DNA of 64,000 nucleotides, from assembly GCF_032714615.1 (NCBI RefSeq), contig NZ_JAWDKA010000004.1:62001-126000 (forward strand). The letters are read 5' to 3'. The translations under genes were made by a program, and so were the position numbers. The stretch comes from Methanorbis furvi (GTDB lineage: Archaea > Halobacteriota > Methanomicrobia > Methanomicrobiales > Methanocorpusculaceae). How positions within the stretch are numbered: the first letter of the stretch is position 1; the number at the start of each line of letters is the position of its first letter. The notes below the pieces were generated by a model. That model was not told where the DNA came from, ran no database searches, and worked only from the letters and a program-made list of their open reading frames with translations. Positions 1-64,000 of the stretch are shown here, in pieces.

Positions 1-74
1 CCTTCAACATCCATATGATACTTGCGAGATAACAGCCTATAAAGATAGTCAATTGGAAGGATGCGAGAACTCTT

Positions 75-968
75 ATGTTCCAGCATACAAAGGATATCAG
101 TATGAGATATATGCCGGATACACCGGAAAAAAATCCGCAAAAGTCTGCCGGGGATCCGCTCAAGGGAGTGGCGTTTGCTGTATCCGTTGCCGGTTCTGAC
201 CCGTCAGCAGGTGCCGGACTGCAGGTTGATCTGAAGACGATGACGGCATGCGGTGTTTGGGGAATGACAGTCGTTGCTGCTCTTACCGCGCAGAATGCAA
301 ACCATGTGACAAGCACAGCGTCTGTTGAGCCTGAGTTTATCGGACAACAGATAGCAGCTCTTGAGGAGGATTTTCCGATCGGCTGCTACAAGACAGGGAT
401 GCTGAAGAATGCGGAGACGGTTCGTGCTGTTGCGAGATCTCTGCCGGAGGATCGGGAGCTTGTTATTGATCCGGTCCTTCTTGCGACCCGCGAGTACCGG
501 CTGCTGGATGAAGGAGGAGAACGTGAACTTGTCGAGTCGCTGATTCCCCGTGCGAGTGTGGTTACGCCGAATCTGCCGGAGGCAAAGGTTCTCTCAGGTA
601 TCGATATTGTCGATGCCGCATCGATGGAGGAGGCAGCAAGCTGGTTCCTGGATCTCGGGGCAAAGTCTGTTGTCATCAAGGGAGGGCATGCAGATTTCCG
701 CAAGGCAACGGATGTGTTTGCGGATAAAAACGGAACAGTGCTTCTCCACGGCAATGTGTATCCGCTTGAGGATGTTCACGGTTCGGGCTGCTGTTTTGCA
801 TCAGCCATTGCATCCCATATCGCCCTCGGCTATCCGGTCAGGGAGGCATGTGCGGAGGCGAAGCTCTTTGTGGATGGAGCAATCCGTTATGCAGTTGAGT
901 ATGCTCCGGGAAGATTCACGATGAATCCCGGATGGCAGCAGCATACAAGCTACGGTAAAAAATTCTAA
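75..968 (+). CDS. thiD: hydroxymethylpyrimidine / phosphomethylpyrimidine kinase
   Basis: ThiD phosphorylates hydroxymethylpyrimidine and its monophosphate to give the pyrimidine half of thiamine; it is cytosolic. The ribokinase fold shows in the N-terminal AGSDPSAGAG nucleotide/substrate loop (residues 39-48), KTGML (106-110), VTPNLPEA (163-170) and the anion-hole motif HGSGCCFASAI (235-245). The body matches the usual length of about 265 residues, but there are about 30 extra N-terminal residues. An alternative ATG at 102 has AGGAT 6 bases upstream; the ATG at 75 is preceded by GGAAGGATG at 55-63, so either may be used. No second (ThiN or ThiE) domain is fused at the C-terminus. The gene stands alone, followed by a large repeat region. 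Confidence 0.93.
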   Translation: MFQHTKDISMRYMPDTPEKNPQKSAGDPLKGVAFAVSVAGSDPSAGAGLQVDLKTMTACGVWGMTVVAALTAQNANHVTSTASVEPEFIGQQIAALEEDFPIGCYKTGMLKNAETVRAVARSLPEDRELVIDPVLLATREYRLLDEGGERELVESLIPRASVVTPNLPEAKVLSGIDIVDAASMEEAASWFLDLGAKSVVIKGGHADFRKATDVFADKNGTVLLHGNVYPLEDVHGSGCCFASAIASHIALGYPVREACAEAKLFVDGAIRYAVEYAPGRFTMNPGWQQHTSYGKKF

Positions 969-1052
969 ACGCGAATAGCGCGAATAGCGCGAATAGCATG
1001 CCTGCGGCCTGCTCACCGCATCGCGGAATAAAAAATCGCCAATGGCGATTTT
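969..1052 (+). repeat. family C repeat, left half only
   Basis: Iterated 'gcgaatag' units lead into a conserved core (catgcctgcggcctgctc, then accgcatcgcgg) and a palindrome AATCGCCAATGGCGATT followed by T9. The same arrangement recurs at 43.6 and 49.9 kb. Here the right half is missing and a family A element begins 12 bases further on. The palindrome plus T-run could also terminate thiD transcription. Confidence 0.8.
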
Positions 1053-1056
1053 TTTT

Positions 1057-1656
1057 TATAATAGGAGTTACGCGGTGTACTGTTGAGTAATGAAGTGTTG
1101 CCTCGCGAGAAAAAAACCGCCACGGATTCACACGGATTCCAAATTTGCCAATCGTCATTATCTTGCGTTCGGTCGGGACTCCGGCTAATCGCCTCCGTCC
1201 TTTTCGACCTCACTGGATAATGACTGGCAAATTTTTTCGGTTTTTTGTTGAGTGGTACATGTGGCTTTATTTGAAAAAAAAATCAATTGCAGATTCACAG
1301 AGATTGTATTTTCGGAAGAGTGGGCGTGAGTGAAGTAAGAAAAAATCACACTCGCCACTTCAACAAAAAACCGAAAAAAATTTGCCAGCTGTTATCCAGT
1401 GAGGGCGAAAAGGACGGAGGCGATTGTCCACGTGCTACGCACGTGAGACGTCTCACGAGGTCATAGACCTCGTGGACATTAGCCGGAGTCCCGACCGAAC
1501 GCAAGATAACAGCGATTGGCAAATTAAACATCTGTGTGAATCCGTGGCGGTTTTTTTTTCTCGTAGTTCCCACTCACCACTAACCCGATCAACATTTTTC
1601 AGAAAAAAAAAACGGATAAGTTTTCCTTGACATCACACCGCGTAACTCCTATAATA
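1057..1656. mobile_element. family A fold-back element, copy 1, with target duplication
   Basis: The element spans 1064-1649 (586 bp). It begins GGAGTTACGCGGTG and ends with the exact reverse complement CACCGCGTAACTCC. It is flanked on both sides by TATAATA (1057-1063 and 1650-1656), a 7-bp apparent target-site duplication, although that sequence is AT-rich and nearly palindromic. The interior is a long imperfect inverted repeat: the arm at about 1110-1260 pairs with about 1350-1560, both carrying 'tttgccag', the 'cggaggcgat' block and 'cggtcgggactccggct'. There is no credible coding region; short open frames inside are by-products of the palindrome. A 527-bp near-copy lies at 57113-57639. 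It fits a MITE-like non-autonomous element. Confidence 0.85.
1426..1477. mobile_element. 52-bp palindromic insertion nested in family A copy 1
   Basis: Compared with the sister element at 57.1 kb, copy 1 has an extra block that begins GTCCACG and ends CGTGGAC. It contains two hairpins (CACGTGctacgCACGTG and CACGAGGTCataGACCTCGTG) around the palindrome GAGACGTCTC. ATT occurs on both sides (1423-1425 and 1478-1480) and once in the empty copy, so the block looks like an insertion with a 3-bp duplication. Confidence 0.75.
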
Positions 1657-1713
1657 AATAAAATTACATTTTTCAATACCACTGTGGACCCCGAGGCGCG
1701 AAGCGCCGAGTGC

Positions 1714-1797
1714 GTCGGAATTTTCGATTTCTGTGGGGCTTTCCCCTGCCGCGTTCGCGGCAGGAAAAGCCCCACATTAGAAATCGGAAATTCCGAC
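1714..1797. repeat. large hairpin upstream of the aldolase gene
   Basis: Two arms of about 40 bases starting gtcggaatttt and ending aaattccgac fold on a tip of CCTGCCGCGttCGCGGCAGG; the middle of the arms is gtggggctttcc paired with ggaaaagccccac. The arms differ by a few indels. It ends 40 bases before the aldolase start and could be another small mobile palindrome or a leader structure. Confidence 0.7.
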
Positions 1798-1836
1798 TCG
1801 CAACCTTAACAATCTCAGAAGCCAACATATACGATA

Positions 1837-2736
1837 ATGACTGATGTGAAGGTTCCTCTGGACGTCCCCGAATGTATGCGGGACCAGTATATTGCAAACT
1901 ACAATATGATCACCGCAGGATCCGGCCGGCTCATGCTGTTTGCCGGCGATCAAAAGATCGAACACTTAAACGATGACTTCTGCGGCGACGGAATCCCCGC
2001 AGACGACGCAGATCCGGAACATCTCTTCCGCATCGCATCAAAGGCAAAGATCGGTGTGCTTGCCGCACAGCTTGGACTCATCAGCCGCTACGCAATGGAT
2101 TATCCAAACGTCCCGTATCTGGTGAAGATGAACTCAAAGACCCACCTTGTCGGCGTCTCCCAAAAAGATCCGGTCAGCCCGCAGCTCTGGACTGTTGATC
2201 AGATCGCAGACATTGCAGACCGCGGCGTAAAAATCGCAGGAATCGGCTACACCATCTACCTCGGCAGCGAAGAAGAAGCAGACATGCTTGCAGAAGCAGC
2301 CCAGCTGATCAACGCAGCCCACCAGTACGGCATGGTCACCGTCCTCTGGATTTACCCACGCGGCAAAGCAGTCAAGGACGAAAAAGACGCACACTTAATC
2401 GCAGGAGCTGCAGGTGTTGCCGCATGTCTTGGCAGCGACTTTGTCAAGGTCAATGCACCCAAAAAAGAAGGAACAAACTCTGCAGAACTTCTCCGCGAAG
2501 CAGTCAAGGCAGCAGGCAGAACAAAGCTCGTCTGTGCCGGAGGCTCATCAACCTCGGAAGAAAAGTTCCTCAAGGAACTCTATGAACAGATTCACGTCGG
2601 CGGTGCAGCAGGTAACGCAACCGGAAGAAACATTCACCAGAAGACACTGGATGAAGCAGTAAAGTTCTGCAACGCAATCTATGCAATCACGGTTGAGAAC
2701 AAAACCGTCGCTGATGCAGTTGCCATGCTCAAATAA
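1837..2736 (+). CDS. class I aldolase of the archaeal fructose-bisphosphate aldolase / LacD-DeoC barrel type
   Basis: This is a 299-residue TIM-barrel aldolase resembling the methanogen class I fructose-bisphosphate aldolase family (MJ1585-like). Visible landmarks are LMLFAGDQKIEHLND near residues 32-46, MVTVLWIYPRGKAV in the middle and the C-terminal phosphate-binding glycines CAGGSSTSEEKF and GGAAGNATGRNIHQK. Such enzymes form or cleave fructose 1,6-bisphosphate through a lysine Schiff base; KVNAPK (about 205-210) is a plausible site of that lysine. An ADTH-synthase-like role (archaeal aromatic amino-acid entry) is the main alternative. The gene is isolated, preceded by the hairpin at 1714-1797 and converging on the next gene. 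The translation start has only a weak upstream ribosome site. Confidence 0.82.
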   Translation: MTDVKVPLDVPECMRDQYIANYNMITAGSGRLMLFAGDQKIEHLNDDFCGDGIPADDADPEHLFRIASKAKIGVLAAQLGLISRYAMDYPNVPYLVKMNSKTHLVGVSQKDPVSPQLWTVDQIADIADRGVKIAGIGYTIYLGSEEEADMLAEAAQLINAAHQYGMVTVLWIYPRGKAVKDEKDAHLIAGAAGVAACLGSDFVKVNAPKKEGTNSAELLREAVKAAGRTKLVCAGGSSTSEEKFLKELYEQIHVGGAAGNATGRNIHQKTLDEAVKFCNAIYAITVENKTVADAVAMLK

Positions 2737-2745
2737 ATTACAAAA

Positions 2746-2765
2746 AAATATTTTTTTTATTTTTA
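2746..2765 (+). terminator. poly-T terminator after the aldolase gene
   Basis: A7 followed by T8 (atattttttttattttt) directly after the stop codon, in the short space between convergent genes; archaeal termination commonly uses such T-runs. Confidence 0.5.
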
Positions 2766-3824
2766 CGAATGTGTTCCGGAAACCGACCAGGCACCATTTG
2801 CACTGACCGATACCAGACACACAACCGTTCCGCCGGCCTTTGGATTTTTCAGCAGATACTTGGAATCAGTAGCGCCCGCAGGAATCACCACATCGCCGAC
2901 AACCGTTCCATCAGCCTGATAAAATATCAGCTCGGCAGGAACGGTGCCTGAGTTTGACATGGTCAGCATCTGATCGCCGGTGATGGCATAATACTGCGTC
3001 ACCTCATCGCCGTTGCCGGAGATGGAGGAGAACGGAATCGGATTCACCGGAAGCGGCTGGGTGACCTCAAAGCCCCAGCTGCCGGTCGTGTCTACGTTCA
3101 GTGTATAGGATCCTGCTACCTGCACCGGATACACAGCTTGCGTTTTTGCAGGACCTCGTGAATCCGAGTCAATCATTCCTGCCGACACCCCGTTCACATA
3201 CAGGGTTGCCGAAATCGAATCTGTTCCCTGATAGTAGCCGTTAAACACTGCGACCCCTTTTTCCAGAGTGAACGGTGCAGAGGTCATGGAGTTTGATCCG
3301 GTAATGAACATAATCCCGTTCGAACGATACGTATTGAAGGACGCAATGCTCGCATCGTACGGCCCGTCCACTATGAGCTGCCAGGTGCCCGAAGCGATCA
3401 CATCAAACGTGTAGTATCCGGCATCATCAATCTCAAACGCGGTCTTTCCTTCGTACGAGTTGAGTTCATTGAACAGCATGTCCACATGCTGACCGTTCTC
3501 ACAAAGCCAGACAACAAAATTTCCGGTGCCGTAATTTTTGCCGGTGATGATGGAGACTCCGGGATCCAGCCATATCTGCCAGGTCTGCATGGTTCCGGAC
3601 CCGTCAATCTGATGCATGGGCATCTGAGTCATCTGGGGTTTTGGTGTCTGGGTCTGAACAGCTGTTACTTGGGTAGGAACATCTGTTGGAATCTCCGTCA
3701 TCGTTTCGGACGGAGTCGGGGTCGGCGTTACGGTCTGCCCCGGAATATACTGGATGCATCCTGCGCCAAATGCTGCGGCGGCAATAAGCAGCACGACGGC
3801 AAGGATCAGCAGATATTTTTTCAT
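2763..3824 (-). CDS. secreted lipoprotein with repeated beta-rich domains
   Basis: The 353-residue product has a signal peptide and lipobox (FGAGC near residue 22) and then a Thr/Pro-rich linker (TPTPTPSETMTEIPTDVPTQ). After the linker come three similar beta-type modules, each ending in a motif like VIASGTWQLIVDG, VDTTGSWGFEVTQ and VSANGAWSVSGT. It is therefore expected on the outside of the membrane, anchored by a lipid on the cysteine. The repeated 'G-x-W' strands resemble a small jelly-roll or pre-peptidase-like fold, but I do not recognise a named family. It converges on the aldolase gene, with the stop codon close to the shared T-run. A shorter lipoprotein with a similar closing strand (VTGLGNWTVVQS) is encoded at 35592-35999. 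Function unknown; possibly binding or adhesion. Confidence 0.75.
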   Translation of the reverse strand: MKKYLLILAVVLLIAAAAFGAGCIQYIPGQTVTPTPTPSETMTEIPTDVPTQVTAVQTQTPKPQMTQMPMHQIDGSGTMQTWQIWLDPGVSIITGKNYGTGNFVVWLCENGQHVDMLFNELNSYEGKTAFEIDDAGYYTFDVIASGTWQLIVDGPYDASIASFNTYRSNGIMFITGSNSMTSAPFTLEKGVAVFNGYYQGTDSISATLYVNGVSAGMIDSDSRGPAKTQAVYPVQVAGSYTLNVDTTGSWGFEVTQPLPVNPIPFSSISGNGDEVTQYYAITGDQMLTMSNSGTVPAELIFYQADGTVVGDVVIPAGATDSKYLLKNPKAGGTVVCLVSVSANGAWSVSGTHS

Positions 3825-3966
3825 ATGCTATTCTCCTATGACGGCAGAACTGATAATTATTCGGGAGGAAGGAAAATCATGATCACAATATTCAAAAGAG
3901 AAACACGCTGATTATTACCTATTCACGGGAATTTGAATTTCCGTGGCGTTAGTAAAAGTGGAAGTG

Positions 3967-4656
3967 ATGTTTTTGAAAAAAATTCTCTACATGATTCTTA
4001 TGGTGTTCGCCGTCCTGCTGCTTGCCGCAGTATCTCCTGTTGCAGCAGCTGGTGAGAACAGCGGTTATATTGAGGTTTCCTGTAATGTTGACGGAGCCTG
4101 GGTCGAGTTAATTGATGTAAACGGCAATGTCGCAGACAGCGCATACTGCTACGGAAGACTGACGTTTGACGTTCCTGTTACGGGAACACCGATTACTCAG
4201 GTCAGGGCAAGCAAGAGCGGCTACTATGGTGACAGCTCTTCAGTCTCCATGCCCGCAGCCGGAGAGTATGTCTCGGCATCTCTTACCCTTGTGTCGATTC
4301 CTCCGACATCGGTCGGCGGCGATGTTGGATACATTCAGGTGTCCTGTAATGTTGACGGCGCATTCGTCGAACTCCTGAGTGCATCAGGTTCAGTTCTCGA
4401 CAGCGGATACTGTTATGGTCCGACAACGTTCACGGTCTACACAACCGGAACGCCGGTAACCGATGTCCGGGCAAGTGCCTCAGGATTTTATGAACAGACT
4501 TCTCCGGTCACGATGCCGGGAGCTGGACAGACAAGCTACGTGTCCATCACGCTGAGTATGCTTCCAGGCCCCATTCCGACTCAGTCGCCAATGGGCTTTG
4601 CACTCTTCGGACTTCTCGGTCTCGTCGCAGTTGCCGCGGTTCTGAGACGTAACTAA
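3967..4656 (+). CDS. secreted PEGA-like repeat protein with C-terminal membrane anchor
   Basis: The protein has a signal peptide, two tandem modules and a C-terminal hydrophobic anchor (FALFGLLGLVAVAAVLRRN). Each module is about 80 residues and starts GYIEVSCNVDGAWVEL or GYIQVSCNVDGAFVEL, resembling the PEGA surface domain. The anchor ends in arginines, a pattern typical of archaeal cell-surface proteins. I chose the ATG at 3967 (MFLKKILYM), which starts the signal peptide; an in-frame GTG at 3943 would add eight residues that do not look like part of it. It probably sits on the cell surface, role unknown. The two modules are nearly identical in layout, including paired cysteines (SCN..AYCYG / SCN..GYCYG) that may form a disulfide. 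Confidence 0.78.
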   Translation: MFLKKILYMILMVFAVLLLAAVSPVAAAGENSGYIEVSCNVDGAWVELIDVNGNVADSAYCYGRLTFDVPVTGTPITQVRASKSGYYGDSSSVSMPAAGEYVSASLTLVSIPPTSVGGDVGYIQVSCNVDGAFVELLSASGSVLDSGYCYGPTTFTVYTTGTPVTDVRASASGFYEQTSPVTMPGAGQTSYVSITLSMLPGPIPTQSPMGFALFGLLGLVAVAAVLRRN

Positions 4657-4683
4657 AATAATTATTTTTCTTTTTTGGGAGTA

Positions 4684-4938
4684 TTAACGTTCGTCGCAGC
4701 TCCGCCCACGATTCGCATGCCTTCGGCCTGCTCACTGCTTTGCAGCTCCGCCCACGGAAAAACAGAACACACGGAAAAACATCACGGAGCAGACGTGAAC
4801 ATCACGGAACTTGCATCTGAAACAATATTTCTGTGACGCCACGAAAATAATTCATTTCCGTGATGTTCACGTCTGCTCCGTGATGTTTTTTTCCGTGAAA
4901 TTCCGTGTGTTCTGATTTTCCGTGGGCGGAGCTGCGAA
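4684..4938. mobile_element. family B fold-back repeat, copy 1, with a family C core inside
   Basis: This is an intergenic inverted repeat. The left arm carries gcagctccgcccacgg, gaacacacgga and cacggagcagacgtgaac; the right arm carries the reverse complements in order and ends ccgtgggcggagctgcga. The block GCAGCTCCGCCCACG occurs twice (4696-4710 and 4742-4756) around a 31-base family C core (4711-4741), as if that core had inserted with a 15-bp duplication. It fills the gap between two convergent genes. Confidence 0.8.
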
Positions 4939-4954
4939 AAAATCGCAAAAAAAA

Positions 4955-7300
4955 TCAGGGACTCTGGCCCTGGAACATCACCGCAAACCGCGTGACAAGA
5001 GCAGCGAGGATAAAGTATCCGAGCAGAACATGCACCAGAGAAAAGAGCATAGGAATGTATCCCAGATTCTTCGTTGCAATATCGGTGATACTGAAAAGAA
5101 TCATCGTCGTCTGCATGAATCCCATTACCGGCCCTGACGTATTTGCAAGAAGCGGCACAGGATCAATACCGCTCGGCGTCAGCGCAGGCAGAACAGGCAC
5201 AACATACAGATACAGGAACGTGAACACCAGATTCAGCAGGATGAACGCTCCGACAATCGGCCAGGTCTTACTGCCGTAGTCAGAGATTTTCCAGAAAAGT
5301 TTCACCGGCAGGTTCACGAACACCGACTCAAAGACCTGAACAATACCTTCAAAAAGTGTCCGGACAGGTTTCTCGGAAAACCGTTTCTTCCACTGATCGG
5401 CTCCTGACGATGAAGATGAGACAAAATTTCTCAGCCTTGCAGCGACCGAAGAGTTTTCGGGAACGTACGGCTGCTTGATCTTTGGAAGCTCGGGCTCTTC
5501 GGGAACTCCTGCCTGCCTGCCGATCCAGCGGAGAATTTTTTTCTCGGCATACCACTCGCCCCACCAGATCTTGCGGATATTGCGAAGAAGTCGGGACTGA
5601 AGTTTCGGATCGACTCTCGCGGCTGATATGCCCACACCGGTAAAGTCGGTGTTGCCGTCAATCGCACACTTCGCAATAACGGTCCTGCCGTCAACACTGG
5701 CAAGGTAACAGGTCGTACCGAACAGCGTTGCGTTGCGGAATTTTACGCCTTCGAGGTACGCCTCGGAAAGATCAGCGCCGGTAAGATCAGCACCGGAGAG
5801 GTCAGCCTCCTTGACGTCAGCCTCGCGAAGGTTTGCCTCGACAAGTTTCACCCGCCAGAGAACTGCGTCCTGCAGGTCGGCCTGTCTGAGATCAGCCTTG
5901 GTCAGGTCGGCTCCTTCAAGCCTTGCCTCTTCGATCACGGCATTTCTGAGATCGCATCTTGACATTTTTGCTCCCCGCATCTCAGTACGCATGAACGTTG
6001 CGTTTCGCAGATCAGCAGCAGTCATGTCAGCGCCATCCATCACGGCACGACGGAAGTCGGTGTGTTTTGCAGAGACACCGCGAAGAACAGCTCCTGAAAG
6101 AAGGGATGCTTCAAAATTTGCGTTGTCAAGCCGGCATCCTTCCATGTTCGCCTGAGTCAGATCAGCTTCGCCAAGGGCAGCGCCCGAGAGATTTGTTCTG
6201 ATAAGCGTGGTCTCGCGAAGTGTTGCTGCCCGCAGATGTGCGCCAACTAAATCAGCATCGGTGAGGTTGGCATTTTTCAGATCGGCCCGGTCAAGTTCAG
6301 CGTCATGGAGGTCAGCACGGAGAAGGTTTGCGCCGATAAGTTTTGCGTCGGAGAGGTTGGCACGGGAGAGTTTTGCGCCGTCAAGTTTTGCCTCCGTAAG
6401 ATCTGCGTCGCAAAGATTCGCCTCGCGGAGGTCAGCTTCGCTGATCTCTGCTTCGGTAAGTACTGCGCCTGAAAGATCTGCTTCATAGAGATTAGTTCTG
6501 AGAAGGACCGAGTAGGAGAGGTCTGCGTCCCTGAGAACGGCAAGGCCGAGTTTTGCTCCGCGCATTCTGGCACTGCCGAGTTTTGCACCGGAGAGGTCAG
6601 CCTTGAACAGGTCGGCTCCTTCAAGGTTTGCCTCGCGAAGATCTGCACCGGAAAGGTTTGCTTCGCGAAGGTCAGCGCCTGAAAGGTTTGTCTCACGAAG
6701 GTCAGCGCCCGAAAGGTTCGCCTCCCTGAGGTCGGCTCCTTCAAGAACTGCGATGCTGAGTTTTGCACCGGAGAGATCAGCTTTGAACAGGTCAGCTCCT
6801 TCGAGGTTTGCTTCCCTGAGGTCGGCATCGCAAAGGTTTGCTGCTTTGAGATCTGATTCGACAAGGTTTGCTTCCCGCATGTCAGCACCGGAGAGGTCAG
6901 CTTCATGCAGGTCTGCTCCGGTAAGGTTTGCACGAAAGAGTGAGGATTTGGCAAGGTGTGCACGGGCGAGTGAGGCTTTTTCCAGATTGGTTTTGTAGAA
7001 GTTGGCACGTTCCAGCCATGCGTCCCGAAGTTCGATGCCTTTGAGGTTGAGTTCTGCGAGGCCCGCGCCTTCGAGGCGGACACCATGATCTCCGGCGCTA
7101 TCGTAGACGGTGTCGTGAAGTCCTGCACGATCCATCCAGATGTCTGAGCCTGAAATGGATTTGAGTTCTTCGACGACGGCGAGGTATGGTTTGTTCCACT
7201 CGCTGAGGTCGCCGGTCTTTGCGCAGTGAATCAGCCGGTTGTACTGGTTTTGATCGAATCCCGGTCCGGGATTCTCCGGACATCCTTCTCCCTCTCCCAT
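4955..7300 (-). CDS. pentapeptide-repeat protein with C-terminal two-helix pore-like membrane domain
   Basis: Of the 781 residues, about 82-545 are almost unbroken A(D/N)LxxA pentapeptides (for example LSGADLREANLSGADLREA), which would form a long right-handed quadrilateral beta helix. After a basic linker come two hydrophobic helices, TWPIVGAFILLNLVFTFLYL and LFSLVHVLLGYFILAALVTR. Between them lies a re-entrant-like stretch, ILFSITDIATKNLGYIPM, in the place where two-helix K+ channels carry TVGYG; the canonical filter is not intact. By analogy with pentapeptide-channel fusions this is a membrane protein with a large cytoplasmic rod. Channel activity is an inference and may be lost. The start ATG has GGAT a few bases upstream. 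It is divergent from the small gene at 7389, and its long repeats create many spurious antisense open frames. Confidence 0.85.
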   Translation of the reverse strand: MGEGEGCPENPGPGFDQNQYNRLIHCAKTGDLSEWNKPYLAVVEELKSISGSDIWMDRAGLHDTVYDSAGDHGVRLEGAGLAELNLKGIELRDAWLERANFYKTNLEKASLARAHLAKSSLFRANLTGADLHEADLSGADMREANLVESDLKAANLCDADLREANLEGADLFKADLSGAKLSIAVLEGADLREANLSGADLRETNLSGADLREANLSGADLREANLEGADLFKADLSGAKLGSARMRGAKLGLAVLRDADLSYSVLLRTNLYEADLSGAVLTEAEISEADLREANLCDADLTEAKLDGAKLSRANLSDAKLIGANLLRADLHDAELDRADLKNANLTDADLVGAHLRAATLRETTLIRTNLSGAALGEADLTQANMEGCRLDNANFEASLLSGAVLRGVSAKHTDFRRAVMDGADMTAADLRNATFMRTEMRGAKMSRCDLRNAVIEEARLEGADLTKADLRQADLQDAVLWRVKLVEANLREADVKEADLSGADLTGADLSEAYLEGVKFRNATLFGTTCYLASVDGRTVIAKCAIDGNTDFTGVGISAARVDPKLQSRLLRNIRKIWWGEWYAEKKILRWIGRQAGVPEEPELPKIKQPYVPENSSVAARLRNFVSSSSSGADQWKKRFSEKPVRTLFEGIVQVFESVFVNLPVKLFWKISDYGSKTWPIVGAFILLNLVFTFLYLYVVPVLPALTPSGIDPVPLLANTSGPVMGFMQTTMILFSITDIATKNLGYIPMLFSLVHVLLGYFILAALVTRFAVMFQGQSP

Positions 7301-7353
7301 AGATATCCGTTTAATCTGACGGCAGATATCATAAGGGTAACGTGTTGCAGCGA

Positions 7354-7365
7354 ACGCTTAAGCGT
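7354..7365. promoter_or_regulatory. 12-bp perfect palindrome in a divergent intergenic region
   Basis: ACGCTTAAGCGT lies between the divergent genes starting at 7300 and 7389, 24 bases before the latter start. Its position would suit an operator, but no second site or regulator was identified. Confidence 0.3.
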
Positions 7366-7388
7366 CCTTGCAGACAAGGTACATATGA

Positions 7389-7595
7389 ATGCAGCTTTTT
7401 CAAAGTGTGGAGACCGCAGTTGTTACGGAAGGATTTCTGCTGATGATGACGATTCTCGGGTATTATCTGATCAGCGGACAGGTTGCAGGCACGGGAGATA
7501 CGCAGCCGCTGGATGTTTTTGTAATTATTATGGCTGTTCTGCTTTCAGTTCCTCCGCTGTGGATCCTTCGGTATTATCAGGGGAAAATGGTATGA
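7389..7595 (+). CDS. small two-helix membrane protein
   Basis: The product is 68 residues with two hydrophobic stretches, TEGFLLMMTILGYYLISG and FVIIMAVLLSVPPLWILRYY, separated by a short polar loop. There is an AAGG ribosome site 8-9 bases before the ATG, and the stop TGA overlaps the ATG of the next gene (ATGGTATGA, start at 7592). The translational coupling to a lipoprotein argues that this is a real gene. I recognise no family; a role in the envelope alongside the lipoprotein is inferred from context only. Confidence 0.65.
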   Translation: MQLFQSVETAVVTEGFLLMMTILGYYLISGQVAGTGDTQPLDVFVIIMAVLLSVPPLWILRYYQGKMV

Positions 7596-7969
7596 ACGCT
7601 GAAAAATATTTCTCCATCTGTCTCCTTCTCTTCGTAGTTCTCGCAACTTTTACCGCAGGATGCATTCAACTCCCGGATCGAGGGGATGCGTATCTGAAAA
7701 ATATCTCAGAGTATGTCATCATACAGGCAGACCGATTGAATGTAACACTCTCCGACGAAGAGATCAATCGTATTGCTGACGAAATTGCTGAAAAATACGC
7801 TGACACCTACAACACCAAACGGGAAGGATGGTACTCAATAGATCACAACGATCTCCACATCACAATCGGTCGTGCATTCGGCCTCAGCAACAGAGAGATC
7901 ACATCCTACATTGAAGAGATCAATCGCAGAGATGCGATAGCCTATCATCATCCGCCAGTTACTGGTTAG
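7592..7969 (+). CDS. small lipoprotein, member of a paralogous pair
   Basis: The 125-residue product has a signal peptide and lipobox (TAGC, Cys near residue 21) and then a mostly helical acidic domain. The start is the ATG overlapping the stop of the preceding gene; the reading frame is open far upstream but with no plausible protein there. The mature domain (LSDEEINRIADEIAEKYADT, then GWYSIDHNDLHITIGRAFGL) aligns with the lipoprotein at 12740-13204, which has LTDQTLDEYAEELNSHLDAT and GYHITNISDYHHAVKNILGL. Both carry a G-Y-x-I ... D-(L/Y)-H pattern followed by a helix ending in GL(S/T). Function unknown; anchored outside the membrane. Confidence 0.7.
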   Translation: MNAEKYFSICLLLFVVLATFTAGCIQLPDRGDAYLKNISEYVIIQADRLNVTLSDEEINRIADEIAEKYADTYNTKREGWYSIDHNDLHITIGRAFGLSNREITSYIEEINRRDAIAYHHPPVTG

Positions 7970-7998
7970 AGATATGATCTAAAAACAAAAAAATCGAA

Positions 7999-8565
7999 TT
8001 ACTTCCCATCAATCATATTCAGGAAGTAGGCATGCACTCGTGTATCGCAATCAAGCTCAGGATGAAATGCCAAAGCCAGCTGATTTTTCTCGCGGACCGC
8101 AACGATGCGTCCGTCAACGACTGACAAAATCTCAACATCCGCTCCAGGCCCTTCGACGCATGGCGCACGAATAAACGTCATCGGAACATCCCCCACATCC
8201 GCGAACCGTGAGACCGTCTCAAAACTTCCAAGCTGTCTGCCGTAGGCATTCCGAACCGCCGTGATATCCATCGTTGCAAGACAGGGAACTCCTCCCTCAA
8301 CGCGTTTTGCAAGAACGATCAACCCTGCACAGGTACCCATCACCGGCAGACCCGCAGAAATTTTTTCCCGGAGATCAGAAAAGATCCCCAGGTCATGCAG
8401 AAGTTTCGTAATAGTGGTGCTCTCGCCTCCCGGAATGATGAGACCGTCAAGCGGCTGGTTGAGATCAGATCTCTTCCGAATCTCAACAGCCTCAACACCA
8501 AGCGAGCCAAGCATACAAATATGCTCGGCAAACGCTCCCTGCAGTGCAAGAACACCGATCCGCAT
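7999..8565 (-). CDS. pdxT: pyridoxal 5'-phosphate synthase glutaminase subunit
   Basis: PdxT releases ammonia from glutamine and passes it to PdxS for vitamin B6 synthesis. The 188 residues show the class I amidotransferase features: IPGGEST (44-50), nucleophile Cys79 in GTCAGL, and the HPE of the catalytic triad in AFHPELDCDTRVH near the C-terminus. It follows pdxS with only 4 bases between them and is surely co-transcribed. Length is normal for the family. Confidence 0.96.
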   Translation of the reverse strand: MRIGVLALQGAFAEHICMLGSLGVEAVEIRKRSDLNQPLDGLIIPGGESTTITKLLHDLGIFSDLREKISAGLPVMGTCAGLIVLAKRVEGGVPCLATMDITAVRNAYGRQLGSFETVSRFADVGDVPMTFIRAPCVEGPGADVEILSVVDGRIVAVREKNQLALAFHPELDCDTRVHAYFLNMIDGK

Positions 8566-8569
8566 GGAA

Positions 8570-9454
8570 TTATTTGCCCCGTTCTGCCATCAGAATCGAG
8601 ATCTCTTCAGCATTGATGCCAACCATCGCAGGACCAAGATCCTCGGAAAGTTCGGCAAGAACTTTTGCATCATTGAAGTTGGTGACAGCCTTCACTACAG
8701 CTGCCGCACGCTTTGCCGGATTGCCGGACTTGAAGATACCAGAGCCGACAAACACACCTTCGGCCCCAAGCTGCATCATAAGAGCTGCATCAGCAGGAGT
8801 CGCAACGCCGCCTGCGGCAAAGTTTACCACCGGAAGTTTGCCGTTCTCGTGAACAAAGCGGATGAGATCGTACGGGACCTGCATCTGCTTTGCCGCTTCG
8901 TACAACTCGTCGCCACGCATGCCGACAACACGGCGGATATCGCTGTTCAGATCACGCATATGGCGGACTGCCTGCACAACATCTCCGGTACCTGCCTCAC
9001 CTTTCGTGCGAATCATCGTCGCACCTTCAGCGATGCGGCGAAGGGCTTCACCGAGATTTCTTGCGCCGCAGACGAACGGCACCTTGAACTGGTTTTTGTC
9101 GATGTGGTAGACATCATCAGCCGGAGAAAGTACCTCGCTTTCATCGATGTAATCGATCTCAATTGCCTCAAGAATCTGGGCTTCCACAAAGTGACCGATG
9201 CGGACTTTTGCCATGACCGGAATAGAGACCGCGGCCTGAATGCCTTTGATCATCTTCGGGTCGCTCATCCGGGATACACCTCCTGCTGCACGAATGTCAG
9301 CCGGAATGCGTTCCAGTGCCATAACTGCACATGCGCCGGCAGCTTCTGCTATTTTTGCCTGTTCGGGAGTCGTCACATCCATAATGACTCCGCCTTTGAG
9401 CATTTGTGCAAGCTCTTTGTTCAGTTTCGGACGATTTTCAGTCATGATTTTCAC
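8570..9454 (-). CDS. pdxS: pyridoxal 5'-phosphate synthase lyase subunit
   Basis: PdxS condenses ribose 5-phosphate, glyceraldehyde 3-phosphate and ammonia into pyridoxal phosphate; it forms a dodecamer to which PdxT docks. The 294-residue barrel is highly conserved: [25 protein letters not shown]-type [25 protein letters not shown], and the phosphate loops [13 protein letters not shown] and [14 protein letters not shown]. The catalytic lysines fall in VMAKVRIGH and in HIDKNQF or its neighbours. It is the first gene of a two-gene operon read leftwards. The preceding region contains an AT-rich stretch but no clear single TATA box. Confidence 0.97.
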
Positions 9455-9620
9455 ATCAGTATTGGTTTTTGAACGGGGAGAAAACTCAGCCCCCAGAACT
9501 GTTTACATTTATTTTGCTGACATGATATGAGACTTCCGAAAGTGCCCACTTTTGGGAGGGAAAAATTTTGTAAAAGGTGTCGTTTCCTTTATCGTATTCT
9601 GGGTGCAAAATGATCATCAG

Positions 9621-10481
9621 ATGCAGTTTTCACAGTTCCGTTTTGCTTCGGTTCATAAAAAATATCTGATAGTCGAAGGCGATGTCCCAAATACCTGCGG
9701 GTATGAGTATCCGGGAGATGGAAACAGTTTTCTTGCGTACTGTTTCTATGATACTGCGAAAGGGCTGAGCTGTTTTGTGCTCGGGACCACCATCTTCGCA
9801 GACCAGAAGCTGACCTTTGTCTCAGAAACACCCGAGGACTCTCTGGTTACGCTTGACGGAGGTGATATTGCGGAGAGAGAGTGCACGCCGCTTCGCAGCG
9901 ATGTATTTGATCTCTCCAGATTTTCATACATTGAAGCCGAAGCTGAGAAACGTGACCCTTCACCAAAGACGGTGGAGAAAATTCTCCTCAGCAGACTCTG
10001 CGGTATCTGCATTCACCATCACGGACGAAACGGCTGGCGTACATGTCCGGCATTTTCAACAAAAATTCCTGATGAAATATGGAACGCAGAAGCTGATCCA
10101 AAAGTTCCCTGCAGTGAAGGTATCGGTTTTGTCCAGAAGGAGCCGCAGCTGTTTCTTGAGGTGATCGATGCGGTGTCCGGAAAAGTGGTCTACCGCTACG
10201 AGGCAGTTGGTGATCCTCTGCATCCAAGAGAGATCTATGAAAGCTCAGATCTTGGCGAATCCATTCTTGCAGCATTCAAAGATATGATGGATGACTGGTA
10301 TGATCATGTCTCAGAACCCATGAAGGAACTCCTTCACTGCAAAACAAGTGACGGAGCGTTTGTTGCGGAACTGTCCGCAATCAATGTGGCAATGACCATC
10401 AACAAACAGATGGGACGGGAAGTATACCGGATCATCGACGAGTTCCCCGAGTACCCTGATGATGAATGTCTGAGAATCTGA
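9621..10481 (+). CDS. hypothetical protein
   Basis: I do not recognise this 286-residue soluble protein. It begins MQFSQFRFASVHKKYLIVEG if the ATG at 9621 is used; an in-frame TTG at 9552 would add 23 residues. It has no signal peptide or membrane segment. Cysteine- and histidine-bearing stretches (RLCGICIHHHGRNGWRTCPAF) in the middle could bind metal. The C-terminal third is acidic and helical, ending in FPEYPDDECLRI. Base composition is like the neighbouring housekeeping genes. It is divergent from pdxST and convergent with the catalase, with a family C repeat following its stop codon. Confidence 0.6.
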   Translation: MQFSQFRFASVHKKYLIVEGDVPNTCGYEYPGDGNSFLAYCFYDTAKGLSCFVLGTTIFADQKLTFVSETPEDSLVTLDGGDIAERECTPLRSDVFDLSRFSYIEAEAEKRDPSPKTVEKILLSRLCGICIHHHGRNGWRTCPAFSTKIPDEIWNAEADPKVPCSEGIGFVQKEPQLFLEVIDAVSGKVVYRYEAVGDPLHPREIYESSDLGESILAAFKDMMDDWYDHVSEPMKELLHCKTSDGAFVAELSAINVAMTINKQMGREVYRIIDEFPEYPDDECLRI

Positions 10482-10483
10482 AC

Positions 10484-10856
10484 CGCGAGGAACGCTAAGA
10501 ACGCGAATAGCACGAATAGCGCGAATAAAAAATCGCCATTGGCAATTTTTGAAAATTTACTAAAAAATATTTCAAACAGATTTTTTTGTTCCAAAATGTA
10601 GAGAGAATTTTTTTTGAAAAATCGTCATTGGCGATTTTCGAAAATTTACTAAAAAATATTTCAGACAGATTTCTTTGTTTCAAAATGTAGAGAGAATTTT
10701 TTTGAAAAACCGCCATTGGCAATTTTTGAAAATTTACTAAAAAATATTTCAAACAGATTTTTTTGTTCCAAAATGTAGAGAGAAATTTTTTTTAATTCGC
10801 GCTATTCGCGTTATTCCGCGAAGCGGTGAGCAGGCCGAAGGCATGCGATTCGCGTT
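10484..10856. repeat. family C repeat with three tandem 88-90 bp units
   Basis: Outer ends are 'gcgaatag' iterations on the left and their reverse complement plus the core (gaagcggtgagcaggccgaa) on the right. Between them are three tandem units starting at 10531, 10621 and 10709. Each has a palindrome like ATCGCCATTGGCAATTTTT followed by about 70 bases (gaaaatttactaaaaaatat through ccaaaatgtagagaga). Copies differ at a handful of positions. The gap lies between two convergent genes and encodes nothing credible. Confidence 0.85.
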
Positions 10857-10895
10857 TCATTTTTCAAAAAAAAATAATTTTCAATCAGCCGAGTC

Positions 10896-12437
10896 TCACA
10901 TACTCGGCAGAGTCGCCGCAATCAGCGACGGATGATCACCCTTCGCAAGTTCTGCGACCCGCATCTGATCAAGTCCCAAGGCCTTTGTCATCCGCTCGCC
11001 GTACTCAGGATCAGCCCACACGCAGTGAACAGCGTGGCGGTACTTGATGTTCTCAGTACATGCCTCAATATTTCTCGCAGTGTTTTCGATCAGAAGAACT
11101 TTTTTGTCCTCTGCAAGAACTCTCCAGAGATCTCCTCCGGCACGGAAACAGTCGTCGGTTGGATCATCGGTCGGGTCATACGCATACATTGCGCCCGAAA
11201 GATCAAGCGGCGGCTCCAGAACATCCGGCTGCGCAGTCCACACACCGTAACTGTTCGGCGTGTAGGCAGGAGTTCCGCCATAATTTCCGTCGGTTCTCAT
11301 GTGACCGTCGCGGTGATAATCATGAACCTCACACTTCGCACGATTGACCGGAATCTGATTGTAGTTTACCCCGAGACGGTATCTCTGAGCGTCACCGTAC
11401 GCAAACAGACGACCCTGAAGGAACTTGTCGGGACTGAAACCAATTCCCGGAACAACATGGGCTGGCGTGAATGCGGACTGCTCGACCTCGGCAAAGTAGT
11501 TCTCAGGATTGCGGTTCAGCTCAAGAACGCCGACTTCAATTAAAGGATACTCGGCATGCCGCCAGATCTTGGTGATGTCAAACGGATTTTCGTAATGATT
11601 TTTCGCCTGCTCCTCGGTCATGATCTGTACATACATCGTCCAGCGAGGGAACTCGCCGCGTTCGATCGCCTCAAAAAGATCACGGCCATGACTCTCGCGA
11701 TCGTTTGCAATGATCGCGGCGGCTTCTGCGTCAGTGAGATTTTTGATTCCCTGCTGGGTTTTGAAATGGAACTTGCACCAGACACGTTCGTTGTTTTTGT
11801 TGTAGAGGCTGAAGGTGTGTTCGCCGAAGGTGTGCATGTGGCGGTAGCTTGCAGGAATGCCGCGGTCCGACATAACGATGGTGACCTGATGGAAACACTC
11901 CGGCAGCATGGTCCAGAAGTCCCAGTTGTTCTGGGCTGAACGCATGTTGGTCTTCGGGTCGCGTTTTACCGCACGGTTGAGATCAGGGAAGTGATGAACG
12001 TCGCGGATGAAGAAGGTGGGTGTGTTGTTGCCGACGAGATCCCAGTTGCCTTCTTCGGTATAGAACTTGCAGGCAAATCCGCGAATGTCGCGTTCTGCAT
12101 CAGCAGCCCCCCGTTCTCCGGCAACGGTGGAGAACCTGACAAACAGATCGGTCTTTGCACCGGGCTGGAGAACTTTTGCTTTGGTGTATTTGGAGATGTC
12201 ATGGGTTACGGTGAGCGTTCCGTACGCCCCGGATCCTTTTGCATGCATTCTTCGTTCCGGGATGACCTCGCGGTTGAAGTGGGCGATCTTTTCAAGCAGC
12301 CAGACATCCTGCAGCATGACCGGCCCCCGCGGTCCTGCGGTAACGGCGTGATCATTCTGGCCAACGGGAGCACCGACTTCGTTGGTAAGTTTGCCGTGTT
12401 CTGACGGTTTCATAATGTTAGATGATTGACGGGTCAT
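10896..12437 (-). CDS. monofunctional heme catalase
   Basis: This enzyme breaks down hydrogen peroxide to water and oxygen, protecting an anaerobe during oxygen exposure. The 513 residues match small-subunit clade catalases: the distal histidine region [20 protein letters not shown], the asparagine region [12 protein letters not shown], and the proximal heme-ligand signature [14 protein letters not shown]. The C-terminus ends in a normal catalase tail without the extra flavodoxin-like domain of large catalases. Two starts are possible: MTRQSSN or the methionine nine codons later (MKPSEHGKL). It stands alone, flanked by repeats on both sides. The family is mainly bacterial, so acquisition by transfer is likely but cannot be proved from this window. 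Confidence 0.96.
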
Positions 12438-12476
12438 TAGTTAAAGATTGAGATAGGGGATATTTTTTCGTATTAC

Positions 12477-12640
12477 CCATAAACTCGTTTATTGGCAACT
12501 AACGTTTGTCGTAGCTCCGCCCACGGAAAAACGGAACACACGGAGTTTCACGAAAAAAAAACAACACGGAGCAGACGTGAACATCATGGAAATATTTTTT
12601 TGAGTAGGAGTTTCGTGATGTTTTTTTGTGGACGACTCGG
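12477..12640. mobile_element. family B fold-back repeat, copy 2 (right end truncated)
   Basis: It starts ccataaactcgtttattggc, then aactaacgtttgtcgtagct, identical for about 45 bases to the copy at 17538. The ccgcccacggaaaaacggaa arm and cacggagcagacgtgaacat follow, then a partial right arm (ttcgtgatgttttttt). The outer right arm is missing. Confidence 0.75.
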
Positions 12641-12739
12641 GATCAAGTACCACTAGTGAGCCAATCAAAAAATATTTTTCAAAAAAAATATTTTACATTT
12701 TTTTTATTTGTTCAGCCAATCCTGATCTGCGATGCGGTT

Positions 12740-13204
12740 TCAACTCTGGTCTGCAGAAGTTCCGTAGAGGCTGGAGCTGGGACTGTGATGATTCACCCGA
12801 TCGATTTTCTTTTGCTCGGTATCTGCAGTAACGAATGCATCGAACTGTTCTTCGGTAAGGCCGAGGATGTTTTTCACGGCATGGTGGTAGTCGCTGATGT
12901 TGGTGATATGATAGCCCATCGCTCCTTTTTCCCACGTGGCGTCAAGATGACTGTTCAGCTCTTCTGCGTATTCGTCAAGTGTCTGGTCGGTAAGGTTCCA
13001 GCCCATTTTTTCGTTCCAGTAGGAGAGGTATCGGTGTGTGTCGCTGATCCAGAAGGTAGGTTCCCCTGACGATGGGGGAGCTGTGGGGATGGGTGTAGGA
13101 GAAGGCGCCGGTATCTGCGGCTGTATTTCCGTCGGCTGGATGCAGCCAGAGGTAAAAGCGGCGAGGACAACGAGGAGGAGGAGAAGCGGGAGGAGAGGTT
13201 TCAT
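12740..13204 (-). CDS. small lipoprotein, paralogue of the one at 7592-7969
   Basis: The 154-residue product has a signal peptide and lipobox (FTSGC), a Pro/Thr/Ser linker (APSPTPIPTAPPSSG) and then a helical domain similar to the lipoprotein at 7592-7969: LTDQTLDEYAEELNSHLDAT, GYHITNISDYHHAVKNILGL and TEEQFDAFV. I chose the methionine starting MKPLLPLLLLLVVLA; an upstream in-frame methionine would add twelve residues before the signal peptide. An A/T-rich promoter-like element, TTTATTATATAC on the minus strand, lies at about 13243-13257. Extracellular, function unknown. Confidence 0.72.
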   Translation of the reverse strand: MKPLLPLLLLLVVLAAFTSGCIQPTEIQPQIPAPSPTPIPTAPPSSGEPTFWISDTHRYLSYWNEKMGWNLTDQTLDEYAEELNSHLDATWEKGAMGYHITNISDYHHAVKNILGLTEEQFDAFVTADTEQKKIDRVNHHSPSSSLYGTSADQS

Positions 13205-13242
13205 TTGTGTACGTCCTATGATTGGTTGAAAATTTGTCACAG

Positions 13243-13257
13243 GGAGTATATAATAAA
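13243..13257 (-). promoter_or_regulatory. probable TATA box of the 12740-13204 lipoprotein gene
   Basis: TTTATTATATACTCC on the minus strand, about 40-50 bases upstream of the chosen ATG, matches the archaeal box A pattern. Confidence 0.45.
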
Positions 13258-13400
13258 TATGGACAAACTCTCGTTTTGAAAAAAAGACTATCTTATTTCA
13301 AATATCTATTCAATGGAACGAATCAGCTGATGGATTTGGAGATTTTTTCGTTGACCGAAATAATTAGGATTCAGGGTAATGTTGAACATTTCGGTCGAGA

Positions 13401-14105
13401 TCACGGTAATGCAAACCAAGTGATTACTGAGTGATGCGACGAATTTTTTTGAGAAGATGGGAATTTTTCAGGAATTACAGAAACCCAACCGGAGTCAGTA
13501 TCGAATGGGCTCGATACAGTAATAATTTTATGAAAGGTGCCAGACATATCATTTGCCTGTCTCAAGATATTGGTATATTTTGAAGACGTATGATAAGCAA
13601 TATGAACAGATATCGATCTATTTTCCGATAGGATCTTCTCAGGAAGATAGAACATAGTCACATATTTCGAATCAGATGAACTTCCTTGTTCAGAGTCAAT
13701 AGCAATTTGCGGTGAGAACTGCAAGTCCGCAAAATCAGCTACAGGAACCTGAAAGACGGGAGGATTAGATTGTTGAACAAGTATTTCAAGATCTTCGAGT
13801 GGAGAAACGGTTGAAGTGAAGGCAATCATTTCTCCAAACTCTGTTTGGGTGAGAGATGAGTTCCAGCTGTCAGGAGTTCGTGTGAGAAGATCACTTTGGA
13901 AGGCAGGTCAGCCGCATATGAGAGGTAATGGTACTAAGATTGTTACCGGTTCGATAACTGAGAAATTTTCCAGACCGGTGATAGATATTTCATAAGATAT
14001 ACTTGCATGCGTCATGTTGAACCAAAGGTTCAGCATCATTGGAGTACACAGTATGGCTGTGAGAATGATACCTATGACAAAGAGAATAATCCATTTTTTC
14101 TTCAT
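13401..14105 (-). pseudogene. membrane-anchored protein gene interrupted by an in-frame UGA
   Basis: A single frame runs from the ATG at 14105 to the stop at 13401 but contains a TGA at 13910-13908. Upstream of it are an N-terminal membrane anchor (WIILFVIGIILTAILCTPMM) and VTILVPLPLICG. Downstream, still in frame, come PAFQSD, PDSWNSSLTQTEFGEMIAFT and a beta-rich domain. The intact neighbour at 14102-14923 aligns straight across the stop (LVPLPLMNDQPAF against LVPLPLICG-stop-PAF), the stop facing a glutamine. Its ATG overlaps the neighbour's stop (ATGA). Selenocysteine at this position is unlikely because the paralogue has no cysteine there. It is most simply a recent nonsense mutation; a short 65-residue product could still be made. 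Confidence 0.78.
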
Positions 14106-14923
14106 GATACTGGAAAATTATTCAGTCGGATTACAGGATATGATTGCGGTCGCACTGGGATCCAACCGGAAATATTTCCGGGAATCTGTTCGATGATAAC
14201 TGTGGTGTAATATCCTCTCATGTTGTTTGGTTCTGTGAAGAGATTTCCGTATTTTGATCTCGTCTGATATTCGATGAAGATGCTGAGGTTTGAGATATTA
14301 TGATACAGAGTATCTGGAATGTAGACGAGAGTTGGACCGATGTCTTCCCTGCTGGAGTACCTTGGACCTCTCTGATAGGCTGGTAATGATGGGTCTCGGG
14401 TGGCCACGATTACACTGGGAGGAAATGTGCCGATCTGCGTATCTACTGGCAACGAGGGCTCAGTAATCCGGTCATGCAAGGAGTACGGCGTTGTTGTTTC
14501 GGCAGTCTCCGGAGAAAATCGTTGTCCGGCGAGTGTCGATACAGGAACATCATCAACAAACATGTTGTATCTCCCGTACGTTGCACGTAGATTTTTGAGC
14601 GGAGAGGAGACTGAGGTGAACGAAAGCATTGGGCCGTATTCGGTCAAAACGACAGAACTGTTCCAGCCGTCAAACTCAACCGTAAATGATGCGTTTGAAA
14701 ATGCAGGCTGATCATTCATAAGAGGTAATGGTACCAGAAGGATCACCGGATGATTTTCGGCGGAGACTCCTGCAAGACCTTGTATTTCAAGGCTGTATTC
14801 AACATCTGCGTTGTTGAGATTGTAACAGAAGGCGAAGAGAGCTGGAACTGCGAGTATGAACACAACGACGCAGACAATACTGATGAGAAAAATATGTTTT
14901 TTTGTGAGTTTTTTTTTAATCAT
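14102..14923 (-). CDS. N-terminally anchored extracytoplasmic protein, unknown family
   Basis: The 273-residue product has a positively charged start (MIKKKLTKKH), a single membrane helix (IFLISIVCVVVFILAVPALF) and a beta-rich outer domain with WNSSVVLTEYGPMLSFTS and ISGWIPVRPQSYP. The chosen ATG at 14923 has AGGAT about 9 bases upstream and follows the preceding stop by 10 bases; an open frame to 14962 would overlap that gene. It is the intact paralogue of the interrupted gene downstream, to which it is translationally coupled. It probably works outside the membrane with the secreted PLC-like protein encoded just before it. Function unknown. Confidence 0.68.
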   Translation of the reverse strand: MIKKKLTKKHIFLISIVCVVVFILAVPALFAFCYNLNNADVEYSLEIQGLAGVSAENHPVILLVPLPLMNDQPAFSNASFTVEFDGWNSSVVLTEYGPMLSFTSVSSPLKNLRATYGRYNMFVDDVPVSTLAGQRFSPETAETTTPYSLHDRITEPSLPVDTQIGTFPPSVIVATRDPSLPAYQRGPRYSSREDIGPTLVYIPDTLYHNISNLSIFIEYQTRSKYGNLFTEPNNMRGYYTTVIIEQIPGNISGWIPVRPQSYPVIRLNNFPVS

Positions 14924-14933
14924 GATCACGATC

Positions 14934-15923
14934 CTATCCCAGAACATATATTGCAGTACCACGACAATAACGTGTAGCCTCTCTCACACAATCAGATGTA
15001 ATACTGATTAACTCCGTGTTTGAGGACCAGGTGTTTTCATTGGTACCCATAATATAATCTACAGTACTGAGATATGGATAAATATAATCTGCTAGGTTGT
15101 ATGCTGAGATTTCAACATCTGTGACTGCATAGTAATACGGCTCATTATGCATAATATTGGAATAATTTGCATTTAAGCTCCAGTTACTATTTAGATATTC
15201 TTCGTATCGCGTGTGTCGTATGTAATTCTGAATACCACTCCCAGTATGATATGGTTGAGACATGTCTGACATCATGTGGATAGAATGGGCTAATCTTCTA
15301 AACCCTTCAAATGTATTAGATTGATCAAGGTAGTTTTTCGCATCATTTGCATAGGTTTTGGCCAGCCCAGGAGCCCCAGTCCCAGAATAATGTGTTGCAC
15401 AGTCTGCTCCTCCCCACCATGTATCCGGTTCTTTTCCATATATCCCGGCAATAATAGCATTTTCTGCACTTGCTCCTGCATACAAACAGGCATCTCTAGC
15501 AAATTCATTGTGGGGCCCTCCTTCAATGATACCATGTCCAGGATCATATCCTCCCCAATATGGTGTGATTCCAGGATCAGGTGCTTCAGATTGATCAATT
15601 TCAGCTAAAATATCGGACATGGCCAATCTGATAAGACTAACGTCGTTTTCAGTTACATCCGGAAATACAGCTTTTATTTGAGTTAATGCAGATACACGTT
15701 CATCTATCTCACTAGGTGTCAATAAGGCACTGGAATTCGTTCTCTCAATAATGTCATCAATAATTCCGACCGTAATTCCTCCTAGATGTACTTCATTGGA
15801 ATTGATGGGTTCTGGGATTGCTATGAGTTCATTGGTTGCACTTACAGGCACAGTCATCACCACCGCTGCGAGCAGCAGGACGAGCAGTACCAATTTCGTT
15901 GAAATGATCTTTTTCCATTTCAT
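14934..15923 (-). CDS. secreted protein resembling zinc-dependent phospholipase C / P1 nuclease
   Basis: The 329 residues begin with a signal peptide (LVLLVLLLAAVVMTVPVSA) and have no other membrane segment. The stretch AHSIHMMSDMSQPYHTG has the H-x3-H-x2-D-x4-P-x-H arrangement that binds the zinc cluster in PLC/P1-nuclease proteins. Other candidates for ligands are HNEFARDA and the N-terminal part of the mature domain. Such enzymes hydrolyse phosphate esters outside the cell, but the substrate here is unknown. It heads a three-gene unit with the two membrane-anchored paralogues at 14102-14923 and 13401-14105. The whole unit is more AT-rich than flanking housekeeping genes, which hints at acquisition. 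Confidence 0.7.
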   Translation of the reverse strand: MKWKKIISTKLVLLVLLLAAVVMTVPVSATNELIAIPEPINSNEVHLGGITVGIIDDIIERTNSSALLTPSEIDERVSALTQIKAVFPDVTENDVSLIRLAMSDILAEIDQSEAPDPGITPYWGGYDPGHGIIEGGPHNEFARDACLYAGASAENAIIAGIYGKEPDTWWGGADCATHYSGTGAPGLAKTYANDAKNYLDQSNTFEGFRRLAHSIHMMSDMSQPYHTGSGIQNYIRHTRYEEYLNSNWSLNANYSNIMHNEPYYYAVTDVEISAYNLADYIYPYLSTVDYIMGTNENTWSSNTELISITSDCVREATRYCRGTAIYVLG

Positions 15924-16105
15924 TTTCGTTCACGTTTCCTGCAAACCCTTCCTTCATACCACACACCTGTTTGTTCAGGAGTACGTCGGATTTACAAACG
16001 AGCATATCTTCGATAACCCTATATGAAAAGATTGGACAAAACATAGTTTTTTGAAAAATATCTCTCAACCCAGTGTACTCCGGCGCATGGACGTTTCTGA
16101 AAAAA

Positions 16106-16114
16106 CTATATTTT
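16106..16114 (+). promoter_or_regulatory. probable TATA box for the 16155-17491 gene pair
   Basis: CTATATTTT preceded by an A-run, 41-49 bases before the start codon at 16155. Confidence 0.4.
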
Positions 16115-16154
16115 GACCAATGTATTCATATCATTTTATGAAAAAAAGTAGTTC

Positions 16155-16607
16155 ATGAGATTTTCAATCTCGATTCTGGTAAGTATAGTAGTAGTACTGG
16201 CCGTTTGTATACTGCCTGTAGCCGCTGCCTCCTGTTCTGCAACAACAATTGACATGAAAACAGTTGAGCTGGGTGTGATATCCGTAACAAAAGCGCCACC
16301 GATTTATGGAGAAGTAAGACAGGGAGAAGTTGATCCCCACCAGTATTATGTACCCTCCGGACACAGGACTCTTGAAGTCTCACTTCAGTGGGATCATACA
16401 ACAAACAATGATCTCTCCCTCGCCATGTATCCTCCCAATGGAAACCCATTAGTCTGGAATGATGCAAACGATGGACAGACAGATGGTGAAATATCATTGA
16501 GTACTCCCTTACCATCCCAGATGACTGGGAAGTACTGGAGTTTTGATGTCACCGGTCTGAGAGTTTCAGGAACACAAAGTTATACTCTTACGATAAATAG
16601 TTACTAA
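16155..16607 (+). CDS. secreted small beta-domain protein
   Basis: The 150 residues comprise a signal peptide (ISILVSIVVVLAVCILPVAA) and one beta-sandwich-like domain. The domain pattern (EVRQGEVDPHQYYVPSGHRT, LEVSLQWDHTTNNDLSLAMYPPNG, GKYWSFDVTGLRVSG) resembles bacterial pre-peptidase C-terminal domains: charge-rich strands, then 'DLSLxxYPPNG', then a closing 'YTLTINSY'. It is expected outside the cell. It lies 5 bases before a membrane-tethered regulator with which it is surely co-transcribed, so it may be a ligand-binding or sensing partner of that regulator. That role is inferred from the pairing only. Confidence 0.7.
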   Translation: MRFSISILVSIVVVLAVCILPVAAASCSATTIDMKTVELGVISVTKAPPIYGEVRQGEVDPHQYYVPSGHRTLEVSLQWDHTTNNDLSLAMYPPNGNPLVWNDANDGQTDGEISLSTPLPSQMTGKYWSFDVTGLRVSGTQSYTLTINSY

Positions 16608-16612
16608 TACGA

Positions 16613-17491
16613 ATGTTTCAGAAAGAGAAACTTTGGGACCTTGTTGTGATTATCATCATAGCATTGATAATTTTTATTCCCTCAGTTTGTCTTTTTTTTA
16701 TTGACGGTGGACAGATACGAGGCATCAATGATGATCCTGCCACCCGTCCAAATCTTCTTGGACAAAACATTGACGGCCTCAATTTCACTTCAGCTACCGG
16801 AAAAATACAACCTATCTATGACGACACAGAGATAGTTCCCCTTTCGTTTTGGCAGTTATCACCCAGAGAGATACTGTTAAGAGTCATTACCTACCCAATG
16901 GCGTACATTCCTCCCTCAACGGGAAAAATCATCTCTCTCCTCTACCTCGCATCCGGTCTCGCCCTCATCATACTCTACCGGAGAAAAACCAGCCGAAAAG
17001 ATCCGGATCCAAACTCCCGCAGAGAACAAATTCGCAGATACATCAGTGAACATCCAGGAAAAAATACACAACATATCGCTGATGCCCTTTCTTTACCCCG
17101 CAGCTCTCTCACCTATCATCTGAACCGGCTTCAGGAAACACAGGACATCAGGCAGGTCCCATACGGCGGACGTTCACATTTTCTTCCGGCCAATACCGGT
17201 CTCACCGAAAACCAGAAAATTCTTCTTTCCCTTCTCTCCAAAGAAAAAGATCACCTGATACTTCAGACATTAATAAATCAGCCATCCCTTACCAGAAAAG
17301 AGATCGCCGCACAACTCGGTATTTCCACAACCACTGCTCTCTGGTATATTCACAGACTGGAACGGTCTCATCTGCTCACCGCAAAAAAGCAGGAGAGAAA
17401 ACTTCGGTACAGTCTCACCCCTGAAATTGTGACGGAATATCAGGAACTTGCAGAAATATTTACACCGAAATCTGACGATCACTCGACCTGA
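16613..17491 (+). CDS. membrane-tethered regulator with two winged helix-turn-helix domains
   Basis: The 292-residue protein starts with a membrane helix (VVIIIIALIIFIPSVCLFFI) and an outside loop of about 60 residues. A second helix (ISLLYLASGLALIILYRRKT) is followed by a basic cytoplasmic segment carrying two winged-helix domains. The first is IRRYISEHPGKNTQHIADAL and SLPRSSLTYHLNRLQE; the second is QTLINQPSLTRKEIAAQLGI and STTTALWYIHRLERSHLL. This layout suggests an envelope sensor that binds DNA directly. The gene immediately upstream encodes a secreted protein and could supply the signal. No target operator was identified. The family appears widely in methanogen genomes with uncharacterised function. 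Confidence 0.75.
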   Translation: MFQKEKLWDLVVIIIIALIIFIPSVCLFFIDGGQIRGINDDPATRPNLLGQNIDGLNFTSATGKIQPIYDDTEIVPLSFWQLSPREILLRVITYPMAYIPPSTGKIISLLYLASGLALIILYRRKTSRKDPDPNSRREQIRRYISEHPGKNTQHIADALSLPRSSLTYHLNRLQETQDIRQVPYGGRSHFLPANTGLTENQKILLSLLSKEKDHLILQTLINQPSLTRKEIAAQLGISTTTALWYIHRLERSHLLTAKKQERKLRYSLTPEIVTEYQELAEIFTPKSDDHST

Positions 17492-17537
17492 TCTTCCTCT
17501 TCTCAGAGCATCCATTCTCCGGTATCTTCAATTATGT

Positions 17538-17770
17538 CCATAAACTCGTTTATTGGCAACTAACGTTTGTCGTAGCTCCGTCCAGAGAAAAACGGAACGT
17601 ATGCCTGTTTACTGTTTCGCAGATTCACAGGAATACACGGATATTTTCAGCATCACTACGAAACGAAAACATCACGAAAATATTTTTGAATTTGAGTTCC
17701 GTGATGTTCACGTCTGCTCCGTGATGTTTTTTTTCTGTGAAACTCCGTGTGTTCCGTTTTTCCGTGGGCG
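17538..17770. mobile_element. family B fold-back repeat, copy 3
   Basis: The left end is identical over about 45 bases to the copy at 12477; the right arm reads gttcacgtctgctccgtgat and then gaaactccgtgtgttccgtt, ending ccgtgggcgg. The centre has diverged. It occupies the gap before the HMA-domain gene. Confidence 0.78.
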
Positions 17771-17873
17771 GCAAAACCTGACAGACAAAAACGGTATCTC
17801 CAAAGAAACTACCTCTCCTCAGAGTCACTTTTTGCATTATAACACTCGAACGCCAATATCACTGCAGAGCATC

Positions 17874-18089
17874 ATGAAAAAAACATTCAGAATGGAAAAC
17901 CTTGAATGCGCCCACTGTGCAGCACTCATGGAAACCGGCATCAGAAAAATCGACGGCGTCAGCGAAGCCTCGATCAGCTTCATGACCGAAAAACTGATCA
18001 TCGACGCTGAGGAAAACAGATTCGATGAGATCATGACAGAGGTCAGAAACATCTGCAAAAAAATCGAGCCTGACTGCAGAATCAGATAA
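17874..18089 (+). CDS. stand-alone heavy-metal-associated (HMA) domain protein
   Basis: The 71-residue protein has the ferredoxin-like HMA fold: MKKTFRMENLECAHCAALME contains the C-x2-C metal site (Cys-Ala-His-Cys). It is followed by GIRKIDGVSEASISFMTEKL and a second beta strand. Heavy-metal ATPases normally carry this domain at their own N-terminus; here it is a separate gene ending 2 bases before the ATPase. It probably delivers or senses the metal for that pump. The start is the ATG at 17874; the open frame upstream runs through a repeat and is not protein-like. Confidence 0.85.
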   Translation: MKKTFRMENLECAHCAALMETGIRKIDGVSEASISFMTEKLIIDAEENRFDEIMTEVRNICKKIEPDCRIR

Positions 18090-18091
18090 GA

Positions 18092-19966
18092 ATGATCACA
18101 ACACTCTCACCAAAACAACAAAAGACACTGATCAGAATCATCCTAGCCTTTGCAATCCTTGTCTCTGTGATAATTTTACAGCAGACGAACATCGTCAGCG
18201 AAACAGCAATCCTTCTCGTGCTGTATCTTGTACCGTACGCAGTTATCGGATATGATGTACTGACTCGTGCAGGAAAAAATATTTTTCACGGAAAAATTTT
18301 CGATGAAAATTTTCTGATGACAATCGCAACAATCGGAGCGTTTGCTCTCGGCGAGTATCCTGAAGCAGTCGCCGTGATGCTGTTCTATCAGGTCGGCGAA
18401 CTGTTCCAGAGTTATGCGGTAAGCAAATCGCGAAAATCCATTGCCGCACTGATGGACATCAGGCCGGATCATGCAAACATCGAATCCAATGGACAGCTCA
18501 TCGAAGTGGACCCAGGCGAACTGAAAACCGGAGACGTAATCATCATCAAGCCGGGCGAACGCGTGCCGGTTGACGGTGTTGTCATCTCAGGCTCCTCAGA
18601 TCTGAACACCATGTCTCTGACCGGCGAGTCACTGCCGCGACCGGTTGATGCAGGAGACGAAGTCATCAGCGGATGTGTGAATATGTCAGGACTTCTTCGC
18701 GTGAGAGTTCAGAAACCCTACGGCGAATCAACCGTTGCCAGAATTCTGGATCTGGTGGAGAATGCCGCAGCAAAAAAAGCGAAGACCGAGAACTTCATCA
18801 CAACCTTCTCCCGGTACTATACGCCTGTGGTTGTCGGAGTTGCGGCAGCTCTTGCAGTGTTGCCACCGATACTTTTCGGCGAGCCGTTTGTCGACTGGGT
18901 TGGGCGTGCGTTGATCTTTTTGGTGGTATCCTGCCCCTGTGCTCTGGTGATCTCAATTCCTCTGAGTTTTTACGGAGGAATCGGCGGGGCGTCGCGAAAC
19001 GGAATTTTGATCAAAGGCGGAAATTATCTGGAGGCTCTGGCAAAGACAGAGACTGTTGTGTTTGACAAGACCGGAACGCTGACGACCGGTAGTTTCCGCG
19101 TTAATTCGATCAAACCTTCGGGAGAGATGACCGAAGAGCAGCTGATTATGTATGCGGCACTCGCGGAAAGTTCGAGTACGCATCCGCTCGCTGCCTCCAT
19201 TCGTGCGGCGTACGGAAAAGAAATTGATCGGAGCGTTGTTGCAAATGTAACAGAGACCGCGGGAAGAGGAGTCTCGGCAGAAGTCTCCGGCAGAGTTGTT
19301 CTTGCAGGAAATGCAAAACTGCTTGCGGATGGGGGAGTCGCAATTCCGCCTTCAGCTCCGGCAGGAACAGCGATTCATGTGGCAGTTGATAAAATCTATG
19401 CAGGCTATCTTTTGTTTTCTGATACGGCAAAGCCGAGTGCAAAAAAAGCGGTAAATGATCTGAAAAAACTCGGCGTGAAACACACCGCAATGCTCACGGG
19501 CGATGCGGAGGCTGCGGCAAAACTGACGGCTGAAGAGCTTGGTATTGATTCGTATCGTGCAGGACTTTTGCCGCAGGAGAAGGTGTCCGGTCTTGAGGAT
19601 ATCATGGAAAAGTTTGGCGGCAGTACTGCGTATGTGGGTGACGGGATTAATGATGCCCCGGTACTTTCACGTGCAGACGTCGGTATTGCGATGGGGTCGC
19701 TCGGCTCGGACGCTGCCATTGAAGCGGCGGACGTTGTTCTGATGGATGATGATCCGGCAAAGGTTGCAACAGCGGTGAGAATTTCCAAGAAAACATTCTG
19801 GATTGTTCGGGAGAACATCGTCTTTGCTCTGGGTGTGAAGTTTTTCGTACTCGCTTTTGCTGCGGCAGGGTTTGCGACGATGTGGGAGGCGGTGTTTGCG
19901 GACGTGGGTGTTGCGGTGATTGCGATACTGAATGCTATGCGGACGCTGGGATTTTCGGAAAAATAA
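18092..19966 (+). CDS. heavy-metal-translocating P-type ATPase (Zn2+/Cd2+ type)
   Basis: The pump exports a divalent heavy metal at the cost of ATP. The 624 residues contain the transmembrane metal motif SCPCALV (CPC at 281-283), the phosphorylated Asp325 in DKTGTLT, the nucleotide-domain HPLA motif, TGDAEAAAKLTAEELG and the hinge GDGINDAPVLSRADVGIAMG. The last membrane segment contains ADVGVAVIAILNAMR, whose Asp-x-Gly favours Zn/Cd/Pb over copper. There is no N-terminal HMA domain, which is encoded by the preceding gene instead. Substrate assignment is from motifs only. Translation begins 2 bases after the HMA gene. Confidence 0.9.
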   Translation: MITTLSPKQQKTLIRIILAFAILVSVIILQQTNIVSETAILLVLYLVPYAVIGYDVLTRAGKNIFHGKIFDENFLMTIATIGAFALGEYPEAVAVMLFYQVGELFQSYAVSKSRKSIAALMDIRPDHANIESNGQLIEVDPGELKTGDVIIIKPGERVPVDGVVISGSSDLNTMSLTGESLPRPVDAGDEVISGCVNMSGLLRVRVQKPYGESTVARILDLVENAAAKKAKTENFITTFSRYYTPVVVGVAAALAVLPPILFGEPFVDWVGRALIFLVVSCPCALVISIPLSFYGGIGGASRNGILIKGGNYLEALAKTETVVFDKTGTLTTGSFRVNSIKPSGEMTEEQLIMYAALAESSSTHPLAASIRAAYGKEIDRSVVANVTETAGRGVSAEVSGRVVLAGNAKLLADGGVAIPPSAPAGTAIHVAVDKIYAGYLLFSDTAKPSAKKAVNDLKKLGVKHTAMLTGDAEAAAKLTAEELGIDSYRAGLLPQEKVSGLEDIMEKFGGSTAYVGDGINDAPVLSRADVGIAMGSLGSDAAIEAADVVLMDDDPAKVATAVRISKKTFWIVRENIVFALGVKFFVLAFAAAGFATMWEAVFADVGVAVIAILNAMRTLGFSEK

Positions 19967-20003
19967 TTTTTTTATTCGCGTCATTCGCGTTTCATATCCT
20001 CAT

Positions 20004-20035
20004 CCTACCCTACCCTACCCTACCCTACCCTACCC
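20004..20035 (+). repeat. CCTAC pentanucleotide tandem repeat
   Basis: Six perfect CCTAC units (20004-20033) end in CC, about 45 bases before the aminopeptidase start. The tract is not in that gene's reading frame but lies in its probable promoter or leader. It follows a fragment of the family C end (ttattcgcgtcattcgcgtt) at about 19972-19992. Confidence 0.85.
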
Positions 20036-20080
20036 ACACCCTCATATTATCCAAACAACATATTAACAGACAGAAATCAC

Positions 20081-22879
20081 ATGTCTGCCGCAGAATATCG
20101 TTATCGTCCCTCAGAGTTTCCCGCCCCGCCTGTAGTCGTCCGCCACATCAATCTCACCTTTGACATCGCCGAAACACAGACCCGCGTCATCGCCGAGACC
20201 ACCTTCACCGTTCTTGCAGAAACGCTCGACGTCCTCACTCTCAACGCGAAAAATCTTGAGATACGCAAAGTCCGCATCAACGGGAAAAATGCCCGCTACC
20301 TCTACGAAGACGATCTCTTAAAAATCCAGCTCTCGCACCCCTCCCACCGCGGAGCACACCTCACCCTCTGGACCGAAACCATCTGTCGTCCAACCTCGAA
20401 CATTCTTGAAGGACTCTACTATGACGCAAGTCCTGCCGGCCTTCCCAAAACCCAGATAACCCAGTGCCAGCAGTGGGGATTTCAGCGGATTGCTCCCGTC
20501 ATCGACGACATGCGGGCAAAAAGTACCTGGACCACCACCATCATCGCCGACAGCAGGTACACCAATCTCATCAGCAACGGCGACATCAAAAGTCCTCGTA
20601 CATCCCATGACGCGACCCGCGACATCATCACCTATCAGAACAACTACCCCATGCCGCCGTACCTCTTTTTCCTCGGCGTCGGCACCTGGGACACCTTCAC
20701 CCGCAGCCTCGAGTACCCTGACGGCAAAAAGATCAGACTCGAACTGCTCGCAGAAAAGGGAGCGGATCCTGCCGGAGCACGTGCTGCTCTTGACATCCTC
20801 GCCGACAGTATCCTCTGGACCTGTCTTTTCACCGGACCCGAACGCTACGAATCCCCTGACGTCCGGCTCGAACTCTACCGGCTGTGCAGAACCCGCGACA
20901 AAATTATTTCGGAAAACCCCGGCAACCCTGAAGCAGCCCTTGCCCCGATCCGCAGACAGATCTCAATCCTTGCCTCTGACCTCGTCTTCGGCTACCAGTA
21001 CCCTTATGATGTTTATCGCGAGATCTCCATGCAGAACAGCGACTTCGGCGGCATGGAAAACACCGGCAACACCACCATCATCCAGAGCAGGATCATGCCG
21101 ACTCCTGAGATCACCGACGCGTCGTATGAGTACATGATCGGCGTCAAACAGCATGAGTTCTATCACAACCTCAACGGCTCAAGCGTGACGGGAGACACTC
21201 CGTTCTCCATCTGGCTCAACGAAGCGGTCACCGTCATGATGGAGGATGACTACCTTTCCTTCCTCTTCGGCAGCGACTATATCCGGCTTCAAAACATTCT
21301 TCAGATTTACACTCCCGGCACCGGCACGTTTTCTCTTGACACGGGGGCAGCCGCGATGCCGATCGAGCCTGAAGGATTCAATGATCCAAACGATCTCATC
21401 ACCTCGGTTACGTACGTCAAGGCTCCAGAGTTTGTTCGCATGATTCAGGTAATGCTTGGCAACCGTGCCTTTACGTGGGCACTGGACCTCTACCACCGCA
21501 GGTTTGCCGGCGGTAACGCTTCTCCCCGCGACTGGTTTGATGCGATGGAGAATGTCAGCAAGATTGATTTTTCCACCATGGCAGGACGCTGGCTCAAGCA
21601 GACCGGATACCCGACAATAACGGTGTCGGCAGCCTACAACGCAGAGGAGGAGGTCGCAGAAATTATTGTGGACCAGACAGGTTTCGGTGACCAGAGTCCT
21701 TGGATTTTTCCGCTGGTTGGAACACTCATCACCGACAAGGGTGTTGCCGTTGCTGAGTTCGTAGAAAAAATCGACGGTGCTCATCATGAGTTCACCGTCC
21801 CGTGCGTGGGAGCGTTCGCTGCCGCCATCTGGAATCCCGGCCATGCGGCCTACGTCCGCATCGCGAATGACGCTTCAGACAGCGAGCTCTATCTTCTTCT
21901 CAAGTATGATACTGATGTGGTGAGCAGGTTCCTTGCGTATCAGACCCTCGTCGACCGCGAGATGGCCAGACTCTGCCGTGACCCGGACTATGTTCCTGAC
22001 TCCCGTCTCGTTGACTGGTATGTTGCTACGCTCTCAGACAACAATGCGATGCAGAGCACTGGGTCACTTTCCCTCACGATATTTGAGTCGGTGAATGATC
22101 CTGAGTTCACGCACCGCTATGCTGTACTCTACTCTGCGAAAAAGCGGTTCATGCGTTCTGTTGCCGCCGCTTCCGAGCAGCGTCTGCTTGCCCTCTACAC
22201 GGCATACAATACTGCGGAAAAGCCGACGACTGCTCCGGCAGATCTTGCCAGGATCTTTAAGACACGCGCTGTCAAAAATCTGATCCTCTCTCATCTCGCA
22301 ACACTTGACACGCCGGAGGTCTGGGATTTGATCAAAAAATCCTATGAAAAATCCTCGAATGCGACCAGCCGTATTGCGGCTCTGTCCCTGTATCTCTCAA
22401 GCACTGCGCCCGACCGCTTCGAGGTCCTGACGCTTGAGCTTGACCGGTCCAAGGCCGACCCTGTTGCATGGGAAAATTTCCTTGCCGCAGTTGCCGGTAC
22501 TTCGTCTCCTGATACGGTTGCGTATCTCAGGATGATTGAGAAGTCGGAAAATTTCCATGTGGAGCAGGCAGGACAAGCCCGGTCTCTGTATCTTCGGTTT
22601 GCAAACAATCGCAAGTTATCTCTGGAGACAGAGGAGGGCCGAGCCTTCCTGCGTGATTCACTGATCTCGCTTTCCCGGGTAAACGAGTACATCTCAACCG
22701 GCATTCTCTCGGTCTTCTCGCATCTCGACAGTTACGATCAGCCAGTTCGCGATGCATGTTTTGCGATCCTTTCTGATCTGGTGGCAACAGTTTCTGACAC
22801 CGAGGCTCCGGCAGTAATTCGCACGGCCCGCCGCATCATTGCGGGAAGTCCGAAGGCTCAGGAGGCGTCTACGAAATAA
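20081..22879 (+). CDS. pepN: M1-family aminopeptidase N
   Basis: This zinc metallopeptidase removes N-terminal amino acids from peptides in the cytosol. The 932-residue protein has the N-terminal saddle domain and the exopeptidase motif GGMENTGNTT. The zinc site is HEFYHN with the third ligand in NEAVTVMMEDD, spaced as in M1 enzymes. These are followed by the Ig-like and long C-terminal helical domains of the E. coli PepN subtype. Length is typical (about 870-930). It is isolated; the upstream leader contains the CCTAC tandem repeat, which could influence expression if its copy number varies. Confidence 0.94.
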   Translation: MSAAEYRYRPSEFPAPPVVVRHINLTFDIAETQTRVIAETTFTVLAETLDVLTLNAKNLEIRKVRINGKNARYLYEDDLLKIQLSHPSHRGAHLTLWTETICRPTSNILEGLYYDASPAGLPKTQITQCQQWGFQRIAPVIDDMRAKSTWTTTIIADSRYTNLISNGDIKSPRTSHDATRDIITYQNNYPMPPYLFFLGVGTWDTFTRSLEYPDGKKIRLELLAEKGADPAGARAALDILADSILWTCLFTGPERYESPDVRLELYRLCRTRDKIISENPGNPEAALAPIRRQISILASDLVFGYQYPYDVYREISMQNSDFGGMENTGNTTIIQSRIMPTPEITDASYEYMIGVKQHEFYHNLNGSSVTGDTPFSIWLNEAVTVMMEDDYLSFLFGSDYIRLQNILQIYTPGTGTFSLDTGAAAMPIEPEGFNDPNDLITSVTYVKAPEFVRMIQVMLGNRAFTWALDLYHRRFAGGNASPRDWFDAMENVSKIDFSTMAGRWLKQTGYPTITVSAAYNAEEEVAEIIVDQTGFGDQSPWIFPLVGTLITDKGVAVAEFVEKIDGAHHEFTVPCVGAFAAAIWNPGHAAYVRIANDASDSELYLLLKYDTDVVSRFLAYQTLVDREMARLCRDPDYVPDSRLVDWYVATLSDNNAMQSTGSLSLTIFESVNDPEFTHRYAVLYSAKKRFMRSVAAASEQRLLALYTAYNTAEKPTTAPADLARIFKTRAVKNLILSHLATLDTPEVWDLIKKSYEKSSNATSRIAALSLYLSSTAPDRFEVLTLELDRSKADPVAWENFLAAVAGTSSPDTVAYLRMIEKSENFHVEQAGQARSLYLRFANNRKLSLETEEGRAFLRDSLISLSRVNEYISTGILSVFSHLDSYDQPVRDACFAILSDLVATVSDTEAPAVIRTARRIIAGSPKAQEASTK

Positions 22880-23256
22880 TATCCGGAACCACTCCGAAAA
22901 ACCGCGCGAAAAAAGTATCATGAAACGCGGGGAAACCCCTTCCCCACTATTATAATAAACAGAGAAAATGGTTTATATATCTGACTGAGCGCACCGCTCC
23001 TGAATGCCTGATTTTTTTATTCGCGTCAAATCATGCCAATTATGATTTTATTGAGTATAATCGTGTGAAATTCGTTTTTCTCAAAATATACTCACCTGAT
23101 TGTTAATTTGAGCAAATAACTCTTTCAAATGCTGTTTTTATCAATTTTGCAGGGTTTTCCTCTTACGTTAATTTTAAATATGCATACACTGACCTATTAT
23201 CATCCAAAGTTTGTCGGCGTAATATATTCTGAGTGTGGCCGCAGACTTTGAAAAGT
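22880..23256. other. AT-rich intergenic region
   Basis: It contains a short inverted repeat, gggg/cccc, just after pepN (about 22926-22946), a fragment tttattcgcgtca related to family C ends, and then AT-rich sequence. TTTAAATA at about 23171-23178 is a plausible promoter box for the gene at 23257. I see no gene in it. Confidence 0.5.
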
Positions 23257-23691
23257 ATGGAGAAATCCCAGTCTATGAAACAGATGGTAGCAAATGGTAT
23301 GACCGATCAGGAGGTCATTACAAGATTTAAAGAAGAGAACTGCTGGGGACTCTGCACCTCAATTGATCTCAAGGAATGCGATCCTGCAACGATCCGCGAT
23401 GCAGACAAGATTCACCAGTTCGTGCTCGAACTCGCTGATCTCATCGACATGAAACGCTTCGGCGAACCGCAGATCATCCACTTCGGCCCCTGCGACCGCG
23501 TTGCCGGATACTCAATGACCCAGCTCATCGAAACCTCGCTTCTGTCGGCACACTTTGCCAACGACACGAACGCAGCATACATCGATGTCTTCAGCTGCAA
23601 AGAATACATGCCGAGCGTTGCCGCAGAATTCTGCAGAAAATTCTTCGGTGCAAAGGCAATGAACACGACGGTCTTCTTCCGCACAATCTAA
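23257..23691 (+). CDS. S-adenosylmethionine decarboxylase-like protein
   Basis: The 144-residue protein resembles the small archaeal/bacterial AdoMet decarboxylase (SpeH/SpeD) fold: WGLCTSIDLKECDPATIRDA, then QIIHFGPCDRVAGYSMTQLI, then AYIDVFSCKEYMPSVAAEFC and a C-terminal FFGAKAMNTTVFF. In the canonical enzyme a serine in a Ser-Glu-Ser-His motif is converted to the pyruvoyl group. Here the matching stretch reads LIETSLLSAHF, so the self-cleavage site is not standard. The gene may be an AdoMet decarboxylase with an altered site or a changed-function relative. ATGs at 23257 and 23275 are both possible starts; an in-frame GTG also exists upstream. A hairpin terminator follows. Confidence 0.68.
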   Translation: MEKSQSMKQMVANGMTDQEVITRFKEENCWGLCTSIDLKECDPATIRDADKIHQFVLELADLIDMKRFGEPQIIHFGPCDRVAGYSMTQLIETSLLSAHFANDTNAAYIDVFSCKEYMPSVAAEFCRKFFGAKAMNTTVFFRTI

Positions 23692-23705
23692 TCGCCGCAC
23701 AAACG

Positions 23706-23744
23706 CTGCGGTGATGTGCCGCAGAATGCCGCACTCTTTTTTTT
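23706..23744 (+). terminator. hairpin plus T8 terminator
   Basis: CTGCGG (23706-23711) pairs with CCGCAG (23719-23724) and is followed by T8 at 23737-23744, shortly after the stop codon at 23691. Confidence 0.6.
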
Positions 23745-23794
23745 ATCTGATAGTCTTCTCACAATATCTGAAAAATAATTTTTGTAGGTGGTCT

Positions 23795-24037
23795 CGCTTG
23801 GGGTAACCACTGAATGCACAGAGCACACAGAACCTCACGGAATAAAATGCACGGAATATATTTTTTTATTTTTTTGAAAAGGCAAGTGAGAAATAAATTT
23901 TAGCGAAAATCTTTCCGTGCATTCCGGCGCCGCAGGCGTTCTCCGTGCATTCCCGCGAAGCGGTGAGCAGACCAAAGGTATGTGATTTTCAGTGAAGCTC
24001 CGTGAAATTTCCGTGCATTCTGTGGTTACTCCAAGCG
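23795..24037. mobile_element. palindromic intergenic element, diverged relative of family B
   Basis: The outer ends CGCTTGGGGTAACCACTGAA and its near reverse complement at 24013-24037 differ at two positions over 25 bases. Inside, repeated 'cacggaa' / 'ttccgtgcatt' blocks recall family B. A family C core in reverse (cgcgaagcggtgagcagacc) sits at about 23953-23972. It is non-coding. Confidence 0.7.
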
Positions 24038-24116
24038 AAGCCAAGGACAAAAATAAAATCAACCGAATTTTACGAGAACACTCAACCCAAACGCACTTTC
24101 ACACCGCGCGGTCTGA

Positions 24117-24124
24117 TCTTTATA
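24117..24124 (+). promoter_or_regulatory. probable TATA box for the 24176 gene
   Basis: CTTTATAT lies about 52-59 bases before the ATG at 24176 and fits archaeal box A. Confidence 0.4.
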
Positions 24125-24158
24125 TCACCACTCGGCATAGTAGTTGTATCACATACCC

Positions 24159-24165
24159 GAGGTGA
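24159..24165 (+). promoter_or_regulatory. strong ribosome binding site
   Basis: GAGGTGA, complementary to the archaeal 16S 3' end, 10 bases before the ATG at 24176. It fixes that start against a long upstream-open frame. Confidence 0.65.
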
Positions 24166-24175
24166 CCACAAAATC

Positions 24176-24601
24176 ATGAAAACGCTCCACCTTCCCCCGC
24201 GCTTTGTCTGCAGGAGAACATCAAAATATCTCTCTCCCGAGAAAACCTACCGGCTGCCTGACGGCCGCATCATGTACATCAGCTACCACTCTAACCCAAT
24301 TGCAAAAACCGCACGTCCCTACATCGCCGCAGACTGTATTGGAGAATCCGGCCACTGCGCATACATCCCTCCGCTCCCAATGCAGATCCTGCAAAAGTAT
24401 CCCATCCTCAATCCAAAAAACATCCGCACCGTGACCGCAGCACAGCTGGAGCTTGCCGGACTTCTGAAAATTCCGCGGTCAGGAAATATCGTGAACAGCG
24501 CTGACCGGCTTGCTGAATTAATCGACTGGCTTGCCATCATGTACCGGCTTGAAGAGACGGTGGCCTCCGGCCAGAAGGACGGCGAGACCGCACTATTATA
24601 A
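24176..24601 (+). CDS. hypothetical small basic protein
   Basis: The 141-residue cytosolic protein has no recognised family. It starts MKTLHLPPRFVCRRTSKYLS, decided by a strong GAGGTGA site. Next come a basic segment (PDGRIMYISYHSNPIAKTAR) and a helical C-terminal half (TAAQLELAGLLKIPR, DRLAELIDWLAIMYRLEE). The helical half could be a small DNA- or protein-binding domain, but no winged-helix pattern is convincing. The frame is open another 58 codons upstream through a repeat and is not protein-like there. It lies between the AdoMetDC-like gene and gatC. Confidence 0.55.
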   Translation: MKTLHLPPRFVCRRTSKYLSPEKTYRLPDGRIMYISYHSNPIAKTARPYIAADCIGESGHCAYIPPLPMQILQKYPILNPKNIRTVTAAQLELAGLLKIPRSGNIVNSADRLAELIDWLAIMYRLEETVASGQKDGETALL

Positions 24602-24742
24602 TACTCAGGACTCAGGCCTGCGCATCATGCAGGTCACCCCTGATTTCCTGCACAAAAATCCATCAATCATCATGATAGAGTAGTAACTCTTTTTACCCCA
24701 AACAACATCACCACTAAACTACTATTTACAGGTCGCAGAAAA

Positions 24743-25012
24743 ATGGTCTCTGAAAACGATGTTCTTCATATAGCTGAACTCGCTGATATCGGCATCGCCA
24801 CAGCAGAGCTCGGCAAATTCACCGAGCAATTCAACGCAATTCTCGAGTACTTTGATATCCTTGACACCCTTGAGGCAAAAGACTCCCTTGAACGCCCGCT
24901 CGTCAACGTTTTCCGCGAAGACGAAGTAAAACCCTGTCTTTCGCAGGAAGAGGTTCTCAGAAACTCTCACAACCCTGAGGACGGATACATCCGCGCACCG
25001 AAGGTGATCTAA
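24743..25012 (+). CDS. gatC: Asp-tRNA(Asn)/Glu-tRNA(Gln) amidotransferase subunit C
   Basis: GatC is the small tether that holds GatA and GatB together in the amidotransferase that makes Asn-tRNA and/or Gln-tRNA. The 89 residues show VLHIAELADIGIATAELGKF, then FNAILEYFDILDTLEA and the conserved tail RPLVNVFREDEVKPCLSQEE with the final GYIRAPKVI. It is first in gatC-gatA-gatB, with 2 bases between gatC and gatA. Confidence 0.94.
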   Translation: MVSENDVLHIAELADIGIATAELGKFTEQFNAILEYFDILDTLEAKDSLERPLVNVFREDEVKPCLSQEEVLRNSHNPEDGYIRAPKVI

Positions 25013-25014
25013 CA

Positions 25015-26292
25015 ATGCAGGACACATACAACGCCTTCCTTTCCACCGTCGAAATTCCATCTTCGGCCAAAGGAGTACTTTCCGGCATCCGCGTCGCCGT
25101 CAAAGACAACATATCCACCAAAGATATTCCAACAACCTGCGCCTCCAAAATTCTTACCGGATACATTCCCCCCTACGACGCCCACGCAGTCGAACTCCTC
25201 AAAGCTGCCGGTGCAACCATCGCAGGCAAAACCAATATGGACGAGTTCGGTATGGGCACAACCACCGAAAACAGCGCGTTCGGTCCCGCCTTAAACCCGC
25301 GCGACACCTCCCGCGTGACCGGCGGTTCGTCCGGAGGCTCTGCAGCAGCAGTTGCCGGCGGACTTGTTTCGATGGCACTTGGCTCTGATACCGGCGGGTC
25401 GATTCGCTGCCCGGCATCCTACTGCGGCATCGTCGGACTCAAACCATCCTACGGCCGCGTCAGCCGCTACGGTTTAATCGCCTACGCCAACTCCTTTGAA
25501 CAGATCGGCCCGATGGCAGCAAACGTCACCGACACTGCAAAACTCTTCTCGGTCATCGCAGGTCACGACCGCCGCGACTCAACTTCTGTTGCAAAGCCCT
25601 ACGACTTCGCAGGACTTCACGCAGAGATCAAAGGAAAAGTCATCGGCGTGCCAAAAGAGTACTTCGGCGAAGGCGTCGACAAGGACGTTGCCGCATCAGT
25701 GGAAAAATCAATCCAGAAACTCGAAGAGCTGGGTGCAGTCACCCGCGAAGTCTCGCTGCCGTCCATGCAGTATGCACTTGCCGCCTATTATGTCACCTGT
25801 ACCTGCGAAGCAAGTTCCAACCTTGACCGGTTCGATGGTGTTCGGTACGGACCCGAACCTGAGATGAACCTCCCCTGGCATGACGCATACACCAAAGTTC
25901 GCGCAGCAGGATTTGGTCCTGAAGTGCGGAGAAGAATTCTCCTTGGAACCTTCGCACTTTCCGCAGGCTACTACGGCAAATACTATGTCAAGGCCCAGCA
26001 TGCAAAACAGTTGATCCGCCGCGATTTCCTGCGAGTGCTGACCGACTGCGACATTCTTGCAGGACCCACCATGCCCAACGTCGCACCAAAGCTTGGCGAG
26101 ATGACCGCAAATCCGCTGCAGATGTACCAGACCGATATCCTCACCGTCCCAATTAACATCGCAGGAATTCCTGCAATCTCAGTTCCCTGCGGTACCGCTC
26201 ACGGCATGCCGGTCGGTCTCCAGCTGATGGGACGGATGTTTGGCGAAGAGGCACTTCTCAACGCTGCACTTGCATTCGAGGAGGCGGCGTAA
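25015..26292 (+). CDS. gatA: Asp-tRNA(Asn)/Glu-tRNA(Gln) amidotransferase subunit A
   Basis: GatA is the amidase that frees ammonia from glutamine. The 425 residues have the amidase signature: catalytic Lys in GVRVAVKDNI-type GIRVAVKDNI, GKTNMDEFGMGTTTENSAFG, and the glycine/serine motif VTGGSSGGSAAAVAGG. The nucleophile-bearing GSDTGGSIRCPASYCG comes next and gives the Ser-cisSer-Lys triad. It is slightly shorter than many bacterial GatA (about 480). gatB starts on the next base after its stop codon (translationally coupled). Confidence 0.96.
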   Translation: MQDTYNAFLSTVEIPSSAKGVLSGIRVAVKDNISTKDIPTTCASKILTGYIPPYDAHAVELLKAAGATIAGKTNMDEFGMGTTTENSAFGPALNPRDTSRVTGGSSGGSAAAVAGGLVSMALGSDTGGSIRCPASYCGIVGLKPSYGRVSRYGLIAYANSFEQIGPMAANVTDTAKLFSVIAGHDRRDSTSVAKPYDFAGLHAEIKGKVIGVPKEYFGEGVDKDVAASVEKSIQKLEELGAVTREVSLPSMQYALAAYYVTCTCEASSNLDRFDGVRYGPEPEMNLPWHDAYTKVRAAGFGPEVRRRILLGTFALSAGYYGKYYVKAQHAKQLIRRDFLRVLTDCDILAGPTMPNVAPKLGEMTANPLQMYQTDILTVPINIAGIPAISVPCGTAHGMPVGLQLMGRMFGEEALLNAALAFEEAA

Positions 26293-27726
26293 ATGGCTGA
26301 TGAAGAGATGAAAGTCATCATCGGACTTGAAGTCCACTGTCAGCTTGACACCGCTTCGAAATTATTCTGCGGTTGTTCCGCAGATTTTCGTGCGGACGCT
26401 CCAAACACGCATGTCTGTCCGGTTTGTCTTGGATTGCCAGGCGCACTGCCGGTCCTGAACAAGAAAGCGATTGAGTACGCGCTGAAGGTCGCCAAAGCAC
26501 TCAACTGCACCATTCCTGAAGAGGGAGAGTTCTGCAGAAAAAATTACTTCTACCCTGATCTTGTCAAAGCCTACCAGATAACGATGGGCGACGACCCGCT
26601 TGCTATCGGCGGCTACATTGAGATCGAAGACGACGCCGGCAACCCGAAGACCGTCAACATGACCAGGATCCATGTCGAGGAGGATCCTGGCCGACTCGTT
26701 CACATGGGCAACAAGGAACGCGGACACTACACGCTTGTCGACTACAACAGATCCGGCATTCCGCTGATTGAGATGGTCACCGAGCCGGAACTCTCCTCGC
26801 CGAAGGAAGCACGTCGTCTCTTAAACAAACTGAGAGCGACCCTTGAGTACCTCGACGTCTTCGATCCTGAGAAGGAAGGCTCCATCCGAGTTGACGCAAA
26901 CATCTCCATCAAAGGCTACGAACGCGTTGAGATCAAAAACATCTCCTCGTACAAAGGTGTCGAAAAAGCGCTGACCTTTGAGATCACCCGTCAGAAAAAT
27001 CTCATCCGCAGAGGCGGAACCATCGCCCGCGAGACCCGCCACTTCCAGGAAGGAAAAGGTACCACCACCAGCGCACGGTCCAAGGAGACCGCAACCGACT
27101 ACCGCTACTTCCCGGAACCCGACCTGCCGGTCATTCGCGTCTCGGACTGGGTAAAGGACATCGTCCTTCCCGAGCTCCCGGACGCACGCCGCGACCGGTT
27201 CATGCAGCAGTACGGCATCGCTGTAAACCATGCCCGGACTCTGACCGGCGACCTCCGGCTTGCCGAGTTCTATGAAGCGGTTGCTGACGTCGGTGCTGCA
27301 ATTGCCGCGTCATGGATTGCCGACATCTTAATCGGCGAACTCAACTACCGCGACATGGCGCTTGGTGTTGTCACCGCGAACACACCTGCATTCAAGGAGA
27401 TCATTATCCTTGTTCGCGACAAAAAGATCACTGATAAAGCAGGTGTTGAGGTCCTTCGTGTCTGGCTTGACAACCTCCAGACCGGAGCGAAGAGCGAGAC
27501 CCCTGCTGAGATCGTTGACCGTCTCGGACTTGCCCGCGAGGAAGGAGAGTCTTTCAGAGTAATCGTTGAACAGATTCTTGCTGCCAATCCGCAGGCTGTT
27601 GCCGATCACAAAGCCGGAAAGAAAGGAGCTCTCAACTTCATCGTCGGTCAGGTCATGAAAGAAACCAAAGGAAAATCCGACCCGCGTGAGATTCACGCAA
27701 TGATTGCGGAGCTTGTAGGAGAATAA
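26293..27726 (+). CDS. gatB: Asp-tRNA(Asn)/Glu-tRNA(Gln) amidotransferase subunit B
   Basis: GatB binds the misacylated tRNA, activates the acid with ATP and receives ammonia from GatA. The 477 residues begin with the conserved VIIGLEVHCQLDTASKLFC and CSADFRADAPNTHVCPVCLG, whose cysteines form the zinc site. FCRKNYFYPDLVKAYQITM, HVEEDPGRLVH and DYNRSGIPLIEMVTEPE follow. The C-terminal YqeY-like tail (NFIVGQVMKETKGKSDP) is present. It is third in gatCAB; topA starts 3 bases after it. Confidence 0.96.
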   Translation: MADEEMKVIIGLEVHCQLDTASKLFCGCSADFRADAPNTHVCPVCLGLPGALPVLNKKAIEYALKVAKALNCTIPEEGEFCRKNYFYPDLVKAYQITMGDDPLAIGGYIEIEDDAGNPKTVNMTRIHVEEDPGRLVHMGNKERGHYTLVDYNRSGIPLIEMVTEPELSSPKEARRLLNKLRATLEYLDVFDPEKEGSIRVDANISIKGYERVEIKNISSYKGVEKALTFEITRQKNLIRRGGTIARETRHFQEGKGTTTSARSKETATDYRYFPEPDLPVIRVSDWVKDIVLPELPDARRDRFMQQYGIAVNHARTLTGDLRLAEFYEAVADVGAAIAASWIADILIGELNYRDMALGVVTANTPAFKEIIILVRDKKITDKAGVEVLRVWLDNLQTGAKSETPAEIVDRLGLAREEGESFRVIVEQILAANPQAVADHKAGKKGALNFIVGQVMKETKGKSDPREIHAMIAELVGE

Positions 27727-27729
27727 CCC

Positions 27730-30540
27730 ATGCATCTGATCATCGCCGAAAAGAACATTGTCGCAGAACGCATCGCAGCCTTTCTGTCAGGAAAACAGAA
27801 AGTCCAAACCAAACGCGACGGCGTAGCAACCGAGTACACCTTTGGCGACACGATTGTTATGGGACTGCGCGGTCACGTGGTGGAGCTGGACTTCACCAAA
27901 GGCTACAGCAACTGGCGCAGCGAGGAACACCCGCCGCGTTCCCTCATCAATGCAGAGATCGAAAAGCATCCGACCGAGAAAAAGATCGTTGCCCTGATGC
28001 AGAAGCATGCAAGAAAAGCAGACCGCGTCACGATCGCAACGGACTTTGATACCGAAGGAGAGCTCATCGGCATGGAAGCCTTTGAGCTGGTCCGCGCTGT
28101 CAACAAAAATGTCAGCGTGGATCGTGCGAGATTTTCTGCAATCACGAAGGATGAGATCACCAAAGCAATCGATGAAGCAAAGTCGATCGACTTCAACCTC
28201 GCAAAAGCCGGCGAGACCAGACAGGTGATCGATCTTGTCTGGGGAGCGTCCTTAACACGTTTCCTCTCGATCGCCGCCCACCGCGGTTCCGACAGTATCC
28301 TTTCCGTCGGTCGTGTGCAGAGCCCGACTCTTGCGATGATCGTTGACCGCGAGAGAGAGATCGAAGCGTTTGTTCCGGAAAAGTACTGGATGCTCTCCCT
28401 TGCTGCAAAGAAAGGGAAGGAGGAACTCTCGTTCCGTCATGCCCACGGTCGGTTCACGATCAAGAGCGAGGCGGACGCAGCGTTTGCCGGAACGAAAGAT
28501 CCTCTCACGGTGACCGAGGTCATCACCGGCAAGAAAACCGACAAAGCCCCAACACCGCTCGACACCACTTCTCTGATTGTTGGTGCAGGAAGGCTTGGCC
28601 TTTCCGCGGCGTCGGCAATGAACCGGGCTGAGGATCTCTACATGCGCGGATTTATTTCGTATCCGCGTACCGACAACACGGTGTATCCAAAGAGTCTCAA
28701 CCTCCGCCAGCATCTGAAGATGTTTGCCGGCGACGAGTTTGAGCGCGATGCAAACACGGTCCTTGCGAACATGAGGGCCGCACCGACTCGCGGCAAGAAA
28801 GAGACCACCGACCACCCGCCGGTCTACCCGACATCGAAAGGCACGAGAGAAGAGATCGGCGATGATGCGACGTGGAAGTTGTATGAGTTCATCGTCCGCA
28901 GATTTTTCGCAACGCTCTCGCCTGATGCAGAGTGGAAAACGCTGAAGGTCAACATGACCGCAGCAGCCGAGCCGTATACTATTACAGGCGGGCGGCTCAC
29001 GGTTCCCGGCTGGCGTGCGGTCTATCCGTACAGCAAAGCTGAAGAGAATATTCTTCCCGAGTTTACGGTCGGCGAGAAACTGACGCTTGCTGATAAATTC
29101 TGTGAGGAGAAGGAGACGCAGCCTCCTGCACGTTACTCACAGAGCAGACTCATTCAGAGAATGGAAGAGCTCGGACTTGGCACGAAAAGTACGCGCCATG
29201 AAGTTATCAGTAAACTGATCGGCAGAAAGTACATCGAAGGAAATCCGATGAAGCCGACAATCGTCGGCAGAGCGGTTACTGAGTCGCTGGAACAGTTTGC
29301 CGGAACCATCACTGCTCCCACCATGACCAATACGCTTGAAGAGCATATGGAAGAGATTGCGGCAGGAACCAAAACCATGAACGCGGTCCTGACCGAGTCC
29401 AAGACGATGCTCTCCTCCATCTTCGATGATCTTGAGGCGAACAAAGACGCGATCGGTCAGGATCTGATGGACCGCACGATCGAAGGACAGACGGTCGGTC
29501 CGTGCCCTGTTTGCGGCAAGCCGCTGCGGATTCGCCGTGCCGGCAGCTCGCAGTTTATCGGTTGTTCAGGATATCCTGACTGCACCTTCAACACGAGCCT
29601 GCCGCCGGCAACCTGGGGCAATGCGGTGCGGATGGATGAGGTCTGCCCAGTTCACCAGCTGAATCATGTGCAGCTCCTCCGCAAAGGCGCTCCTGCGTGG
29701 AAAATCGGCTGTCCGCTTTGCTCCCACATCCAGACCAATGCCGAGGCGTTCCGCATGCTGCCCGGCATGACAGAAGCTGGGATTGAGAAGCTGAACAAAG
29801 TTCACATCTATGCAATCTCGGAACTTGCGAGTATATCGCCTGACGAGCTGATGAGGCGTTTGTCAATCGCCCGGCCTGAGGCTGAACAGATGATCGCTGA
29901 TGCGGAAAATGTTCTTGCACTCCTTCGCAAGCGCACTGAGCTGAAGAAGTTCATCTCAGCTCACGTTGCCCCACGACGCGGACGCGGCCACTCGAAGGTC
30001 AGCAATGCATTCTTCTCCAAAGGAATCGTTGATGTTGCGGGTCTCTCAAAAGCAAAGATGAGTGACATGACCTCGTCTGGTCTTTCTGAAGCGGAAGCAG
30101 AGACTCTGCTCTCCGAAGCCAAAAAAGTTGTGAACATTGCTCAGATGAAAGAGTACGGTGTTCCAACCGTTACGCTGAAAAAATATGTTGCCGCAGGGTA
30201 TGAAAATCCTCAGATCTTTGTTGCGGCAAACCCGGCAGGTCTTGCTCTCGCAACAGGAGCGTCGGTTACGACGATCTGCAAACATCAGAAAATTGTTGCA
30301 GAAAAAATTGGCGTTGCTCCCGCAGAAGCGGTCAGCAAAGCTTCGTTTGATGAAGGAGTTGCGACTCTCGCTCCTCTTGAAATTGAGCCTGAGATGCTCG
30401 CATCTCTTGGTCTTGCGGGAGTGTACAGTTGCGATCTTTTGAAGAAGGCGAACATCGAAAAACTTGCCCGACAGACCGGCATTGATAAGGAAATTCTGTC
30501 GGACTTAAAAGCAAAAGCAAAAATGGTGTGTGGAAAATGA
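27730..30540 (+). CDS. topA: DNA topoisomerase I (type IA)
   Basis: This enzyme relaxes negatively supercoiled DNA by transient single-strand cleavage. The 936 residues contain the TOPRIM domain ([19 protein letters not shown]; later [12 protein letters not shown] with the acidic DxD-type motif). The catalytic Tyr311 is in [10 protein letters not shown] and the core ends in [20 protein letters not shown]. One four-cysteine zinc finger ([10 protein letters not shown], then CSGYPDC) and a second Cys-rich patch ([15 protein letters not shown]) follow. Several helix-hairpin-helix-like repeats at the C-terminus extend it beyond the usual length. It is the fourth gene of a same-strand run; its stop overlaps the start of the next gene (ATGA). 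Confidence 0.95.
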
Positions 30541-31220
30541 TGAACTGGAAAGAGTGGAGACATATTACCAAGCTTGATCCTGACAAGGTTTTAGGCGATG
30601 GTGCGATTGCAGAGATTGCGGCAAGCGGAACTGATGTTCTGATGCTGTCAGGGACACTGGATGTTACGCCGGAAAAACTTGCAGACCTGTACGATCAGGT
30701 CCGCGACTCAGGACTCCCTGTTGTGGTGGAACCTGCTGACCCGACCGGCGCAAGATTTGAGGGAATGGATCTCGTGTTTGTGCCGACCGTGTTCAATGCG
30801 GCGCATCCGATGTTTGTCTGCGGCCTTCACAAGGAGTGGGTGCAGCACTTCCCGATCGACTGGAACAAGGTTGTCGGCGAGGCATATGTGGTGCTGAACC
30901 CTGCGTCATCGGTTGGCAAACTGACGCATGCAAAGTGCGATCTGACTCCTGAAGAGGTCGCGGCCTACGCGGTGGTTGCTGAGAAGTACTACCGCATGCC
31001 GGTGTTCTACATTGAGTACAGCGGAACCTACGGCAATCCTGCTGTGACGAAGGCGGTCTCTGAGGCTGCCGAGGATATTGTGGTGTTCTACGGCGGCGGC
31101 ATCAACTCTGCTGAGAAGGCGGCGGAGATGGGGCAGTATGCTGACGCGATTGTAGTGGGCAATGCAGTCTACGATGCGGGACCTGCGGTTTTGAAGGATA
31201 CCGTTAAGGCGGTCCGATAA
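30537..31220 (+). CDS. geranylgeranylglyceryl phosphate synthase
   Basis: This enzyme joins geranylgeranyl diphosphate to glycerol 1-phosphate, the first committed step of archaeal ether lipids. It is a TIM barrel with [20 protein letters not shown] near the start, [37 protein letters not shown] and the phosphate-binding [14 protein letters not shown] plus [11 protein letters not shown]. It begins ATGATG; the first ATG (30537) overlaps the topA stop, and the next is 3 bases on. Length (about 227) is normal. trmJ follows within 4 bases. Confidence 0.93.
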
Positions 31221-31224
31221 CCCG

Positions 31225-31968
31225 ATGCCGCAGGTTGATATCGTTCTCGTAGAGCCGCTCTACGAAGGAAACATCGGGTTTGCCGCCCGTGTCATGAAAA
31301 ACTTCGGGTTTCACAATATGGTTTTGGTGAACCCGCCGAAGATGACGATGGAGGCAACCGCCCGTGCTTCTCATGCGAAGGATGTGCTTGAGTCGGCCGA
31401 GGTTTTAACACTTGAAGAGGTGTTTCGCCGCAGCGATCTCGCGGTCGCGACAACCGGTGGTCTGGCAAAGTCGGTGTCGCATCCGATGCGGATGCCGTAC
31501 TACTCTCCCCCTGAACTTCGTGAGATGATCAAAAATGTGGACGGCAGAATTTCAATTCTGTTCGGTCGGGAGAACTGGGGCCTGAACAATGAGGAGATCG
31601 CACGCTGCGATATCGTTGCTACGATTCCAACGTCTGCCGAGTATCCGGTTATGAACATCTCGCATGCGATCGGTGTTGTCTGCTATGAGCTTGCCCATCT
31701 GCCGAGGGGCGAGTATCTGCTTGCAAACAAAGTGGAGATGGACGCTCTGTATGCACATTTTGCAAGATTTTTGGAAGGCATCAGCCATCCGATTGAGAAA
31801 CGGGAGACGACACTTCTGCTTGCAAAGCGTGTGCTCGGCAGAACGAATCTGACGGTTCGCGAGGCAAGCACGATTCACGGCGTTCTCCGGAGAACCGAGT
31901 GGCATCTGAAGCATCCCGGCATGGCGTACGAGGAGAAGAGCCGCGAACACTGGGATGAGGAAGAGTAA
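31225..31968 (+). CDS. tRNA/rRNA methyltransferase, TrmJ-type SPOUT protein
   Basis: The 247-residue SPOUT methyltransferase has the knotted AdoMet domain: VDIVLVEPLYEGNIGFAARV, ILFGRENWGLNNEEIARCD and the knot motif IPTSAEYPVMNISHAIGVV. It also has the TrmJ-like C-terminal helical extension (TNLTVREASTIHGVLRRTEW). TrmJ methylates the 2'-O of residue 32 in tRNA; this precise target is inferred from the family. It is the last gene of the gatCAB-topA-GGGPS run; a T7 stretch follows its stop. Confidence 0.88.
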   Translation: MPQVDIVLVEPLYEGNIGFAARVMKNFGFHNMVLVNPPKMTMEATARASHAKDVLESAEVLTLEEVFRRSDLAVATTGGLAKSVSHPMRMPYYSPPELREMIKNVDGRISILFGRENWGLNNEEIARCDIVATIPTSAEYPVMNISHAIGVVCYELAHLPRGEYLLANKVEMDALYAHFARFLEGISHPIEKRETTLLLAKRVLGRTNLTVREASTIHGVLRRTEWHLKHPGMAYEEKSREHWDEEE

Positions 31969-32084
31969 TTTTTTTCGGATTACCGGACTTCGCATTATTA
32001 TTTTTGAGTCACTGTGATATTACAAAAAAGATTTAGCTCTTTTTTCTGAAAAAAAGGAAACTTAATTTTTATCGCATCACACAC

Positions 32085-32423
32085 GTGATGTTTCTTCAGT
32101 GTGCTCTGTGTTTTTTCGTGGGTGTTGAAACACAAAAAGATCTTCTGCGGCTGTTTGATCAATCAACCGCGATAGATGAAGGTGTAAATGTGGTGCGTGA
32201 AGGTGTAAATGAAGGTGTAAATTTCGATGATGAAGGTGTAAACACTCTCCTTGATCTCATCCGAACTGAACCAGGCCTCAATGCCCGCACCCTTGCAGCA
32301 AAAACCGGCAAAAGTCTTTCCACTACCGAGCGTCATATACGAAAACTGAAAAATGAAGGAGCGATCGAGTTTCGTGGTGCGCCAAAAAACGGCGGGTATT
32401 ATTCCCTCACTCCCAAAAAATAA
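32085..32423 (+). CDS. winged-helix regulator fragment with GVN repeats
   Basis: The 112 residues look like the C-terminal end of an AlbA_2/divergent-AAA type ATP-binding regulator. A low-complexity EGVN repeat region (four EGVN, as in REGVNEGVNFDDEGVN) leads into a winged-helix domain (LNARTLAAKTGKSLSTTERH, IRKLKNEGAIEFRGAPKNGG). In the parent family this is preceded by an ATP-binding domain of about 300 residues, which is absent here. The start (GTG 32085 or ATG 32088) lies in repeat-like sequence, so the first 25 residues may not be real. It is probably a remnant, but it could be a functional small regulator. It converges on the symporter gene with no gap. Confidence 0.55.
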   Translation: MMFLQCALCFFVGVETQKDLLRLFDQSTAIDEGVNVVREGVNEGVNFDDEGVNTLLDLIRTEPGLNARTLAAKTGKSLSTTERHIRKLKNEGAIEFRGAPKNGGYYSLTPKK

Positions 32424-33953
32424 TTACTCTTTTGGATGCAGATACCCGCCGGTATAGGTGGAGTCCAGTGCGGCATTCGAGTTTTTCTGCGTCAGCAGAC
32501 TCACGATAATCATCGCTGCAATCGAAAACATCAGTGCATAAATCGAAAAGTGCATCGGCAATTTTTCCACAAACTGATCATAGTAGCCGAACCCTAACGC
32601 AGTTACAAGACCTAACGCCATACTTGCAATCGCTCCCGCAGTCGTTGCCCGCCGCCAGTAAAGTCCTGCAATAAGCGGCACCGCAAACGATGCGAGGATG
32701 AGACCTATCGCAAGGAAAATCAGAAACACCAGAACCTCCGGTGGATTGATCGCAAGAAGCAGAGAGATGATAACCGCGACAAGCATTGTAATCTGACTGA
32801 TCCTGATAACCTGCTTTTCTGATGCTTCGGGTCGTAAGATGATCTTGAAAATGTTCCAGGAGAACTGGGTTCCAACCGTGAGCATCAGTCGGTCCGTCGT
32901 CGACATCACTGCTGAGAGGATCATCACCGCAAACAGCCCCATCGCAAACATTCCGCCGGCAGCAGCACTGATGCCGTAGACAAACGAGTAGTCCGCGGCA
33001 TTCACAACATCAGGGAGCACCACCGTTCCCTCTTCAACAAGCGTCCTCACTCCCATGCCTGAGAATCTGACCAGCATTGAGATCGTCAGATACACCGCAA
33101 ACGCAATTAATGGTGCCCAGCGGAAGTAACGGATGTCCTTTACCGCAAGAACATTGGAGACCACATGTGGAGCACAGGCAAGGCCAACGATCAGCAGAAC
33201 GCCGAACGAGAAAATGATCTCAGGCGTGATGTATGCATACGCCGCGTACCTCTCGGGGAACGCAGGCATCACAAAGTTCGGGTCGATCGAGGCAAGCACT
33301 ATATTGATGTGTTCGAGTCCTCCTGCATACATCACAATCATTGGTGCAAAAATGAGCATGCCAAAGATCAGAATCAGTCCCTGAATCATGCCGGTCCATG
33401 AGACCGCATACAGACCGCCGAGGACGGTGTAGGTTGTGATAATTGCGGCCGCAATCAACAATGCCTGCCAGTGTGCAATGCCGAACAGCCAGACAAGCAC
33501 GATGCTGATCGCCGTGTACTGACCGACGAGATAGACGAGCGAAACTAAAATTCCAATCACCGCAGACAGCATCCGAAGCTCGCGGGTGTTTTCGTATCTG
33601 AGGGAAAAATAATCTTCGAGCGTTACGATCCCTTGTTTTTTTCCGATCAAATTCAATTTGGATCCAAAGAACACAATACAGAACACCGCAGAGAGCGGAA
33701 CAAAGATCTGATCCCAGATGCTTGGCCAGCCGTACGTGAATCCCATGCCGCTTCCACCGATGAGAGTCACTCCGCTGCAGATGGAGGTGATGAGGAGCAG
33801 GAGAAAAATCCAGAACCCGAGACTTCGTCCGGCAAGAATGTAGTCCTCAGAGTTTTTGATCTTTTTTGCTGCCCAGACGCCGATGCCGATCAGCAGGGCA
33901 AAGTACATCACGATGAGAAAAAGGGCAATCCAGGTGTCAGTCGTCCAGTTCAT
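32424..33953 (-). CDS. sodium:solute symporter (SSS family)
   Basis: The 509-residue integral membrane protein has about 13 hydrophobic segments in the LeuT-fold SSS pattern: IALFLIVMYFALLIGIGVW, SEDYILAGRSLGFWIF, TLEDYFSLRYENTRELR, GGLYAVSWTGMIQGLILIFG and ILSAVMSTTDRLMLTVGTQF. The tail NAALDSTYTGGYLHPKE is cytoplasmic. Substrates in this family include proline, pantothenate and monocarboxylates; none can be named from sequence alone. It stands alone between a regulator fragment and the phosphomevalonate dehydratase subunit. Na+ coupling is expected from the family. Confidence 0.88.
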   Translation of the reverse strand: MNWTTDTWIALFLIVMYFALLIGIGVWAAKKIKNSEDYILAGRSLGFWIFLLLLITSICSGVTLIGGSGMGFTYGWPSIWDQIFVPLSAVFCIVFFGSKLNLIGKKQGIVTLEDYFSLRYENTRELRMLSAVIGILVSLVYLVGQYTAISIVLVWLFGIAHWQALLIAAAIITTYTVLGGLYAVSWTGMIQGLILIFGMLIFAPMIVMYAGGLEHINIVLASIDPNFVMPAFPERYAAYAYITPEIIFSFGVLLIVGLACAPHVVSNVLAVKDIRYFRWAPLIAFAVYLTISMLVRFSGMGVRTLVEEGTVVLPDVVNAADYSFVYGISAAAGGMFAMGLFAVMILSAVMSTTDRLMLTVGTQFSWNIFKIILRPEASEKQVIRISQITMLVAVIISLLLAINPPEVLVFLIFLAIGLILASFAVPLIAGLYWRRATTAGAIASMALGLVTALGFGYYDQFVEKLPMHFSIYALMFSIAAMIIVSLLTQKNSNAALDSTYTGGYLHPKE

Positions 33954-34086
33954 GTCAGCTCCATTTTGATCACACCAGTATGCACACGTGACCGAAATTT
34001 TCGTTGCCGAATTTATCGGTTGTTAGGATATAAGAGTGTAATGGTTTTGCGGGGCTTTATGTTGGATTATTACCAAATAGTAGAGT

Positions 34087-34479
34087 ATGACTCTTACAGG
34101 CCGCAGCATCTCAAAAGGTGTCGGAACCGGCGAACTTCTCTATACCGATACGCCGATCTCCTTCCTTGGCGGTGTCGACGCGAAAACCGGCATAATTATT
34201 GATCAAAAACATCCTCTGCACGGCAAAACTATCGCAGGAAAAGTTCTTGCATTTCCGTACGGGAAAGGATCAACTGTTGGATCGTATGTGATGTATGGTC
34301 TGGCGAAAAATAATGTCGCGCCGGCAGCGATCATCAACACCGAGTGCGAGACGATCATTGCGATTGGTGCAATCATCTCCGGCATTCCGATGGTTGACCG
34401 GCTGAACGGCGATGCTGCACAACTTTCCGGAGTCGTTACGGTTAACGGCGACACCGGCGAAGTGTCTGCCGCACAATGA
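34087..34479 (+). CDS. phosphomevalonate dehydratase small subunit (AcnX small, DUF126)
   Basis: With the large AcnX subunit this protein dehydrates phosphomevalonate to trans-anhydromevalonate phosphate in the archaeal mevalonate pathway. The 130 residues match DUF126: GRSISKGVGTGELLYTDTPI, GIIIDQKHPLHGKTIAGKVL, and the active-site loop FPYGKGSTVGSYVMYGLAK, with the conserved catalytic Ser in this loop. The large subunit is not in the window. Its stop overlaps the radical SAM start (ATGA). Confidence 0.88.
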   Translation: MTLTGRSISKGVGTGELLYTDTPISFLGGVDAKTGIIIDQKHPLHGKTIAGKVLAFPYGKGSTVGSYVMYGLAKNNVAPAAIINTECETIIAIGAIISGIPMVDRLNGDAAQLSGVVTVNGDTGEVSAAQ

Positions 34480-35576
34480 TTGCGGTCTGGCGTTACACTC
34501 CTGCATCACGAAACAGCTACGCGGTTTTGTATGCTGCCTGCGAGCAGTACGGTTTCATCCTTGAACCGGTCGATGCGCCAAAAGGCGACATCGTCTGCTA
34601 CAGTGTAAACAGTGTGGAGTTTTCCCGCTGTAAAGATGAAATCGCATCTGCTGATCAGATTACAATCTCCGGCGGTCCTCATGCTTCTGCCGAGTGGGAG
34701 GAGGTTGCCGAAGTTGCCGACTATGTTATAGTCGGCGAAGGAGAGCGAACGCTACCTCGTCTGCTCTCCGCACTTTTTTCAGGAAACTCCGGTGAGGGAA
34801 TTCCGGGCGTTGCAACGAAAGCAGGCCTCACTCGAATTGATCACTCTGTCCGCCTCGACGGTTTCCCCTGTTTTACGCGGATGAAGGGTTACATGGAGAT
34901 TTCCCGTGGCTGTCCGTTCCACTGCGGCTACTGCCAGACGCCCAGGCTTCACGGAACAAAAATGCGTCACCGGTCACGCGAGTCGATTGTGGAGGTGGCG
35001 AGCAATTACCGCGACGCACGATTTGTGACGCCGAACGCGTTTGCATATGGATCACCTGACGGCAGAACGCCTGACGTGGAAAAACTGGAGCGGCTGTTGT
35101 CGTCGATGCCGAAAAATCATCTCTACTTCGGAACATTTCCCTGCGAAGTGCGGCCAGAGTTTGTGAGCCGCGATACTGCGGAACTTGTGGTCCGGTACTG
35201 TGCGAATACGAAACTCCACTTCGGCGCCCAGTCCGGCTCAGACGCAGTTCTCGAAAAAATGGGACGCGGCCACACGCTTGCCGATGTGTATGCGGCGCTT
35301 GATGTGTGTAAAGCAGTTGGTCTTGAGCCGGTCGTTGATGTTATCTTCGGATTTCCTTTTGAGACCGATGAAGATGAAGAGGCAACGCTTTCACTCGTGA
35401 AGGATGTTGTCAGGTTCGGCAAAGTCCATGTTCATTACTTAACGCCGCTGCCGGGAACTCCGCTTGCCGGTGTTCAGCCACGCGATGTAATTCCTGCGGT
35501 TGACCGGGCGCTTGGAAAACTTGCGCTCGGCGGACGCGTCACGGGGACGTGGCATGACAAGTTTGGGGACGCGTAA
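34476..35576 (+). CDS. B12-binding-domain radical SAM protein (methanogen MJ1487-like family)
   Basis: The 366-residue protein has a short N-terminal B12-binding-like Rossmann half (ADQITISGGPHASAEWEEVA, ADYVIVGEGERTLPRLL). The radical SAM core follows, with the 4Fe-4S cluster site in SRGCPFHCGYCQTPRLHG (C-x3-C-x2-C) and GAQSGSDAVLEKMGRGHT downstream. Its substrate is unknown. Members of this family occur widely in methanogens. It is translationally coupled to the phosphomevalonate dehydratase small subunit through an ATGA overlap; whether that reflects shared biology is unknown. Confidence 0.82.
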   Translation: MIAVWRYTPASRNSYAVLYAACEQYGFILEPVDAPKGDIVCYSVNSVEFSRCKDEIASADQITISGGPHASAEWEEVAEVADYVIVGEGERTLPRLLSALFSGNSGEGIPGVATKAGLTRIDHSVRLDGFPCFTRMKGYMEISRGCPFHCGYCQTPRLHGTKMRHRSRESIVEVASNYRDARFVTPNAFAYGSPDGRTPDVEKLERLLSSMPKNHLYFGTFPCEVRPEFVSRDTAELVVRYCANTKLHFGAQSGSDAVLEKMGRGHTLADVYAALDVCKAVGLEPVVDVIFGFPFETDEDEEATLSLVKDVVRFGKVHVHYLTPLPGTPLAGVQPRDVIPAVDRALGKLALGGRVTGTWHDKFGDA

Positions 35577-35591
35577 AAAAAGAAAAAAATC

Positions 35592-35999
35592 TCAGCTCTG
35601 AACAACCGTCCAGTTGCCAAGACCGGTCACCGTCACGTAATAATACTGCGTTGAACCGATATCAATCGTCACCGTCTCATCAAACGCACCGCGTTTGTAG
35701 AACGGCTGCACTACATCCGCACCATGCAGCGTGATATCCATCGTAAACGTACCCGGCCCGTCGAAGGTTGCATGGAACGTTGTCGGCCCTTTTTTCATCA
35801 GCACGCTCTGGTACTCATGCGTCCCGTATCCTGCGGCATTCAGCGTCTCATCCTCGGTCAGACCGGTTGGTGAAAACGTGGGCGTCGGTGTGGGAGTTGG
35901 CGTCGCCACAGGTTCAGGTGTATCTGGCGTTGTAACGCATCCGGCAGAAAACACCAGTCCTGCGCACACAATTAAAACTACAATCAACAGTCTCTTCAT
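35592..35999 (-). CDS. small lipoprotein
   Basis: The 135-residue product has a signal peptide and lipobox (FSAGC), a Pro/Thr linker (TPEPVATPTPTPTPTFSPTG) and a beta-rich domain ending in YYYVTVTGLGNWTVVQS. That closing strand resembles the end of modules in the lipoprotein at 2763-3824. The start is the methionine of MKRLLIVVLIV (35999); the open frame continues 27 codons upstream into the MFS gene region but is not signal-like there. Extracellular, function unknown. Confidence 0.7.
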   Translation of the reverse strand: MKRLLIVVLIVCAGLVFSAGCVTTPDTPEPVATPTPTPTPTFSPTGLTEDETLNAAGYGTHEYQSVLMKKGPTTFHATFDGPGTFTMDITLHGADVVQPFYKRGAFDETVTIDIGSTQYYYVTVTGLGNWTVVQS

Positions 36000-36030
36000 T
36001 ATGCAATCAGATTGATTTCGATGCGGATAA

Positions 36031-37428
36031 TTATTTGGATACCGTCTTCGTCTTACAGGAAAACGACAGGGCCGCAGCAATCAGACAAAAGATCATTCCG
36101 CAAAAGAATGACCAGTGCATCGCATCAAGAAATGCATCAAGGTTTGCCGCCATATCAGTAGTGGTTCCCAGATAGATTGAGATAAAACAGGTCGCCAGAC
36201 CCATGGACAGAACCATTCCCATCTGCCGCATCGTTCCGATAATACTGTTCGCACTGCCGTAATCATGGCGCTGCACGGTCCCGAGGATCATGTTGTTGTT
36301 GGGGGATGCAAAAAGCGCGACTGAAAATCCCATCACCATAAGTGTTGCAATAAGCGTTGGAAGACTTGCTTCCCTGCCAAGCTGCAAAAGAACAGCCAGT
36401 CCTCCGGACATCACCAGCATTCCTGCGGTTGTCAGATACCGAGGCTCTATTTTATCGGAAATTTTTCCTGCCAGCGGTGAAAAGATCATCTGCGTAAACG
36501 GCATCGCAACAAGCACGATCCCTGCCTCTGCCGGTGTGAGTTTTCCTGCGAACTGCAGGTACATGCTCAGGAAAAAACTGATCGCATACGTTGCTCCGAA
36601 GTTAATCACCGTTGCAATGTTGCCGCGGGTGAACACCGGATTTTTGTCGAACAGCCGGATTGCGAACACCGGGTATGCGGTTTTTTTCTCCACAAAGAAA
36701 AACATCGGCAGAAAAACACACACGCCTACTGCAAATAATCCGACTGCCCAGAGTTCAGGCAGATTGATCAGTCCGAGCACGATTGAAACGATCAGAAGCA
36801 TGTACACCAGCGTGCCCAAAATGTCATACGGCTCTCCGGCACTTTCCTGAATATCATGTGAGATGGAAAACCATATCGTCGCCAGCGAAACTACGCAGAG
36901 CAGAACAACAAAGTAAAAAATGCTGTGCCAGCCAAACATCTGCGTCAGAATGCCGCCGAGTACCGGACCTGCGGAGAGTCCGAGAAACACTGCTGACACC
37001 GCAATGCCGATCACTGCTCCGCGTTTTTGCGGCGGATACACTGCAGACAGGAGAGCAATTGAGTTGCTTGTGATTGCTGCAACTCCGACTCCTTCCAAAA
37101 TTCTACAGAGGATCAAAATTTCTATCGTGGGAGAGTGAGGGGCAAGGAAGGATGAGATCGCGAGAATAAAAATTCCTGCGAGAAATATTTTTTTTCTGCC
37201 TACAATATCTGCTACCCGGGCGGCAGGCACCATGAACACGACGGAGCTGATCAGATACGCGGTTGAGAGCATCGCCAGCGACTCGGCGGACGCGGTATAT
37301 GTTACACCGATCGATGGGATTGCGACGTTCACCATCGAACCAAGAAACGGACTGAGAAACGAGGCGAGCGCAGCAGCAACCAGTACCATCCGCATTTCCC
37401 GAATGCTGTACTGGTAAGCCGCCTGCAT
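36031..37428 (-). CDS. MFS drug:proton antiporter-type transporter
   Basis: The 465-residue major facilitator has 14-helix DHA2-like topology: LASFLSPFLGSMVNVAIPSI in helix 1, then LSTAYLISSVVFMVPAARVA, DIVGRKKIFLAGI (motif A) and GVGVAAITSNSIALLSAVYP. The conserved GISAVFLG-type GIAVSAVFLGLSAGPVLGGI motif C follows, which marks exporters. It lies next to a close paralogue at 37559-38926, with a family C fragment between the two. Likely an exporter of toxic small molecules; substrate unknown. Confidence 0.88.
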   Translation of the reverse strand: MQAAYQYSIREMRMVLVAAALASFLSPFLGSMVNVAIPSIGVTYTASAESLAMLSTAYLISSVVFMVPAARVADIVGRKKIFLAGIFILAISSFLAPHSPTIEILILCRILEGVGVAAITSNSIALLSAVYPPQKRGAVIGIAVSAVFLGLSAGPVLGGILTQMFGWHSIFYFVVLLCVVSLATIWFSISHDIQESAGEPYDILGTLVYMLLIVSIVLGLINLPELWAVGLFAVGVCVFLPMFFFVEKKTAYPVFAIRLFDKNPVFTRGNIATVINFGATYAISFFLSMYLQFAGKLTPAEAGIVLVAMPFTQMIFSPLAGKISDKIEPRYLTTAGMLVMSGGLAVLLQLGREASLPTLIATLMVMGFSVALFASPNNNMILGTVQRHDYGSANSIIGTMRQMGMVLSMGLATCFISIYLGTTTDMAANLDAFLDAMHWSFFCGMIFCLIAAALSFSCKTKTVSK

Positions 37429-37484
37429 ACTTTGTTATCGACGCGGACTCGTATAATAGTTATGAATGGGTAGAACAAATTTCC

Positions 37485-37546
37485 GAAACGCGAATCGCAG
37501 GCCGGAGGCATGCGATTCGCGCTATTCGCGTTCTTCGCGTTTCAGA
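37485..37546 (-). repeat. family C fragment between the two MFS genes
   Basis: gcgaatcgcaggccggaggc, then atgcgattcgcgctattcgc, then the gttcttcgcgttt end: the reverse-orientation core and 'gcgaatag' iterations without the palindrome units. Confidence 0.7.
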
Positions 37547-37558
37547 TTCAGATCACCC

Positions 37559-38926
37559 TTACGAACTCTTCTTCGCCGTCCAGCCAACCGCAGCCGCCGC
37601 AAACGACAGGACTGCACTCACCGCAAACGTCGCATGCATTGCAGCAACCAGTCCTACGCTTGAGTTGTTGCTGTAGAACAGAAGAATAAAGCAGGTTGCA
37701 ATTGCCATGGAGACCACCATTCCCATCTGCCTTGTCGTTGCAAGAATACTGTTTGCACTGCCGTTATCTTTTCTCTCCACCGACCCAAGAACAAGATTCG
37801 TGTTCGGTGCGCCAAACAGTGCAATACCAAAACCGACAACAGCCAGATTGATGATGATGCCAATCTGATTGTAATCGGTTCCGATAAATCCGAACAACGC
37901 CATCCCGATACCGGTCACAATAAGACCTGCGGTCATGATGATCCTCCCGTCGATTTTATCAGATAGTTTTCCGGTGATCGGAGAGAATATCATCTGCACC
38001 ACCGGCATTGCCATCATAACAAAACCTGCTTCCATCGGCGTCAACGCACCGATCTGCTGCAGATACAGACTCATGAAAAAACTCACGGCAAACGTTGCGC
38101 CATAGTTGATCATCGTTGTCAGGTTCGCTCTCGCGAACACCTTGTTCTCAGTAAACAGCCGAACCGCAAACACCGGATAGGGAATTTTCTTTTCAAACCA
38201 GACAAACATCACCAGAAAGACTGCACCTATCACCAGACTCACGATCGCTGCGGGCTCCGGGATTCTGATGAGGCCGGACATCAGAAAGAGAATGGTTACC
38301 CCGTACAGAATGGACCCCCGGAGATCAAACGGCTGACCGGGTGTTGCAATGATCTCAGACTTTACCGATACCCTGATCATTACTGCGGTCGCGAGGCACA
38401 AAACACAGACAAAGAAGTAGATGCTTGTCCAGCCAAATCCTTGCGTCAGCGCTCCTCCGATCAGCGGTCCTGCGGTAAGACCAAGATAAACTCCGGCAAC
38501 CGCAATACCAATCGCCGCCCCTCTTCTCATCGGCGGATAGGCAACCGAAAGAATGGCAATCGTGTTGCTGATAACGCACGCAAGTCCGATGCCTGCCACT
38601 GCGTGGCAAATCAGCAGCATACCAATCGAGGACGAGAACGGTGCAACAACTGTCGCAAGAGCCGTGATACAAAGACCGGTGACACACACTTTTTTCAGAC
38701 CCACAATATCGGCGAGCCGTGCTGCGGGGACGAGAAAAATTACCGAGCTGACAAGGTACGTGGTCGAAAGTATGGCGAGTGTCTCTGAAGGAACAGCGAA
38801 CGCTGCACCGATCGCCGGAAGTGCGATGTTTACCATCGCAACAAATATCGGAATGAGAAACGACGCGAGGGTTACGGCAATGAGGATGACCACTAATTCG
38901 TGTCTGGTATAGGTAGGTGTTTGCAT
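37559..38926 (-). CDS. MFS transporter, tandem paralogue of the previous gene
   Basis: The 455-residue major facilitator aligns with the protein at 36031-37428 throughout: LASFLIPIFVAMVNIALPAI against LASFLSPFLGSMVNVAIPSI, and LSTTYLVSSVIFLVPAARLA against LSTAYLISSVVFMVPAARVA. Motif A (DIVGLKKVCVTG) and motif C-like GIAVAGVYLGLTAGPLIGGA are present. I chose the ATG at 38926 (MQTPTYTRHEL), one codon after another ATG; the frame is open for 22 more codons that are not membrane-like. The pair probably arose by tandem duplication. Same orientation, so they may be co-transcribed across the repeat between them. Confidence 0.85.
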   Translation of the reverse strand: MQTPTYTRHELVVILIAVTLASFLIPIFVAMVNIALPAIGAAFAVPSETLAILSTTYLVSSVIFLVPAARLADIVGLKKVCVTGLCITALATVVAPFSSSIGMLLICHAVAGIGLACVISNTIAILSVAYPPMRRGAAIGIAVAGVYLGLTAGPLIGGALTQGFGWTSIYFFVCVLCLATAVMIRVSVKSEIIATPGQPFDLRGSILYGVTILFLMSGLIRIPEPAAIVSLVIGAVFLVMFVWFEKKIPYPVFAVRLFTENKVFARANLTTMINYGATFAVSFFMSLYLQQIGALTPMEAGFVMMAMPVVQMIFSPITGKLSDKIDGRIIMTAGLIVTGIGMALFGFIGTDYNQIGIIINLAVVGFGIALFGAPNTNLVLGSVERKDNGSANSILATTRQMGMVVSMAIATCFILLFYSNNSSVGLVAAMHATFAVSAVLSFAAAAVGWTAKKSS

Positions 38927-39292
38927 CATTATCACATCCGTCGCCGGCCGCCGCATCACGAAAACCATTCTGGCTCTCCAAAAAACCTGCATCAGTCTGT
39001 TTGCGGTTAATGGTATGCAGAAAAAATGCGTGATGCAGAACCCGTGACTGCGATCAAAACTGATCCGCGATTCGGGTATTATATTTCTCCTCAGGTTATA
39101 TCTGTATTTCTTTTAGCTCATCGCTTTGATTTTAATTTTACCGGCATACTTTCTTTATTTACGAGGTGTTTTTCATCATAATCATACTATTTCAATCACC
39201 AATGATCCAATTATCAGGGGTTCATATTATTATTTCTCAAAACGAAATTTATAGGATACACTCTCTGCATAGCTTGGGTGTAAAGAGATACA
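38927..39292. other. AT-rich divergent intergenic region
   Basis: The region lies between a leftward transporter and a rightward sensor gene. It is AT-rich from about 39080 to 39260 and holds promoter-like runs, for example aatttatagg just before the 39293 start. I see no gene in it. Confidence 0.5.
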
Positions 39293-40954
39293 ATGAACCG
39301 GAAAATTGTTGCTGGAGTTGTAGTTGTAGTTGTCCTCGCCTTTGCCGCGGTATTTTCCGCCGCATGCATCGTGCCCGGGTCTGACAATGAACTGGAAGTG
39401 AAGTATGCAGAACAGATGGATGCAGTCGTTTCCCTTGCCGACTCCATGACAAAAAATCAACTCACATACATGGATCTGATCATCCCCGGAGCCAGACTGA
39501 TCGCAAGTGATCCTGACAACATGACGCAGACAACTGCCATTCTCTCAGATCTCTACTCATCCATTCCCACCTTCACTATTGTAGCTTTTTCAAACGAGAC
39601 CGGTCATGTGGCCGCTGTTTTTCCAACAAACTATCGCGACACGGTGATTGGAAACTGGTCTGAACACCTGAACCGGTACAATACAACAAAATCCCCCGCA
39701 TTTGATATATTCAATGTAAGAGATCATTCCGTGCCCGGAATTGTGTCCCCCTGCATTTCTGACAACGGCACAACCATCGGGTACATTATCTCCATGATTG
39801 ACCCAACCTATCTCTTTGGCGAAGTAGCGGCGAAGTACGAGAATGCCTCATCCTGGCGGTACTGGGTGGTCGAGGATGATGGTCTGATCCTCTATACCGA
39901 GTATCCGAAATTGTACGGCAAAAATATGCGCAGCCTCGACACCCCTGACAGAGCAGGACTGTACCGCGTGTTTGAACTTGCTCGTGAAAATAAATCAGGT
40001 TCTGCTGTCTACACCGGTTACAGCTACAGTGATCTGAAACTCATGGACTATTTTGTAACCTGGGACACGGTCCCAATTGATGAGACCGGCGATCATAAGC
40101 ACCTTGTTATGATTACTGCCAAACTGAACGGGAGACAGAACCAGGTCCGGCCGGTGTCGTCCACTGATCAGACGCTGGAAGAGTTTGTCCACTCAGCGCT
40201 GATATTTGCAAATGATGTCGGAAAAGATGCAGCTCTTGCGGAGTTCTCCCGCCCGGACGGACAGTTCACCACAAAAGAGTACAGTGTCTTCGCCTTTGAT
40301 CGGAACAAAACCCTGCTTGCCGATGCCTACACCTACAATATCATCGGAAATTCTCTCAGCTATGTTGTTGACAGCAACGGAGTTGAAGCAGGAGATCTCA
40401 TCCACAGGCGGGCGATGCAGGGAGGAGGATATGTTCTGTATCTGTATCCGAATCCTGCAGAAAATATGACCGAACAGCTGAAACTGAGTTATATTGTTCA
40501 GGCCGACGACGACTGGTACATCGCAGCAGGTGTCTTCATAGACGACTCCAACCTGCACGTTCCAGCCGAGGTCAGGGAAAATGTCACCAGTTATCTCAGG
40601 TCTGTGCAGAAGTATGCCGGATCAGTCGATAAAGATACGGCGGTCGCAACTCTCAATGATCCAAACGGTCCCTATGCTCCGGAGGATCTGCGATTTTTTG
40701 CCATGGATTATCATGGAACCATTCTCGCAGACCCCCAGTATCCGGAGTTTGTCGGAGAAAATTATCTGGGTATGACAGATGTCTTTGGAAGCTCCATCAC
40801 CAGAGACGCGATCATTCTTGCAAAAGAGGGAGGCGGCAAACAGTATGTCTACTCCCCCAAAGAGAGAGATGAAGAAGGGTCTGAACTCAGGCTGGAGTAT
40901 GTTCTCCCTGCCGGAGATGACTGGCTGATTCTTGGTGCGGTTACAATAGAATAA
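39293..40954 (+). CDS. multi-cache-domain lipoprotein sensor without an output domain
   Basis: The 553 residues begin with a lipobox-type signal (VFSAAC near residue 24) and then run through repeated cache-like ligand domains. The first, about 60-275, resembles a double cache domain (FTIVAFSNETGHVAAVFPTN; WVVEDDGLILYTEYPKLYG). Two further single-cache modules each contain FAFDRNKTLLADAY or FAMDYHGTILADPQYPEFVG and end in DDDWYIAAGVFI or GDDWLILGAVTI. There is no second membrane helix, kinase, HAMP or methyl-accepting domain, so it is an outside binding protein held by lipid. It may present a ligand to a partner encoded elsewhere. Confidence 0.82.
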   Translation: MNRKIVAGVVVVVVLAFAAVFSAACIVPGSDNELEVKYAEQMDAVVSLADSMTKNQLTYMDLIIPGARLIASDPDNMTQTTAILSDLYSSIPTFTIVAFSNETGHVAAVFPTNYRDTVIGNWSEHLNRYNTTKSPAFDIFNVRDHSVPGIVSPCISDNGTTIGYIISMIDPTYLFGEVAAKYENASSWRYWVVEDDGLILYTEYPKLYGKNMRSLDTPDRAGLYRVFELARENKSGSAVYTGYSYSDLKLMDYFVTWDTVPIDETGDHKHLVMITAKLNGRQNQVRPVSSTDQTLEEFVHSALIFANDVGKDAALAEFSRPDGQFTTKEYSVFAFDRNKTLLADAYTYNIIGNSLSYVVDSNGVEAGDLIHRRAMQGGGYVLYLYPNPAENMTEQLKLSYIVQADDDWYIAAGVFIDDSNLHVPAEVRENVTSYLRSVQKYAGSVDKDTAVATLNDPNGPYAPEDLRFFAMDYHGTILADPQYPEFVGENYLGMTDVFGSSITRDAIILAKEGGGKQYVYSPKERDEEGSELRLEYVLPAGDDWLILGAVTIE

Positions 40955-40991
40955 CTTCTCTTTTACTGATGTTTTCCATGAAATTCTGTCT

Positions 40992-41188
40992 CCCACGGAA
41001 AAGCGGACCACACGGAGCTTCACAGAAAATAAAATATCACGGAGCAGACGAGAACATCACAGAAATAGATTATTTTAAAATTCCGTGTTGTTCACGTCTG
41101 CTCCGTGAAGTTTCCGTGTTTTCCGTTTTTCCGTGGGCGGAGCTACGATCAATGCCGAACACTGTTTGCCAATAAACGAATGTATGGG
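40992..41188. mobile_element. family B fold-back repeat, copy 4
   Basis: The left arm starts cccacggaaaagcggaccac, followed by cacggagcagacgagaacat. The right arm ends tccgtgggcggagctacgat, then gccaataaacgaatgtatgg, the reverse of the outer end seen at 12477 and 17538. It sits between convergent genes. Confidence 0.78.
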
Positions 41189-41199
41189 CAAAGCCCATT

Positions 41200-43557
41200 T
41201 TACTGTTTTTCCACACCGCGGAGATAGTGCGCAGCGGTCACGCCGCCGGATGCTATTTCTTTGATCTGTTCCTTGAGATCTTTTGGATTTTCCCCTTCAA
41301 GCACAGCGGTGTAGGCTGCCGTCATTCTTCTGATGTACTCAGGTGATCTGCCGCGGGCGTCGATTGAGATGACGTCCACTCCTGCTGCGGCAAGTCTTCC
41401 AACATGATCGATCAGACATATCTCTGCTGCGTTCAGAATATGGCCGCGGCAGTCTGCATCGGTCCGCACGCGGAAAATGCGGCCGGTACTGTCCTTCAGC
41501 GCCCATGACTGGTTGCAGCTCCGGCATCCGAGAGCGGTTGCAGGGATACAGTTCTGGGTAACCATCACCTCAAGGTTGCCCTGAACGATCACTTCGGTCC
41601 TGGGCGGGTGAGAGTATGCGGCAAGATGTTCAATGAGGGTTTTGATCTGTTTGCCGGAAAGCTCAGGCGACAGGCAGAGCTGTCGGCAGGTTTTGCCGTA
41701 CACCATTGCGGCACGGGCATTGGTGATGTTGAGTCCGGCACCGCCGTACTTGGGTATCCCTTTGATCTCTTCGGCAATACCGATGCCGTCGACCATGACC
41801 CCTGCGGCTGATGCAGGAATTTTTGCCAGAGCTTTTGCCAGCTGTTCCTCGTGAAGGATTCGCGGAAGTTTGTAGATGATCGCATGATCATAGATCTCGT
41901 CAAAACCTTCGTAGACAACCTGCGCAGCCCCCGCTGAACACGCGGTCTTTGCGCCGACAACGCTGTCGGTGTATACCTGAAGAATCGGTGTTGTCTTTGA
42001 AACTGCCGCGGTTCCTTTGTCGGTGAACGGCCGGTGGTCGCGAACCTGCGGTGTTGCAAGCAGACTCTCGCATGCGGCAAGGTATCTTCTGCGAAGATCG
42101 TTGATTGCTCCCATCGGCAGGAACTTTGACCCGTCATAGTTCATCGCAATACTGCGGATGACAAACGGTGTGCCGCCGGTCTTCTCCAATTGTTGCGCAA
42201 GCGCGTCGGCCGTGACCGGCCGCGTCTGTGCATCCTGCATCGGAGTTTCGCTGACCGCAGCAGCCCCGTGGCCGATGATCGCGAGATGTCCTTCGTCATT
42301 GATGCCGACCGTGATGTCGAGCGGGATTCGTCCCTGCCGCTGGCGGGAGATGATCGCGGCTGCCTTTCGCTCGGTCTTCATCCGGCGGGTGATCCACAGC
42401 TCGCTGCCGACGACCACATCCTCAGGCGCCGGAATTTTGTAGGCATCGCCTTCCGGGAAAATGTACGGCTCTTTGTTTAAGGCAAATCCTGTCTCACGGC
42501 CAGCGAACCGGAAGACAAGTCCGTCGCCGGTGTCAGGGATCGGGCCGTCGATTTTTACGATGACTTTGCCGCGCCGGTCGTCAATACCGTTGACGACTCC
42601 GGCATACACTCCGCGGTTGTCCGGTTTTTTGGTGTTGATGAACGCAGGCCCTTTGTCTCCGAGAAGATAGCCTTTGGTGAAGCCGCGGTTGAAGGCAAAG
42701 GCGAGGTCTTCCATGACCTCGGTCTCTGGTTGAAACTCTTCTCCTGCGGCAATGGTGTCAAGCGCATGACGGTAGGCGTCGGTAACAATTGCAACGTACT
42801 CAGGGGTTTTCATCCGTCCTTCAATTTTGAGTGCGGCAATTGGTGCATCACAGAGCTCTCCAAGGTACGGGTAGAGGCAGAGGTCGCGGGGCGAGAGCGG
42901 ATAGTTTCCCTGCGTGGCGACAACGTCGCCGTCTGCGAGGAGAGTGTAGGGTTTTCTGCACGGCTGCGCACACATGCCGCGGTTGCCGCTCCTGCCGCCG
43001 ATGACAGAAGAGAAGAGGCACTGACCCGAGTATGCGTAGCAGATTGCGCCGTGACAGAAAACTTCGAGCTCAACGCCGTACTCTTTTGCCACTTCTCCGA
43101 TCACTCTGATATCTTCGATCGGCAGTTCTCTTGCAAGCACCACGCGGGAGATGCCGTGTTCTGCTGCGAACCTGATGCCTGCGGTGTTGTGAATGGTCAT
43201 CTGGGTTGAGGCATGCAGCGGGAGATTTGGCGCAACCTCGCGTGCTGTTGCAAGCACTCCCTGATCCTGCACAAGGACTGCATCAACACCAATTTTGGAG
43301 AGAAAGATCAGATACTCGGCAATTCCTTCAAGCTCCTCGTCGTCAGCGAGTGTGTTGACGGTGACGTAGATTTTCACGCCGTTCTGGTGTGCGTAGGTGA
43401 CTGCGTCCGTGAGCTCCTCGCGGGAGAAGTTTGCTGCGTACTGGCGTGCTCCAAAGGTCTTGCCTCCGAGATATACGGCGTCCGCTCCTGCGGCAACTGC
43501 GGCTCTGAGGGCAGCGGGTGAACCCGCGGGGGCAAGAAGTTCAGGGACTTGGGGCAT
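41200..43557 (-). CDS. U32 family protein (peptidase / RNA-hydroxylation type) with C-terminal domain
   Basis: The 785-residue protein has the U32 barrel at its N-terminus (LLAPAGSPAALRAAVAAGAD, AVYLGGKTFGARQYAANFS) and the family signature EVFCHGAICYAYSGQCLFS, followed by GGRSGNRGMCAQPCR. A long C-terminal part (DUF3656-like) carries additional cysteines (CIPATALGCRSCNQSW, then DADCRGHILNAAEICLID). Some members of this family act in hydroxylation of tRNA or rRNA rather than proteolysis; the cysteine clusters fit an iron-sulfur site. Which activity applies here cannot be decided. It is divergent from the DUF424-nmd3 operon. Confidence 0.88.
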   Translation of the reverse strand: MPQVPELLAPAGSPAALRAAVAAGADAVYLGGKTFGARQYAANFSREELTDAVTYAHQNGVKIYVTVNTLADDEELEGIAEYLIFLSKIGVDAVLVQDQGVLATAREVAPNLPLHASTQMTIHNTAGIRFAAEHGISRVVLARELPIEDIRVIGEVAKEYGVELEVFCHGAICYAYSGQCLFSSVIGGRSGNRGMCAQPCRKPYTLLADGDVVATQGNYPLSPRDLCLYPYLGELCDAPIAALKIEGRMKTPEYVAIVTDAYRHALDTIAAGEEFQPETEVMEDLAFAFNRGFTKGYLLGDKGPAFINTKKPDNRGVYAGVVNGIDDRRGKVIVKIDGPIPDTGDGLVFRFAGRETGFALNKEPYIFPEGDAYKIPAPEDVVVGSELWITRRMKTERKAAAIISRQRQGRIPLDITVGINDEGHLAIIGHGAAAVSETPMQDAQTRPVTADALAQQLEKTGGTPFVIRSIAMNYDGSKFLPMGAINDLRRRYLAACESLLATPQVRDHRPFTDKGTAAVSKTTPILQVYTDSVVGAKTACSAGAAQVVYEGFDEIYDHAIIYKLPRILHEEQLAKALAKIPASAAGVMVDGIGIAEEIKGIPKYGGAGLNITNARAAMVYGKTCRQLCLSPELSGKQIKTLIEHLAAYSHPPRTEVIVQGNLEVMVTQNCIPATALGCRSCNQSWALKDSTGRIFRVRTDADCRGHILNAAEICLIDHVGRLAAAGVDVISIDARGRSPEYIRRMTAAYTAVLEGENPKDLKEQIKEIASGGVTAAHYLRGVEKQ

Positions 43558-43623
43558 AGATGACAGATATATTGGTTGTGCGAGAGGTTAAGGACTCTGC
43601 CGAGTGGGATGGATAAACATTCG

Positions 43624-43831
43624 AAACGCGAATAACACGAATAGCGCGAATCGCATGCCTCCGGCCTGCTCACCGCTTCGCGGAATAAAAAAATCGCCAA
43701 TGGCGATTTTTCAAAAAAAATTGTTCCTCATTGAATGAATTTGGGTGTCTGAAATAAGTAATATTAATATAACCATAAAATATAATCCTAAAAATCGCCA
43801 TTGGCGATTTTTTATTCGTGCTATTCGCGTT
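43624..43831. repeat. family C repeat with one enclosed unit
   Basis: The 'gcgaataacacgaatagcgc' end and the core (atgcctccggcctgctcacc, then gcttcgcgg) lead to palindrome ATCGCCAATGGCGATTTTT at 43693. About 80 unique bases follow, then palindrome ATCGCCATTGGCGATTTTT at 43794 and the reversed end. There is one unit here where the loci at 10.5 and 49.9 kb have three. Confidence 0.82.
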
Positions 43832-43924
43832 TACCAGCACTTACCCGCCGACTCAAAAATTAGCGCCCCACTTCCCAAATGCAATAATGTAATTATTGTC
43901 CGCACCCAATACATACACCAAGAA

Positions 43925-44218
43925 ATGTATCTTAAAATCCACAATATCCCGGGACAGGGTGAGGTCGTCGCAGTCTGTGACCGCGAACTACTCAATACCA
44001 CGCTCACCTGCCCTGCCTGTGACATCATCGTCGACCCAGGATTCTACGGCAGCGTACTTGCCGAAGAAGCCGCAGTCCTCGCCGCCCTCACCTCCGCAGC
44101 AAATGCCAACCTCATCGGAAAACGTGTATGCGAACTCGCCATCGCCGCAGGACTCATTGACAAACAGTGCTGCATCATGATCGGCGACATCCCCCACGCA
44201 CAAATCTACGGACTCTAA
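43925..44218 (+). CDS. DUF424 family protein
   Basis: The 97-residue archaeal protein of the DUF424 family starts MYLKIHNIPGQGEVVAVCDR at the ATG at 43925; the open frame to 43745 runs through the repeat and is not protein-like. A C-x2-C pair (LTCPACDIIVDPGFYG) and a helical C-terminus (ANANLIGKRVCELAIAAGLI) are visible. DUF424 genes commonly sit with translation genes; here it heads the nmd3 operon with 3 bases before the next start. Molecular function unknown. Confidence 0.85.
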   Translation: MYLKIHNIPGQGEVVAVCDRELLNTTLTCPACDIIVDPGFYGSVLAEEAAVLAALTSAANANLIGKRVCELAIAAGLIDKQCCIMIGDIPHAQIYGL

Positions 44219-44221
44219 ACA

Positions 44222-45319
44222 ATGACCCTCACCTCAGGATTCTGCCCCAAATGCGGAGCACCGTCGGAAAACGGAGAGCTCTGCGGAAAATGCCGCGTAA
44301 AAGACACCATATGGGTAACGATGGAACCCCGCGTCATCTGCACCTACTGCCCGACCTGCGGCTCCACCAAAACCGCCGGCCTCTGGACCGACTGCCCGGT
44401 CGACCGTGAAGAGCTCGCCTACAACCTTGTCAACGGCGCGATATCCCTGCACAAAGATCTCCGGGATATCCAGAAAGACATCCATATCATAGACCTCAGC
44501 GTCAACCGGTCCATAGCCACCGTATTTGTATCAGGAAATCTCTACGGCATGCCGGTCGAAGTCACCGAAAAGATCAAAATCGTCTGGGCGCGTGAACAGT
44601 GCGACCGGTGCTGCAGAATCTCCGGCAGCTACTACGAAGGAATCATTCAGGTGCGTGCAAACGGAAGAAAACCCACGCCCTACGAACTCCGCAGAGCTGC
44701 CGAGATCGCCTACCAGATCGAAGACCAGCTACAGACCGCAGGCGACCGCTTATCCTTCGTCTCCGACATCGACGAACAAAAAGACGGACTTGACATCATC
44801 TTCAGCTCGCAAGCGATCGGCAACGCAATCTCTGTTGACATCTGCGGAGCGCTCGGCGGCTCCTTTACCACGCACCCGAAACTCGTTGGTGAAAAAGCAG
44901 GCATCAAACTCTACCGCGTCACCTACTCAATTCGGCTGCCCCGCTTCTCCCGCGGCGACATCATCAGACACGGTCGCGACTACTTCCAGATTCTCCGCCA
45001 GACCAAAGACATGCTCTTCGTCCGCGACCTAAAGACCGGTCAGTCCCGCAACTTCCGCGAGGATGTGGATGACCCGCTTTTTGGAAACATCAGAACCGCA
45101 GAAGTTGCAACAGTCATCTACCGTGACGCAGGTATCCTGGGCGTGCTTGACCCTGTCACCCAGAAAACCGCAGAAATGCCGGACCACGCATGGATCGGTG
45201 CTGACGCCGGAGACTCTGTTTTCTTTGTGCGTGACGAAGAACAGCTGATTCCGGCAGGCAAATCCAATGAAAGTCCGCAGGATATTGAAGAGTTCACTGC
45301 CGAATCTGTCCAGGACTGA
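44222..45319 (+). CDS. NMD3-type ribosome-associated zinc protein
   Basis: The 365-residue archaeal NMD3 homologue has two zinc modules at its N-terminus, FCPKCGAPSENGELCGKCR and TYCPTCGSTKTAGLWTDC. Beta-rich domains and KIVWAREQCDRCCRISGSYY follow. In eukaryotes NMD3 is the 60S export adaptor; the archaeal form binds the large ribosomal subunit. It overlaps the next gene by 53 bases. Confidence 0.9.
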   Translation: MTLTSGFCPKCGAPSENGELCGKCRVKDTIWVTMEPRVICTYCPTCGSTKTAGLWTDCPVDREELAYNLVNGAISLHKDLRDIQKDIHIIDLSVNRSIATVFVSGNLYGMPVEVTEKIKIVWAREQCDRCCRISGSYYEGIIQVRANGRKPTPYELRRAAEIAYQIEDQLQTAGDRLSFVSDIDEQKDGLDIIFSSQAIGNAISVDICGALGGSFTTHPKLVGEKAGIKLYRVTYSIRLPRFSRGDIIRHGRDYFQILRQTKDMLFVRDLKTGQSRNFREDVDDPLFGNIRTAEVATVIYRDAGILGVLDPVTQKTAEMPDHAWIGADAGDSVFFVRDEEQLIPAGKSNESPQDIEEFTAESVQD

Positions 45320-46139
45320 AACCTGGCGCGACAACAGCCGCAGCATCTACTGCGACGGCGAGTACGCTTACGTTCCGGTTTTGGACGGCTGGCCGTACGA
45401 TCTTGAGATCCCTGAGCGTGCGCCGTACAAAGGCCCCGGGTACCAGCGGCTCGGCGACACTCTGCTTTTGCACGGCGCGTCGCCGACGGATGACGAGCTT
45501 AATGATCTCATCGCATGGGAGCAGCCAGCCTGCATTCTGCATCTGCAGGAACACGCAGGCGTCATGCGGCTGCCAAAGGCTGTTGTCCTCTACGGCAAAC
45601 CGCATGACGTGACATTCTCTGAAGCAGGAATTTTTTACACGCTCAACCCTGCAGAGATTATGTTCTCGCAGGGCAACCGGCGCGAAAAGATGCGGCTGCG
45701 GTCTCTCGTGCGGTCAGGCGAAAAGGTTGCCGACATGTTTGCCGGCATCGGCTACTTCACTCTCACCGCCGCATTCAAAGGAGCCGAGGTGCATGCGATG
45801 GAGATCAACCGCGTCTCGTTCGTGTACCTGATCAAAAATATTCATGACAACTATGTTTCCAAAAACGTTCGTGCCCAGTGCGGCGACTGCCGCGACCTGC
45901 TATCCGGCACCTACGACCGGATACTGATGGGACATTTTGACGCAGTCGATTTTCTGCCGCACGCTCTTGCTCACGCCGGACCCGGGACCATCCTGCATGT
46001 TCACGGCGTCGGCGACCGGTCGGCTGAGGTTGCCGCTGCTGTCGAAGGAGCAGGTTTTAGGTATTCTCTCAGCGAACATAAAGTAAAGAAGTACGCGAGC
46101 CGCACCTGGCACTGCGTATGGGACGTTGAACTGAGATGA
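45267..46139 (+). CDS. Trm5/Taw2-type tRNA position-37 modification enzyme
   Basis: The 290-residue class I AdoMet-binding protein has motif I at VADMFAGIGYFTLTAAFKGA and acidic motif II at VHAMEINRVSFVYLIKNI. The catalytic-region stretch LMGHFDAVDFLPHAL is closer to Taw2 (aminocarboxypropyl transfer to 4-demethylwyosine in tRNA-Phe) than to the N-L-P motif of Trm5. The start gives a 53-base overlap with nmd3 and is supported by family-like residues KVRRILKSSLP at its beginning; the ribosome site is weak. Its stop overlaps the coaBC start (ATGA). I favour Taw2 over Trm5. Confidence 0.72.
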   Translation: MKVRRILKSSLPNLSRTETWRDNSRSIYCDGEYAYVPVLDGWPYDLEIPERAPYKGPGYQRLGDTLLLHGASPTDDELNDLIAWEQPACILHLQEHAGVMRLPKAVVLYGKPHDVTFSEAGIFYTLNPAEIMFSQGNRREKMRLRSLVRSGEKVADMFAGIGYFTLTAAFKGAEVHAMEINRVSFVYLIKNIHDNYVSKNVRAQCGDCRDLLSGTYDRILMGHFDAVDFLPHALAHAGPGTILHVHGVGDRSAEVAAAVEGAGFRYSLSEHKVKKYASRTWHCVWDVELR

Positions 46140-47281
46140 ACCGGACGCTTGAACACAAACGGATTGTGCTTGCGGTCACAGGCAGCATTGCTGCGGTTGA
46201 GACCGTGAAGCTTACCCATGAGCTGCGGCGGCGCGGCGCTGAAGTGATTGGCATTCTGAGTCCTGCGGCATGCGGCATCATCCACCCTGATGCGCTGACC
46301 TATGCGTGCGCGAGACCGGCGCTGACGAAGATCACCGGCATGGTCGAGCATGTCCTCTACTGCGGAGAGGGCGGTGAGGCCGACCTCCTTCTCATTGCGC
46401 CGGCAACCGCGAACACGATCGGAAAAATTGCCTGCGGTATTGATGACACCATTGTCACCACGTTTGCAACGACCGCTATCGGCAGAGGAATGCCGGTCGT
46501 CGTTGTTCCTGCAATGCATGAATCGATGTACCGCCATCCGGCTGTGGTAAAAAATATTGAGACGCTTCGTTCGATGCAGATCGAAGTGGTTCCGCCGCGA
46601 ATGGAAGAGGAGAAGGCAAAGATTGCCGGCATCGAAGAGATCTGTCTGTATGCGGAACGTGCACTCTCGTCCTGCCCGCTTGCAGGAAAACGTGTTCTCA
46701 TCACGAGTGGTTCCTGCCGCGAGGAGGTTGATGATGTGAGAATTCTGACGACCCGGTCGTCAGGGACGATGGGACGCGCCCTTGCACTTGAAGCGTTCCG
46801 GCTTGGTGCCGAGGTGGCGGTTGTTGCAAACACCGCGGTCCACGGCGTGGTCCCGAATGTCAAAAACATCTGCATCACCAGCGCTTGCGATATGCATGAG
46901 GCGGTGCTCCGCGAGGTTGCCGAGCACAAGCCGGATATCTATATCAGTGCTGCGGCAATCTCAGATTTCTCGCCGGTCCGCACCGCGGGGAAAATTCCAA
47001 GCGGTGAAGCATGCGATCTCAGGCTCACACCGCAGCCGAAACTGATCTCCAAACTCTATCATCAGGGAATCAAAGTTGTCGGGTTCAAGCTTGGCGAAAA
47101 CGCGGTTACCGAGGCAGAGAAACTTCTCGAACAAGAGGATGTTGTTCTTGTTGCGGCAAACAAGCCTGTCGTGATGGGGTCCCTGTCGGGAGAGTATCTG
47201 CTGATGAAGAAACATGCGAGCCGGACGGTCTCCGGCAGTAAAGCAGAAATTGCTCAGGAATTATGGAAGGAACTGCTGTAG
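46136..47281 (+). CDS. coaBC: bifunctional phosphopantothenoylcysteine decarboxylase / phosphopantothenate-cysteine ligase
   Basis: This enzyme adds cysteine to 4'-phosphopantothenate and decarboxylates the product to 4'-phosphopantetheine. The N-terminal flavoprotein half shows IVLAVTGSIAAVETVKLTHE and the substrate clamp VPAMHESMYRHP. The C-terminal half shows RVLITSGSCREEVDDVRILT, then RSSGTMGRALALEAF. Length 381 is typical. It lies in the same operon as pantoate kinase and phosphopantothenate synthetase, giving three consecutive steps of archaeal CoA synthesis. Confidence 0.94.
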   Translation: MNRTLEHKRIVLAVTGSIAAVETVKLTHELRRRGAEVIGILSPAACGIIHPDALTYACARPALTKITGMVEHVLYCGEGGEADLLLIAPATANTIGKIACGIDDTIVTTFATTAIGRGMPVVVVPAMHESMYRHPAVVKNIETLRSMQIEVVPPRMEEEKAKIAGIEEICLYAERALSSCPLAGKRVLITSGSCREEVDDVRILTTRSSGTMGRALALEAFRLGAEVAVVANTAVHGVVPNVKNICITSACDMHEAVLREVAEHKPDIYISAAAISDFSPVRTAGKIPSGEACDLRLTPQPKLISKLYHQGIKVVGFKLGENAVTEAEKLLEQEDVVLVAANKPVVMGSLSGEYLLMKKHASRTVSGSKAEIAQELWKELL

Positions 47282-48111
47282 CTTTTGCGCCGGGCCATAT
47301 CTCGGGATACTTCAAACGCATCGACGGTGACTCGCCGAAGACCACCGGCAGCTGCGGCGCAGGCATTGTGATCGACCGCGGCGTTACCGCATCAGTAACT
47401 CCTTCTCCGAAAACTTCGGTCATTGTCACCGACCGAACGCCTGCCGGCGAATCCCTGATCAGCTACGGCTCAGGTCTTATCGAAGAACTGCTTTCCGGTC
47501 TTGGAGTTTGTGCAAAAGTTGAGACAACGTCCGGTCTTCCAATTGGTGCAGGGTTTGGCATGAGTGCTGCGGCAATTCTTGCAACACTCACTGCGGCAAA
47601 CGCGGTGTTTGAACTTGGCATGAGTGCTGAAGCGATCTCAGAACTCGCTCATGAGACCGAGGTTGCGCACAACACCGGCCTTGGCGATGTGGCGGCGGCA
47701 AGCAGCGGAGGGGTTGCGGTCCGGACGGCCCCGGGGATTTTCGGGGTAAGCAGCCGGTTTTTCCCGGATGCTGAGATATGTTCGGTGACGTTTGGGTCGA
47801 TATTCACTCCTGACGTTATCGGATCGCCCGAAAAAATGGCTCAGGTCACTGCGGCGTTTCCTGTCGGGGAACCCGCAACGTTTACGGAGTTCATGATGAA
47901 GTCCCGGCAGTTTGCCGAGGCAAGCGGTCTTATCCCTGCACGAATTCGTCCGGTGCTTGATGCCTGCGATGAGGCTGGCATCCTCGCAAGCATGACGATG
48001 CTCGGCTGCGGCGTGTTTGCCGCATCCGATGCTCTTGAAATTTTGTCAGAGTTCGGGACTGCGGTTCCTTTGAAGGTCTGTCCGCACGGTCCGACTCTTT
48101 TGGAGGTGTAA
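47263..48111 (+). CDS. pantoate kinase (archaeal, GHMP family)
   Basis: The enzyme phosphorylates pantoate with ATP, the archaeal replacement for pantothenate kinase. The 282 residues have GHMP motifs: VAFAPGHISGYFKRIDGDSP near the start and the glycine-rich GLPIGAGFGMSAAAILATL. HNTGLGDVAAASSGGVAVR follows. The chosen ATG overlaps the end of coaBC by 19 bases. The PPS gene begins 3 bases after it. Together these two enzymes convert pantoate to 4'-phosphopantothenate. Confidence 0.92.
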   Translation: MEGTAVAFAPGHISGYFKRIDGDSPKTTGSCGAGIVIDRGVTASVTPSPKTSVIVTDRTPAGESLISYGSGLIEELLSGLGVCAKVETTSGLPIGAGFGMSAAAILATLTAANAVFELGMSAEAISELAHETEVAHNTGLGDVAAASSGGVAVRTAPGIFGVSSRFFPDAEICSVTFGSIFTPDVIGSPEKMAQVTAAFPVGEPATFTEFMMKSRQFAEASGLIPARIRPVLDACDEAGILASMTMLGCGVFAASDALEILSEFGTAVPLKVCPHGPTLLEV

Positions 48112-48114
48112 AGT

Positions 48115-48855
48115 ATGTCTGATATTCCGAAAAGTCATCCGCGCTATAAGTCGCTTATGACAAGACAGCGGCTTGCCGAGCATGCTGTAACTGGTGTTGT
48201 GTCCATGGAGGGGCTGACCTCTCACGGACGCGGCGAGGCATTTGATTATCTGATCGGGGAAAAAACTCCGGCCGTTGCTCTTGAGGCAGAGAAACTCGCG
48301 GCCCGCGTGCTTCTTGCGGCCCGCCATCCGGTGCTTTCGATCAACGGAAACACTGCGGCTCTTGCGGCCCCACAGATTGCGGAGCTTCAGCAGGCGTCGG
48401 GTGCTGAGGTTGAGGTGAATCTGTTTCACCGGACCGAGGAGAGGATTACTCTGGTGACCAACGTTTTGCGGGATGCGGGCGTTGTGGTCTCCGAAGGACC
48501 GGTCGAACGGTGTGTTCCACTGCCGCATGACCGTGGTCTCTGCAGGCCTGAGGGAATCGGCAACGCTGATGTGGTGCTTGTGCCGCTTGAGGACGGCGAC
48601 CGGTGTGAGGCTTTGGTTGGTATGGGCAAAATTGTGATCACGGTTGATCTCAATCCTCTTGACCGGACCTCAAAGATGGCGACGATCCCGATCATCGATG
48701 AAGTCACGCGGGCACTGCCAAACATTGCTGCCGAGTGTAGGAGGCTGCGTGCGGCCGGGGATACTTTGGTGATGCCGGAGTCGTTTGACGGAAAGTACTT
48801 CCTTGCCGGAGCAATTGACGCAATTGCGGAGACGCTGCATCATGCTCTGGATTGA
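48115..48855 (+). CDS. 4-phosphopantoate-beta-alanine ligase (phosphopantothenate synthetase)
   Basis: The enzyme joins 4-phosphopantoate and beta-alanine using ATP. The 246 residues match the archaeal family: SDIPKSHPRYKSLMTRQRLA, EGLTSHGRGEAFDYLIGE, PVLSINGNTAALAAPQI, NLFHRTEERI, VPLEDGDRCEALVGMGK and VDLNPLDRTSKMATIPIID. It follows pantoate kinase and ends 14 bases inside the RFC gene. Confidence 0.94.
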   Translation: MSDIPKSHPRYKSLMTRQRLAEHAVTGVVSMEGLTSHGRGEAFDYLIGEKTPAVALEAEKLAARVLLAARHPVLSINGNTAALAAPQIAELQQASGAEVEVNLFHRTEERITLVTNVLRDAGVVVSEGPVERCVPLPHDRGLCRPEGIGNADVVLVPLEDGDRCEALVGMGKIVITVDLNPLDRTSKMATIPIIDEVTRALPNIAAECRRLRAAGDTLVMPESFDGKYFLAGAIDAIAETLHHALD

Positions 48856-49831
48856 GAAGTACCGGCCCAAAACATTTGATGAGGTGCTTGGTCAGGAGCC
48901 TGCGGTCCGTCAGCTGCGTTCGTATGCTGCAAGCGGCAACCTTCCACACTTAATGGTCATCGGACGATCAGGCTGCGGGAAGTCATCAGCCCTTGAGGCA
49001 TTTTCGCGGGAGTTTTATCCTGAGTCTGCATCAGAGAACACAACTGTTCTGCCGGTGTCGGTGATGTTTTCGCAGGGGCATGCGTATTTTTCCGAGAACG
49101 ATAGGTTTACCGCGCTCTACCAGAAGGACAAGTCGGTGCTGGCGAACTTCAAGTACATCGTGAAGTGGCATGCGTCACTGAAGCCGCTGTCTGCTGAGTT
49201 CCGGTTGATCATTTTTGACGGGGCTGGCGATCTGCCGAAGGATGCGCAGGCTGCTCTTCGGAGAATTATGGAGCGGTACAGCAGGACATGCAGGTTTGTG
49301 TTTGTGGCAAACTCGATGAGTTCTTTAATTGAGCCGATCCGTTCACGATGCGTGCCGCTCTACTTCCTGCCAATCGAAGCCGCACTGATGCAAAAAAGGC
49401 TGCTTGAGATTCTCGCCCGCGAGGGAGTGCCGGGAGCGGTGTCTGAAGAGAGTCTTGAGATGCTGATTCTTGGTTCGGACGGTGATCTCCGTCGTGCGCT
49501 GGTGTGGCTTGAGCTGATGGCGCTGCACGGGGTTACGGAGCTTGCAGAGCTCTCAGACACCGAGACCGGAACGCTTGCGAATGCTGTCGCTGATGCATGC
49601 AGACGCGGGGATGATGAGGCGGCGCGAAAGATTGCGGAAAATCTGATGATTGAGTACGGGCTTTCAGGATCCGAGGTGCTTGGTCTTATCCGGGGAGCGT
49701 TCCGTGGCACGCTTACGCCGGACGCGGCACTGCTGTTTGCGGACGCAGATCTTGCGATTCGTGCGGGCTCAAATGAGTATCTCCAGATGAATGCGTTTGT
49801 TGCCGCACTTTCTGCGATGGTTCGCGGATAA
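48842..49831 (+). CDS. replication factor C small-subunit-like AAA+ protein with altered Walker B
   Basis: RFC loads the PCNA clamp at primer ends. The 329 residues begin WIEKYRPKTFDEVLGQEPAV and have Walker A GRSGCGKS (41-48) and the arginine-finger motif SRC (168-170). Where RFC has DEAD, Walker B reads LIIFDGAGD (122-130), lacking the catalytic acidic pair. The protein may therefore bind but not hydrolyse ATP and act as a partner subunit supplying the arginine finger. The ATG overlaps the preceding gene by 14 bases; an in-frame ATG at 48785 is deeper inside it and gives unlikely extra residues. Archaea often carry one standard and one variant small subunit, so a second copy elsewhere is expected. 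Confidence 0.85.
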   Translation: MLWIEKYRPKTFDEVLGQEPAVRQLRSYAASGNLPHLMVIGRSGCGKSSALEAFSREFYPESASENTTVLPVSVMFSQGHAYFSENDRFTALYQKDKSVLANFKYIVKWHASLKPLSAEFRLIIFDGAGDLPKDAQAALRRIMERYSRTCRFVFVANSMSSLIEPIRSRCVPLYFLPIEAALMQKRLLEILAREGVPGAVSEESLEMLILGSDGDLRRALVWLELMALHGVTELAELSDTETGTLANAVADACRRGDDEAARKIAENLMIEYGLSGSEVLGLIRGAFRGTLTPDAALLFADADLAIRAGSNEYLQMNAFVAALSAMVRG

Positions 49832-49852
49832 GTTCGGCATGGTATTTTGAAA

Positions 49853-50233
49853 ACGCGAATAGCGCGAATCGCATGCCTCTGGCCTGCTCACCGTTTCACG
49901 GAATAAAAAAAATCGCCAATGGCGATTTTTCAAAAAGAAATTTTCTGTGTATCTTAATACGAAAAAAATCTGAAAAAATTATTTTGATAAATTTTTAAAA
50001 ATCGCCATTGGAGATTTTTCAAAAAGAAATTTTCTGCGTATCTTACTACGAAAAAAAAATCTGAAAAAATTATTTTGATAAACTTTTAAAAATCGCCATT
50101 GGAGATTTTTCAAAAAGAAATTTTCTATGTATCTTACTACGAAAAAAAAAATCTGAAAAAATTATTTTGATAAATTTTGAAAAATCGCCATTGGCGATTT
50201 TTTTTATTCGCGCTATTCGCGCCATTCGCGTTT
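49853..50233. repeat. family C repeat with three tandem 89-93 bp units
   Basis: The left end carries 'gcgaatagcgcgaatcgcat' and the core (gcctctggcctgctcaccgt). Palindrome-led units start at 49912, 50001 and 50091, and a closing palindrome at 50184 is followed by the reversed end (attcgcgctattcgcgccat). Each unit is palindrome, then caaaaagaaattttctg, then cgaaaaaaatctgaaaaaat and tattttgataaa. This unit is different in sequence from the tandem unit at 10.5 kb. It lies between convergent genes. Confidence 0.86.
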
Positions 50234-50250
50234 CATTTTTCAAAAAAAAA

Positions 50251-51594
50251 TTACAACGAGCAGTACGTCGCAAGTTTTCTGATCAGATTGTCCACCTGAA
50301 CCTCAGCAAGACCGATGTATGCATCAGGATTCAGGAGACCGACAAGCTCCTCAGCAGACACGTACTTCACCACATCATGCTTTGCAGAAAGAATTTCCGC
50401 GAGCGGTTTTCCTGCGGCAAGGGCCTCCATACTGCTCTCGCGGATGATCTCATGCGCATCCTGACGCGGCATTCCCCTTCTGGTCAGCTCAATCATCACC
50501 GACTCCGCAAGCGTAATCCCGTGCAGCATCAGAAGATTTCTTCTGATGTTATCAGTATTGATCACAAGATTTTCGAGAACTCCGGTCATCAGCTTCAAAC
50601 AGTGATCACAGAGAATCGTTGCCTCGGGAAACGTAATCCGTTCGCATGACGAGTTCGTCAGATCCCGTTCATCCCACAGAGTATTGTTCTGCAGGGCAGG
50701 CTCGATCATCGCACGGACAATTCTTGCAAGACCGCAGACCTGTTCGCTTTTGATCGGGTTTCTCTTGTGCGGCATCGTGGACGACCCGACCTGTTTCTTG
50801 CCGAACGCCTCTTCCACCTCGCCGATCTCGGTTCTCTGCAGAGATCTGATCTCAACACCGATCTTATCGAGGGTGGTTGCAATGTTTGCAAGCATGAAAA
50901 TGTACTCGGCATATCGGTCGCGGGCGATGACCTGGCTGGACACATCAACCGACCCGATCTCCAGATACTTCATCATTGCAGCCTGCACTTCGATGCCGTG
51001 AGTACCCATCGCTGCCATCGTGCCAACCGCTCCGGTCATCTGACCAACAACAACACGCGAACGGATCTCACGCAGACGATCGATGTGGCGGGCGACTTCC
51101 GATGCCCAGTTCGCAAACCGCAGACCATACGTTGTCGGGACCCCCTGCTGACCATGCGTGCGGGAGGCGCAGACCAGACTTTTTGTTGAGCCGGCACGGT
51201 CCAGCAGCACCGTGAGGAGAGCAACCAGCTTTTTTTCAAGCGTGGTGAACGCATCTTTGAGCTGCAGACCGGTTGCGGTGTCTAAAATATCGTTCGAGGT
51301 AGCCCCATAGTGAATCCATCGTCCTGCATCGCCGCAGACCTCAGAGATTGCCCGGATCATTGCCATGGTGTCATGGTTGATCTCAGCTTCAATCTCCTTT
51401 GCACGAAGGAGGGATGCAGAGAGAGCATTCTGTTCGATGATTTTTGCGTCATCTGCCGGGATCATGCCGACCTCGGCCTCGGCATGGGCGAGTGCAATCT
51501 CTGCACGGACAAGACAGGTAAAACGATGCTCTTCGCTCCAGATGCTCCGCATCTCAGGAGTACCGTACCGGAAATCGATCGGATGGATTGCCAT
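50251..51594 (-). CDS. purB: adenylosuccinate lyase
   Basis: The enzyme catalyses two fumarate-releasing steps of purine synthesis. The 447 residues start MAIHPIDFRYGTPEMRSIWS at 51594; the open frame above it is repeat-like. The fumarase-superfamily signature GSSTMPHKRNPIKSEQ is present, and HYGATSNDILDTATGLQ and SRTHGQQGVPTTYGLRFA are the other conserved blocks. The protein ends at a family C repeat and is convergent with the RFC gene. Confidence 0.95.
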   Translation of the reverse strand: MAIHPIDFRYGTPEMRSIWSEEHRFTCLVRAEIALAHAEAEVGMIPADDAKIIEQNALSASLLRAKEIEAEINHDTMAMIRAISEVCGDAGRWIHYGATSNDILDTATGLQLKDAFTTLEKKLVALLTVLLDRAGSTKSLVCASRTHGQQGVPTTYGLRFANWASEVARHIDRLREIRSRVVVGQMTGAVGTMAAMGTHGIEVQAAMMKYLEIGSVDVSSQVIARDRYAEYIFMLANIATTLDKIGVEIRSLQRTEIGEVEEAFGKKQVGSSTMPHKRNPIKSEQVCGLARIVRAMIEPALQNNTLWDERDLTNSSCERITFPEATILCDHCLKLMTGVLENLVINTDNIRRNLLMLHGITLAESVMIELTRRGMPRQDAHEIIRESSMEALAAGKPLAEILSAKHDVVKYVSAEELVGLLNPDAYIGLAEVQVDNLIRKLATYCSL

Positions 51595-51722
51595 AACTGA
51601 TGAAATTATTGGTGCTGAAATCATATCAAAGGTCTTGCTTGGACAGTTTTGGTTATGATGCCGGGGCTTGGGTGAAGAGAGCTGGCGATATTTTTTTCGC
51701 GGCTGCTTCACGGGGTAGCATA

Positions 51723-51800
51723 CAAAAAAATTTACAAACGAAAATTATTTTTCAAAAAAAAATTATTGATCAAAACCTGCATCACAAAAAATTTTTCAAA
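51723..51800. repeat. direct repeat flanking family A copy 3, left copy
   Basis: About 78 bases including tttacaaacgaaaattattt and ttgatcaaaacctgcatcac. They recur almost unchanged at 52383-52461, immediately on the other side of the element. Differences are mostly in A/T run length. Confidence 0.85.
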
Positions 51801-51802
51801 TA

Positions 51803-52378
51803 GGAGTTACGCGGTGGTGAATGTTTTGTACTGTGAAAAATATTGATCGAGTTAGTGGCGAGTGGGGCCTCGTGGAAAAAAGAACCGCAAATCCACGCAA
51901 ATCTCGGTCGCTTCGCTCCCTCCGCAAATCGCGTTTGCTGTTCGTCGCTCTCATCCCGCCGGATTCCGGCGGGCTCGTTGCTATCGCAACCGCGACGGCA
52001 AACGCTGGACGGCGCCATTCGGGCGCCGTCTTGTGGATGAGAGCAGATTTTATCCATATACCTGTGACTGAAAAACAACCCCCCAAACAATAAAATATCC
52101 TAATTCATGAGAAAAGCTATCCCATTTTCAAGGCGGCGCGCGAATCGCGCCGCCAGCGTTTGCCGTCGCGGTTGCGATAGCAACGAGCCCGCCGGAATCC
52201 GGCGGGATGAGAGCGACGAACAGCAAACGCGATTTGCGGAGGGAGCGAAGCGACCGAGATTTGCGTGGATTTGCGGTTCTTTTCTCCACGAGGCCACACT
52301 TGCCACTCTCCCGATCTACATTTTTCATAATGCGATACAACAGTTCCACCACCTCATACAATCACACCGCGTAAGTCC
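51803..52378. mobile_element. family A fold-back element, copy 3 (different interior)
   Basis: It is bounded by GGAGTTACGCGGTG on the left and CACCGCGTAAGTCC on the right (one mismatch to the consensus end). The interior does not match copies 1 and 2. It contains a 143-bp perfect or near-perfect inverted repeat (51866-52007 and 52153-52295) with 'cgcaaatctcggtcgcttcg' and 'ccgccggattccggcggg' blocks. An extra hairpin ggcggcgcgcgaatcgcgcc lies near 52132. It is flanked by about 78-bp direct repeats. No coding gene is evident. Confidence 0.82.
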
Positions 52379-52382
52379 AGCT

Positions 52383-52461
52383 AAAAAAAATTTTACAAAC
52401 GAAAATTATTTTTTCAAAAAAAAATTATTGATCAAAACCTGCATCACAAAAAAAATTTCAA
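52383..52461. repeat. direct repeat flanking family A copy 3, right copy
   Basis: Second copy of the roughly 78-base sequence (ttttacaaacgaaaattatt, then ttgatcaaaacctgcatcac), ending 8 bases before the stop codon of the DUF2070 gene. Confidence 0.85.
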
Positions 52462-52468
52462 AAAAAAA

Positions 52469-54202
52469 TCAGATGCAGATCATAAAGATCAGCAGCGTCA
52501 CCAGAAACGAAACCAGCAGCAGCAGCACCGACAACGGCAGAAGATTTGTCACCATCGCATTCACCGTTGAAGACAACTGCACAGTTCTGGTCGGGCCGAA
52601 CACCTCCACATCGCGACAGAGACCGGTTGCAACCGCAGCCTCGGCAGGAGAGAGATCAGCGATCGCCTCAAGAATTGCCTCAAGCAGATGCGGAAGAATT
52701 TGTTGCGGAGATACCGCCATGCCGACCGGATTTCTGCCGGAGATCGTGTTCACCACATGCGAATCGGTCGTAAGAATCTCGGCCTCATCAAGGCCCAAGC
52801 CAAGTACAGCGTTTCGCAGCACTTCCCGGACACCCATGTGAACATTGTTCCCGTCAAACAGCACATACGCAGTTTTTGCGCCGAGAACTTCTGTAACCAT
52901 CACTAAAACACCCATATCGCCAAAACCCTCCTCGCGGGAGAACGGCAAAATCTTCTGGGACACACCAACCGAAAACGAAGTCAGCTCCGCATTCGACTGA
53001 AGCTCCATCGCATTTCGCGACGCAGTAATGTACTCAGCTCCGGTTTTTGAAGCTGGCAGCACAACAGACGTTACCTCAACCATACAGTTGTGCGCATCCA
53101 CAAACCCGATATTCTCATACCAGTGATGACCTTCCGCCATCACAATCGCCCCGACCGAGTAATCGAGATCCTCGGTCATCTCAGGAGACCGGGTGGTGAC
53201 CAACAAAATTGAGTTGCCAAACCGCTGGGAAAGTACCGACACCGTTCCAAAGCTCGTCCGCTTCGGCATACTTGCGACCGGTGTATAGACAAGACTCTTC
53301 CGCGTCTCATTGATCGCGTCGGCAATTTTTTCGCACTCATCTTCAGAGACTAAGTTAAAATCATGCGTCGCACAGCCGTGCGAGATGAACACCGTCTCAT
53401 TCTCGGAAAACTCATCATGCAGATGCTTCGGATAGTTGCCGCCGCCAACTTCAGACAAAGGTCCCGGGTGAAGATTCGGGACAACAAACAAAATATCCTT
53501 CTTGCCCTGACGGCGGAAGAAGAAACTTGTCTCCGGCACCGTGACTGCTTCACCGATCGTGCGGAAATAATCCTCCAGAGACTTCGAGCCGTCCGTCAGA
53601 TGTGCAAGAAATGCATTGATGAACTGCATCGCAGAAATCCCGTGGGCTTTTCGAAGCGGCCGGTCGAACAGGATCAGGAAACTGATGATGCCGATCGAAA
53701 AGATCACAATCGAGAGAACCGCCGGCAGAAGGTACGAGGTCCCAAACAGATACACACCAAGAACAACACCAGCAATCGTCTGAACAGCCGCAGGCAGGTA
53801 CATCCGAACAATCCGGTAATCGGAAATTGCCGTCAGCACCAGCAGACGAATCGCAAGAATAAATCCGAGACCAAACACATACGCAAGTGCTGCGTCCAGC
53901 ACAAGCCCGATCAGCATCCAGAATAAGGAGAAGATCATGCCGGCAAGAGCTACAAGAGCCGATCTGTTCCAGGTAAGCTTCTCGGTTCCCAGCAGATCGA
54001 CCAGAGGTTTCGTGAGAAACAGCGCAATAACTGCGGCAACGGCAAAGACCGTGCCGTACATCATCTCCCCCGGTCCCCCGACCAAGTATCCGACCGCGTC
54101 CACAAGAGCGCCGATCACGAGAATTATTATCAGCGACTGCCACCAGACCGGCGCTGAGAAAAGATATTTTGAAAGGTTTTCCGTTTTTGCTTCAGTAGCC
54201 AT
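52469..54202 (-). CDS. DUF2070 family membrane protein
   Basis: The 577-residue archaeal protein has six to seven N-terminal membrane helices (LIIILVIGALVDAVGYLV, ALVALAGMIFSLFWMLIGLV, AVLSIVIFSIGIISFLILF). A large soluble domain follows with KDILFVVPNLHPGPLSEVGG, FISHGCATHDFNLVSEDECE and VTEVLGAKTAYVLFDGNNVH, and one C-terminal helix (LLPLSVLLLLVSFLVTLLIF). It is the DUF2070 family; a hydrolase-like metal-binding arrangement (HPGP, HGCATHD) is visible in the soluble domain, but its activity is unknown. The gene precedes nothing on its 3' side except repeats, and follows dph6 by 7 bases. Confidence 0.88.
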   Translation of the reverse strand: MATEAKTENLSKYLFSAPVWWQSLIIILVIGALVDAVGYLVGGPGEMMYGTVFAVAAVIALFLTKPLVDLLGTEKLTWNRSALVALAGMIFSLFWMLIGLVLDAALAYVFGLGFILAIRLLVLTAISDYRIVRMYLPAAVQTIAGVVLGVYLFGTSYLLPAVLSIVIFSIGIISFLILFDRPLRKAHGISAMQFINAFLAHLTDGSKSLEDYFRTIGEAVTVPETSFFFRRQGKKDILFVVPNLHPGPLSEVGGGNYPKHLHDEFSENETVFISHGCATHDFNLVSEDECEKIADAINETRKSLVYTPVASMPKRTSFGTVSVLSQRFGNSILLVTTRSPEMTEDLDYSVGAIVMAEGHHWYENIGFVDAHNCMVEVTSVVLPASKTGAEYITASRNAMELQSNAELTSFSVGVSQKILPFSREEGFGDMGVLVMVTEVLGAKTAYVLFDGNNVHMGVREVLRNAVLGLGLDEAEILTTDSHVVNTISGRNPVGMAVSPQQILPHLLEAILEAIADLSPAEAAVATGLCRDVEVFGPTRTVQLSSTVNAMVTNLLPLSVLLLLVSFLVTLLIFMICI

Positions 54203-54209
54203 TGTATTT

Positions 54210-54872
54210 TCACCAGAATTTTTCTATATGGACGATTCCTCTGCCGCAGGAGAGTTCGGTTGTACATCCTGCATACAGAACAGGCGAGGAGAAACAGGGT
54301 GCCGCAAGAGTCAGCGACTCATACTCACCGCCTTCTCCTGCAATGTGAATTCTCCGTTTCGCAGAAATTTTGCAGAGCACATCGATCAAAGAATCATCGA
54401 TGCGTTTGCCAAGAACATTTTCTCCAAGACCGTCAGCCGCGGTTACCACAATGAGTACATCCATGCGGTCTGCAACCTCGCGGAGAAGAGCGAGAGGATC
54501 CATCTTCCACAGCGGAGCAAAGAGCGCGATGCCAAGTTCATCACAGATTGCCGCAACCCGTGATCTTTGGTACTCAGACTCAATTGCGCCGACAATGACC
54601 CCCTCAATGGGAAGAGCGGCAAGACCGTTCTTCAGATCCAGCAGCTCGGCCTCCTTCTCGCCGTCACTCGGGATGCCGACATAGATAAGACCGCACCGTT
54701 CGGCAATCACGGGAACCGCGGCAAGGTTTGCCGAGTGGAACATGTAGGAGTCAGGATTTTTCGGGACGACCGTGACCATGTAGGTGACATCCATTCCGGC
54801 ATCAAGTGCTTTCTGCAGGGCAAGTATGGAATCTTTTCCTCCGGATGTCAGCGCTGCCCAGGTCATGATCAC
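54210..54872 (-). CDS. diphthine-ammonia ligase-like (Dph6, PP-loop ATPase)
   Basis: The enzyme completes diphthamide on elongation factor 2 by amidation. The 220 residues start WAALTSGGKDSILALQKALD with the PP-loop SGGKDS at 10-15 and carry the family's HIAGEGGEYESLTLAAP near the C-terminus. Its start overlaps the stop of the PfkB gene by 4 bases (ATGA). The operon context (PfkB, DUF555, nitroreductase) does not add information on the target. Confidence 0.9.
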   Translation of the reverse strand: MIMTWAALTSGGKDSILALQKALDAGMDVTYMVTVVPKNPDSYMFHSANLAAVPVIAERCGLIYVGIPSDGEKEAELLDLKNGLAALPIEGVIVGAIESEYQRSRVAAICDELGIALFAPLWKMDPLALLREVADRMDVLIVVTAADGLGENVLGKRIDDSLIDVLCKISAKRRIHIAGEGGEYESLTLAAPCFSSPVLYAGCTTELSCGRGIVHIEKFW

Positions 54873-55768
54873 TCGTTCTTTTTCAGCGTGCCGAAATGGT
54901 CGGCATACCGCTGCTCCATCTTCGTCCAGTCAGGAAGATTGGTCTGTGTTCCAACTTTTTCCACCGCAAAGGAAGAAGTGACGGCACCAATCTTACAACA
55001 GATGGGAAGCGCAAAGCCCTTCCTGTATGCGGTGAGAAGTCCGGCGCGATATGCGTCTCCTGCTCCGGTCGGGTCCACCAGCGTCACCGGACATGCAGGG
55101 ATTGCAACCGCATCACCATTTTTGTGAAGGACGCTGCCGTCCTTTCCCTTCGTGATGATGGCTGCGGGAACTGCGGCGATCAGATCAGTCTCGGTCCAGC
55201 CGAGCTTTTCACACATGATCTCAACCTCGAAGTTGTTACAGATCAAAATGTCAATCGATGCAAACAGCGATTTGAGATGATCTGCTGCATAGTATTTGAC
55301 GTCCTGGCCCGGATCAAAGGTGGCAAACTCTGCCTGCTCGGCAATTCTCACATTGAACGCTGCGTCACCGGTCGCCATGTGAACGAAAGAGAGAGCCGGA
55401 GCAACTGCTGCCTCGAACAGTTCGCCTGCCCCCCACTCGAAGTAGGTGATCTGGTTGCCGCCGGCGTCGTTGACCATGAAGGCGGTTGAACAGTTTTTGG
55501 CATCTGTTGCAAAAAGGCGGGTGGCAACACCAGTCTCTTTGAGGTGGCGTTCGTAGCTGCTGCCCGGATAATCCCTGCCTACTGCGGAGATCAGTTCAGC
55601 AGAGCCGCCAAGTTTTGCAATACCGACCGCGATGTTTGCCGCTCCTCCGCCAAAGTAGTTCCGGCGGTCGAGGACTCTGCACGAGGTACCAAGCTTCGGG
55701 TACTCGGCGATGGAGAGGATATAGTCATTGCAGAGATGGCCGGTGACGGAGATGAGCTGATCAGGCAT
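54869..55768 (-). CDS. PfkB-family carbohydrate/nucleoside kinase
   Basis: The 299-residue kinase starts [20 protein letters not shown] at 55768, which has a strong AAGGAGAA ribosome site (55773-55780) just upstream; the frame is open 27 codons further but not plausible. The family motifs are [20 protein letters not shown] and the anion-hole [20 protein letters not shown], with catalytic Asp in GAGD. Methanogen relatives include a broad nucleoside kinase; the substrate here is unknown. The start lies 8 bases inside the preceding DUF555 gene. Confidence 0.86.
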
Positions 55769-56117
55769 GCTCTTCTCCTTCGATTGTATCGATACAGTAG
55801 GTCGCAAGCGGAATGTCGCGGACTGCTTTGCCGATGACGGATTTTGCAATCCGCTCTGCGTGGTCTTCGCCTTCTGCGTTGAAGACTTTCATGGACAAAA
55901 GAAGTCCGACCATTCCGGTCCGGGCAACGACTAAGGCACTGTTGATCTCATCTCCGCAGTACGGACACGGCATGACCATGACGTCAACATCCACAAACTT
56001 TGCCGAAGGGTGCAGACGTTTTCCTGCTTCACTCACGGCAATGCCGATGACGTCCTGTGTGGTCGTCACATCCTTTACCGTCCAGGCTGCTTCCAGTGTC
56101 ACTCGATAGTCCGGCAT
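55761..56117 (-). CDS. DUF555 (UPF0212) family protein
   Basis: The 118-residue archaeal protein of the DUF555 family begins [20 protein letters not shown]. The cysteine pair [19 protein letters not shown] suggests zinc or iron-sulfur binding. Function unknown, conserved among methanogens and other euryarchaea. The 3' end overlaps the PfkB start by 8 bases, and the PfkB ribosome site is inside this gene. Confidence 0.88.
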
Positions 56118-56122
56118 AATTA

Positions 56123-56668
56123 TTATGGTACTATTGGTGCCTGCCAGATATCATAGTGAGCATGACCTGAAGGGGCCATCCGCTCAGGTCCGCGAGCCGG
56201 AGCTTCGCCTTTTCCGACGCAGAGGAGAGCGACCGGGCGGATATGAGCAGGGAGATCAAGTATTCCTTTGACTTCGCTGTCATCGAACGCCCCGATCCAG
56301 CAGGTGTGAAGCCGACGTGCGTGGGCTGCGAGCATCATGTAGGTCGCGGCAATTGTTGCGTCTTCGACAGCAAACATGATTCCGCGGTCGCCGTACCGTG
56401 ACATGGAGCGGATATAGTTGGCACAGACGCAGAAAACACAACCCGAGTCTTTGATCTGGTGCTGGTTGCCGGCAGCGTCAGAGAGCAGTTCAAGCTGGCC
56501 GGGGTCGGTGACGATCACAACATCCCATGCTTCAAGGTTTCCTGCTGACGGGGCTTTGGATGCTGCCGCGAGGAGATACTCAGCGTCCTCTTCGCTGATG
56601 CAGTTTCCGTCGTACTCGCGGACCGAGACGCGGGTTGCGAGGAAGTGGAGGAACTCAGAGGAGTCCAT
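56123..56668 (-). CDS. nitroreductase-family flavoprotein
   Basis: The 181-residue FMN-dependent oxidoreductase starts [20 protein letters not shown] at 56668, which carries the RxSVRxY FMN-binding start. [40 protein letters not shown] and [17 protein letters not shown] follow. The natural substrate is unknown. The frame is open upstream inside the preceding gene (Pro/Ser/Lys-rich, not protein-like). Its start overlaps the preceding gene by 14 bases. Confidence 0.86.
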
Positions 56669-57017
56669 GGCTGTGGAGTACTTCCCATGCGGCGGCGGCG
56701 GCAGTGGTGATGGGGACCATGGCTTCTCCCGCTTTTTCAGATGCAAGACCAAACTGGTTGGACTCTGCGAGGTTGATGACTTCGTCAAGGACGCCGGCTG
56801 CTTTGCCGAACTCTTCACTGCCGGTGAAAGAGGCGGCGGCATTTGAGTCTGCGGCAAGGGCTTCGGTGATATTGATGAGTATGCGTTTTGCTCCTGCTTT
56901 TTCTTCTTTTTTGAGGGAGGGGATGGTAAGGAACTGGTGGGCAAGCATCATGATGTCGAGCTTGAGCCGCTCGGCAAAATGATACTGGGTCAGGGCGTCC
57001 TTCGCTTCAAGTGTCAT
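56655..57017 (-). CDS. hypothetical helical protein
   Basis: The 120-residue protein is all-helical in appearance, with heptad-like stretches (YHFAERLKLDIMMLAHQFLT, AKRILINITEALAADSN). An alanine-rich C-terminal segment ([18 protein letters not shown]) follows. I do not recognise the family. It is first in the operon of nitroreductase, DUF555, PfkB and dph6, overlapping the next gene by 14 bases, so it may be a small partner of the nitroreductase. Confidence 0.62.
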   Translation of the reverse strand: MTLEAKDALTQYHFAERLKLDIMMLAHQFLTIPSLKKEEKAGAKRILINITEALAADSNAAASFTGSEEFGKAAGVLDEVINLAESNQFGLASEKAGEAMVPITTAAAAAWEVLHSHGLL

Positions 57018-57112
57018 GCCATATAGTTAGGAGGGACGATTCAATAAAAATGTGGTATTGGATGAGGGGTGAATAGTTCTGTCCGGGTCACTCCCGGAAA
57101 TAAATTCAAATA

Positions 57113-57639
57113 GGAGTTACGCGGTGTACTGTTGAGTGATGAAGTGTTGCCTCGCGAGAAAAAAATCGCCACGGATTCACACGGATTCCAAATTTGCCAA
57201 TCGTCATTATCTTGCGTTCGGTCGGGACTCCGGCTAATCGCCTCCGTCCTTTTCGCCCTCACTGGATAATGACTGGCAAATTTTTTCGGTTTTTTGTTGA
57301 GTGGTACATGTGGCTTTATTTGAAAAAAAAGCAATTGCAGATTCACAGAGATTGTATTTTCGGAAGAGTGGGAGTGAGTGAAGTAAGAAAAAATCACACT
57401 CGCCACTTCAACAAAAAACCGAAAAAATTTGCCAGCTGTTATCCAGTGAGGGTGAAAAGGACGGAGGCGATTAGCCGGAGTCCCGCCCGAACGCAAGATA
57501 ACAGCGATTGGCAAATTAAACATCTGTGTGAATCCGTGGCGGTTTTTTTTCTCGTAGTTCCCACTCGTCACTAACCCGATCAACATTTTTCAGAAAAAAA
57601 AACGGATAAGTTTTCCTTGACATCACACCGCGTAACTCC
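57113..57639. mobile_element. family A fold-back element, copy 2
   Basis: The 527-bp element between GGAGTTACGCGGTG and CACCGCGTAACTCC is nearly identical to copy 1 (1064-1649) but lacks the 52-bp nested insertion. Its interior inverted repeat is the same. It ends 15 bases from the top6A stop. Flanks are AAATA on the left and TATCC on the right; no clear target duplication. Confidence 0.83.
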
Positions 57640-57653
57640 TATCCAAAAAAAAA

Positions 57654-58751
57654 TTACCTCTTCAGTACACCCATCTCAGACAACATATTCGGCAGATACT
57701 CTTTCGTCACGAAATCAAGACCATGACTTGCGAACGCCTGCTGTTCAGACTTCAGCCCCATCTCAAGCTGAAGATTGATCTCCTTTCGCCAGAAATCATT
57801 ATCAAACCGCGGGTCGGAAAGCTCAGCCCGAAGCGCCGCAACATCCTGTTCACTCAGCTTATCAGCCGGCAGATTATAATCACGAATATCAGAAGGCTTC
57901 ACCCCGACAAACTTCGCCGCAGGAGTTGCCAGATGTTCAGACATATGAGCCGCCTTAATCGAGCCGTACGCAACAGACGCATAAATACGGTACGACCAGG
58001 GATCGCCGTCAGTGAAAACAACCACCGGAATATGCATCTCCTCATTCATCCGCTTCAGCATCCGCCGTGTTGCCCGTGACGGCTGACCGCTTAAGTGCAG
58101 AAGGATCGTGTTGTATTCTTCATCAAACCCGTTCTCCTGCAGACGCGAAAACATACCACCGGTCTCAATCGCAATCACACACGATGCATCATGATCCACC
58201 AGCTCCACATTCTCCACATTGTTCGGAATATGATAACCAGCCTCGCCCACATCATCCTGACAGTGAATCTCCTTCATCCCGCGGCGGGTACTTTCTCGCA
58301 CCCGGATAGGACCAAATATCGAAGCCCCGTCCTCCTCAGGACGCATATGGAAAAACTCACGCTGAAGATTTGTAATGATCTCCAAGTCCTCAACAAGATA
58401 GTTGCTCTCGTTTTGGGCACTGAACTTCGCCTGCTTCCAGCCTTCCGAGATGTAATACATCTCTCTGAGCGTTGAAGACCGGTTTTCCGCAAGCTGCATC
58501 TTGATGAACCCCATCACATACGCCATCTTCAGCATATGAACAGCAGATTTCGCCGTTCCGGCGTTCCTCGTACTCTCCTTTGAGCCGTACGTCCATACCT
58601 CGGACGAATCATTGAACTCAAGATTATACTTCGTCCTCGTCGGCAGAGTAATCGACGGCACATCTCCAGCCCCCATCTGATCATACCAGACCTGGGCAAT
58701 TTCCATCAGCCGCTTCGTTGTCGCGACATCACGTGCATTTGGTTCAGACAT
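57654..58751 (-). CDS. top6A: DNA topoisomerase VI subunit A
   Basis: This is the DNA-cleaving subunit of the archaeal type IIB topoisomerase. The 365 residues have the catalytic tyrosine in [12 protein letters not shown] (Tyr99 or Tyr100). The TOPRIM metal-binding residues are in [14 protein letters not shown] and [17 protein letters not shown]. It overlaps top6B by 8 bases, as usual for this pair. Confidence 0.95.
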
Positions 58752-60546
58752 CCAGATCCACCACCACTTTCAGATTCTCGGCAATCCCTTGCAGATCCAC
58801 AATACCGCCGCCGGCACCCGTATACGTAACCTCAAAGTTATCTCCAGAGTGCAGCAGACGTTTCCAGATCTTCGTGTACTCACCGTCCATCTCGGTCACA
58901 AAATCCGGAGGAACAGTTGCATCACCGGCAGAGTCGCCGGAAATATCATACAACGCCATCTCCTGATCTTTTGTGGTATAGTTGTCAACCCTGATCAGAA
59001 TTTTCCCGGCTGATGATCCCTTCTTCAGCACAACCCGACGCATGATACGTCCTTCGATCAGCGAAGTGTCAGGAGCCGGACGTTCCACAATCTCGCCAAC
59101 TTTCTGGGCGATCAACGGAATCACCGAACAGATTGCCCGGGCACGGTCCTCCTGTTCCTTGCTTTTGTCGCGGCGCGACAGAAACATCTTCAGATCGCGG
59201 CCAAGCTCCTGCAACGCAAGTGTAACTTCCTTCTCAACCTCGGGAACCGAGGCGACCGCATCCTTGGACTCGCTCGTGAACGGCACATTCGTTGCCGCGA
59301 CATGCACGAGAATCAGAACCGGACCCATCGGGAGCCCCTGTTGGGAAACGCCGTAAGCCTTCCAGTTCACGCCGGAAACCGCAGACGTAATCGCACACGC
59401 TCCCTGCTGATACAGCAGAGGCACGCGGTTGGCAAACCGAAGAAGCATCGCACTGCCTTCAACCGGCAGTTTTCCGCCGTAACCGATAGCGGCTTCCACG
59501 ATGAAGGAGTTGCCGCCAAACACACTGCTCGGACGCGTTCGTGCTTTGATGAAGTCAAGCTGGAACTCTTTTTCCATTCCCTTCACGATCAGCTCTTCAG
59601 TGATCGGGGAGAGACACTGCAGGGCAGAAGGAGCCGGAATTTTGACGGTCTGCATTGCTTCAAGCAGAGGGTTGAGCTGTTCGAGCGACAGCTTGTTTGC
59701 CGAAACTTTCGAGTCCAGTTTTGCAACCGCACAGATCTCAAGAGCGGTTTTTTCGCCAACTTTGGAAAAACTTTCAATCAGGAACTCTTTAAGCGGCAGA
59801 TCGGACGCCGCGGTCATGCGCTTTAACACGCCGAGTTCAATGCCGTACGGATGCGGCTTGATGGCAACCGGACACGGCGGAACGTCGTGTGAGACACGGT
59901 CAAACGTGAACGACTCGTCATCGATCTCGACACGGAACCGTGCATGCGGGTTGACGATGGAAGTGTACTTGAGATACTCCAGCATCTTCTTCTTCGCAGC
60001 CATGGAACTTTTGAACTCAAGCTCGATGCGGGTTCCGTGCGGAAGCACCCAGTCGATCTCTTCATGCGAGAGAACTTCAGGCTCGTTGGTCTCAGTCTTG
60101 ATGACGAGCGTCATCTTGTGTGCCGGAGATTTTGCATCGGTTCGGGAGATGACAAGCGTTGGCTTTCCGGTCGTCAGCTGTGCATACAGAACTGCCGCGG
60201 AAATGCCGATACCCTGCTGACCGCGGGTCTGGCGGACCTGATGGAACCGTGAACCGTAGAGAAGTTTTGCAAAAACCGCCGGCATCTTATCCGGCACAAT
60301 GCCCGGACCATTGTCTTCGACCACCACGCGGTAAACGTCGCCGCCGACTTTTCGTACCGAGACGAGAATGTCAGGCAGAACCTCGGCCTCTTCGCAGGCG
60401 TCAAGCGAGTTGTCGATTGCTTCTTTAATGGTGGTGATGATTCCCCGTGTCGGGGAATCAAACCCAAGCATGTGTTTGTTCTTTTCGAAGAACTCCGCTA
60501 CACTGATGCTTCGCTGTTTCTTGGCGAGTTCGTCAGCAAGTGCCAT
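58744..60546 (-). CDS. top6B: DNA topoisomerase VI subunit B
   Basis: This is the GHKL-type ATPase subunit. The 600 residues have EAIDNSLDACEEAEVLPDIL, VVVEDNGPGIVPDKMPAVFA and the ATP-lid QTRGQQGIGISAAVLYAQ. The switch lysine (in KKGSSAGKIL) and the C-terminal region that interacts with subunit A follow. It lies downstream of hisS with a 14-base overlap. Confidence 0.96.
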   Translation of the reverse strand: MALADELAKKQRSISVAEFFEKNKHMLGFDSPTRGIITTIKEAIDNSLDACEEAEVLPDILVSVRKVGGDVYRVVVEDNGPGIVPDKMPAVFAKLLYGSRFHQVRQTRGQQGIGISAAVLYAQLTTGKPTLVISRTDAKSPAHKMTLVIKTETNEPEVLSHEEIDWVLPHGTRIELEFKSSMAAKKKMLEYLKYTSIVNPHARFRVEIDDESFTFDRVSHDVPPCPVAIKPHPYGIELGVLKRMTAASDLPLKEFLIESFSKVGEKTALEICAVAKLDSKVSANKLSLEQLNPLLEAMQTVKIPAPSALQCLSPITEELIVKGMEKEFQLDFIKARTRPSSVFGGNSFIVEAAIGYGGKLPVEGSAMLLRFANRVPLLYQQGACAITSAVSGVNWKAYGVSQQGLPMGPVLILVHVAATNVPFTSESKDAVASVPEVEKEVTLALQELGRDLKMFLSRRDKSKEQEDRARAICSVIPLIAQKVGEIVERPAPDTSLIEGRIMRRVVLKKGSSAGKILIRVDNYTTKDQEMALYDISGDSAGDATVPPDFVTEMDGEYTKIWKRLLHSGDNFEVTYTGAGGGIVDLQGIAENLKVVVDLDV

Positions 60547-61765
60547 TGATTACCTCAGCGACAGCGTCCGCAAGAGGCATCTCTTTCTGGCTTGCGGCGG
60601 CAAGATTTTTCAGCGTGACCGTGCCTGCGGCTGCTTCGTTTGCGCCGATAAGGACCGCATACGAAGCGCCGGACTTGAGTGCAGAGGAGAGCTGGGCGCC
60701 AAAACTCCGGTCCATTAAGTCCATCACTGCGGTGATGCCGGCCGACCTGAACGCGGCGGCGGCGGCGTACGCCGGCCCCCGCGTTTCTGCGGTCGCAACG
60801 ACCGCAACGACCGGAGCGGCAGCAGGAACGATCTCGCCGAGCGAGACCATCACACGGTCAAAGCCGATGGCAAACCCGCAGCTCGGGACATCTTTGCCGC
60901 CGAACAGATGAGCAAGCCGGTAAACTCCGCCGCCGAGGATCTGGTTCTCGGCACCGAGATTGTCGGCGAAGGCTTCAAAGACCATGCCGGTGTAGTAGTC
61001 AAGACCGCGGGCGATACCGAAATTTTGCACGAACGGAATGTTCTGGGCTTTGAGGTAGCTGAAGGTCTCTTCGATTCGTGCTTTTTCAGGAATGTCTCCG
61101 GTGACGGCAAAGACCTCGTCAAGGGTTTCTGCGGTGATGAGCCTGACGAGTGGTTCATAGAGATCCGCATGGCCGATTGAGGCAAGCGTGTTTTCCAGAA
61201 GTTCCATGTCACGCTTGTCAAGAGCTGCCATGACTTTTTTCTGTTCGACTGCGTCAAGGCTTGCAAGCATGTGTTTCATCGGGGAGAGGTGGCCGATCTT
61301 TAAGACGAACCGAACGCCGGAACAGTTCAGAAGTTCAGCTGCAAGGGCGATGACTTCAGCGTCAGCTGCCGCAGAGTCGGCACCGATCAGTTCGCAGCCG
61401 AACTGCCAGAACTGCCGGTAGCGTCCTTTCTGCGGACGTTCGTACCGGAAGCATTCGGCGAAGTAGAACCAGCGGAGTGGTTTTGGTGCGACCTGGGCTT
61501 CGTTTACATAAGCCCGGACAACTGCTGCCGTGATTTCGGGGCGGAGTGCTATTTTTCTGCCGCCTTTGTCTTCGAAGGCGTACATTTCGCCGATGATTCC
61601 TTCGCCTGATTTGACGGTGAAGAGTTCCTGCTCTTCAAACATGGGGGTGACGACTTCGCCGTAGCCGAATGAGGCGGCGACGTCTCTCATGCGGCGTTCG
61701 ATACTTCTCCGCTGTGCCATTTCTGCGGGAAGGAAGTCCCGCGTTCCGCGTGGTTTCTGCAGCAT
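60533..61765 (-). CDS. hisS: histidyl-tRNA synthetase
   Basis: The enzyme charges tRNA-His. The 410 residues contain the class II motifs: PRGTRDFLPAEMAQRRSIER at the start, motif 2 FRYERPQKGRYRQFWQFG and motif 3 GFAIGFDRVMVSLGE. The HisA-loop RGLDYYTGMVFEAFADNLGA is present, with the C-terminal anticodon-binding domain after it. The gene begins 2 bases after a small membrane gene and overlaps top6B by 14 bases. Confidence 0.95.
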   Translation of the reverse strand: MLQKPRGTRDFLPAEMAQRRSIERRMRDVAASFGYGEVVTPMFEEQELFTVKSGEGIIGEMYAFEDKGGRKIALRPEITAAVVRAYVNEAQVAPKPLRWFYFAECFRYERPQKGRYRQFWQFGCELIGADSAAADAEVIALAAELLNCSGVRFVLKIGHLSPMKHMLASLDAVEQKKVMAALDKRDMELLENTLASIGHADLYEPLVRLITAETLDEVFAVTGDIPEKARIEETFSYLKAQNIPFVQNFGIARGLDYYTGMVFEAFADNLGAENQILGGGVYRLAHLFGGKDVPSCGFAIGFDRVMVSLGEIVPAAAPVVAVVATAETRGPAYAAAAAFRSAGITAVMDLMDRSFGAQLSSALKSGASYAVLIGANEAAAGTVTLKNLAAASQKEMPLADAVAEVINGTC

Positions 61766-61767
61766 TC

Positions 61768-62103
61768 TTATTTCCTCTCAGGAACGCGTCGTGGGGCGGC
61801 TCCGGTAAATCTCTGCCATGCTGATTCGTCTCCTTTCCATACGTTGCCTCGGGTGATTCTGGACTGCAGGTACATTGCAAGCAGTATGAGACCGCAGGCG
61901 AGGTAGAGGAAGGTGTTGTCGGAGAATCCTGCAAGGGCTGCGGCGAACCAGCCGAGTCCGGTGAAGAGTACTCCCTGGTAAGCTGCCTTGCGGTATCCTT
62001 CAATGCCGGTCCTGACAAAGATGCGGGTGTCTCTAAGCCAGAGGAAGGAGACGACGATCGCACCGAAGGCGACGATGTAGGTTATCGGATCAACGAAGGG
62101 CAT
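61768..62103 (-). CDS. small membrane protein
   Basis: The 111-residue protein has three hydrophobic segments (PITYIVAFGAIVVSFLWL, AYQGVLFTGLGWFAAALAGF, FLYLACGLILLAMYLQSRI) and a basic C-terminus. It lies just before hisS with only 2 bases between, so it is co-transcribed with the hisS-top6B-top6A unit. No family recognised. A link to topoisomerase VI or translation cannot be inferred from position alone. Confidence 0.65.
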   Translation of the reverse strand: MPFVDPITYIVAFGAIVVSFLWLRDTRIFVRTGIEGYRKAAYQGVLFTGLGWFAAALAGFSDNTFLYLACGLILLAMYLQSRITRGNVWKGDESAWQRFTGAAPRRVPERK

Positions 62104-62215
62104 AAATGATAATTATTTGGTGCGAGTTGTCTTAATGCTGGGGGTTTGTGCGGGATGTTTTATGTGGTTGTGTTTCCTATATTCTGGATAATGAGTTCCG
62201 GAGTTCTGATCTGAA

Positions 62216-63076
62216 ATGAGGCCTGGCTCTTCTATTAAGTTGTTTCAGGAGAAGACGATCCGGTCAACATGGAATGAGGAGGAGGAACTCTGGTATTTTT
62301 CGCTGGTGGATATTGTCGAGGTGCTGACGGATTCGGTAAACCCGCGAGATTATCTGAAAAAACTTCGCCGACGCGATCCTGAACTTGACGGCTACCTGGG
62401 GACAAATTGTCCCCCTGTAGCTATGGTCACCGAGAGCGGGAAGATGCGAAAAGTTCTTGCGGGAAATGCCCGGCATATTTTCCGTCTGGTTCAGTCGATT
62501 CCTTCGCCGAAAGCTGAGCCGCTGAAGCTCTGGCTGGCACAGGTCGGGTATGAGCGGCTGCAGGAGATTGAAAATCCTGAACTTGCTCAGGAACGGATGA
62601 AGGTTCTGTATGAGGAGAAGGGTTATCCAAAAGATTGGATTGATAAGCGTCTTCGAGGAATGGCGATACGTCAGAATCTTACTGATGAGTGGCAGGAGAG
62701 AGGTATTTCGTCGGACAGGGAGTTTGCAATTCTCACGGCGGAAATTTCAAAGGCAACGTTTGGAATGACGCCTGCAGAGTACAGAACATTGAAGGGGATT
62801 GCGAAAAAGAATGAGAATCTTCGGGATCATATGACGGATCTGGAGTTGATTTTTACGATGCTTGGCGAGCGGGTGACGACGGAGATTTCGCAAAAGGAGC
62901 AGCCGGAGAGTTTTCCGAAGAGTCGCGAGGTTGCACGCCGCGGCGGAAGGGTTGCGGGTGTTGCCAGGACGGAGACGGAACGGGAGCTTGGGCACAGTGT
63001 TGCGACATCGGATAATTTTCTTGATGAGAGTGATTCCAGTAAGAGACGAAGAGTTGCTTCTGGTAAGAGGGACTGA
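62216..63076 (+). CDS. Bro-N domain (DinD/antirepressor-like) protein
   Basis: The 286 residues start with a Bro-N-like domain (KLFQEKTIRSTWNEEEELWY, VDIVEVLTDSVNPRDYLKKL, NCPPVAMVTESGKMRKVLA). That domain occurs in phage antirepressors and DNA-damage-inducible protein D. The middle and C-terminal parts (EYRTLKGIAKKNENLRDHMT, REVARRGGRVAGVARTETER) resemble DinD. Function in archaea is unknown; the family is often on mobile islands. The gene is monocistronic and divergent from the hisS operon. Confidence 0.78.
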   Translation: MRPGSSIKLFQEKTIRSTWNEEEELWYFSLVDIVEVLTDSVNPRDYLKKLRRRDPELDGYLGTNCPPVAMVTESGKMRKVLAGNARHIFRLVQSIPSPKAEPLKLWLAQVGYERLQEIENPELAQERMKVLYEEKGYPKDWIDKRLRGMAIRQNLTDEWQERGISSDREFAILTAEISKATFGMTPAEYRTLKGIAKKNENLRDHMTDLELIFTMLGERVTTEISQKEQPESFPKSREVARRGGRVAGVARTETERELGHSVATSDNFLDESDSSKRRRVASGKRD

Positions 63077-63124
63077 TTTGTCTCTACCCGATCTTTTATC
63101 GTCTGCGTTCGCGTAGAGTTTGCT

Positions 63125-64000
63125 ATGCAGCAGAAGGATGAGGTAAACGAAGCATTCAGGGAAATTTATTTTGCCGGCGGATGCTTCTGGGGTGTTGAGG
63201 AGCTGATGCGTTCAGTCCAAGGAGTTGTTGATGCAGTATCCGGATATGCGAACGGCAGAAGCGGCCCTGCTCCATCGTATGAGGAGGTGTGTTCAGGGAG
63301 AACAGGGTTTTCCGAGACGGTGAGGGTTGTCTATGATCCGGCCCGAGTAAGCCTATCAGGATTAGTGTTTTTGTTTTTCCGGGCGATTGATCCGACAGAT
63401 TCAGGGGGTCAGGGAAATGACCGGGGAACACAGTACCGCTCAGGTATCTATTATACTGATGAGGAGTCGGCAGTTGTTGTCAGGCGTGCGGCAGATGTTG
63501 AGCGGCGGAGGCATTCTGCGTTTTATGTGGAGATTTTGCCGTTGCTGAATTTTTATCCGGCAGAAGAGTTTCATCAGCGGTATCTGGAGAAGCACCAGGG
63601 CGGATACTGTCATATTCCAAGAGAGTTGTTTTCCTATGCCGGATCGATGCGGGTGGATCCGGAGCTGTACCCGCGGCCAAGTGATGCGGAGATTTCGCGT
63701 CGGCTTTCGTCTCAGGAGTTTTCCGTGACCCAGGAAGGGGCAACTGATCTGCCGCATTCGCATCCGCTGACGACTGAGGTGCGGCGGGGATTGTATGTGG
63801 ACGCGGTTACCGGCGAGCCGTTGTTTTCCTCAAGAGATAAGTATCAGAGTTCCTGCGGGTGGCCGGCGTTTTCAGAGCCGGTTGATGGAAACACGATGGT
63901 GTTTTCCGAGGACCGGTCGCATGGGATGCGCCGGACTGAGGTGCGGAGCAGGGCAGGAGATTCACATCTGGGACATGTGTTTGGGGGTGATGAGGAATCT
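63125..64000 (+). CDS. methionine sulfoxide reductase MsrA-MsrB fusion (3' end cut by window)
   Basis: The protein reduces methionine sulfoxide. It begins MQQKDEVNEAFREIYFAGGC with the MsrA active-site GGCFWGVEELM and YHIPRELFSYAG-type CHIPRELF after it. An MsrB domain follows: GLYVDAVTGEPLFSSRDKYQ, then SSCGWPAFSEPVDGNTM, then RSRAGDSHLGHVFGGD. The zinc-binding CxxC at the position of AVTG is absent, so this is a zinc-free MsrB type. The gene continues beyond the window; 292 residues are visible, and the missing part should hold the catalytic RxCxN motif. The start ATG at 63125 follows the Bro-N gene by 48 bases. Confidence 0.9.
   Translation, partial: MQQKDEVNEAFREIYFAGGCFWGVEELMRSVQGVVDAVSGYANGRSGPAPSYEEVCSGRTGFSETVRVVYDPARVSLSGLVFLFFRAIDPTDSGGQGNDRGTQYRSGIYYTDEESAVVVRRAADVERRRHSAFYVEILPLLNFYPAEEFHQRYLEKHQGGYCHIPRELFSYAGSMRVDPELYPRPSDAEISRRLSSQEFSVTQEGATDLPHSHPLTTEVRRGLYVDAVTGEPLFSSRDKYQSSCGWPAFSEPVDGNTMVFSEDRSHGMRRTEVRSRAGDSHLGHVFGGDEES

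Follow-up and report, generated by a model that had tools for sequence, protein, structure and literature searches.

MITEs that share only their inverted repeats (IR) with the corresponding IS are known from prokaryotes, including archaea (Kamoun et al. 2013, PMC3852290; reviewed in PMC10969869); archaeal MITEs have been described elsewhere, including in M. acetivorans (PMC3852290; PMC10969869). Two IS families are useful for comparison with the elements described below. Classical IS701 members are 1400-1550 bp long, with ends ---YACT-Y--YR, a consensus that is not family-wide, and a duplication of exactly 4 bp (PMC2266710). IS1634 members measure 1.5-2 kb and make AT-rich duplications of 5-6 bp, and for IS1549 and IS1634 long, variable direct repeats (8-514 bp) have been reported, with no mechanism given (PMC2266710).

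Here we analyse three loci in a window of 64,000 nucleotides, which is the whole stretch under study and corresponds to positions 62001-126000 of contig 4 in a genome of 1.85 Mb in 26 contigs (G000). We conclude that the three loci are very probably members of a MITE family, that is, non-autonomous IS derivatives. The features expected of such a family were found: TIRs (terminal inverted repeats), many dispersed copies, no coding capacity, a target duplication and a partner with matching ends. Like the archaeal MITEs already described (PMC3852290; PMC10969869), the elements are short, non-coding and multi-copy, with IS-matching ends of <20 nt and sometimes with target duplications; unlike them, they have a likely partner of the transpos_IS701_2 group and long fold-back interiors, and none of the genus genomes searched yielded an intact partner. 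The features in the window are collected in Table 1.

Table 1. Elements, ends and flanking repeats in the window (window positions)
Feature	Position	Strand	Remarks
MITE copy 1	1062..1651	+	590 bp, bounded by 16-bp TIRs; large fold-back subfamily
Left TIR, copy 1	1062..1077	+	TAGGAGTTACGCGGTG
Right TIR, copy 1	1636..1651	-	
Left target duplication, copy 1	1056..1061	+	TTATAA (one change from TAATAA)
Right target duplication, copy 1	1652..1657	+	TAATAA
Hairpin segment, copy 1	1426..1477	+	absent from the corresponding place in copy 3
MITE copy 2	51801..52380	+	580 bp, other subfamily (with L027)
Left member of 81-bp direct repeat	51721..51800	+	flush with copy 2
Right member of 81-bp direct repeat	52382..52462	+	flush with copy 2
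MITE copy 3	57111..57641	+	531 bp, copy 1 subfamily
Left target duplication, copy 3	57105..57110	+	TTCAAA
Right target duplication, copy 3	57642..57647	+	TCCAAA (relative G019: TTCAAA)

A preliminary description of this DNA had proposed that the three loci share a 14-bp end in inverted orientation. The inverted pairs are indeed present (1064-1077/1636-1649, 51803-51816/52365-52378 and 57113-57126/57626-57639), with a single mismatch in the right 14-mer of copy 2, but the true length of the end is 16 bp. When paired ends and their flanks are compared, direct repeats begin two bases beyond GGAG/CTCC, and the TIR is therefore the 16-bp TAGGAGTTACGCGGTG, with each element starting two bases outside the 14-mer. 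A start at GGAG itself was ruled out, since the matching direct repeats sit two bases further out. Genome-wide, the 14-mer has 64 matches with at most one mismatch (33 forward and 31 reverse), compared with none for the reversed control; as the preliminary description had suggested looking for, inverted pairs of ends are numerous in this genome, and matching ends occur in other genomes of the genus. The paired elements analysed number 26 in G000 and 58 across the genus loci. One candidate pair in G014 (C10:113295 and 115006) was dismissed as an element because its two ends point the same way.

The target-site duplication (TSD) is 6 bp long, sometimes 5, with the consensus TTNNAA, preceded by T-runs and followed by A-runs. 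Exact 6-bp duplications flank 17 of the 58 elements (shuffle mean 1.2, maximum 7 in 5000 shuffles); the 6-bp register was picked after inspection of the flanks by eye, and the excess over shuffles is seen only at 5-6 bp and at this offset. With up to one mismatch allowed, the count rises to 25 of 58 (shuffle mean 6.9, maximum 15), and in G000 alone exact 6-bp repeats are found at 9 of 26 elements versus 1.0 by shuffling. An exact 4-bp duplication, by comparison, occurs at only 1 of the 58. A clean short duplication is missing from roughly half of the elements; contributing causes could be decay, recombination from copy to copy and joins made in assembly. The 7-bp duplication TATAATA initially proposed for copy 1 did not hold up: a 7-bp register fits copy 1 alone among the 58 elements and is a coincidence of that copy.

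It is copies 1 and 3, rather than copies 1 and 2 as first described, that form the near-identical pair, with 522 of 531 aligned positions identical (98.3%). Copy 1 is longer by 59 bases, most of which are accounted for by its hairpin segment; the core of this hairpin, GAGACGTCTCACGAG, is found again in L095 and L173. Copy 2 has only 75% identity to copy 1 and represents a separate subfamily; its arms of 187 nt are 93% complementary, and its right end is degenerate (GTAAGTCCAG). Across the three loci, the fold-back arms in the interiors span 86-187 nt, and folding z-scores against shuffled sequence reach -28 for copy 3 and -32 for copy 2. Pfam gave no match for the open reading frames within copies 2 and 3, and coding capacity is likewise absent from copy 1, given its 98% identity to copy 3; the view that the interiors fold back and encode nothing is thus upheld. 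No Rfam family was found in the window, and the reading of the elements as RNA genes was rejected on this ground.

The search for a transposase gene bounded by the same terminal repeats led to an element that is now broken. This 1103-bp element (L020:414-1516, equivalent to G000:C4:185483-186585) has the same 16-bp ends and is flanked by a 5-bp TSD, TTTTA. Its transposase gene is the only match in the genome to the NCBIfam family transpos_IS701_2 (NF049921), with an E-value of 1e-62 and, in its broken state, 212 bits against a cut-off of 250. The gene is fragmented across different frames and interrupted by in-frame stops, and Gln replaces the conserved Glu of a WxIExxHR-like motif, which judging from the motif would be the catalytic Glu; full-length relatives keep D, D and E at the catalytic positions. 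By eye, the reading frame of the relatives would end at a stop inside the right end. G014 holds a second remnant, an N-terminal transposase piece beside the same end (TAGGACTTACGCGGTG). The sequence common to the MITEs and the IS is limited to the 16-bp end. Matches of the transposase in the PDB were confined to short stretches of pentatricopeptide-repeat proteins and were judged spurious.

Intact transposases of the same group were found outside the genus, in two further genomes from the order (L032 and L033) and in a Methanoregula MAG (L045). They score 382-395 bits to NF049921, above the cut-off of 250, and sit between TAGGACTTACGC-type ends ~1.1 kb apart; in most relatives the ends are ~1.05-1.16 kb apart. 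The TSDs are TTCAA for L033 and TTTTTT for L045, and among more distant relatives from uncultured archaea TTTTC (L048) and CAACT (L049); no clear duplication was seen in the flanks of L032, L035 and L050. The putative partner and its intact relatives thus resemble IS701 in that their transposases belong to NF049921, named IS701 family transposase. They differ from classical IS701 in being ~1.1 kb long (1103 bp for the broken copy) and, where it is visible, in a duplication of 5-6 bp; their ends are TAGGASTTACGC, and set beside the classical ---YACT-Y--YR, which is not shared family-wide (PMC2266710), they read TAGGACTTACGC / TAGGAGTTACGC. The AT-rich duplications of 5-6 bp are as in IS1634 (PMC2266710), from which the group departs in element length (~1.1 kb versus 1.5-2 kb) and in its transposase: that of L045 matches the IS1634 profile weakly (26.6 bits, cut-off 100), and no matches to this profile are listed for L032 and L033.

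Within the genus (presumably Methanocorpusculum), 10 of 25 genomes contain the exact 16-mer, its sixth base being G or C, and several of the other 15 are <80% complete; all 8 genomes searched from the sister genus lack it. One exact TIR match was found in viral contigs. None of the 25 genus genomes has a match to NF049921 above cut-off, and therefore the MITEs look orphaned in the genus, as far as incomplete assemblies allow; this limit does not apply to the finished genome, presumably of M. labreanum, in which 30 ends are seen when one mismatch is allowed and nothing matches the NF049921 family.

The paired ends, an empty site in a relative (described below) and the broken partner all support the earlier suggestion that these are non-autonomous elements dependent on a transposase encoded elsewhere. 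We consider it highly likely that they are MITEs which a DDE transposase of the transpos_IS701_2 group mobilised in trans. The DNA itself shows the ends and how many copies there are, the duplication and the preferred target, the empty site, the broken IS with the same ends and the related ends of intact relatives; the role of this transposase group is inferred from these. Because no searched genus genome has an intact partner, the link to the partner rests on the remnants and on other genera. The proposed mechanism begins with recognition of the 16-bp end TAGGASTTACGCGGTG by the transposase, which would then excise a non-coding element of about 80-1500 bp and insert it, at a stagger of 6 bp (5-6 bp), into an intergenic site composed of a T-run, TTNNAA and an A-run. 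The interiors, mostly long fold-backs, would be unrelated to the parent IS, with the ends alone in common. The source appears dead in this genome, where the sole IS copy bounded by these ends has a disrupted frame and does not encode the presumptive catalytic Glu; therefore the MITEs are probably immobile now, unless a foreign IS arrives.

Orthologous sites were compared in G019, a relative ~93% identical here. The preliminary description had called for empty sites as a check, and the copy 1 site provides one: G019 C3:92199-92248 is uninterrupted, GATTTTTTTAATAAATAAAATTACA, with a single TAATAA in place of the two flanking repeats of the occupied site, TTATAA on the left and TAATAA on the right. 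The site of the L010 element is also empty in G019, and its left flank has no clean duplication. In total, 27 G000 elements were tested against G019; for most of them, the compared part did not include both flanks. For copy 3, the uninterrupted right flank in G019 reads TTCAAA, the same as the left duplication in G000, and so the right copy in G000 has undergone one change. No empty site was found for copy 3; wherever both of its flanks could be placed in a relative, they are not adjacent there, and the element therefore lies at a rearrangement point or an assembly join. At a further orthologous site (L008:1499-1747 and G019 C6:76429-76788), the two species share TTCAAA repeats and hold MITEs with different interiors; repeated insertion into one preferred site and replacement of the interior are both possible. 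Compared with G019, window positions 34039-52449 lie in inverted orientation; one breakpoint falls near copy 2, and a second break in synteny lies at ~57074, 37 bp to the left of copy 3.

Two elements have long direct repeats in place of a short duplication. The 81-bp repeats beside copy 2 are 94% identical and lie 0 and 1 bp from its ends, and they are the only full-length copies of this repeat in the genome. In G014, a 1507-bp MITE (C11:144549-146055; L174:3304-5301, also L169) sits flush between two 249-bp direct repeats that are 92% identical; the genus genomes searched gave no further copy of the 249-bp repeat, and the orthologous site, sought in the others as a possible empty site, was not found. 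Copy 2 and L169 may parallel the long, variable direct repeats reported for two IS1634 members (PMC2266710). That the same machinery makes two kinds of duplication, usually of 6 bp and occasionally as flush direct repeats of 80-250 bp, seems unlikely to us; insertion at the junction of a pre-existing tandem duplication is another possible source. A third case, in G019, was discarded as evidence for long duplications since it apparently lies in a tandem array of ~90 bp.

The window contains other repeats as well. At 10528-10816 and 49873-50235, tandem arrays of 88-92 bp periodicity lie between genes and carry the palindrome CGCCATTGGCG; related units turn up elsewhere between genes and inside some MITEs. 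A second dispersed intergenic family, TTCCGTGATGTTCACGTCTGCTCCGTG and related sequences, has direct and inverted copies that are 81-95% alike (12477-12598, 17538-17771, 4851-4941 and 41076-41117). At 6244-6949, 15-bp coding repeat units, spaced mostly by 30, lie within a 781-aa open reading frame on the minus strand (4955-7300); the pattern looks like that of pentapeptide repeats.

Three other explanations were weighed. The very strong fold-back structure, the intergenic position of all three window copies and the L019 site, where the same element is present in both species, would suit extragenic hairpins maintained for a host function (regulatory or RNA-stability, REP- or ERIC-like) rather than mobile elements. 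We hold this to be extremely improbable in view of the empty sites and target duplications, the copy 1 site among them, and considering also that the exact ends are absent from 15 of the 25 genus genomes (some incomplete), that Rfam gives no match and that the interiors differ from subfamily to subfamily. It is also very unlikely that a transposase of another family with the same ends moved the MITEs and that the IS701_2 copy is a passenger. Such a view could draw on the lack of an intact IS701_2 transposase in the searched genus genomes, on MITE interiors with no obvious likeness to the IS, and on the IS1634 description (5-6 bp, AT-rich; PMC2266710), which fits the TSD better than the 4 bp of classical IS701. 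However, the IS701_2 copy is the sole transposase-coding element found between these ends, and the TAGGACTTACGC core is shared by intact IS701_2 elements elsewhere, several of which also show duplications of 5-6 bp; further, a frame scan of long TIR pairs in G014 (1507 and 1020 bp, both including masked stretches) and G020 (827 and 788 bp) found no long open frame.

A more limited alternative, which we regard as unlikely, is that misjoining of repeats during assembly accounts for part of the structure seen at copies 2 and 3. In its favour, the genome consists of 26 contigs, the segment inverted relative to G019 has copy 2 at one of its ends, and copy 3 has a breakpoint ~37 bp to its left and flanks that are not adjacent in the relatives where both were located; against this, a misjoin inside copy 3 would not give the matching 6-bp duplication (TTCAAA, by way of the G019 right flank).

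As MITEs with a putative IS701_2 source, the elements form a family that is ordinary in kind, a well-supported conclusion; what is new is the detail of duplication size and the orphaned state. Our literature search found no published TIR or MITEs in Methanocorpusculum, and this would be a large MITE family in a genus with none described. The family is tied to a small IS group with a 5-6 bp TTNNAA duplication that departs from the 4-bp rule of classical IS701, while the long flush direct repeats offer a lead on the unexplained long duplications of IS1634-like elements. Across several species, the MITEs seem to outlive their transposase source, and their pattern of presence and absence may serve as a strain marker.

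Follow-up and report, generated by a model that had tools for sequence, protein, structure and literature searches.

A palindrome-bounded repeat unit at 10.5 kb probably belongs to a BOX/MITE-like interspersed family of a methanogenic archaeon

At about 10.5 kb of the DNA stretch analysed here (64,000 nucleotides in all, hereafter the window), three units of nearly equal length stand in tandem, each headed by a short palindrome, and the same palindrome heads three further units at 49.9 kb. This raises the question of what is being repeated and how a unit bounded in this way comes to be multiplied at one place. A preliminary description held that the palindrome and the outer ends are common to the two loci, that the enclosed unit is private to each and amplified in place, and that a mechanism duplicating whatever lies between palindromes may be at work.

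The layout of the two arrays agrees with that description. At 10.5 kb, TRF places three 88–89 bp units head-to-tail at 10528–10793 (91% matches), and the pattern search finds a palindrome at the head of each, starting at 10532, 10621 and 10709. On the forward strand the element opens with a left outer arm of degenerate CGCGAATAGCGCGAAT repeats, recognised by sequence and pattern (10485–10526). Palindrome 1 (ATCGCCATTGGCAAT; 10532–10546) leads into the core of unit 1 (10547–10620, in + orientation). Palindrome 2 (ATCGTCATTGGCGAT; 10621–10635), with a private change also seen in palindrome 2 of a sister species, precedes the core of unit 2 (10636–10708), and palindrome 3 (ACCGCCATTGGCAAT; 10709–10723) precedes that of unit 3 (10724–10794). 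A right outer arm with a GC-rich module (ATTCCGCGAAGCGGTGAGCAGGCCGAAGGCATGCGATTCGCG; 10795–10858) completes the element, which is flanked by two open frames that converge on it, one without a name (end at 10481) and one resembling a catalase (end at 10896), the latter matching NCBIfam PRK11249.1 with 436 bits, below the model's cut-off.

At 49908–50202, where units of about 90 bp had been reported, TRF and the pattern search find units of 89, 91 and 92 bp followed by a fourth, closing palindrome, which is absent after unit 3 at 10.5 kb. This array (49912–50198, minus strand; palindromes at 49912, 50001, 50092 and 50184, with three reversed cores) stands between a left outer arm with GC-rich module (49849–49904, plus strand) and a right outer arm (50206–50234, plus strand), and is flanked by the convergent genes for replication factor C small subunit 2 and purB. 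The outer ends, CGCGAATAGCGCGAAT ... ATTCGCGCTATTCGCG, are indeed common to both loci, with 14 pattern matches in the window against a shuffle mean of 0.05, and the palindrome (AAAAATCGCCAWTGGCGATTTTT, at most three mismatches) gives 20 strand-matches there against none in 100 shuffles.

Both arrays belong to a larger family. Around matches we gathered 64 stretches from the same genome, the window included, and 71 from the sister species (G019), which is of the same genus and shares long matches of about 87–94% identity in aligned DNA; both hosts are methanogens, as mcrA is present in each. Grouping of palindromes and cores yielded 69 places in our genome and 76 in the sister. The elements follow the order outer GC-rich inverted arm, optional GC module, palindrome, core, palindrome, arm. 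The family's outer ends read GAAACGCGAAT...ATTCGCGTTTC, and the two sides of the frame carry AAAAATCGCCAATGGCGATTTTT and its reverse complement, sometimes with a GC-rich hairpin module. The palindrome heading each unit is of the type AAAAATCGCCATTGGCGATTTTT, and the left (CGCGAATAGCGCGAAT) and right (ATTCGCGCTATTCGCG) outer arms are degenerate and GC-rich. Two palindromes around one core is the commonest form (32/69 in our genome, 39/76 in the sister). Two or more cores occur at five of our places (10.5 kb, 49.9 kb, L021, L031 and L055, the last with short cores) and at three in the sister. Single palindromes with no recognised core account for 16 of 69 and 15 of 76 places, of which five and three, respectively, pass a strict test for a lone palindrome placed directly between arms. 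One element (L017) folds as a long hairpin (−54.6 kcal/mol as DNA, z −12.7).

The family has some marks of a MITE, being short, non-coding, present in many copies (69 places) and equipped with terminal inverted repeats (arms and fold), and it shares with BOX elements a fixed outer frame enclosing tandem inner modules that vary in number. The 10.5 kb feature is probably one copy of such a composite, non-coding MITE/BOX-like interspersed repeat, a degree of confidence that we attach to the whole slippage model set out below, and we take the family for a probable hitch-hiker in the genome, not a gene. Its range is narrow: allowing one mismatch at most, the palindrome was found in 2 of 100 relatives, the full-length consensus matches 2 of 25 genus genomes, and no member was detected in the 23 other genus genomes. 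Among public genome contigs, in a collection that may omit this genome and its near relatives, the exact 23-base palindrome gave single hits in five stretches of unrelated bacteria, which are probably due to chance.

Whether the enclosed units are unrelated between loci was decided by the cores themselves. All 92 palindrome-bounded cores from the two species fit one alignment when each is turned to its better orientation, with 45 in one and 47 in the other and hence no preference (p 0.92). The ancestral core is about 75 bp long and AT-rich, with a consensus, drawn by eye, of roughly TTTTAAGAAATTACTAAAATTATTTATTTTTAGACAGATCTATTCGTTCAGAAAAACACAAATAATTTTTTTTGAAAA. A held-out profile was then built from 85 training cores, leaving out both window arrays and their sister copies, though the orientations of the 85 had been set using all 92. 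Against this profile, four units of the 10.5 and 49.9 kb arrays score 23.2–24.4 bits, with the 49.9 kb units read reversed, and the third 10.5 kb unit, end-trimmed by the analyst, scores 15.3 bits. The maximum for dinucleotide shuffles (500 per unit) is 9.3 bits, and each of the five units beats 500 of 500. Judged by its sequence, the 49.9 kb unit is the 10.5 kb core on the other strand, diverged. The statement that, palindrome apart, the units of the two loci are unlike therefore has to be withdrawn (15.3–24.4 against at most 9.3 bits), and with it the ‘private’ unit: the 92 of 92 aligned cores and the held-out test trace the units at all loci to one ancestral sequence, the very finding named beforehand as speaking against privacy. 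Since the units share one ancestor, ‘private’ can only mean diverged, not unrelated.

Amplification in place, by comparison, is supported. Units within an array are 93.4–98.7% identical (four arrays of our genome measured), whereas cores from different loci have a median identity of 62.2% (5–95% range 48–75; 300 random pairs of 1117 in our genome). The sister array L118 is an exception, its two cores being 72.5% alike. Orthologous gaps could be compared for 52 of 53 pairs (L111/L028 was dropped, having no anchors). Cores are present in both species at 21 of these gaps (17 of them 1:1), in ours only at 18, in the sister only at four and in neither at nine; the pairs were chosen mostly from our own copies, which inflates the class present only in our genome. 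All four shared array sites differ in number between the two species, with own-to-sister core counts of 3:2 (the 10.5 kb site), 4:2, 2:1 and 1:2, in contig-level assemblies that may miscount tandem units. At three pairs (L032/L086, L018/L096 and L055/L139) a core in one species faces a lone palindrome in the other.

The palindromes suggest how such changes could arise. They are inverted repeats and at the same time direct repeats of each other, differing only at the centre base, so that one can slip out of register with its neighbour at a replication fork or in a recombination intermediate. Mispairing of this kind, in replication or recombination, would duplicate or delete exactly one palindrome plus core; duplication would build the tandem arrays and deletion would leave the core-less lone palindromes. 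The molecular route would be slippage or unequal exchange. We consider it probable that the family changes in this way, by palindrome-bounded gain and loss of a shared core within a BOX/MITE-like repeat.

The 10.5 kb array itself carries traces that fit this model. The sister's array at the orthologous site consists of two units, and the palindromes at its two ends are intact. Unit 3 of our array is nearest to unit 1 (96.6% identity, against 90.9% to its neighbour unit 2), whereas the closest relative of unit 2 is unit 2 of the sister (95.5%). Palindrome 3, which heads unit 3, combines ACCGCC, the left half found in the sister's last palindrome, with GGCAAT, the right half found in palindrome 1; with the sister standing in for the ancestor, and on two positions, it has the appearance of a hybrid between the last palindrome and the first. 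A hybrid palindrome followed by a copy of unit 1 is what mispairing between palindromes leads one to expect. On the simplest reading, the last palindrome would have paired with the first in our own lineage, and unit 1 would have been copied again. As unit 3 lacks a closing palindrome, a second deletion must be assumed, which would have removed that palindrome, probably between T-runs.

How far the mechanism duplicates ‘whatever lies between palindromes’ is a separate matter. That proposal stands in part: repeats in the arrays are bounded by the palindrome, lone palindromes occur as deletion products, and some sites have had their core replaced. We found no instance in which unrelated host DNA had been captured and amplified, and the nested insertions found inside cores are other repeat families. 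One such family is nested in a core of the sister's array (L128, about 1340–1770), and a similar piece lies between the palindromes of L046 (about 1280–1450).

The replaced cores set a limit to the simplest form of the model. At the 21 sites with cores in both species, the sister ortholog is the best match at 12 and, by a hair, the second at one more (L065, 80%). At eight (L045, L051, L044, L041, L006, L019, L009 and L058) the core is not the ortholog, with identities of 51–73% and ranks of 2–23 out of 25, and simple in-place slippage is thus insufficient. Four of these eight cores are inverted, against none of the 13 retained (Fisher p 0.012). The outer junctions of L058/L134 match on both sides, exactly or almost exactly, around cores that are 51% identical. 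At least one side agrees at L019, L009, L051 and L006; the junctions are unclear at L044 and L041, where no match was obtained, and at L045 the left boundary was sought and not found.

One explanation of these sites is that the palindromes are points of exchange, through which cores move between loci as cassettes, in either orientation, by gene conversion or a recombinase, leaving arrays as a by-product. The eight non-orthologous cores with their four inversions, the kept junctions of L058/L134, and close core pairs across loci (our L052 and the sister's L079, 93.6%; our L067 and the sister's L082, 86.8%) all point this way. Against this, the sites are few and include a truncated core (L009) and a complex site (L045), a match on both sides is clear only at L058, and an element may instead have been lost and another inserted afresh in that gap. 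We therefore regard exchange as a possible but tentative explanation. Its fullest form, a palindrome-framed cassette site whose frame stays long fixed in place while the core of about 75 bp is exchanged either way, duplicated or removed, with the palindromes as exchange points, perhaps for a hairpin- or cruciform-processing enzyme, seems to us unlikely. Were it true that cores exchange at palindromes, very short palindromes would be directing recombination. Inversion of a core in place, between its inverted palindromes, was considered separately and looks rare, since no retained-core site (0/13) is inverted.

Mispairing between palindromes would account for changes within an element, and the placing of the elements bears on how they arrived and whether they serve the host. 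Convergent neighbours outnumber divergent ones by 31:8 (69 places in our genome) and 37:4 (78 places in the sister), where 1:1 is expected; the counts are based on longest open frames rather than gene calls, one side was undefined at two places in each species, and the two sets overlap by orthology. This bias is compatible with harmful insertions having been purged and also with a function where transcripts end. Selection for a function as bidirectional transcription terminators or mRNA-end hairpins would explain it, and the palindrome hairpin does have flanking A and T runs on both strands. Against this, the scanner calls nothing terminator-like at the palindromes of the 10.5 kb array, both the cores and the number of units drift, the sister's same gap is often empty or holds another repeat family, and the removal of insertions from promoters would yield an equal bias. 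We judge a terminator role to be quite improbable. The element is probably a passenger, tolerated mainly between convergent genes.

Its original spread may have been by transposition. Going further, one might regard the family as an ordinary MITE, spread by an IS transposase in trans through repeated, independent insertions into the same gaps, with arrays arising from insertion of copy into copy. The many copies, long terminal inverted repeats, intergenic position and restriction to one lineage agree with this, as does the presence of cores in our genome alone at 18 of 52 gaps, a set chosen mostly from our own copies. No target duplication was recognised, however, and array units are parted by palindromes alone, never by outer arms. 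Twenty of the 28 unmatched loci of our genome were followed into the sister, and none of the 20 extra sister gaps read was recognised as a clean empty site with target duplication; the gaps hold scars, other repeats and unalignable sequence. RAYTs carry a Y1 domain, and a Y1 transposase was found in none of the seven genomes tested (the control was positive in 5 of 14), which counts against this explanation and led us to reject a REP/REPIN–RAYT system. Ordinary MITE spread of this kind, with arrays built by insertion of copy into copy, is in our estimate unlikely. Five sister gaps (L160, L162, L163, L164 and L165, facing our L015, L023, L029, L040 and L046) contain other repeats in place of the present family, mostly a long inverted-repeat family, GGAGTAACCACGGAATGCACGGAG ... 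CTCCGTGCATT, as if the gaps were reused.

Palindromic repeats with spacers of regular length also recall a CRISPR-like or small-RNA array. The would-be spacers are copies of one another (93–99% identical in the four arrays of our genome measured) rather than unique sequences, and no Rfam family was found in the window, which makes this reading exceedingly improbable; a CRISPR-like array was rejected on the homology of its spacers. Spread by phages or plasmids was likewise rejected, as there was no match in viral contigs (by pattern), plasmids or phages.

Among known systems, the closest kind are the BOX elements, together with minisatellite-bearing MITEs. In pneumococci, BOX is described as a tandem series of boxB modules, variable in length and enclosed by boxA and boxC; the number of boxB modules has been proposed to change by slipped mispairing, unequal crossover or excision and reinsertion (PMC3049150). 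Like boxA-boxB(n)-boxC of Streptococcus pneumoniae, described there as varying in inner number between strains at one site, the archaeal element is a composite with fixed outer modules (PMC3049150). Unlike in BOX, its outer modules form inverted repeats and include a palindrome, which separates the units as well, and its cores diverge strongly between loci and stand in either orientation; the comparison is one of architecture. BrickBuilt and PgRS (MITE464) of Porphyromonas gingivalis are similarly MITEs with an internal tandem array, reported to have nearly identical ends and different inner repeats (PMC4596501). They differ from the archaeal element in that their inner units are given as 23 or 41 nt, those of BrickBuilt as lacking spacers, and in that their ends match known IS5-family IS (PMC4596501), whereas the archaeal family is not known to have a partner IS and its units are bounded by palindromes. 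BIMEs and REPINs, described as extragenic palindromes in mosaic combinations (PMC3049150, PMC3116915), resemble the family in this respect; they are set apart by the lack of a Y1 transposase in 7/7 genomes here and by the A/T runs flanking the archaeal palindrome. Staphylococcal STAR elements are comparable by description alone, as interspersed intergenic direct repeats (PMC3532100).

A review of prokaryotic MITEs lists examples from the archaea Sulfolobus, Halobacterium, Haloquadratum and Desulfurococcus (PMC10969869). For M. labreanum, the paper on its genome, in the part available to us, mentions CRISPR repeats and no comparable family (PMC3035222). In the open-licence literature, a search for Methanocorpusculum, Methanomicrobiales or archaeal BOX-like repeats found no published description of the family. 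The present elements bring BOX-like composite repeats into a methanogenic archaeon and offer a natural two-species experiment, in which about 20 shared sites allow one to count how often a framed unit was duplicated, lost or replaced; the arrays are also ready variable-number markers for strain typing.

The window holds further copies in several states. A single-core copy on the minus strand (43693–43808) has two palindromes and one core in reverse orientation; near its counterpart the sister assembly breaks, at the ends of contigs C3 and C6 (L145, L146). A core-less copy (967–1049, plus strand) consists of a left arm and a lone palindrome. Directly adjoining that palindrome, which starts at 1035, is a second repeat family with ends ATAGGAGTTACGCGGTG ... 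CACCGCGTAACTCCTAT (1050–1660), absent from the sister there in a nearly clean empty-site comparison. At 37485–37543 (plus strand) a minimal remnant retains outer arms and GC module only, where the sister has palindrome and core. Such minimal forms, like GAAACGCGAATCGCAGGCCGAAGGCATG..., also occur at L074 and L150 where the other species has the full element, and may be either deletion products or precursors. A right-arm remnant (19974–19993, plus strand) corresponds to a left arm and palindrome in the sister. Close to it lies a CCTAC repeat of 6.4 copies (20004–20035), not seen in the sister's stretch. Elsewhere in the window, tandem repeats with periods of 30, 45 and 60 bp occupy 6290–6979, in what is presumably a gene for a pentapeptide-repeat protein.
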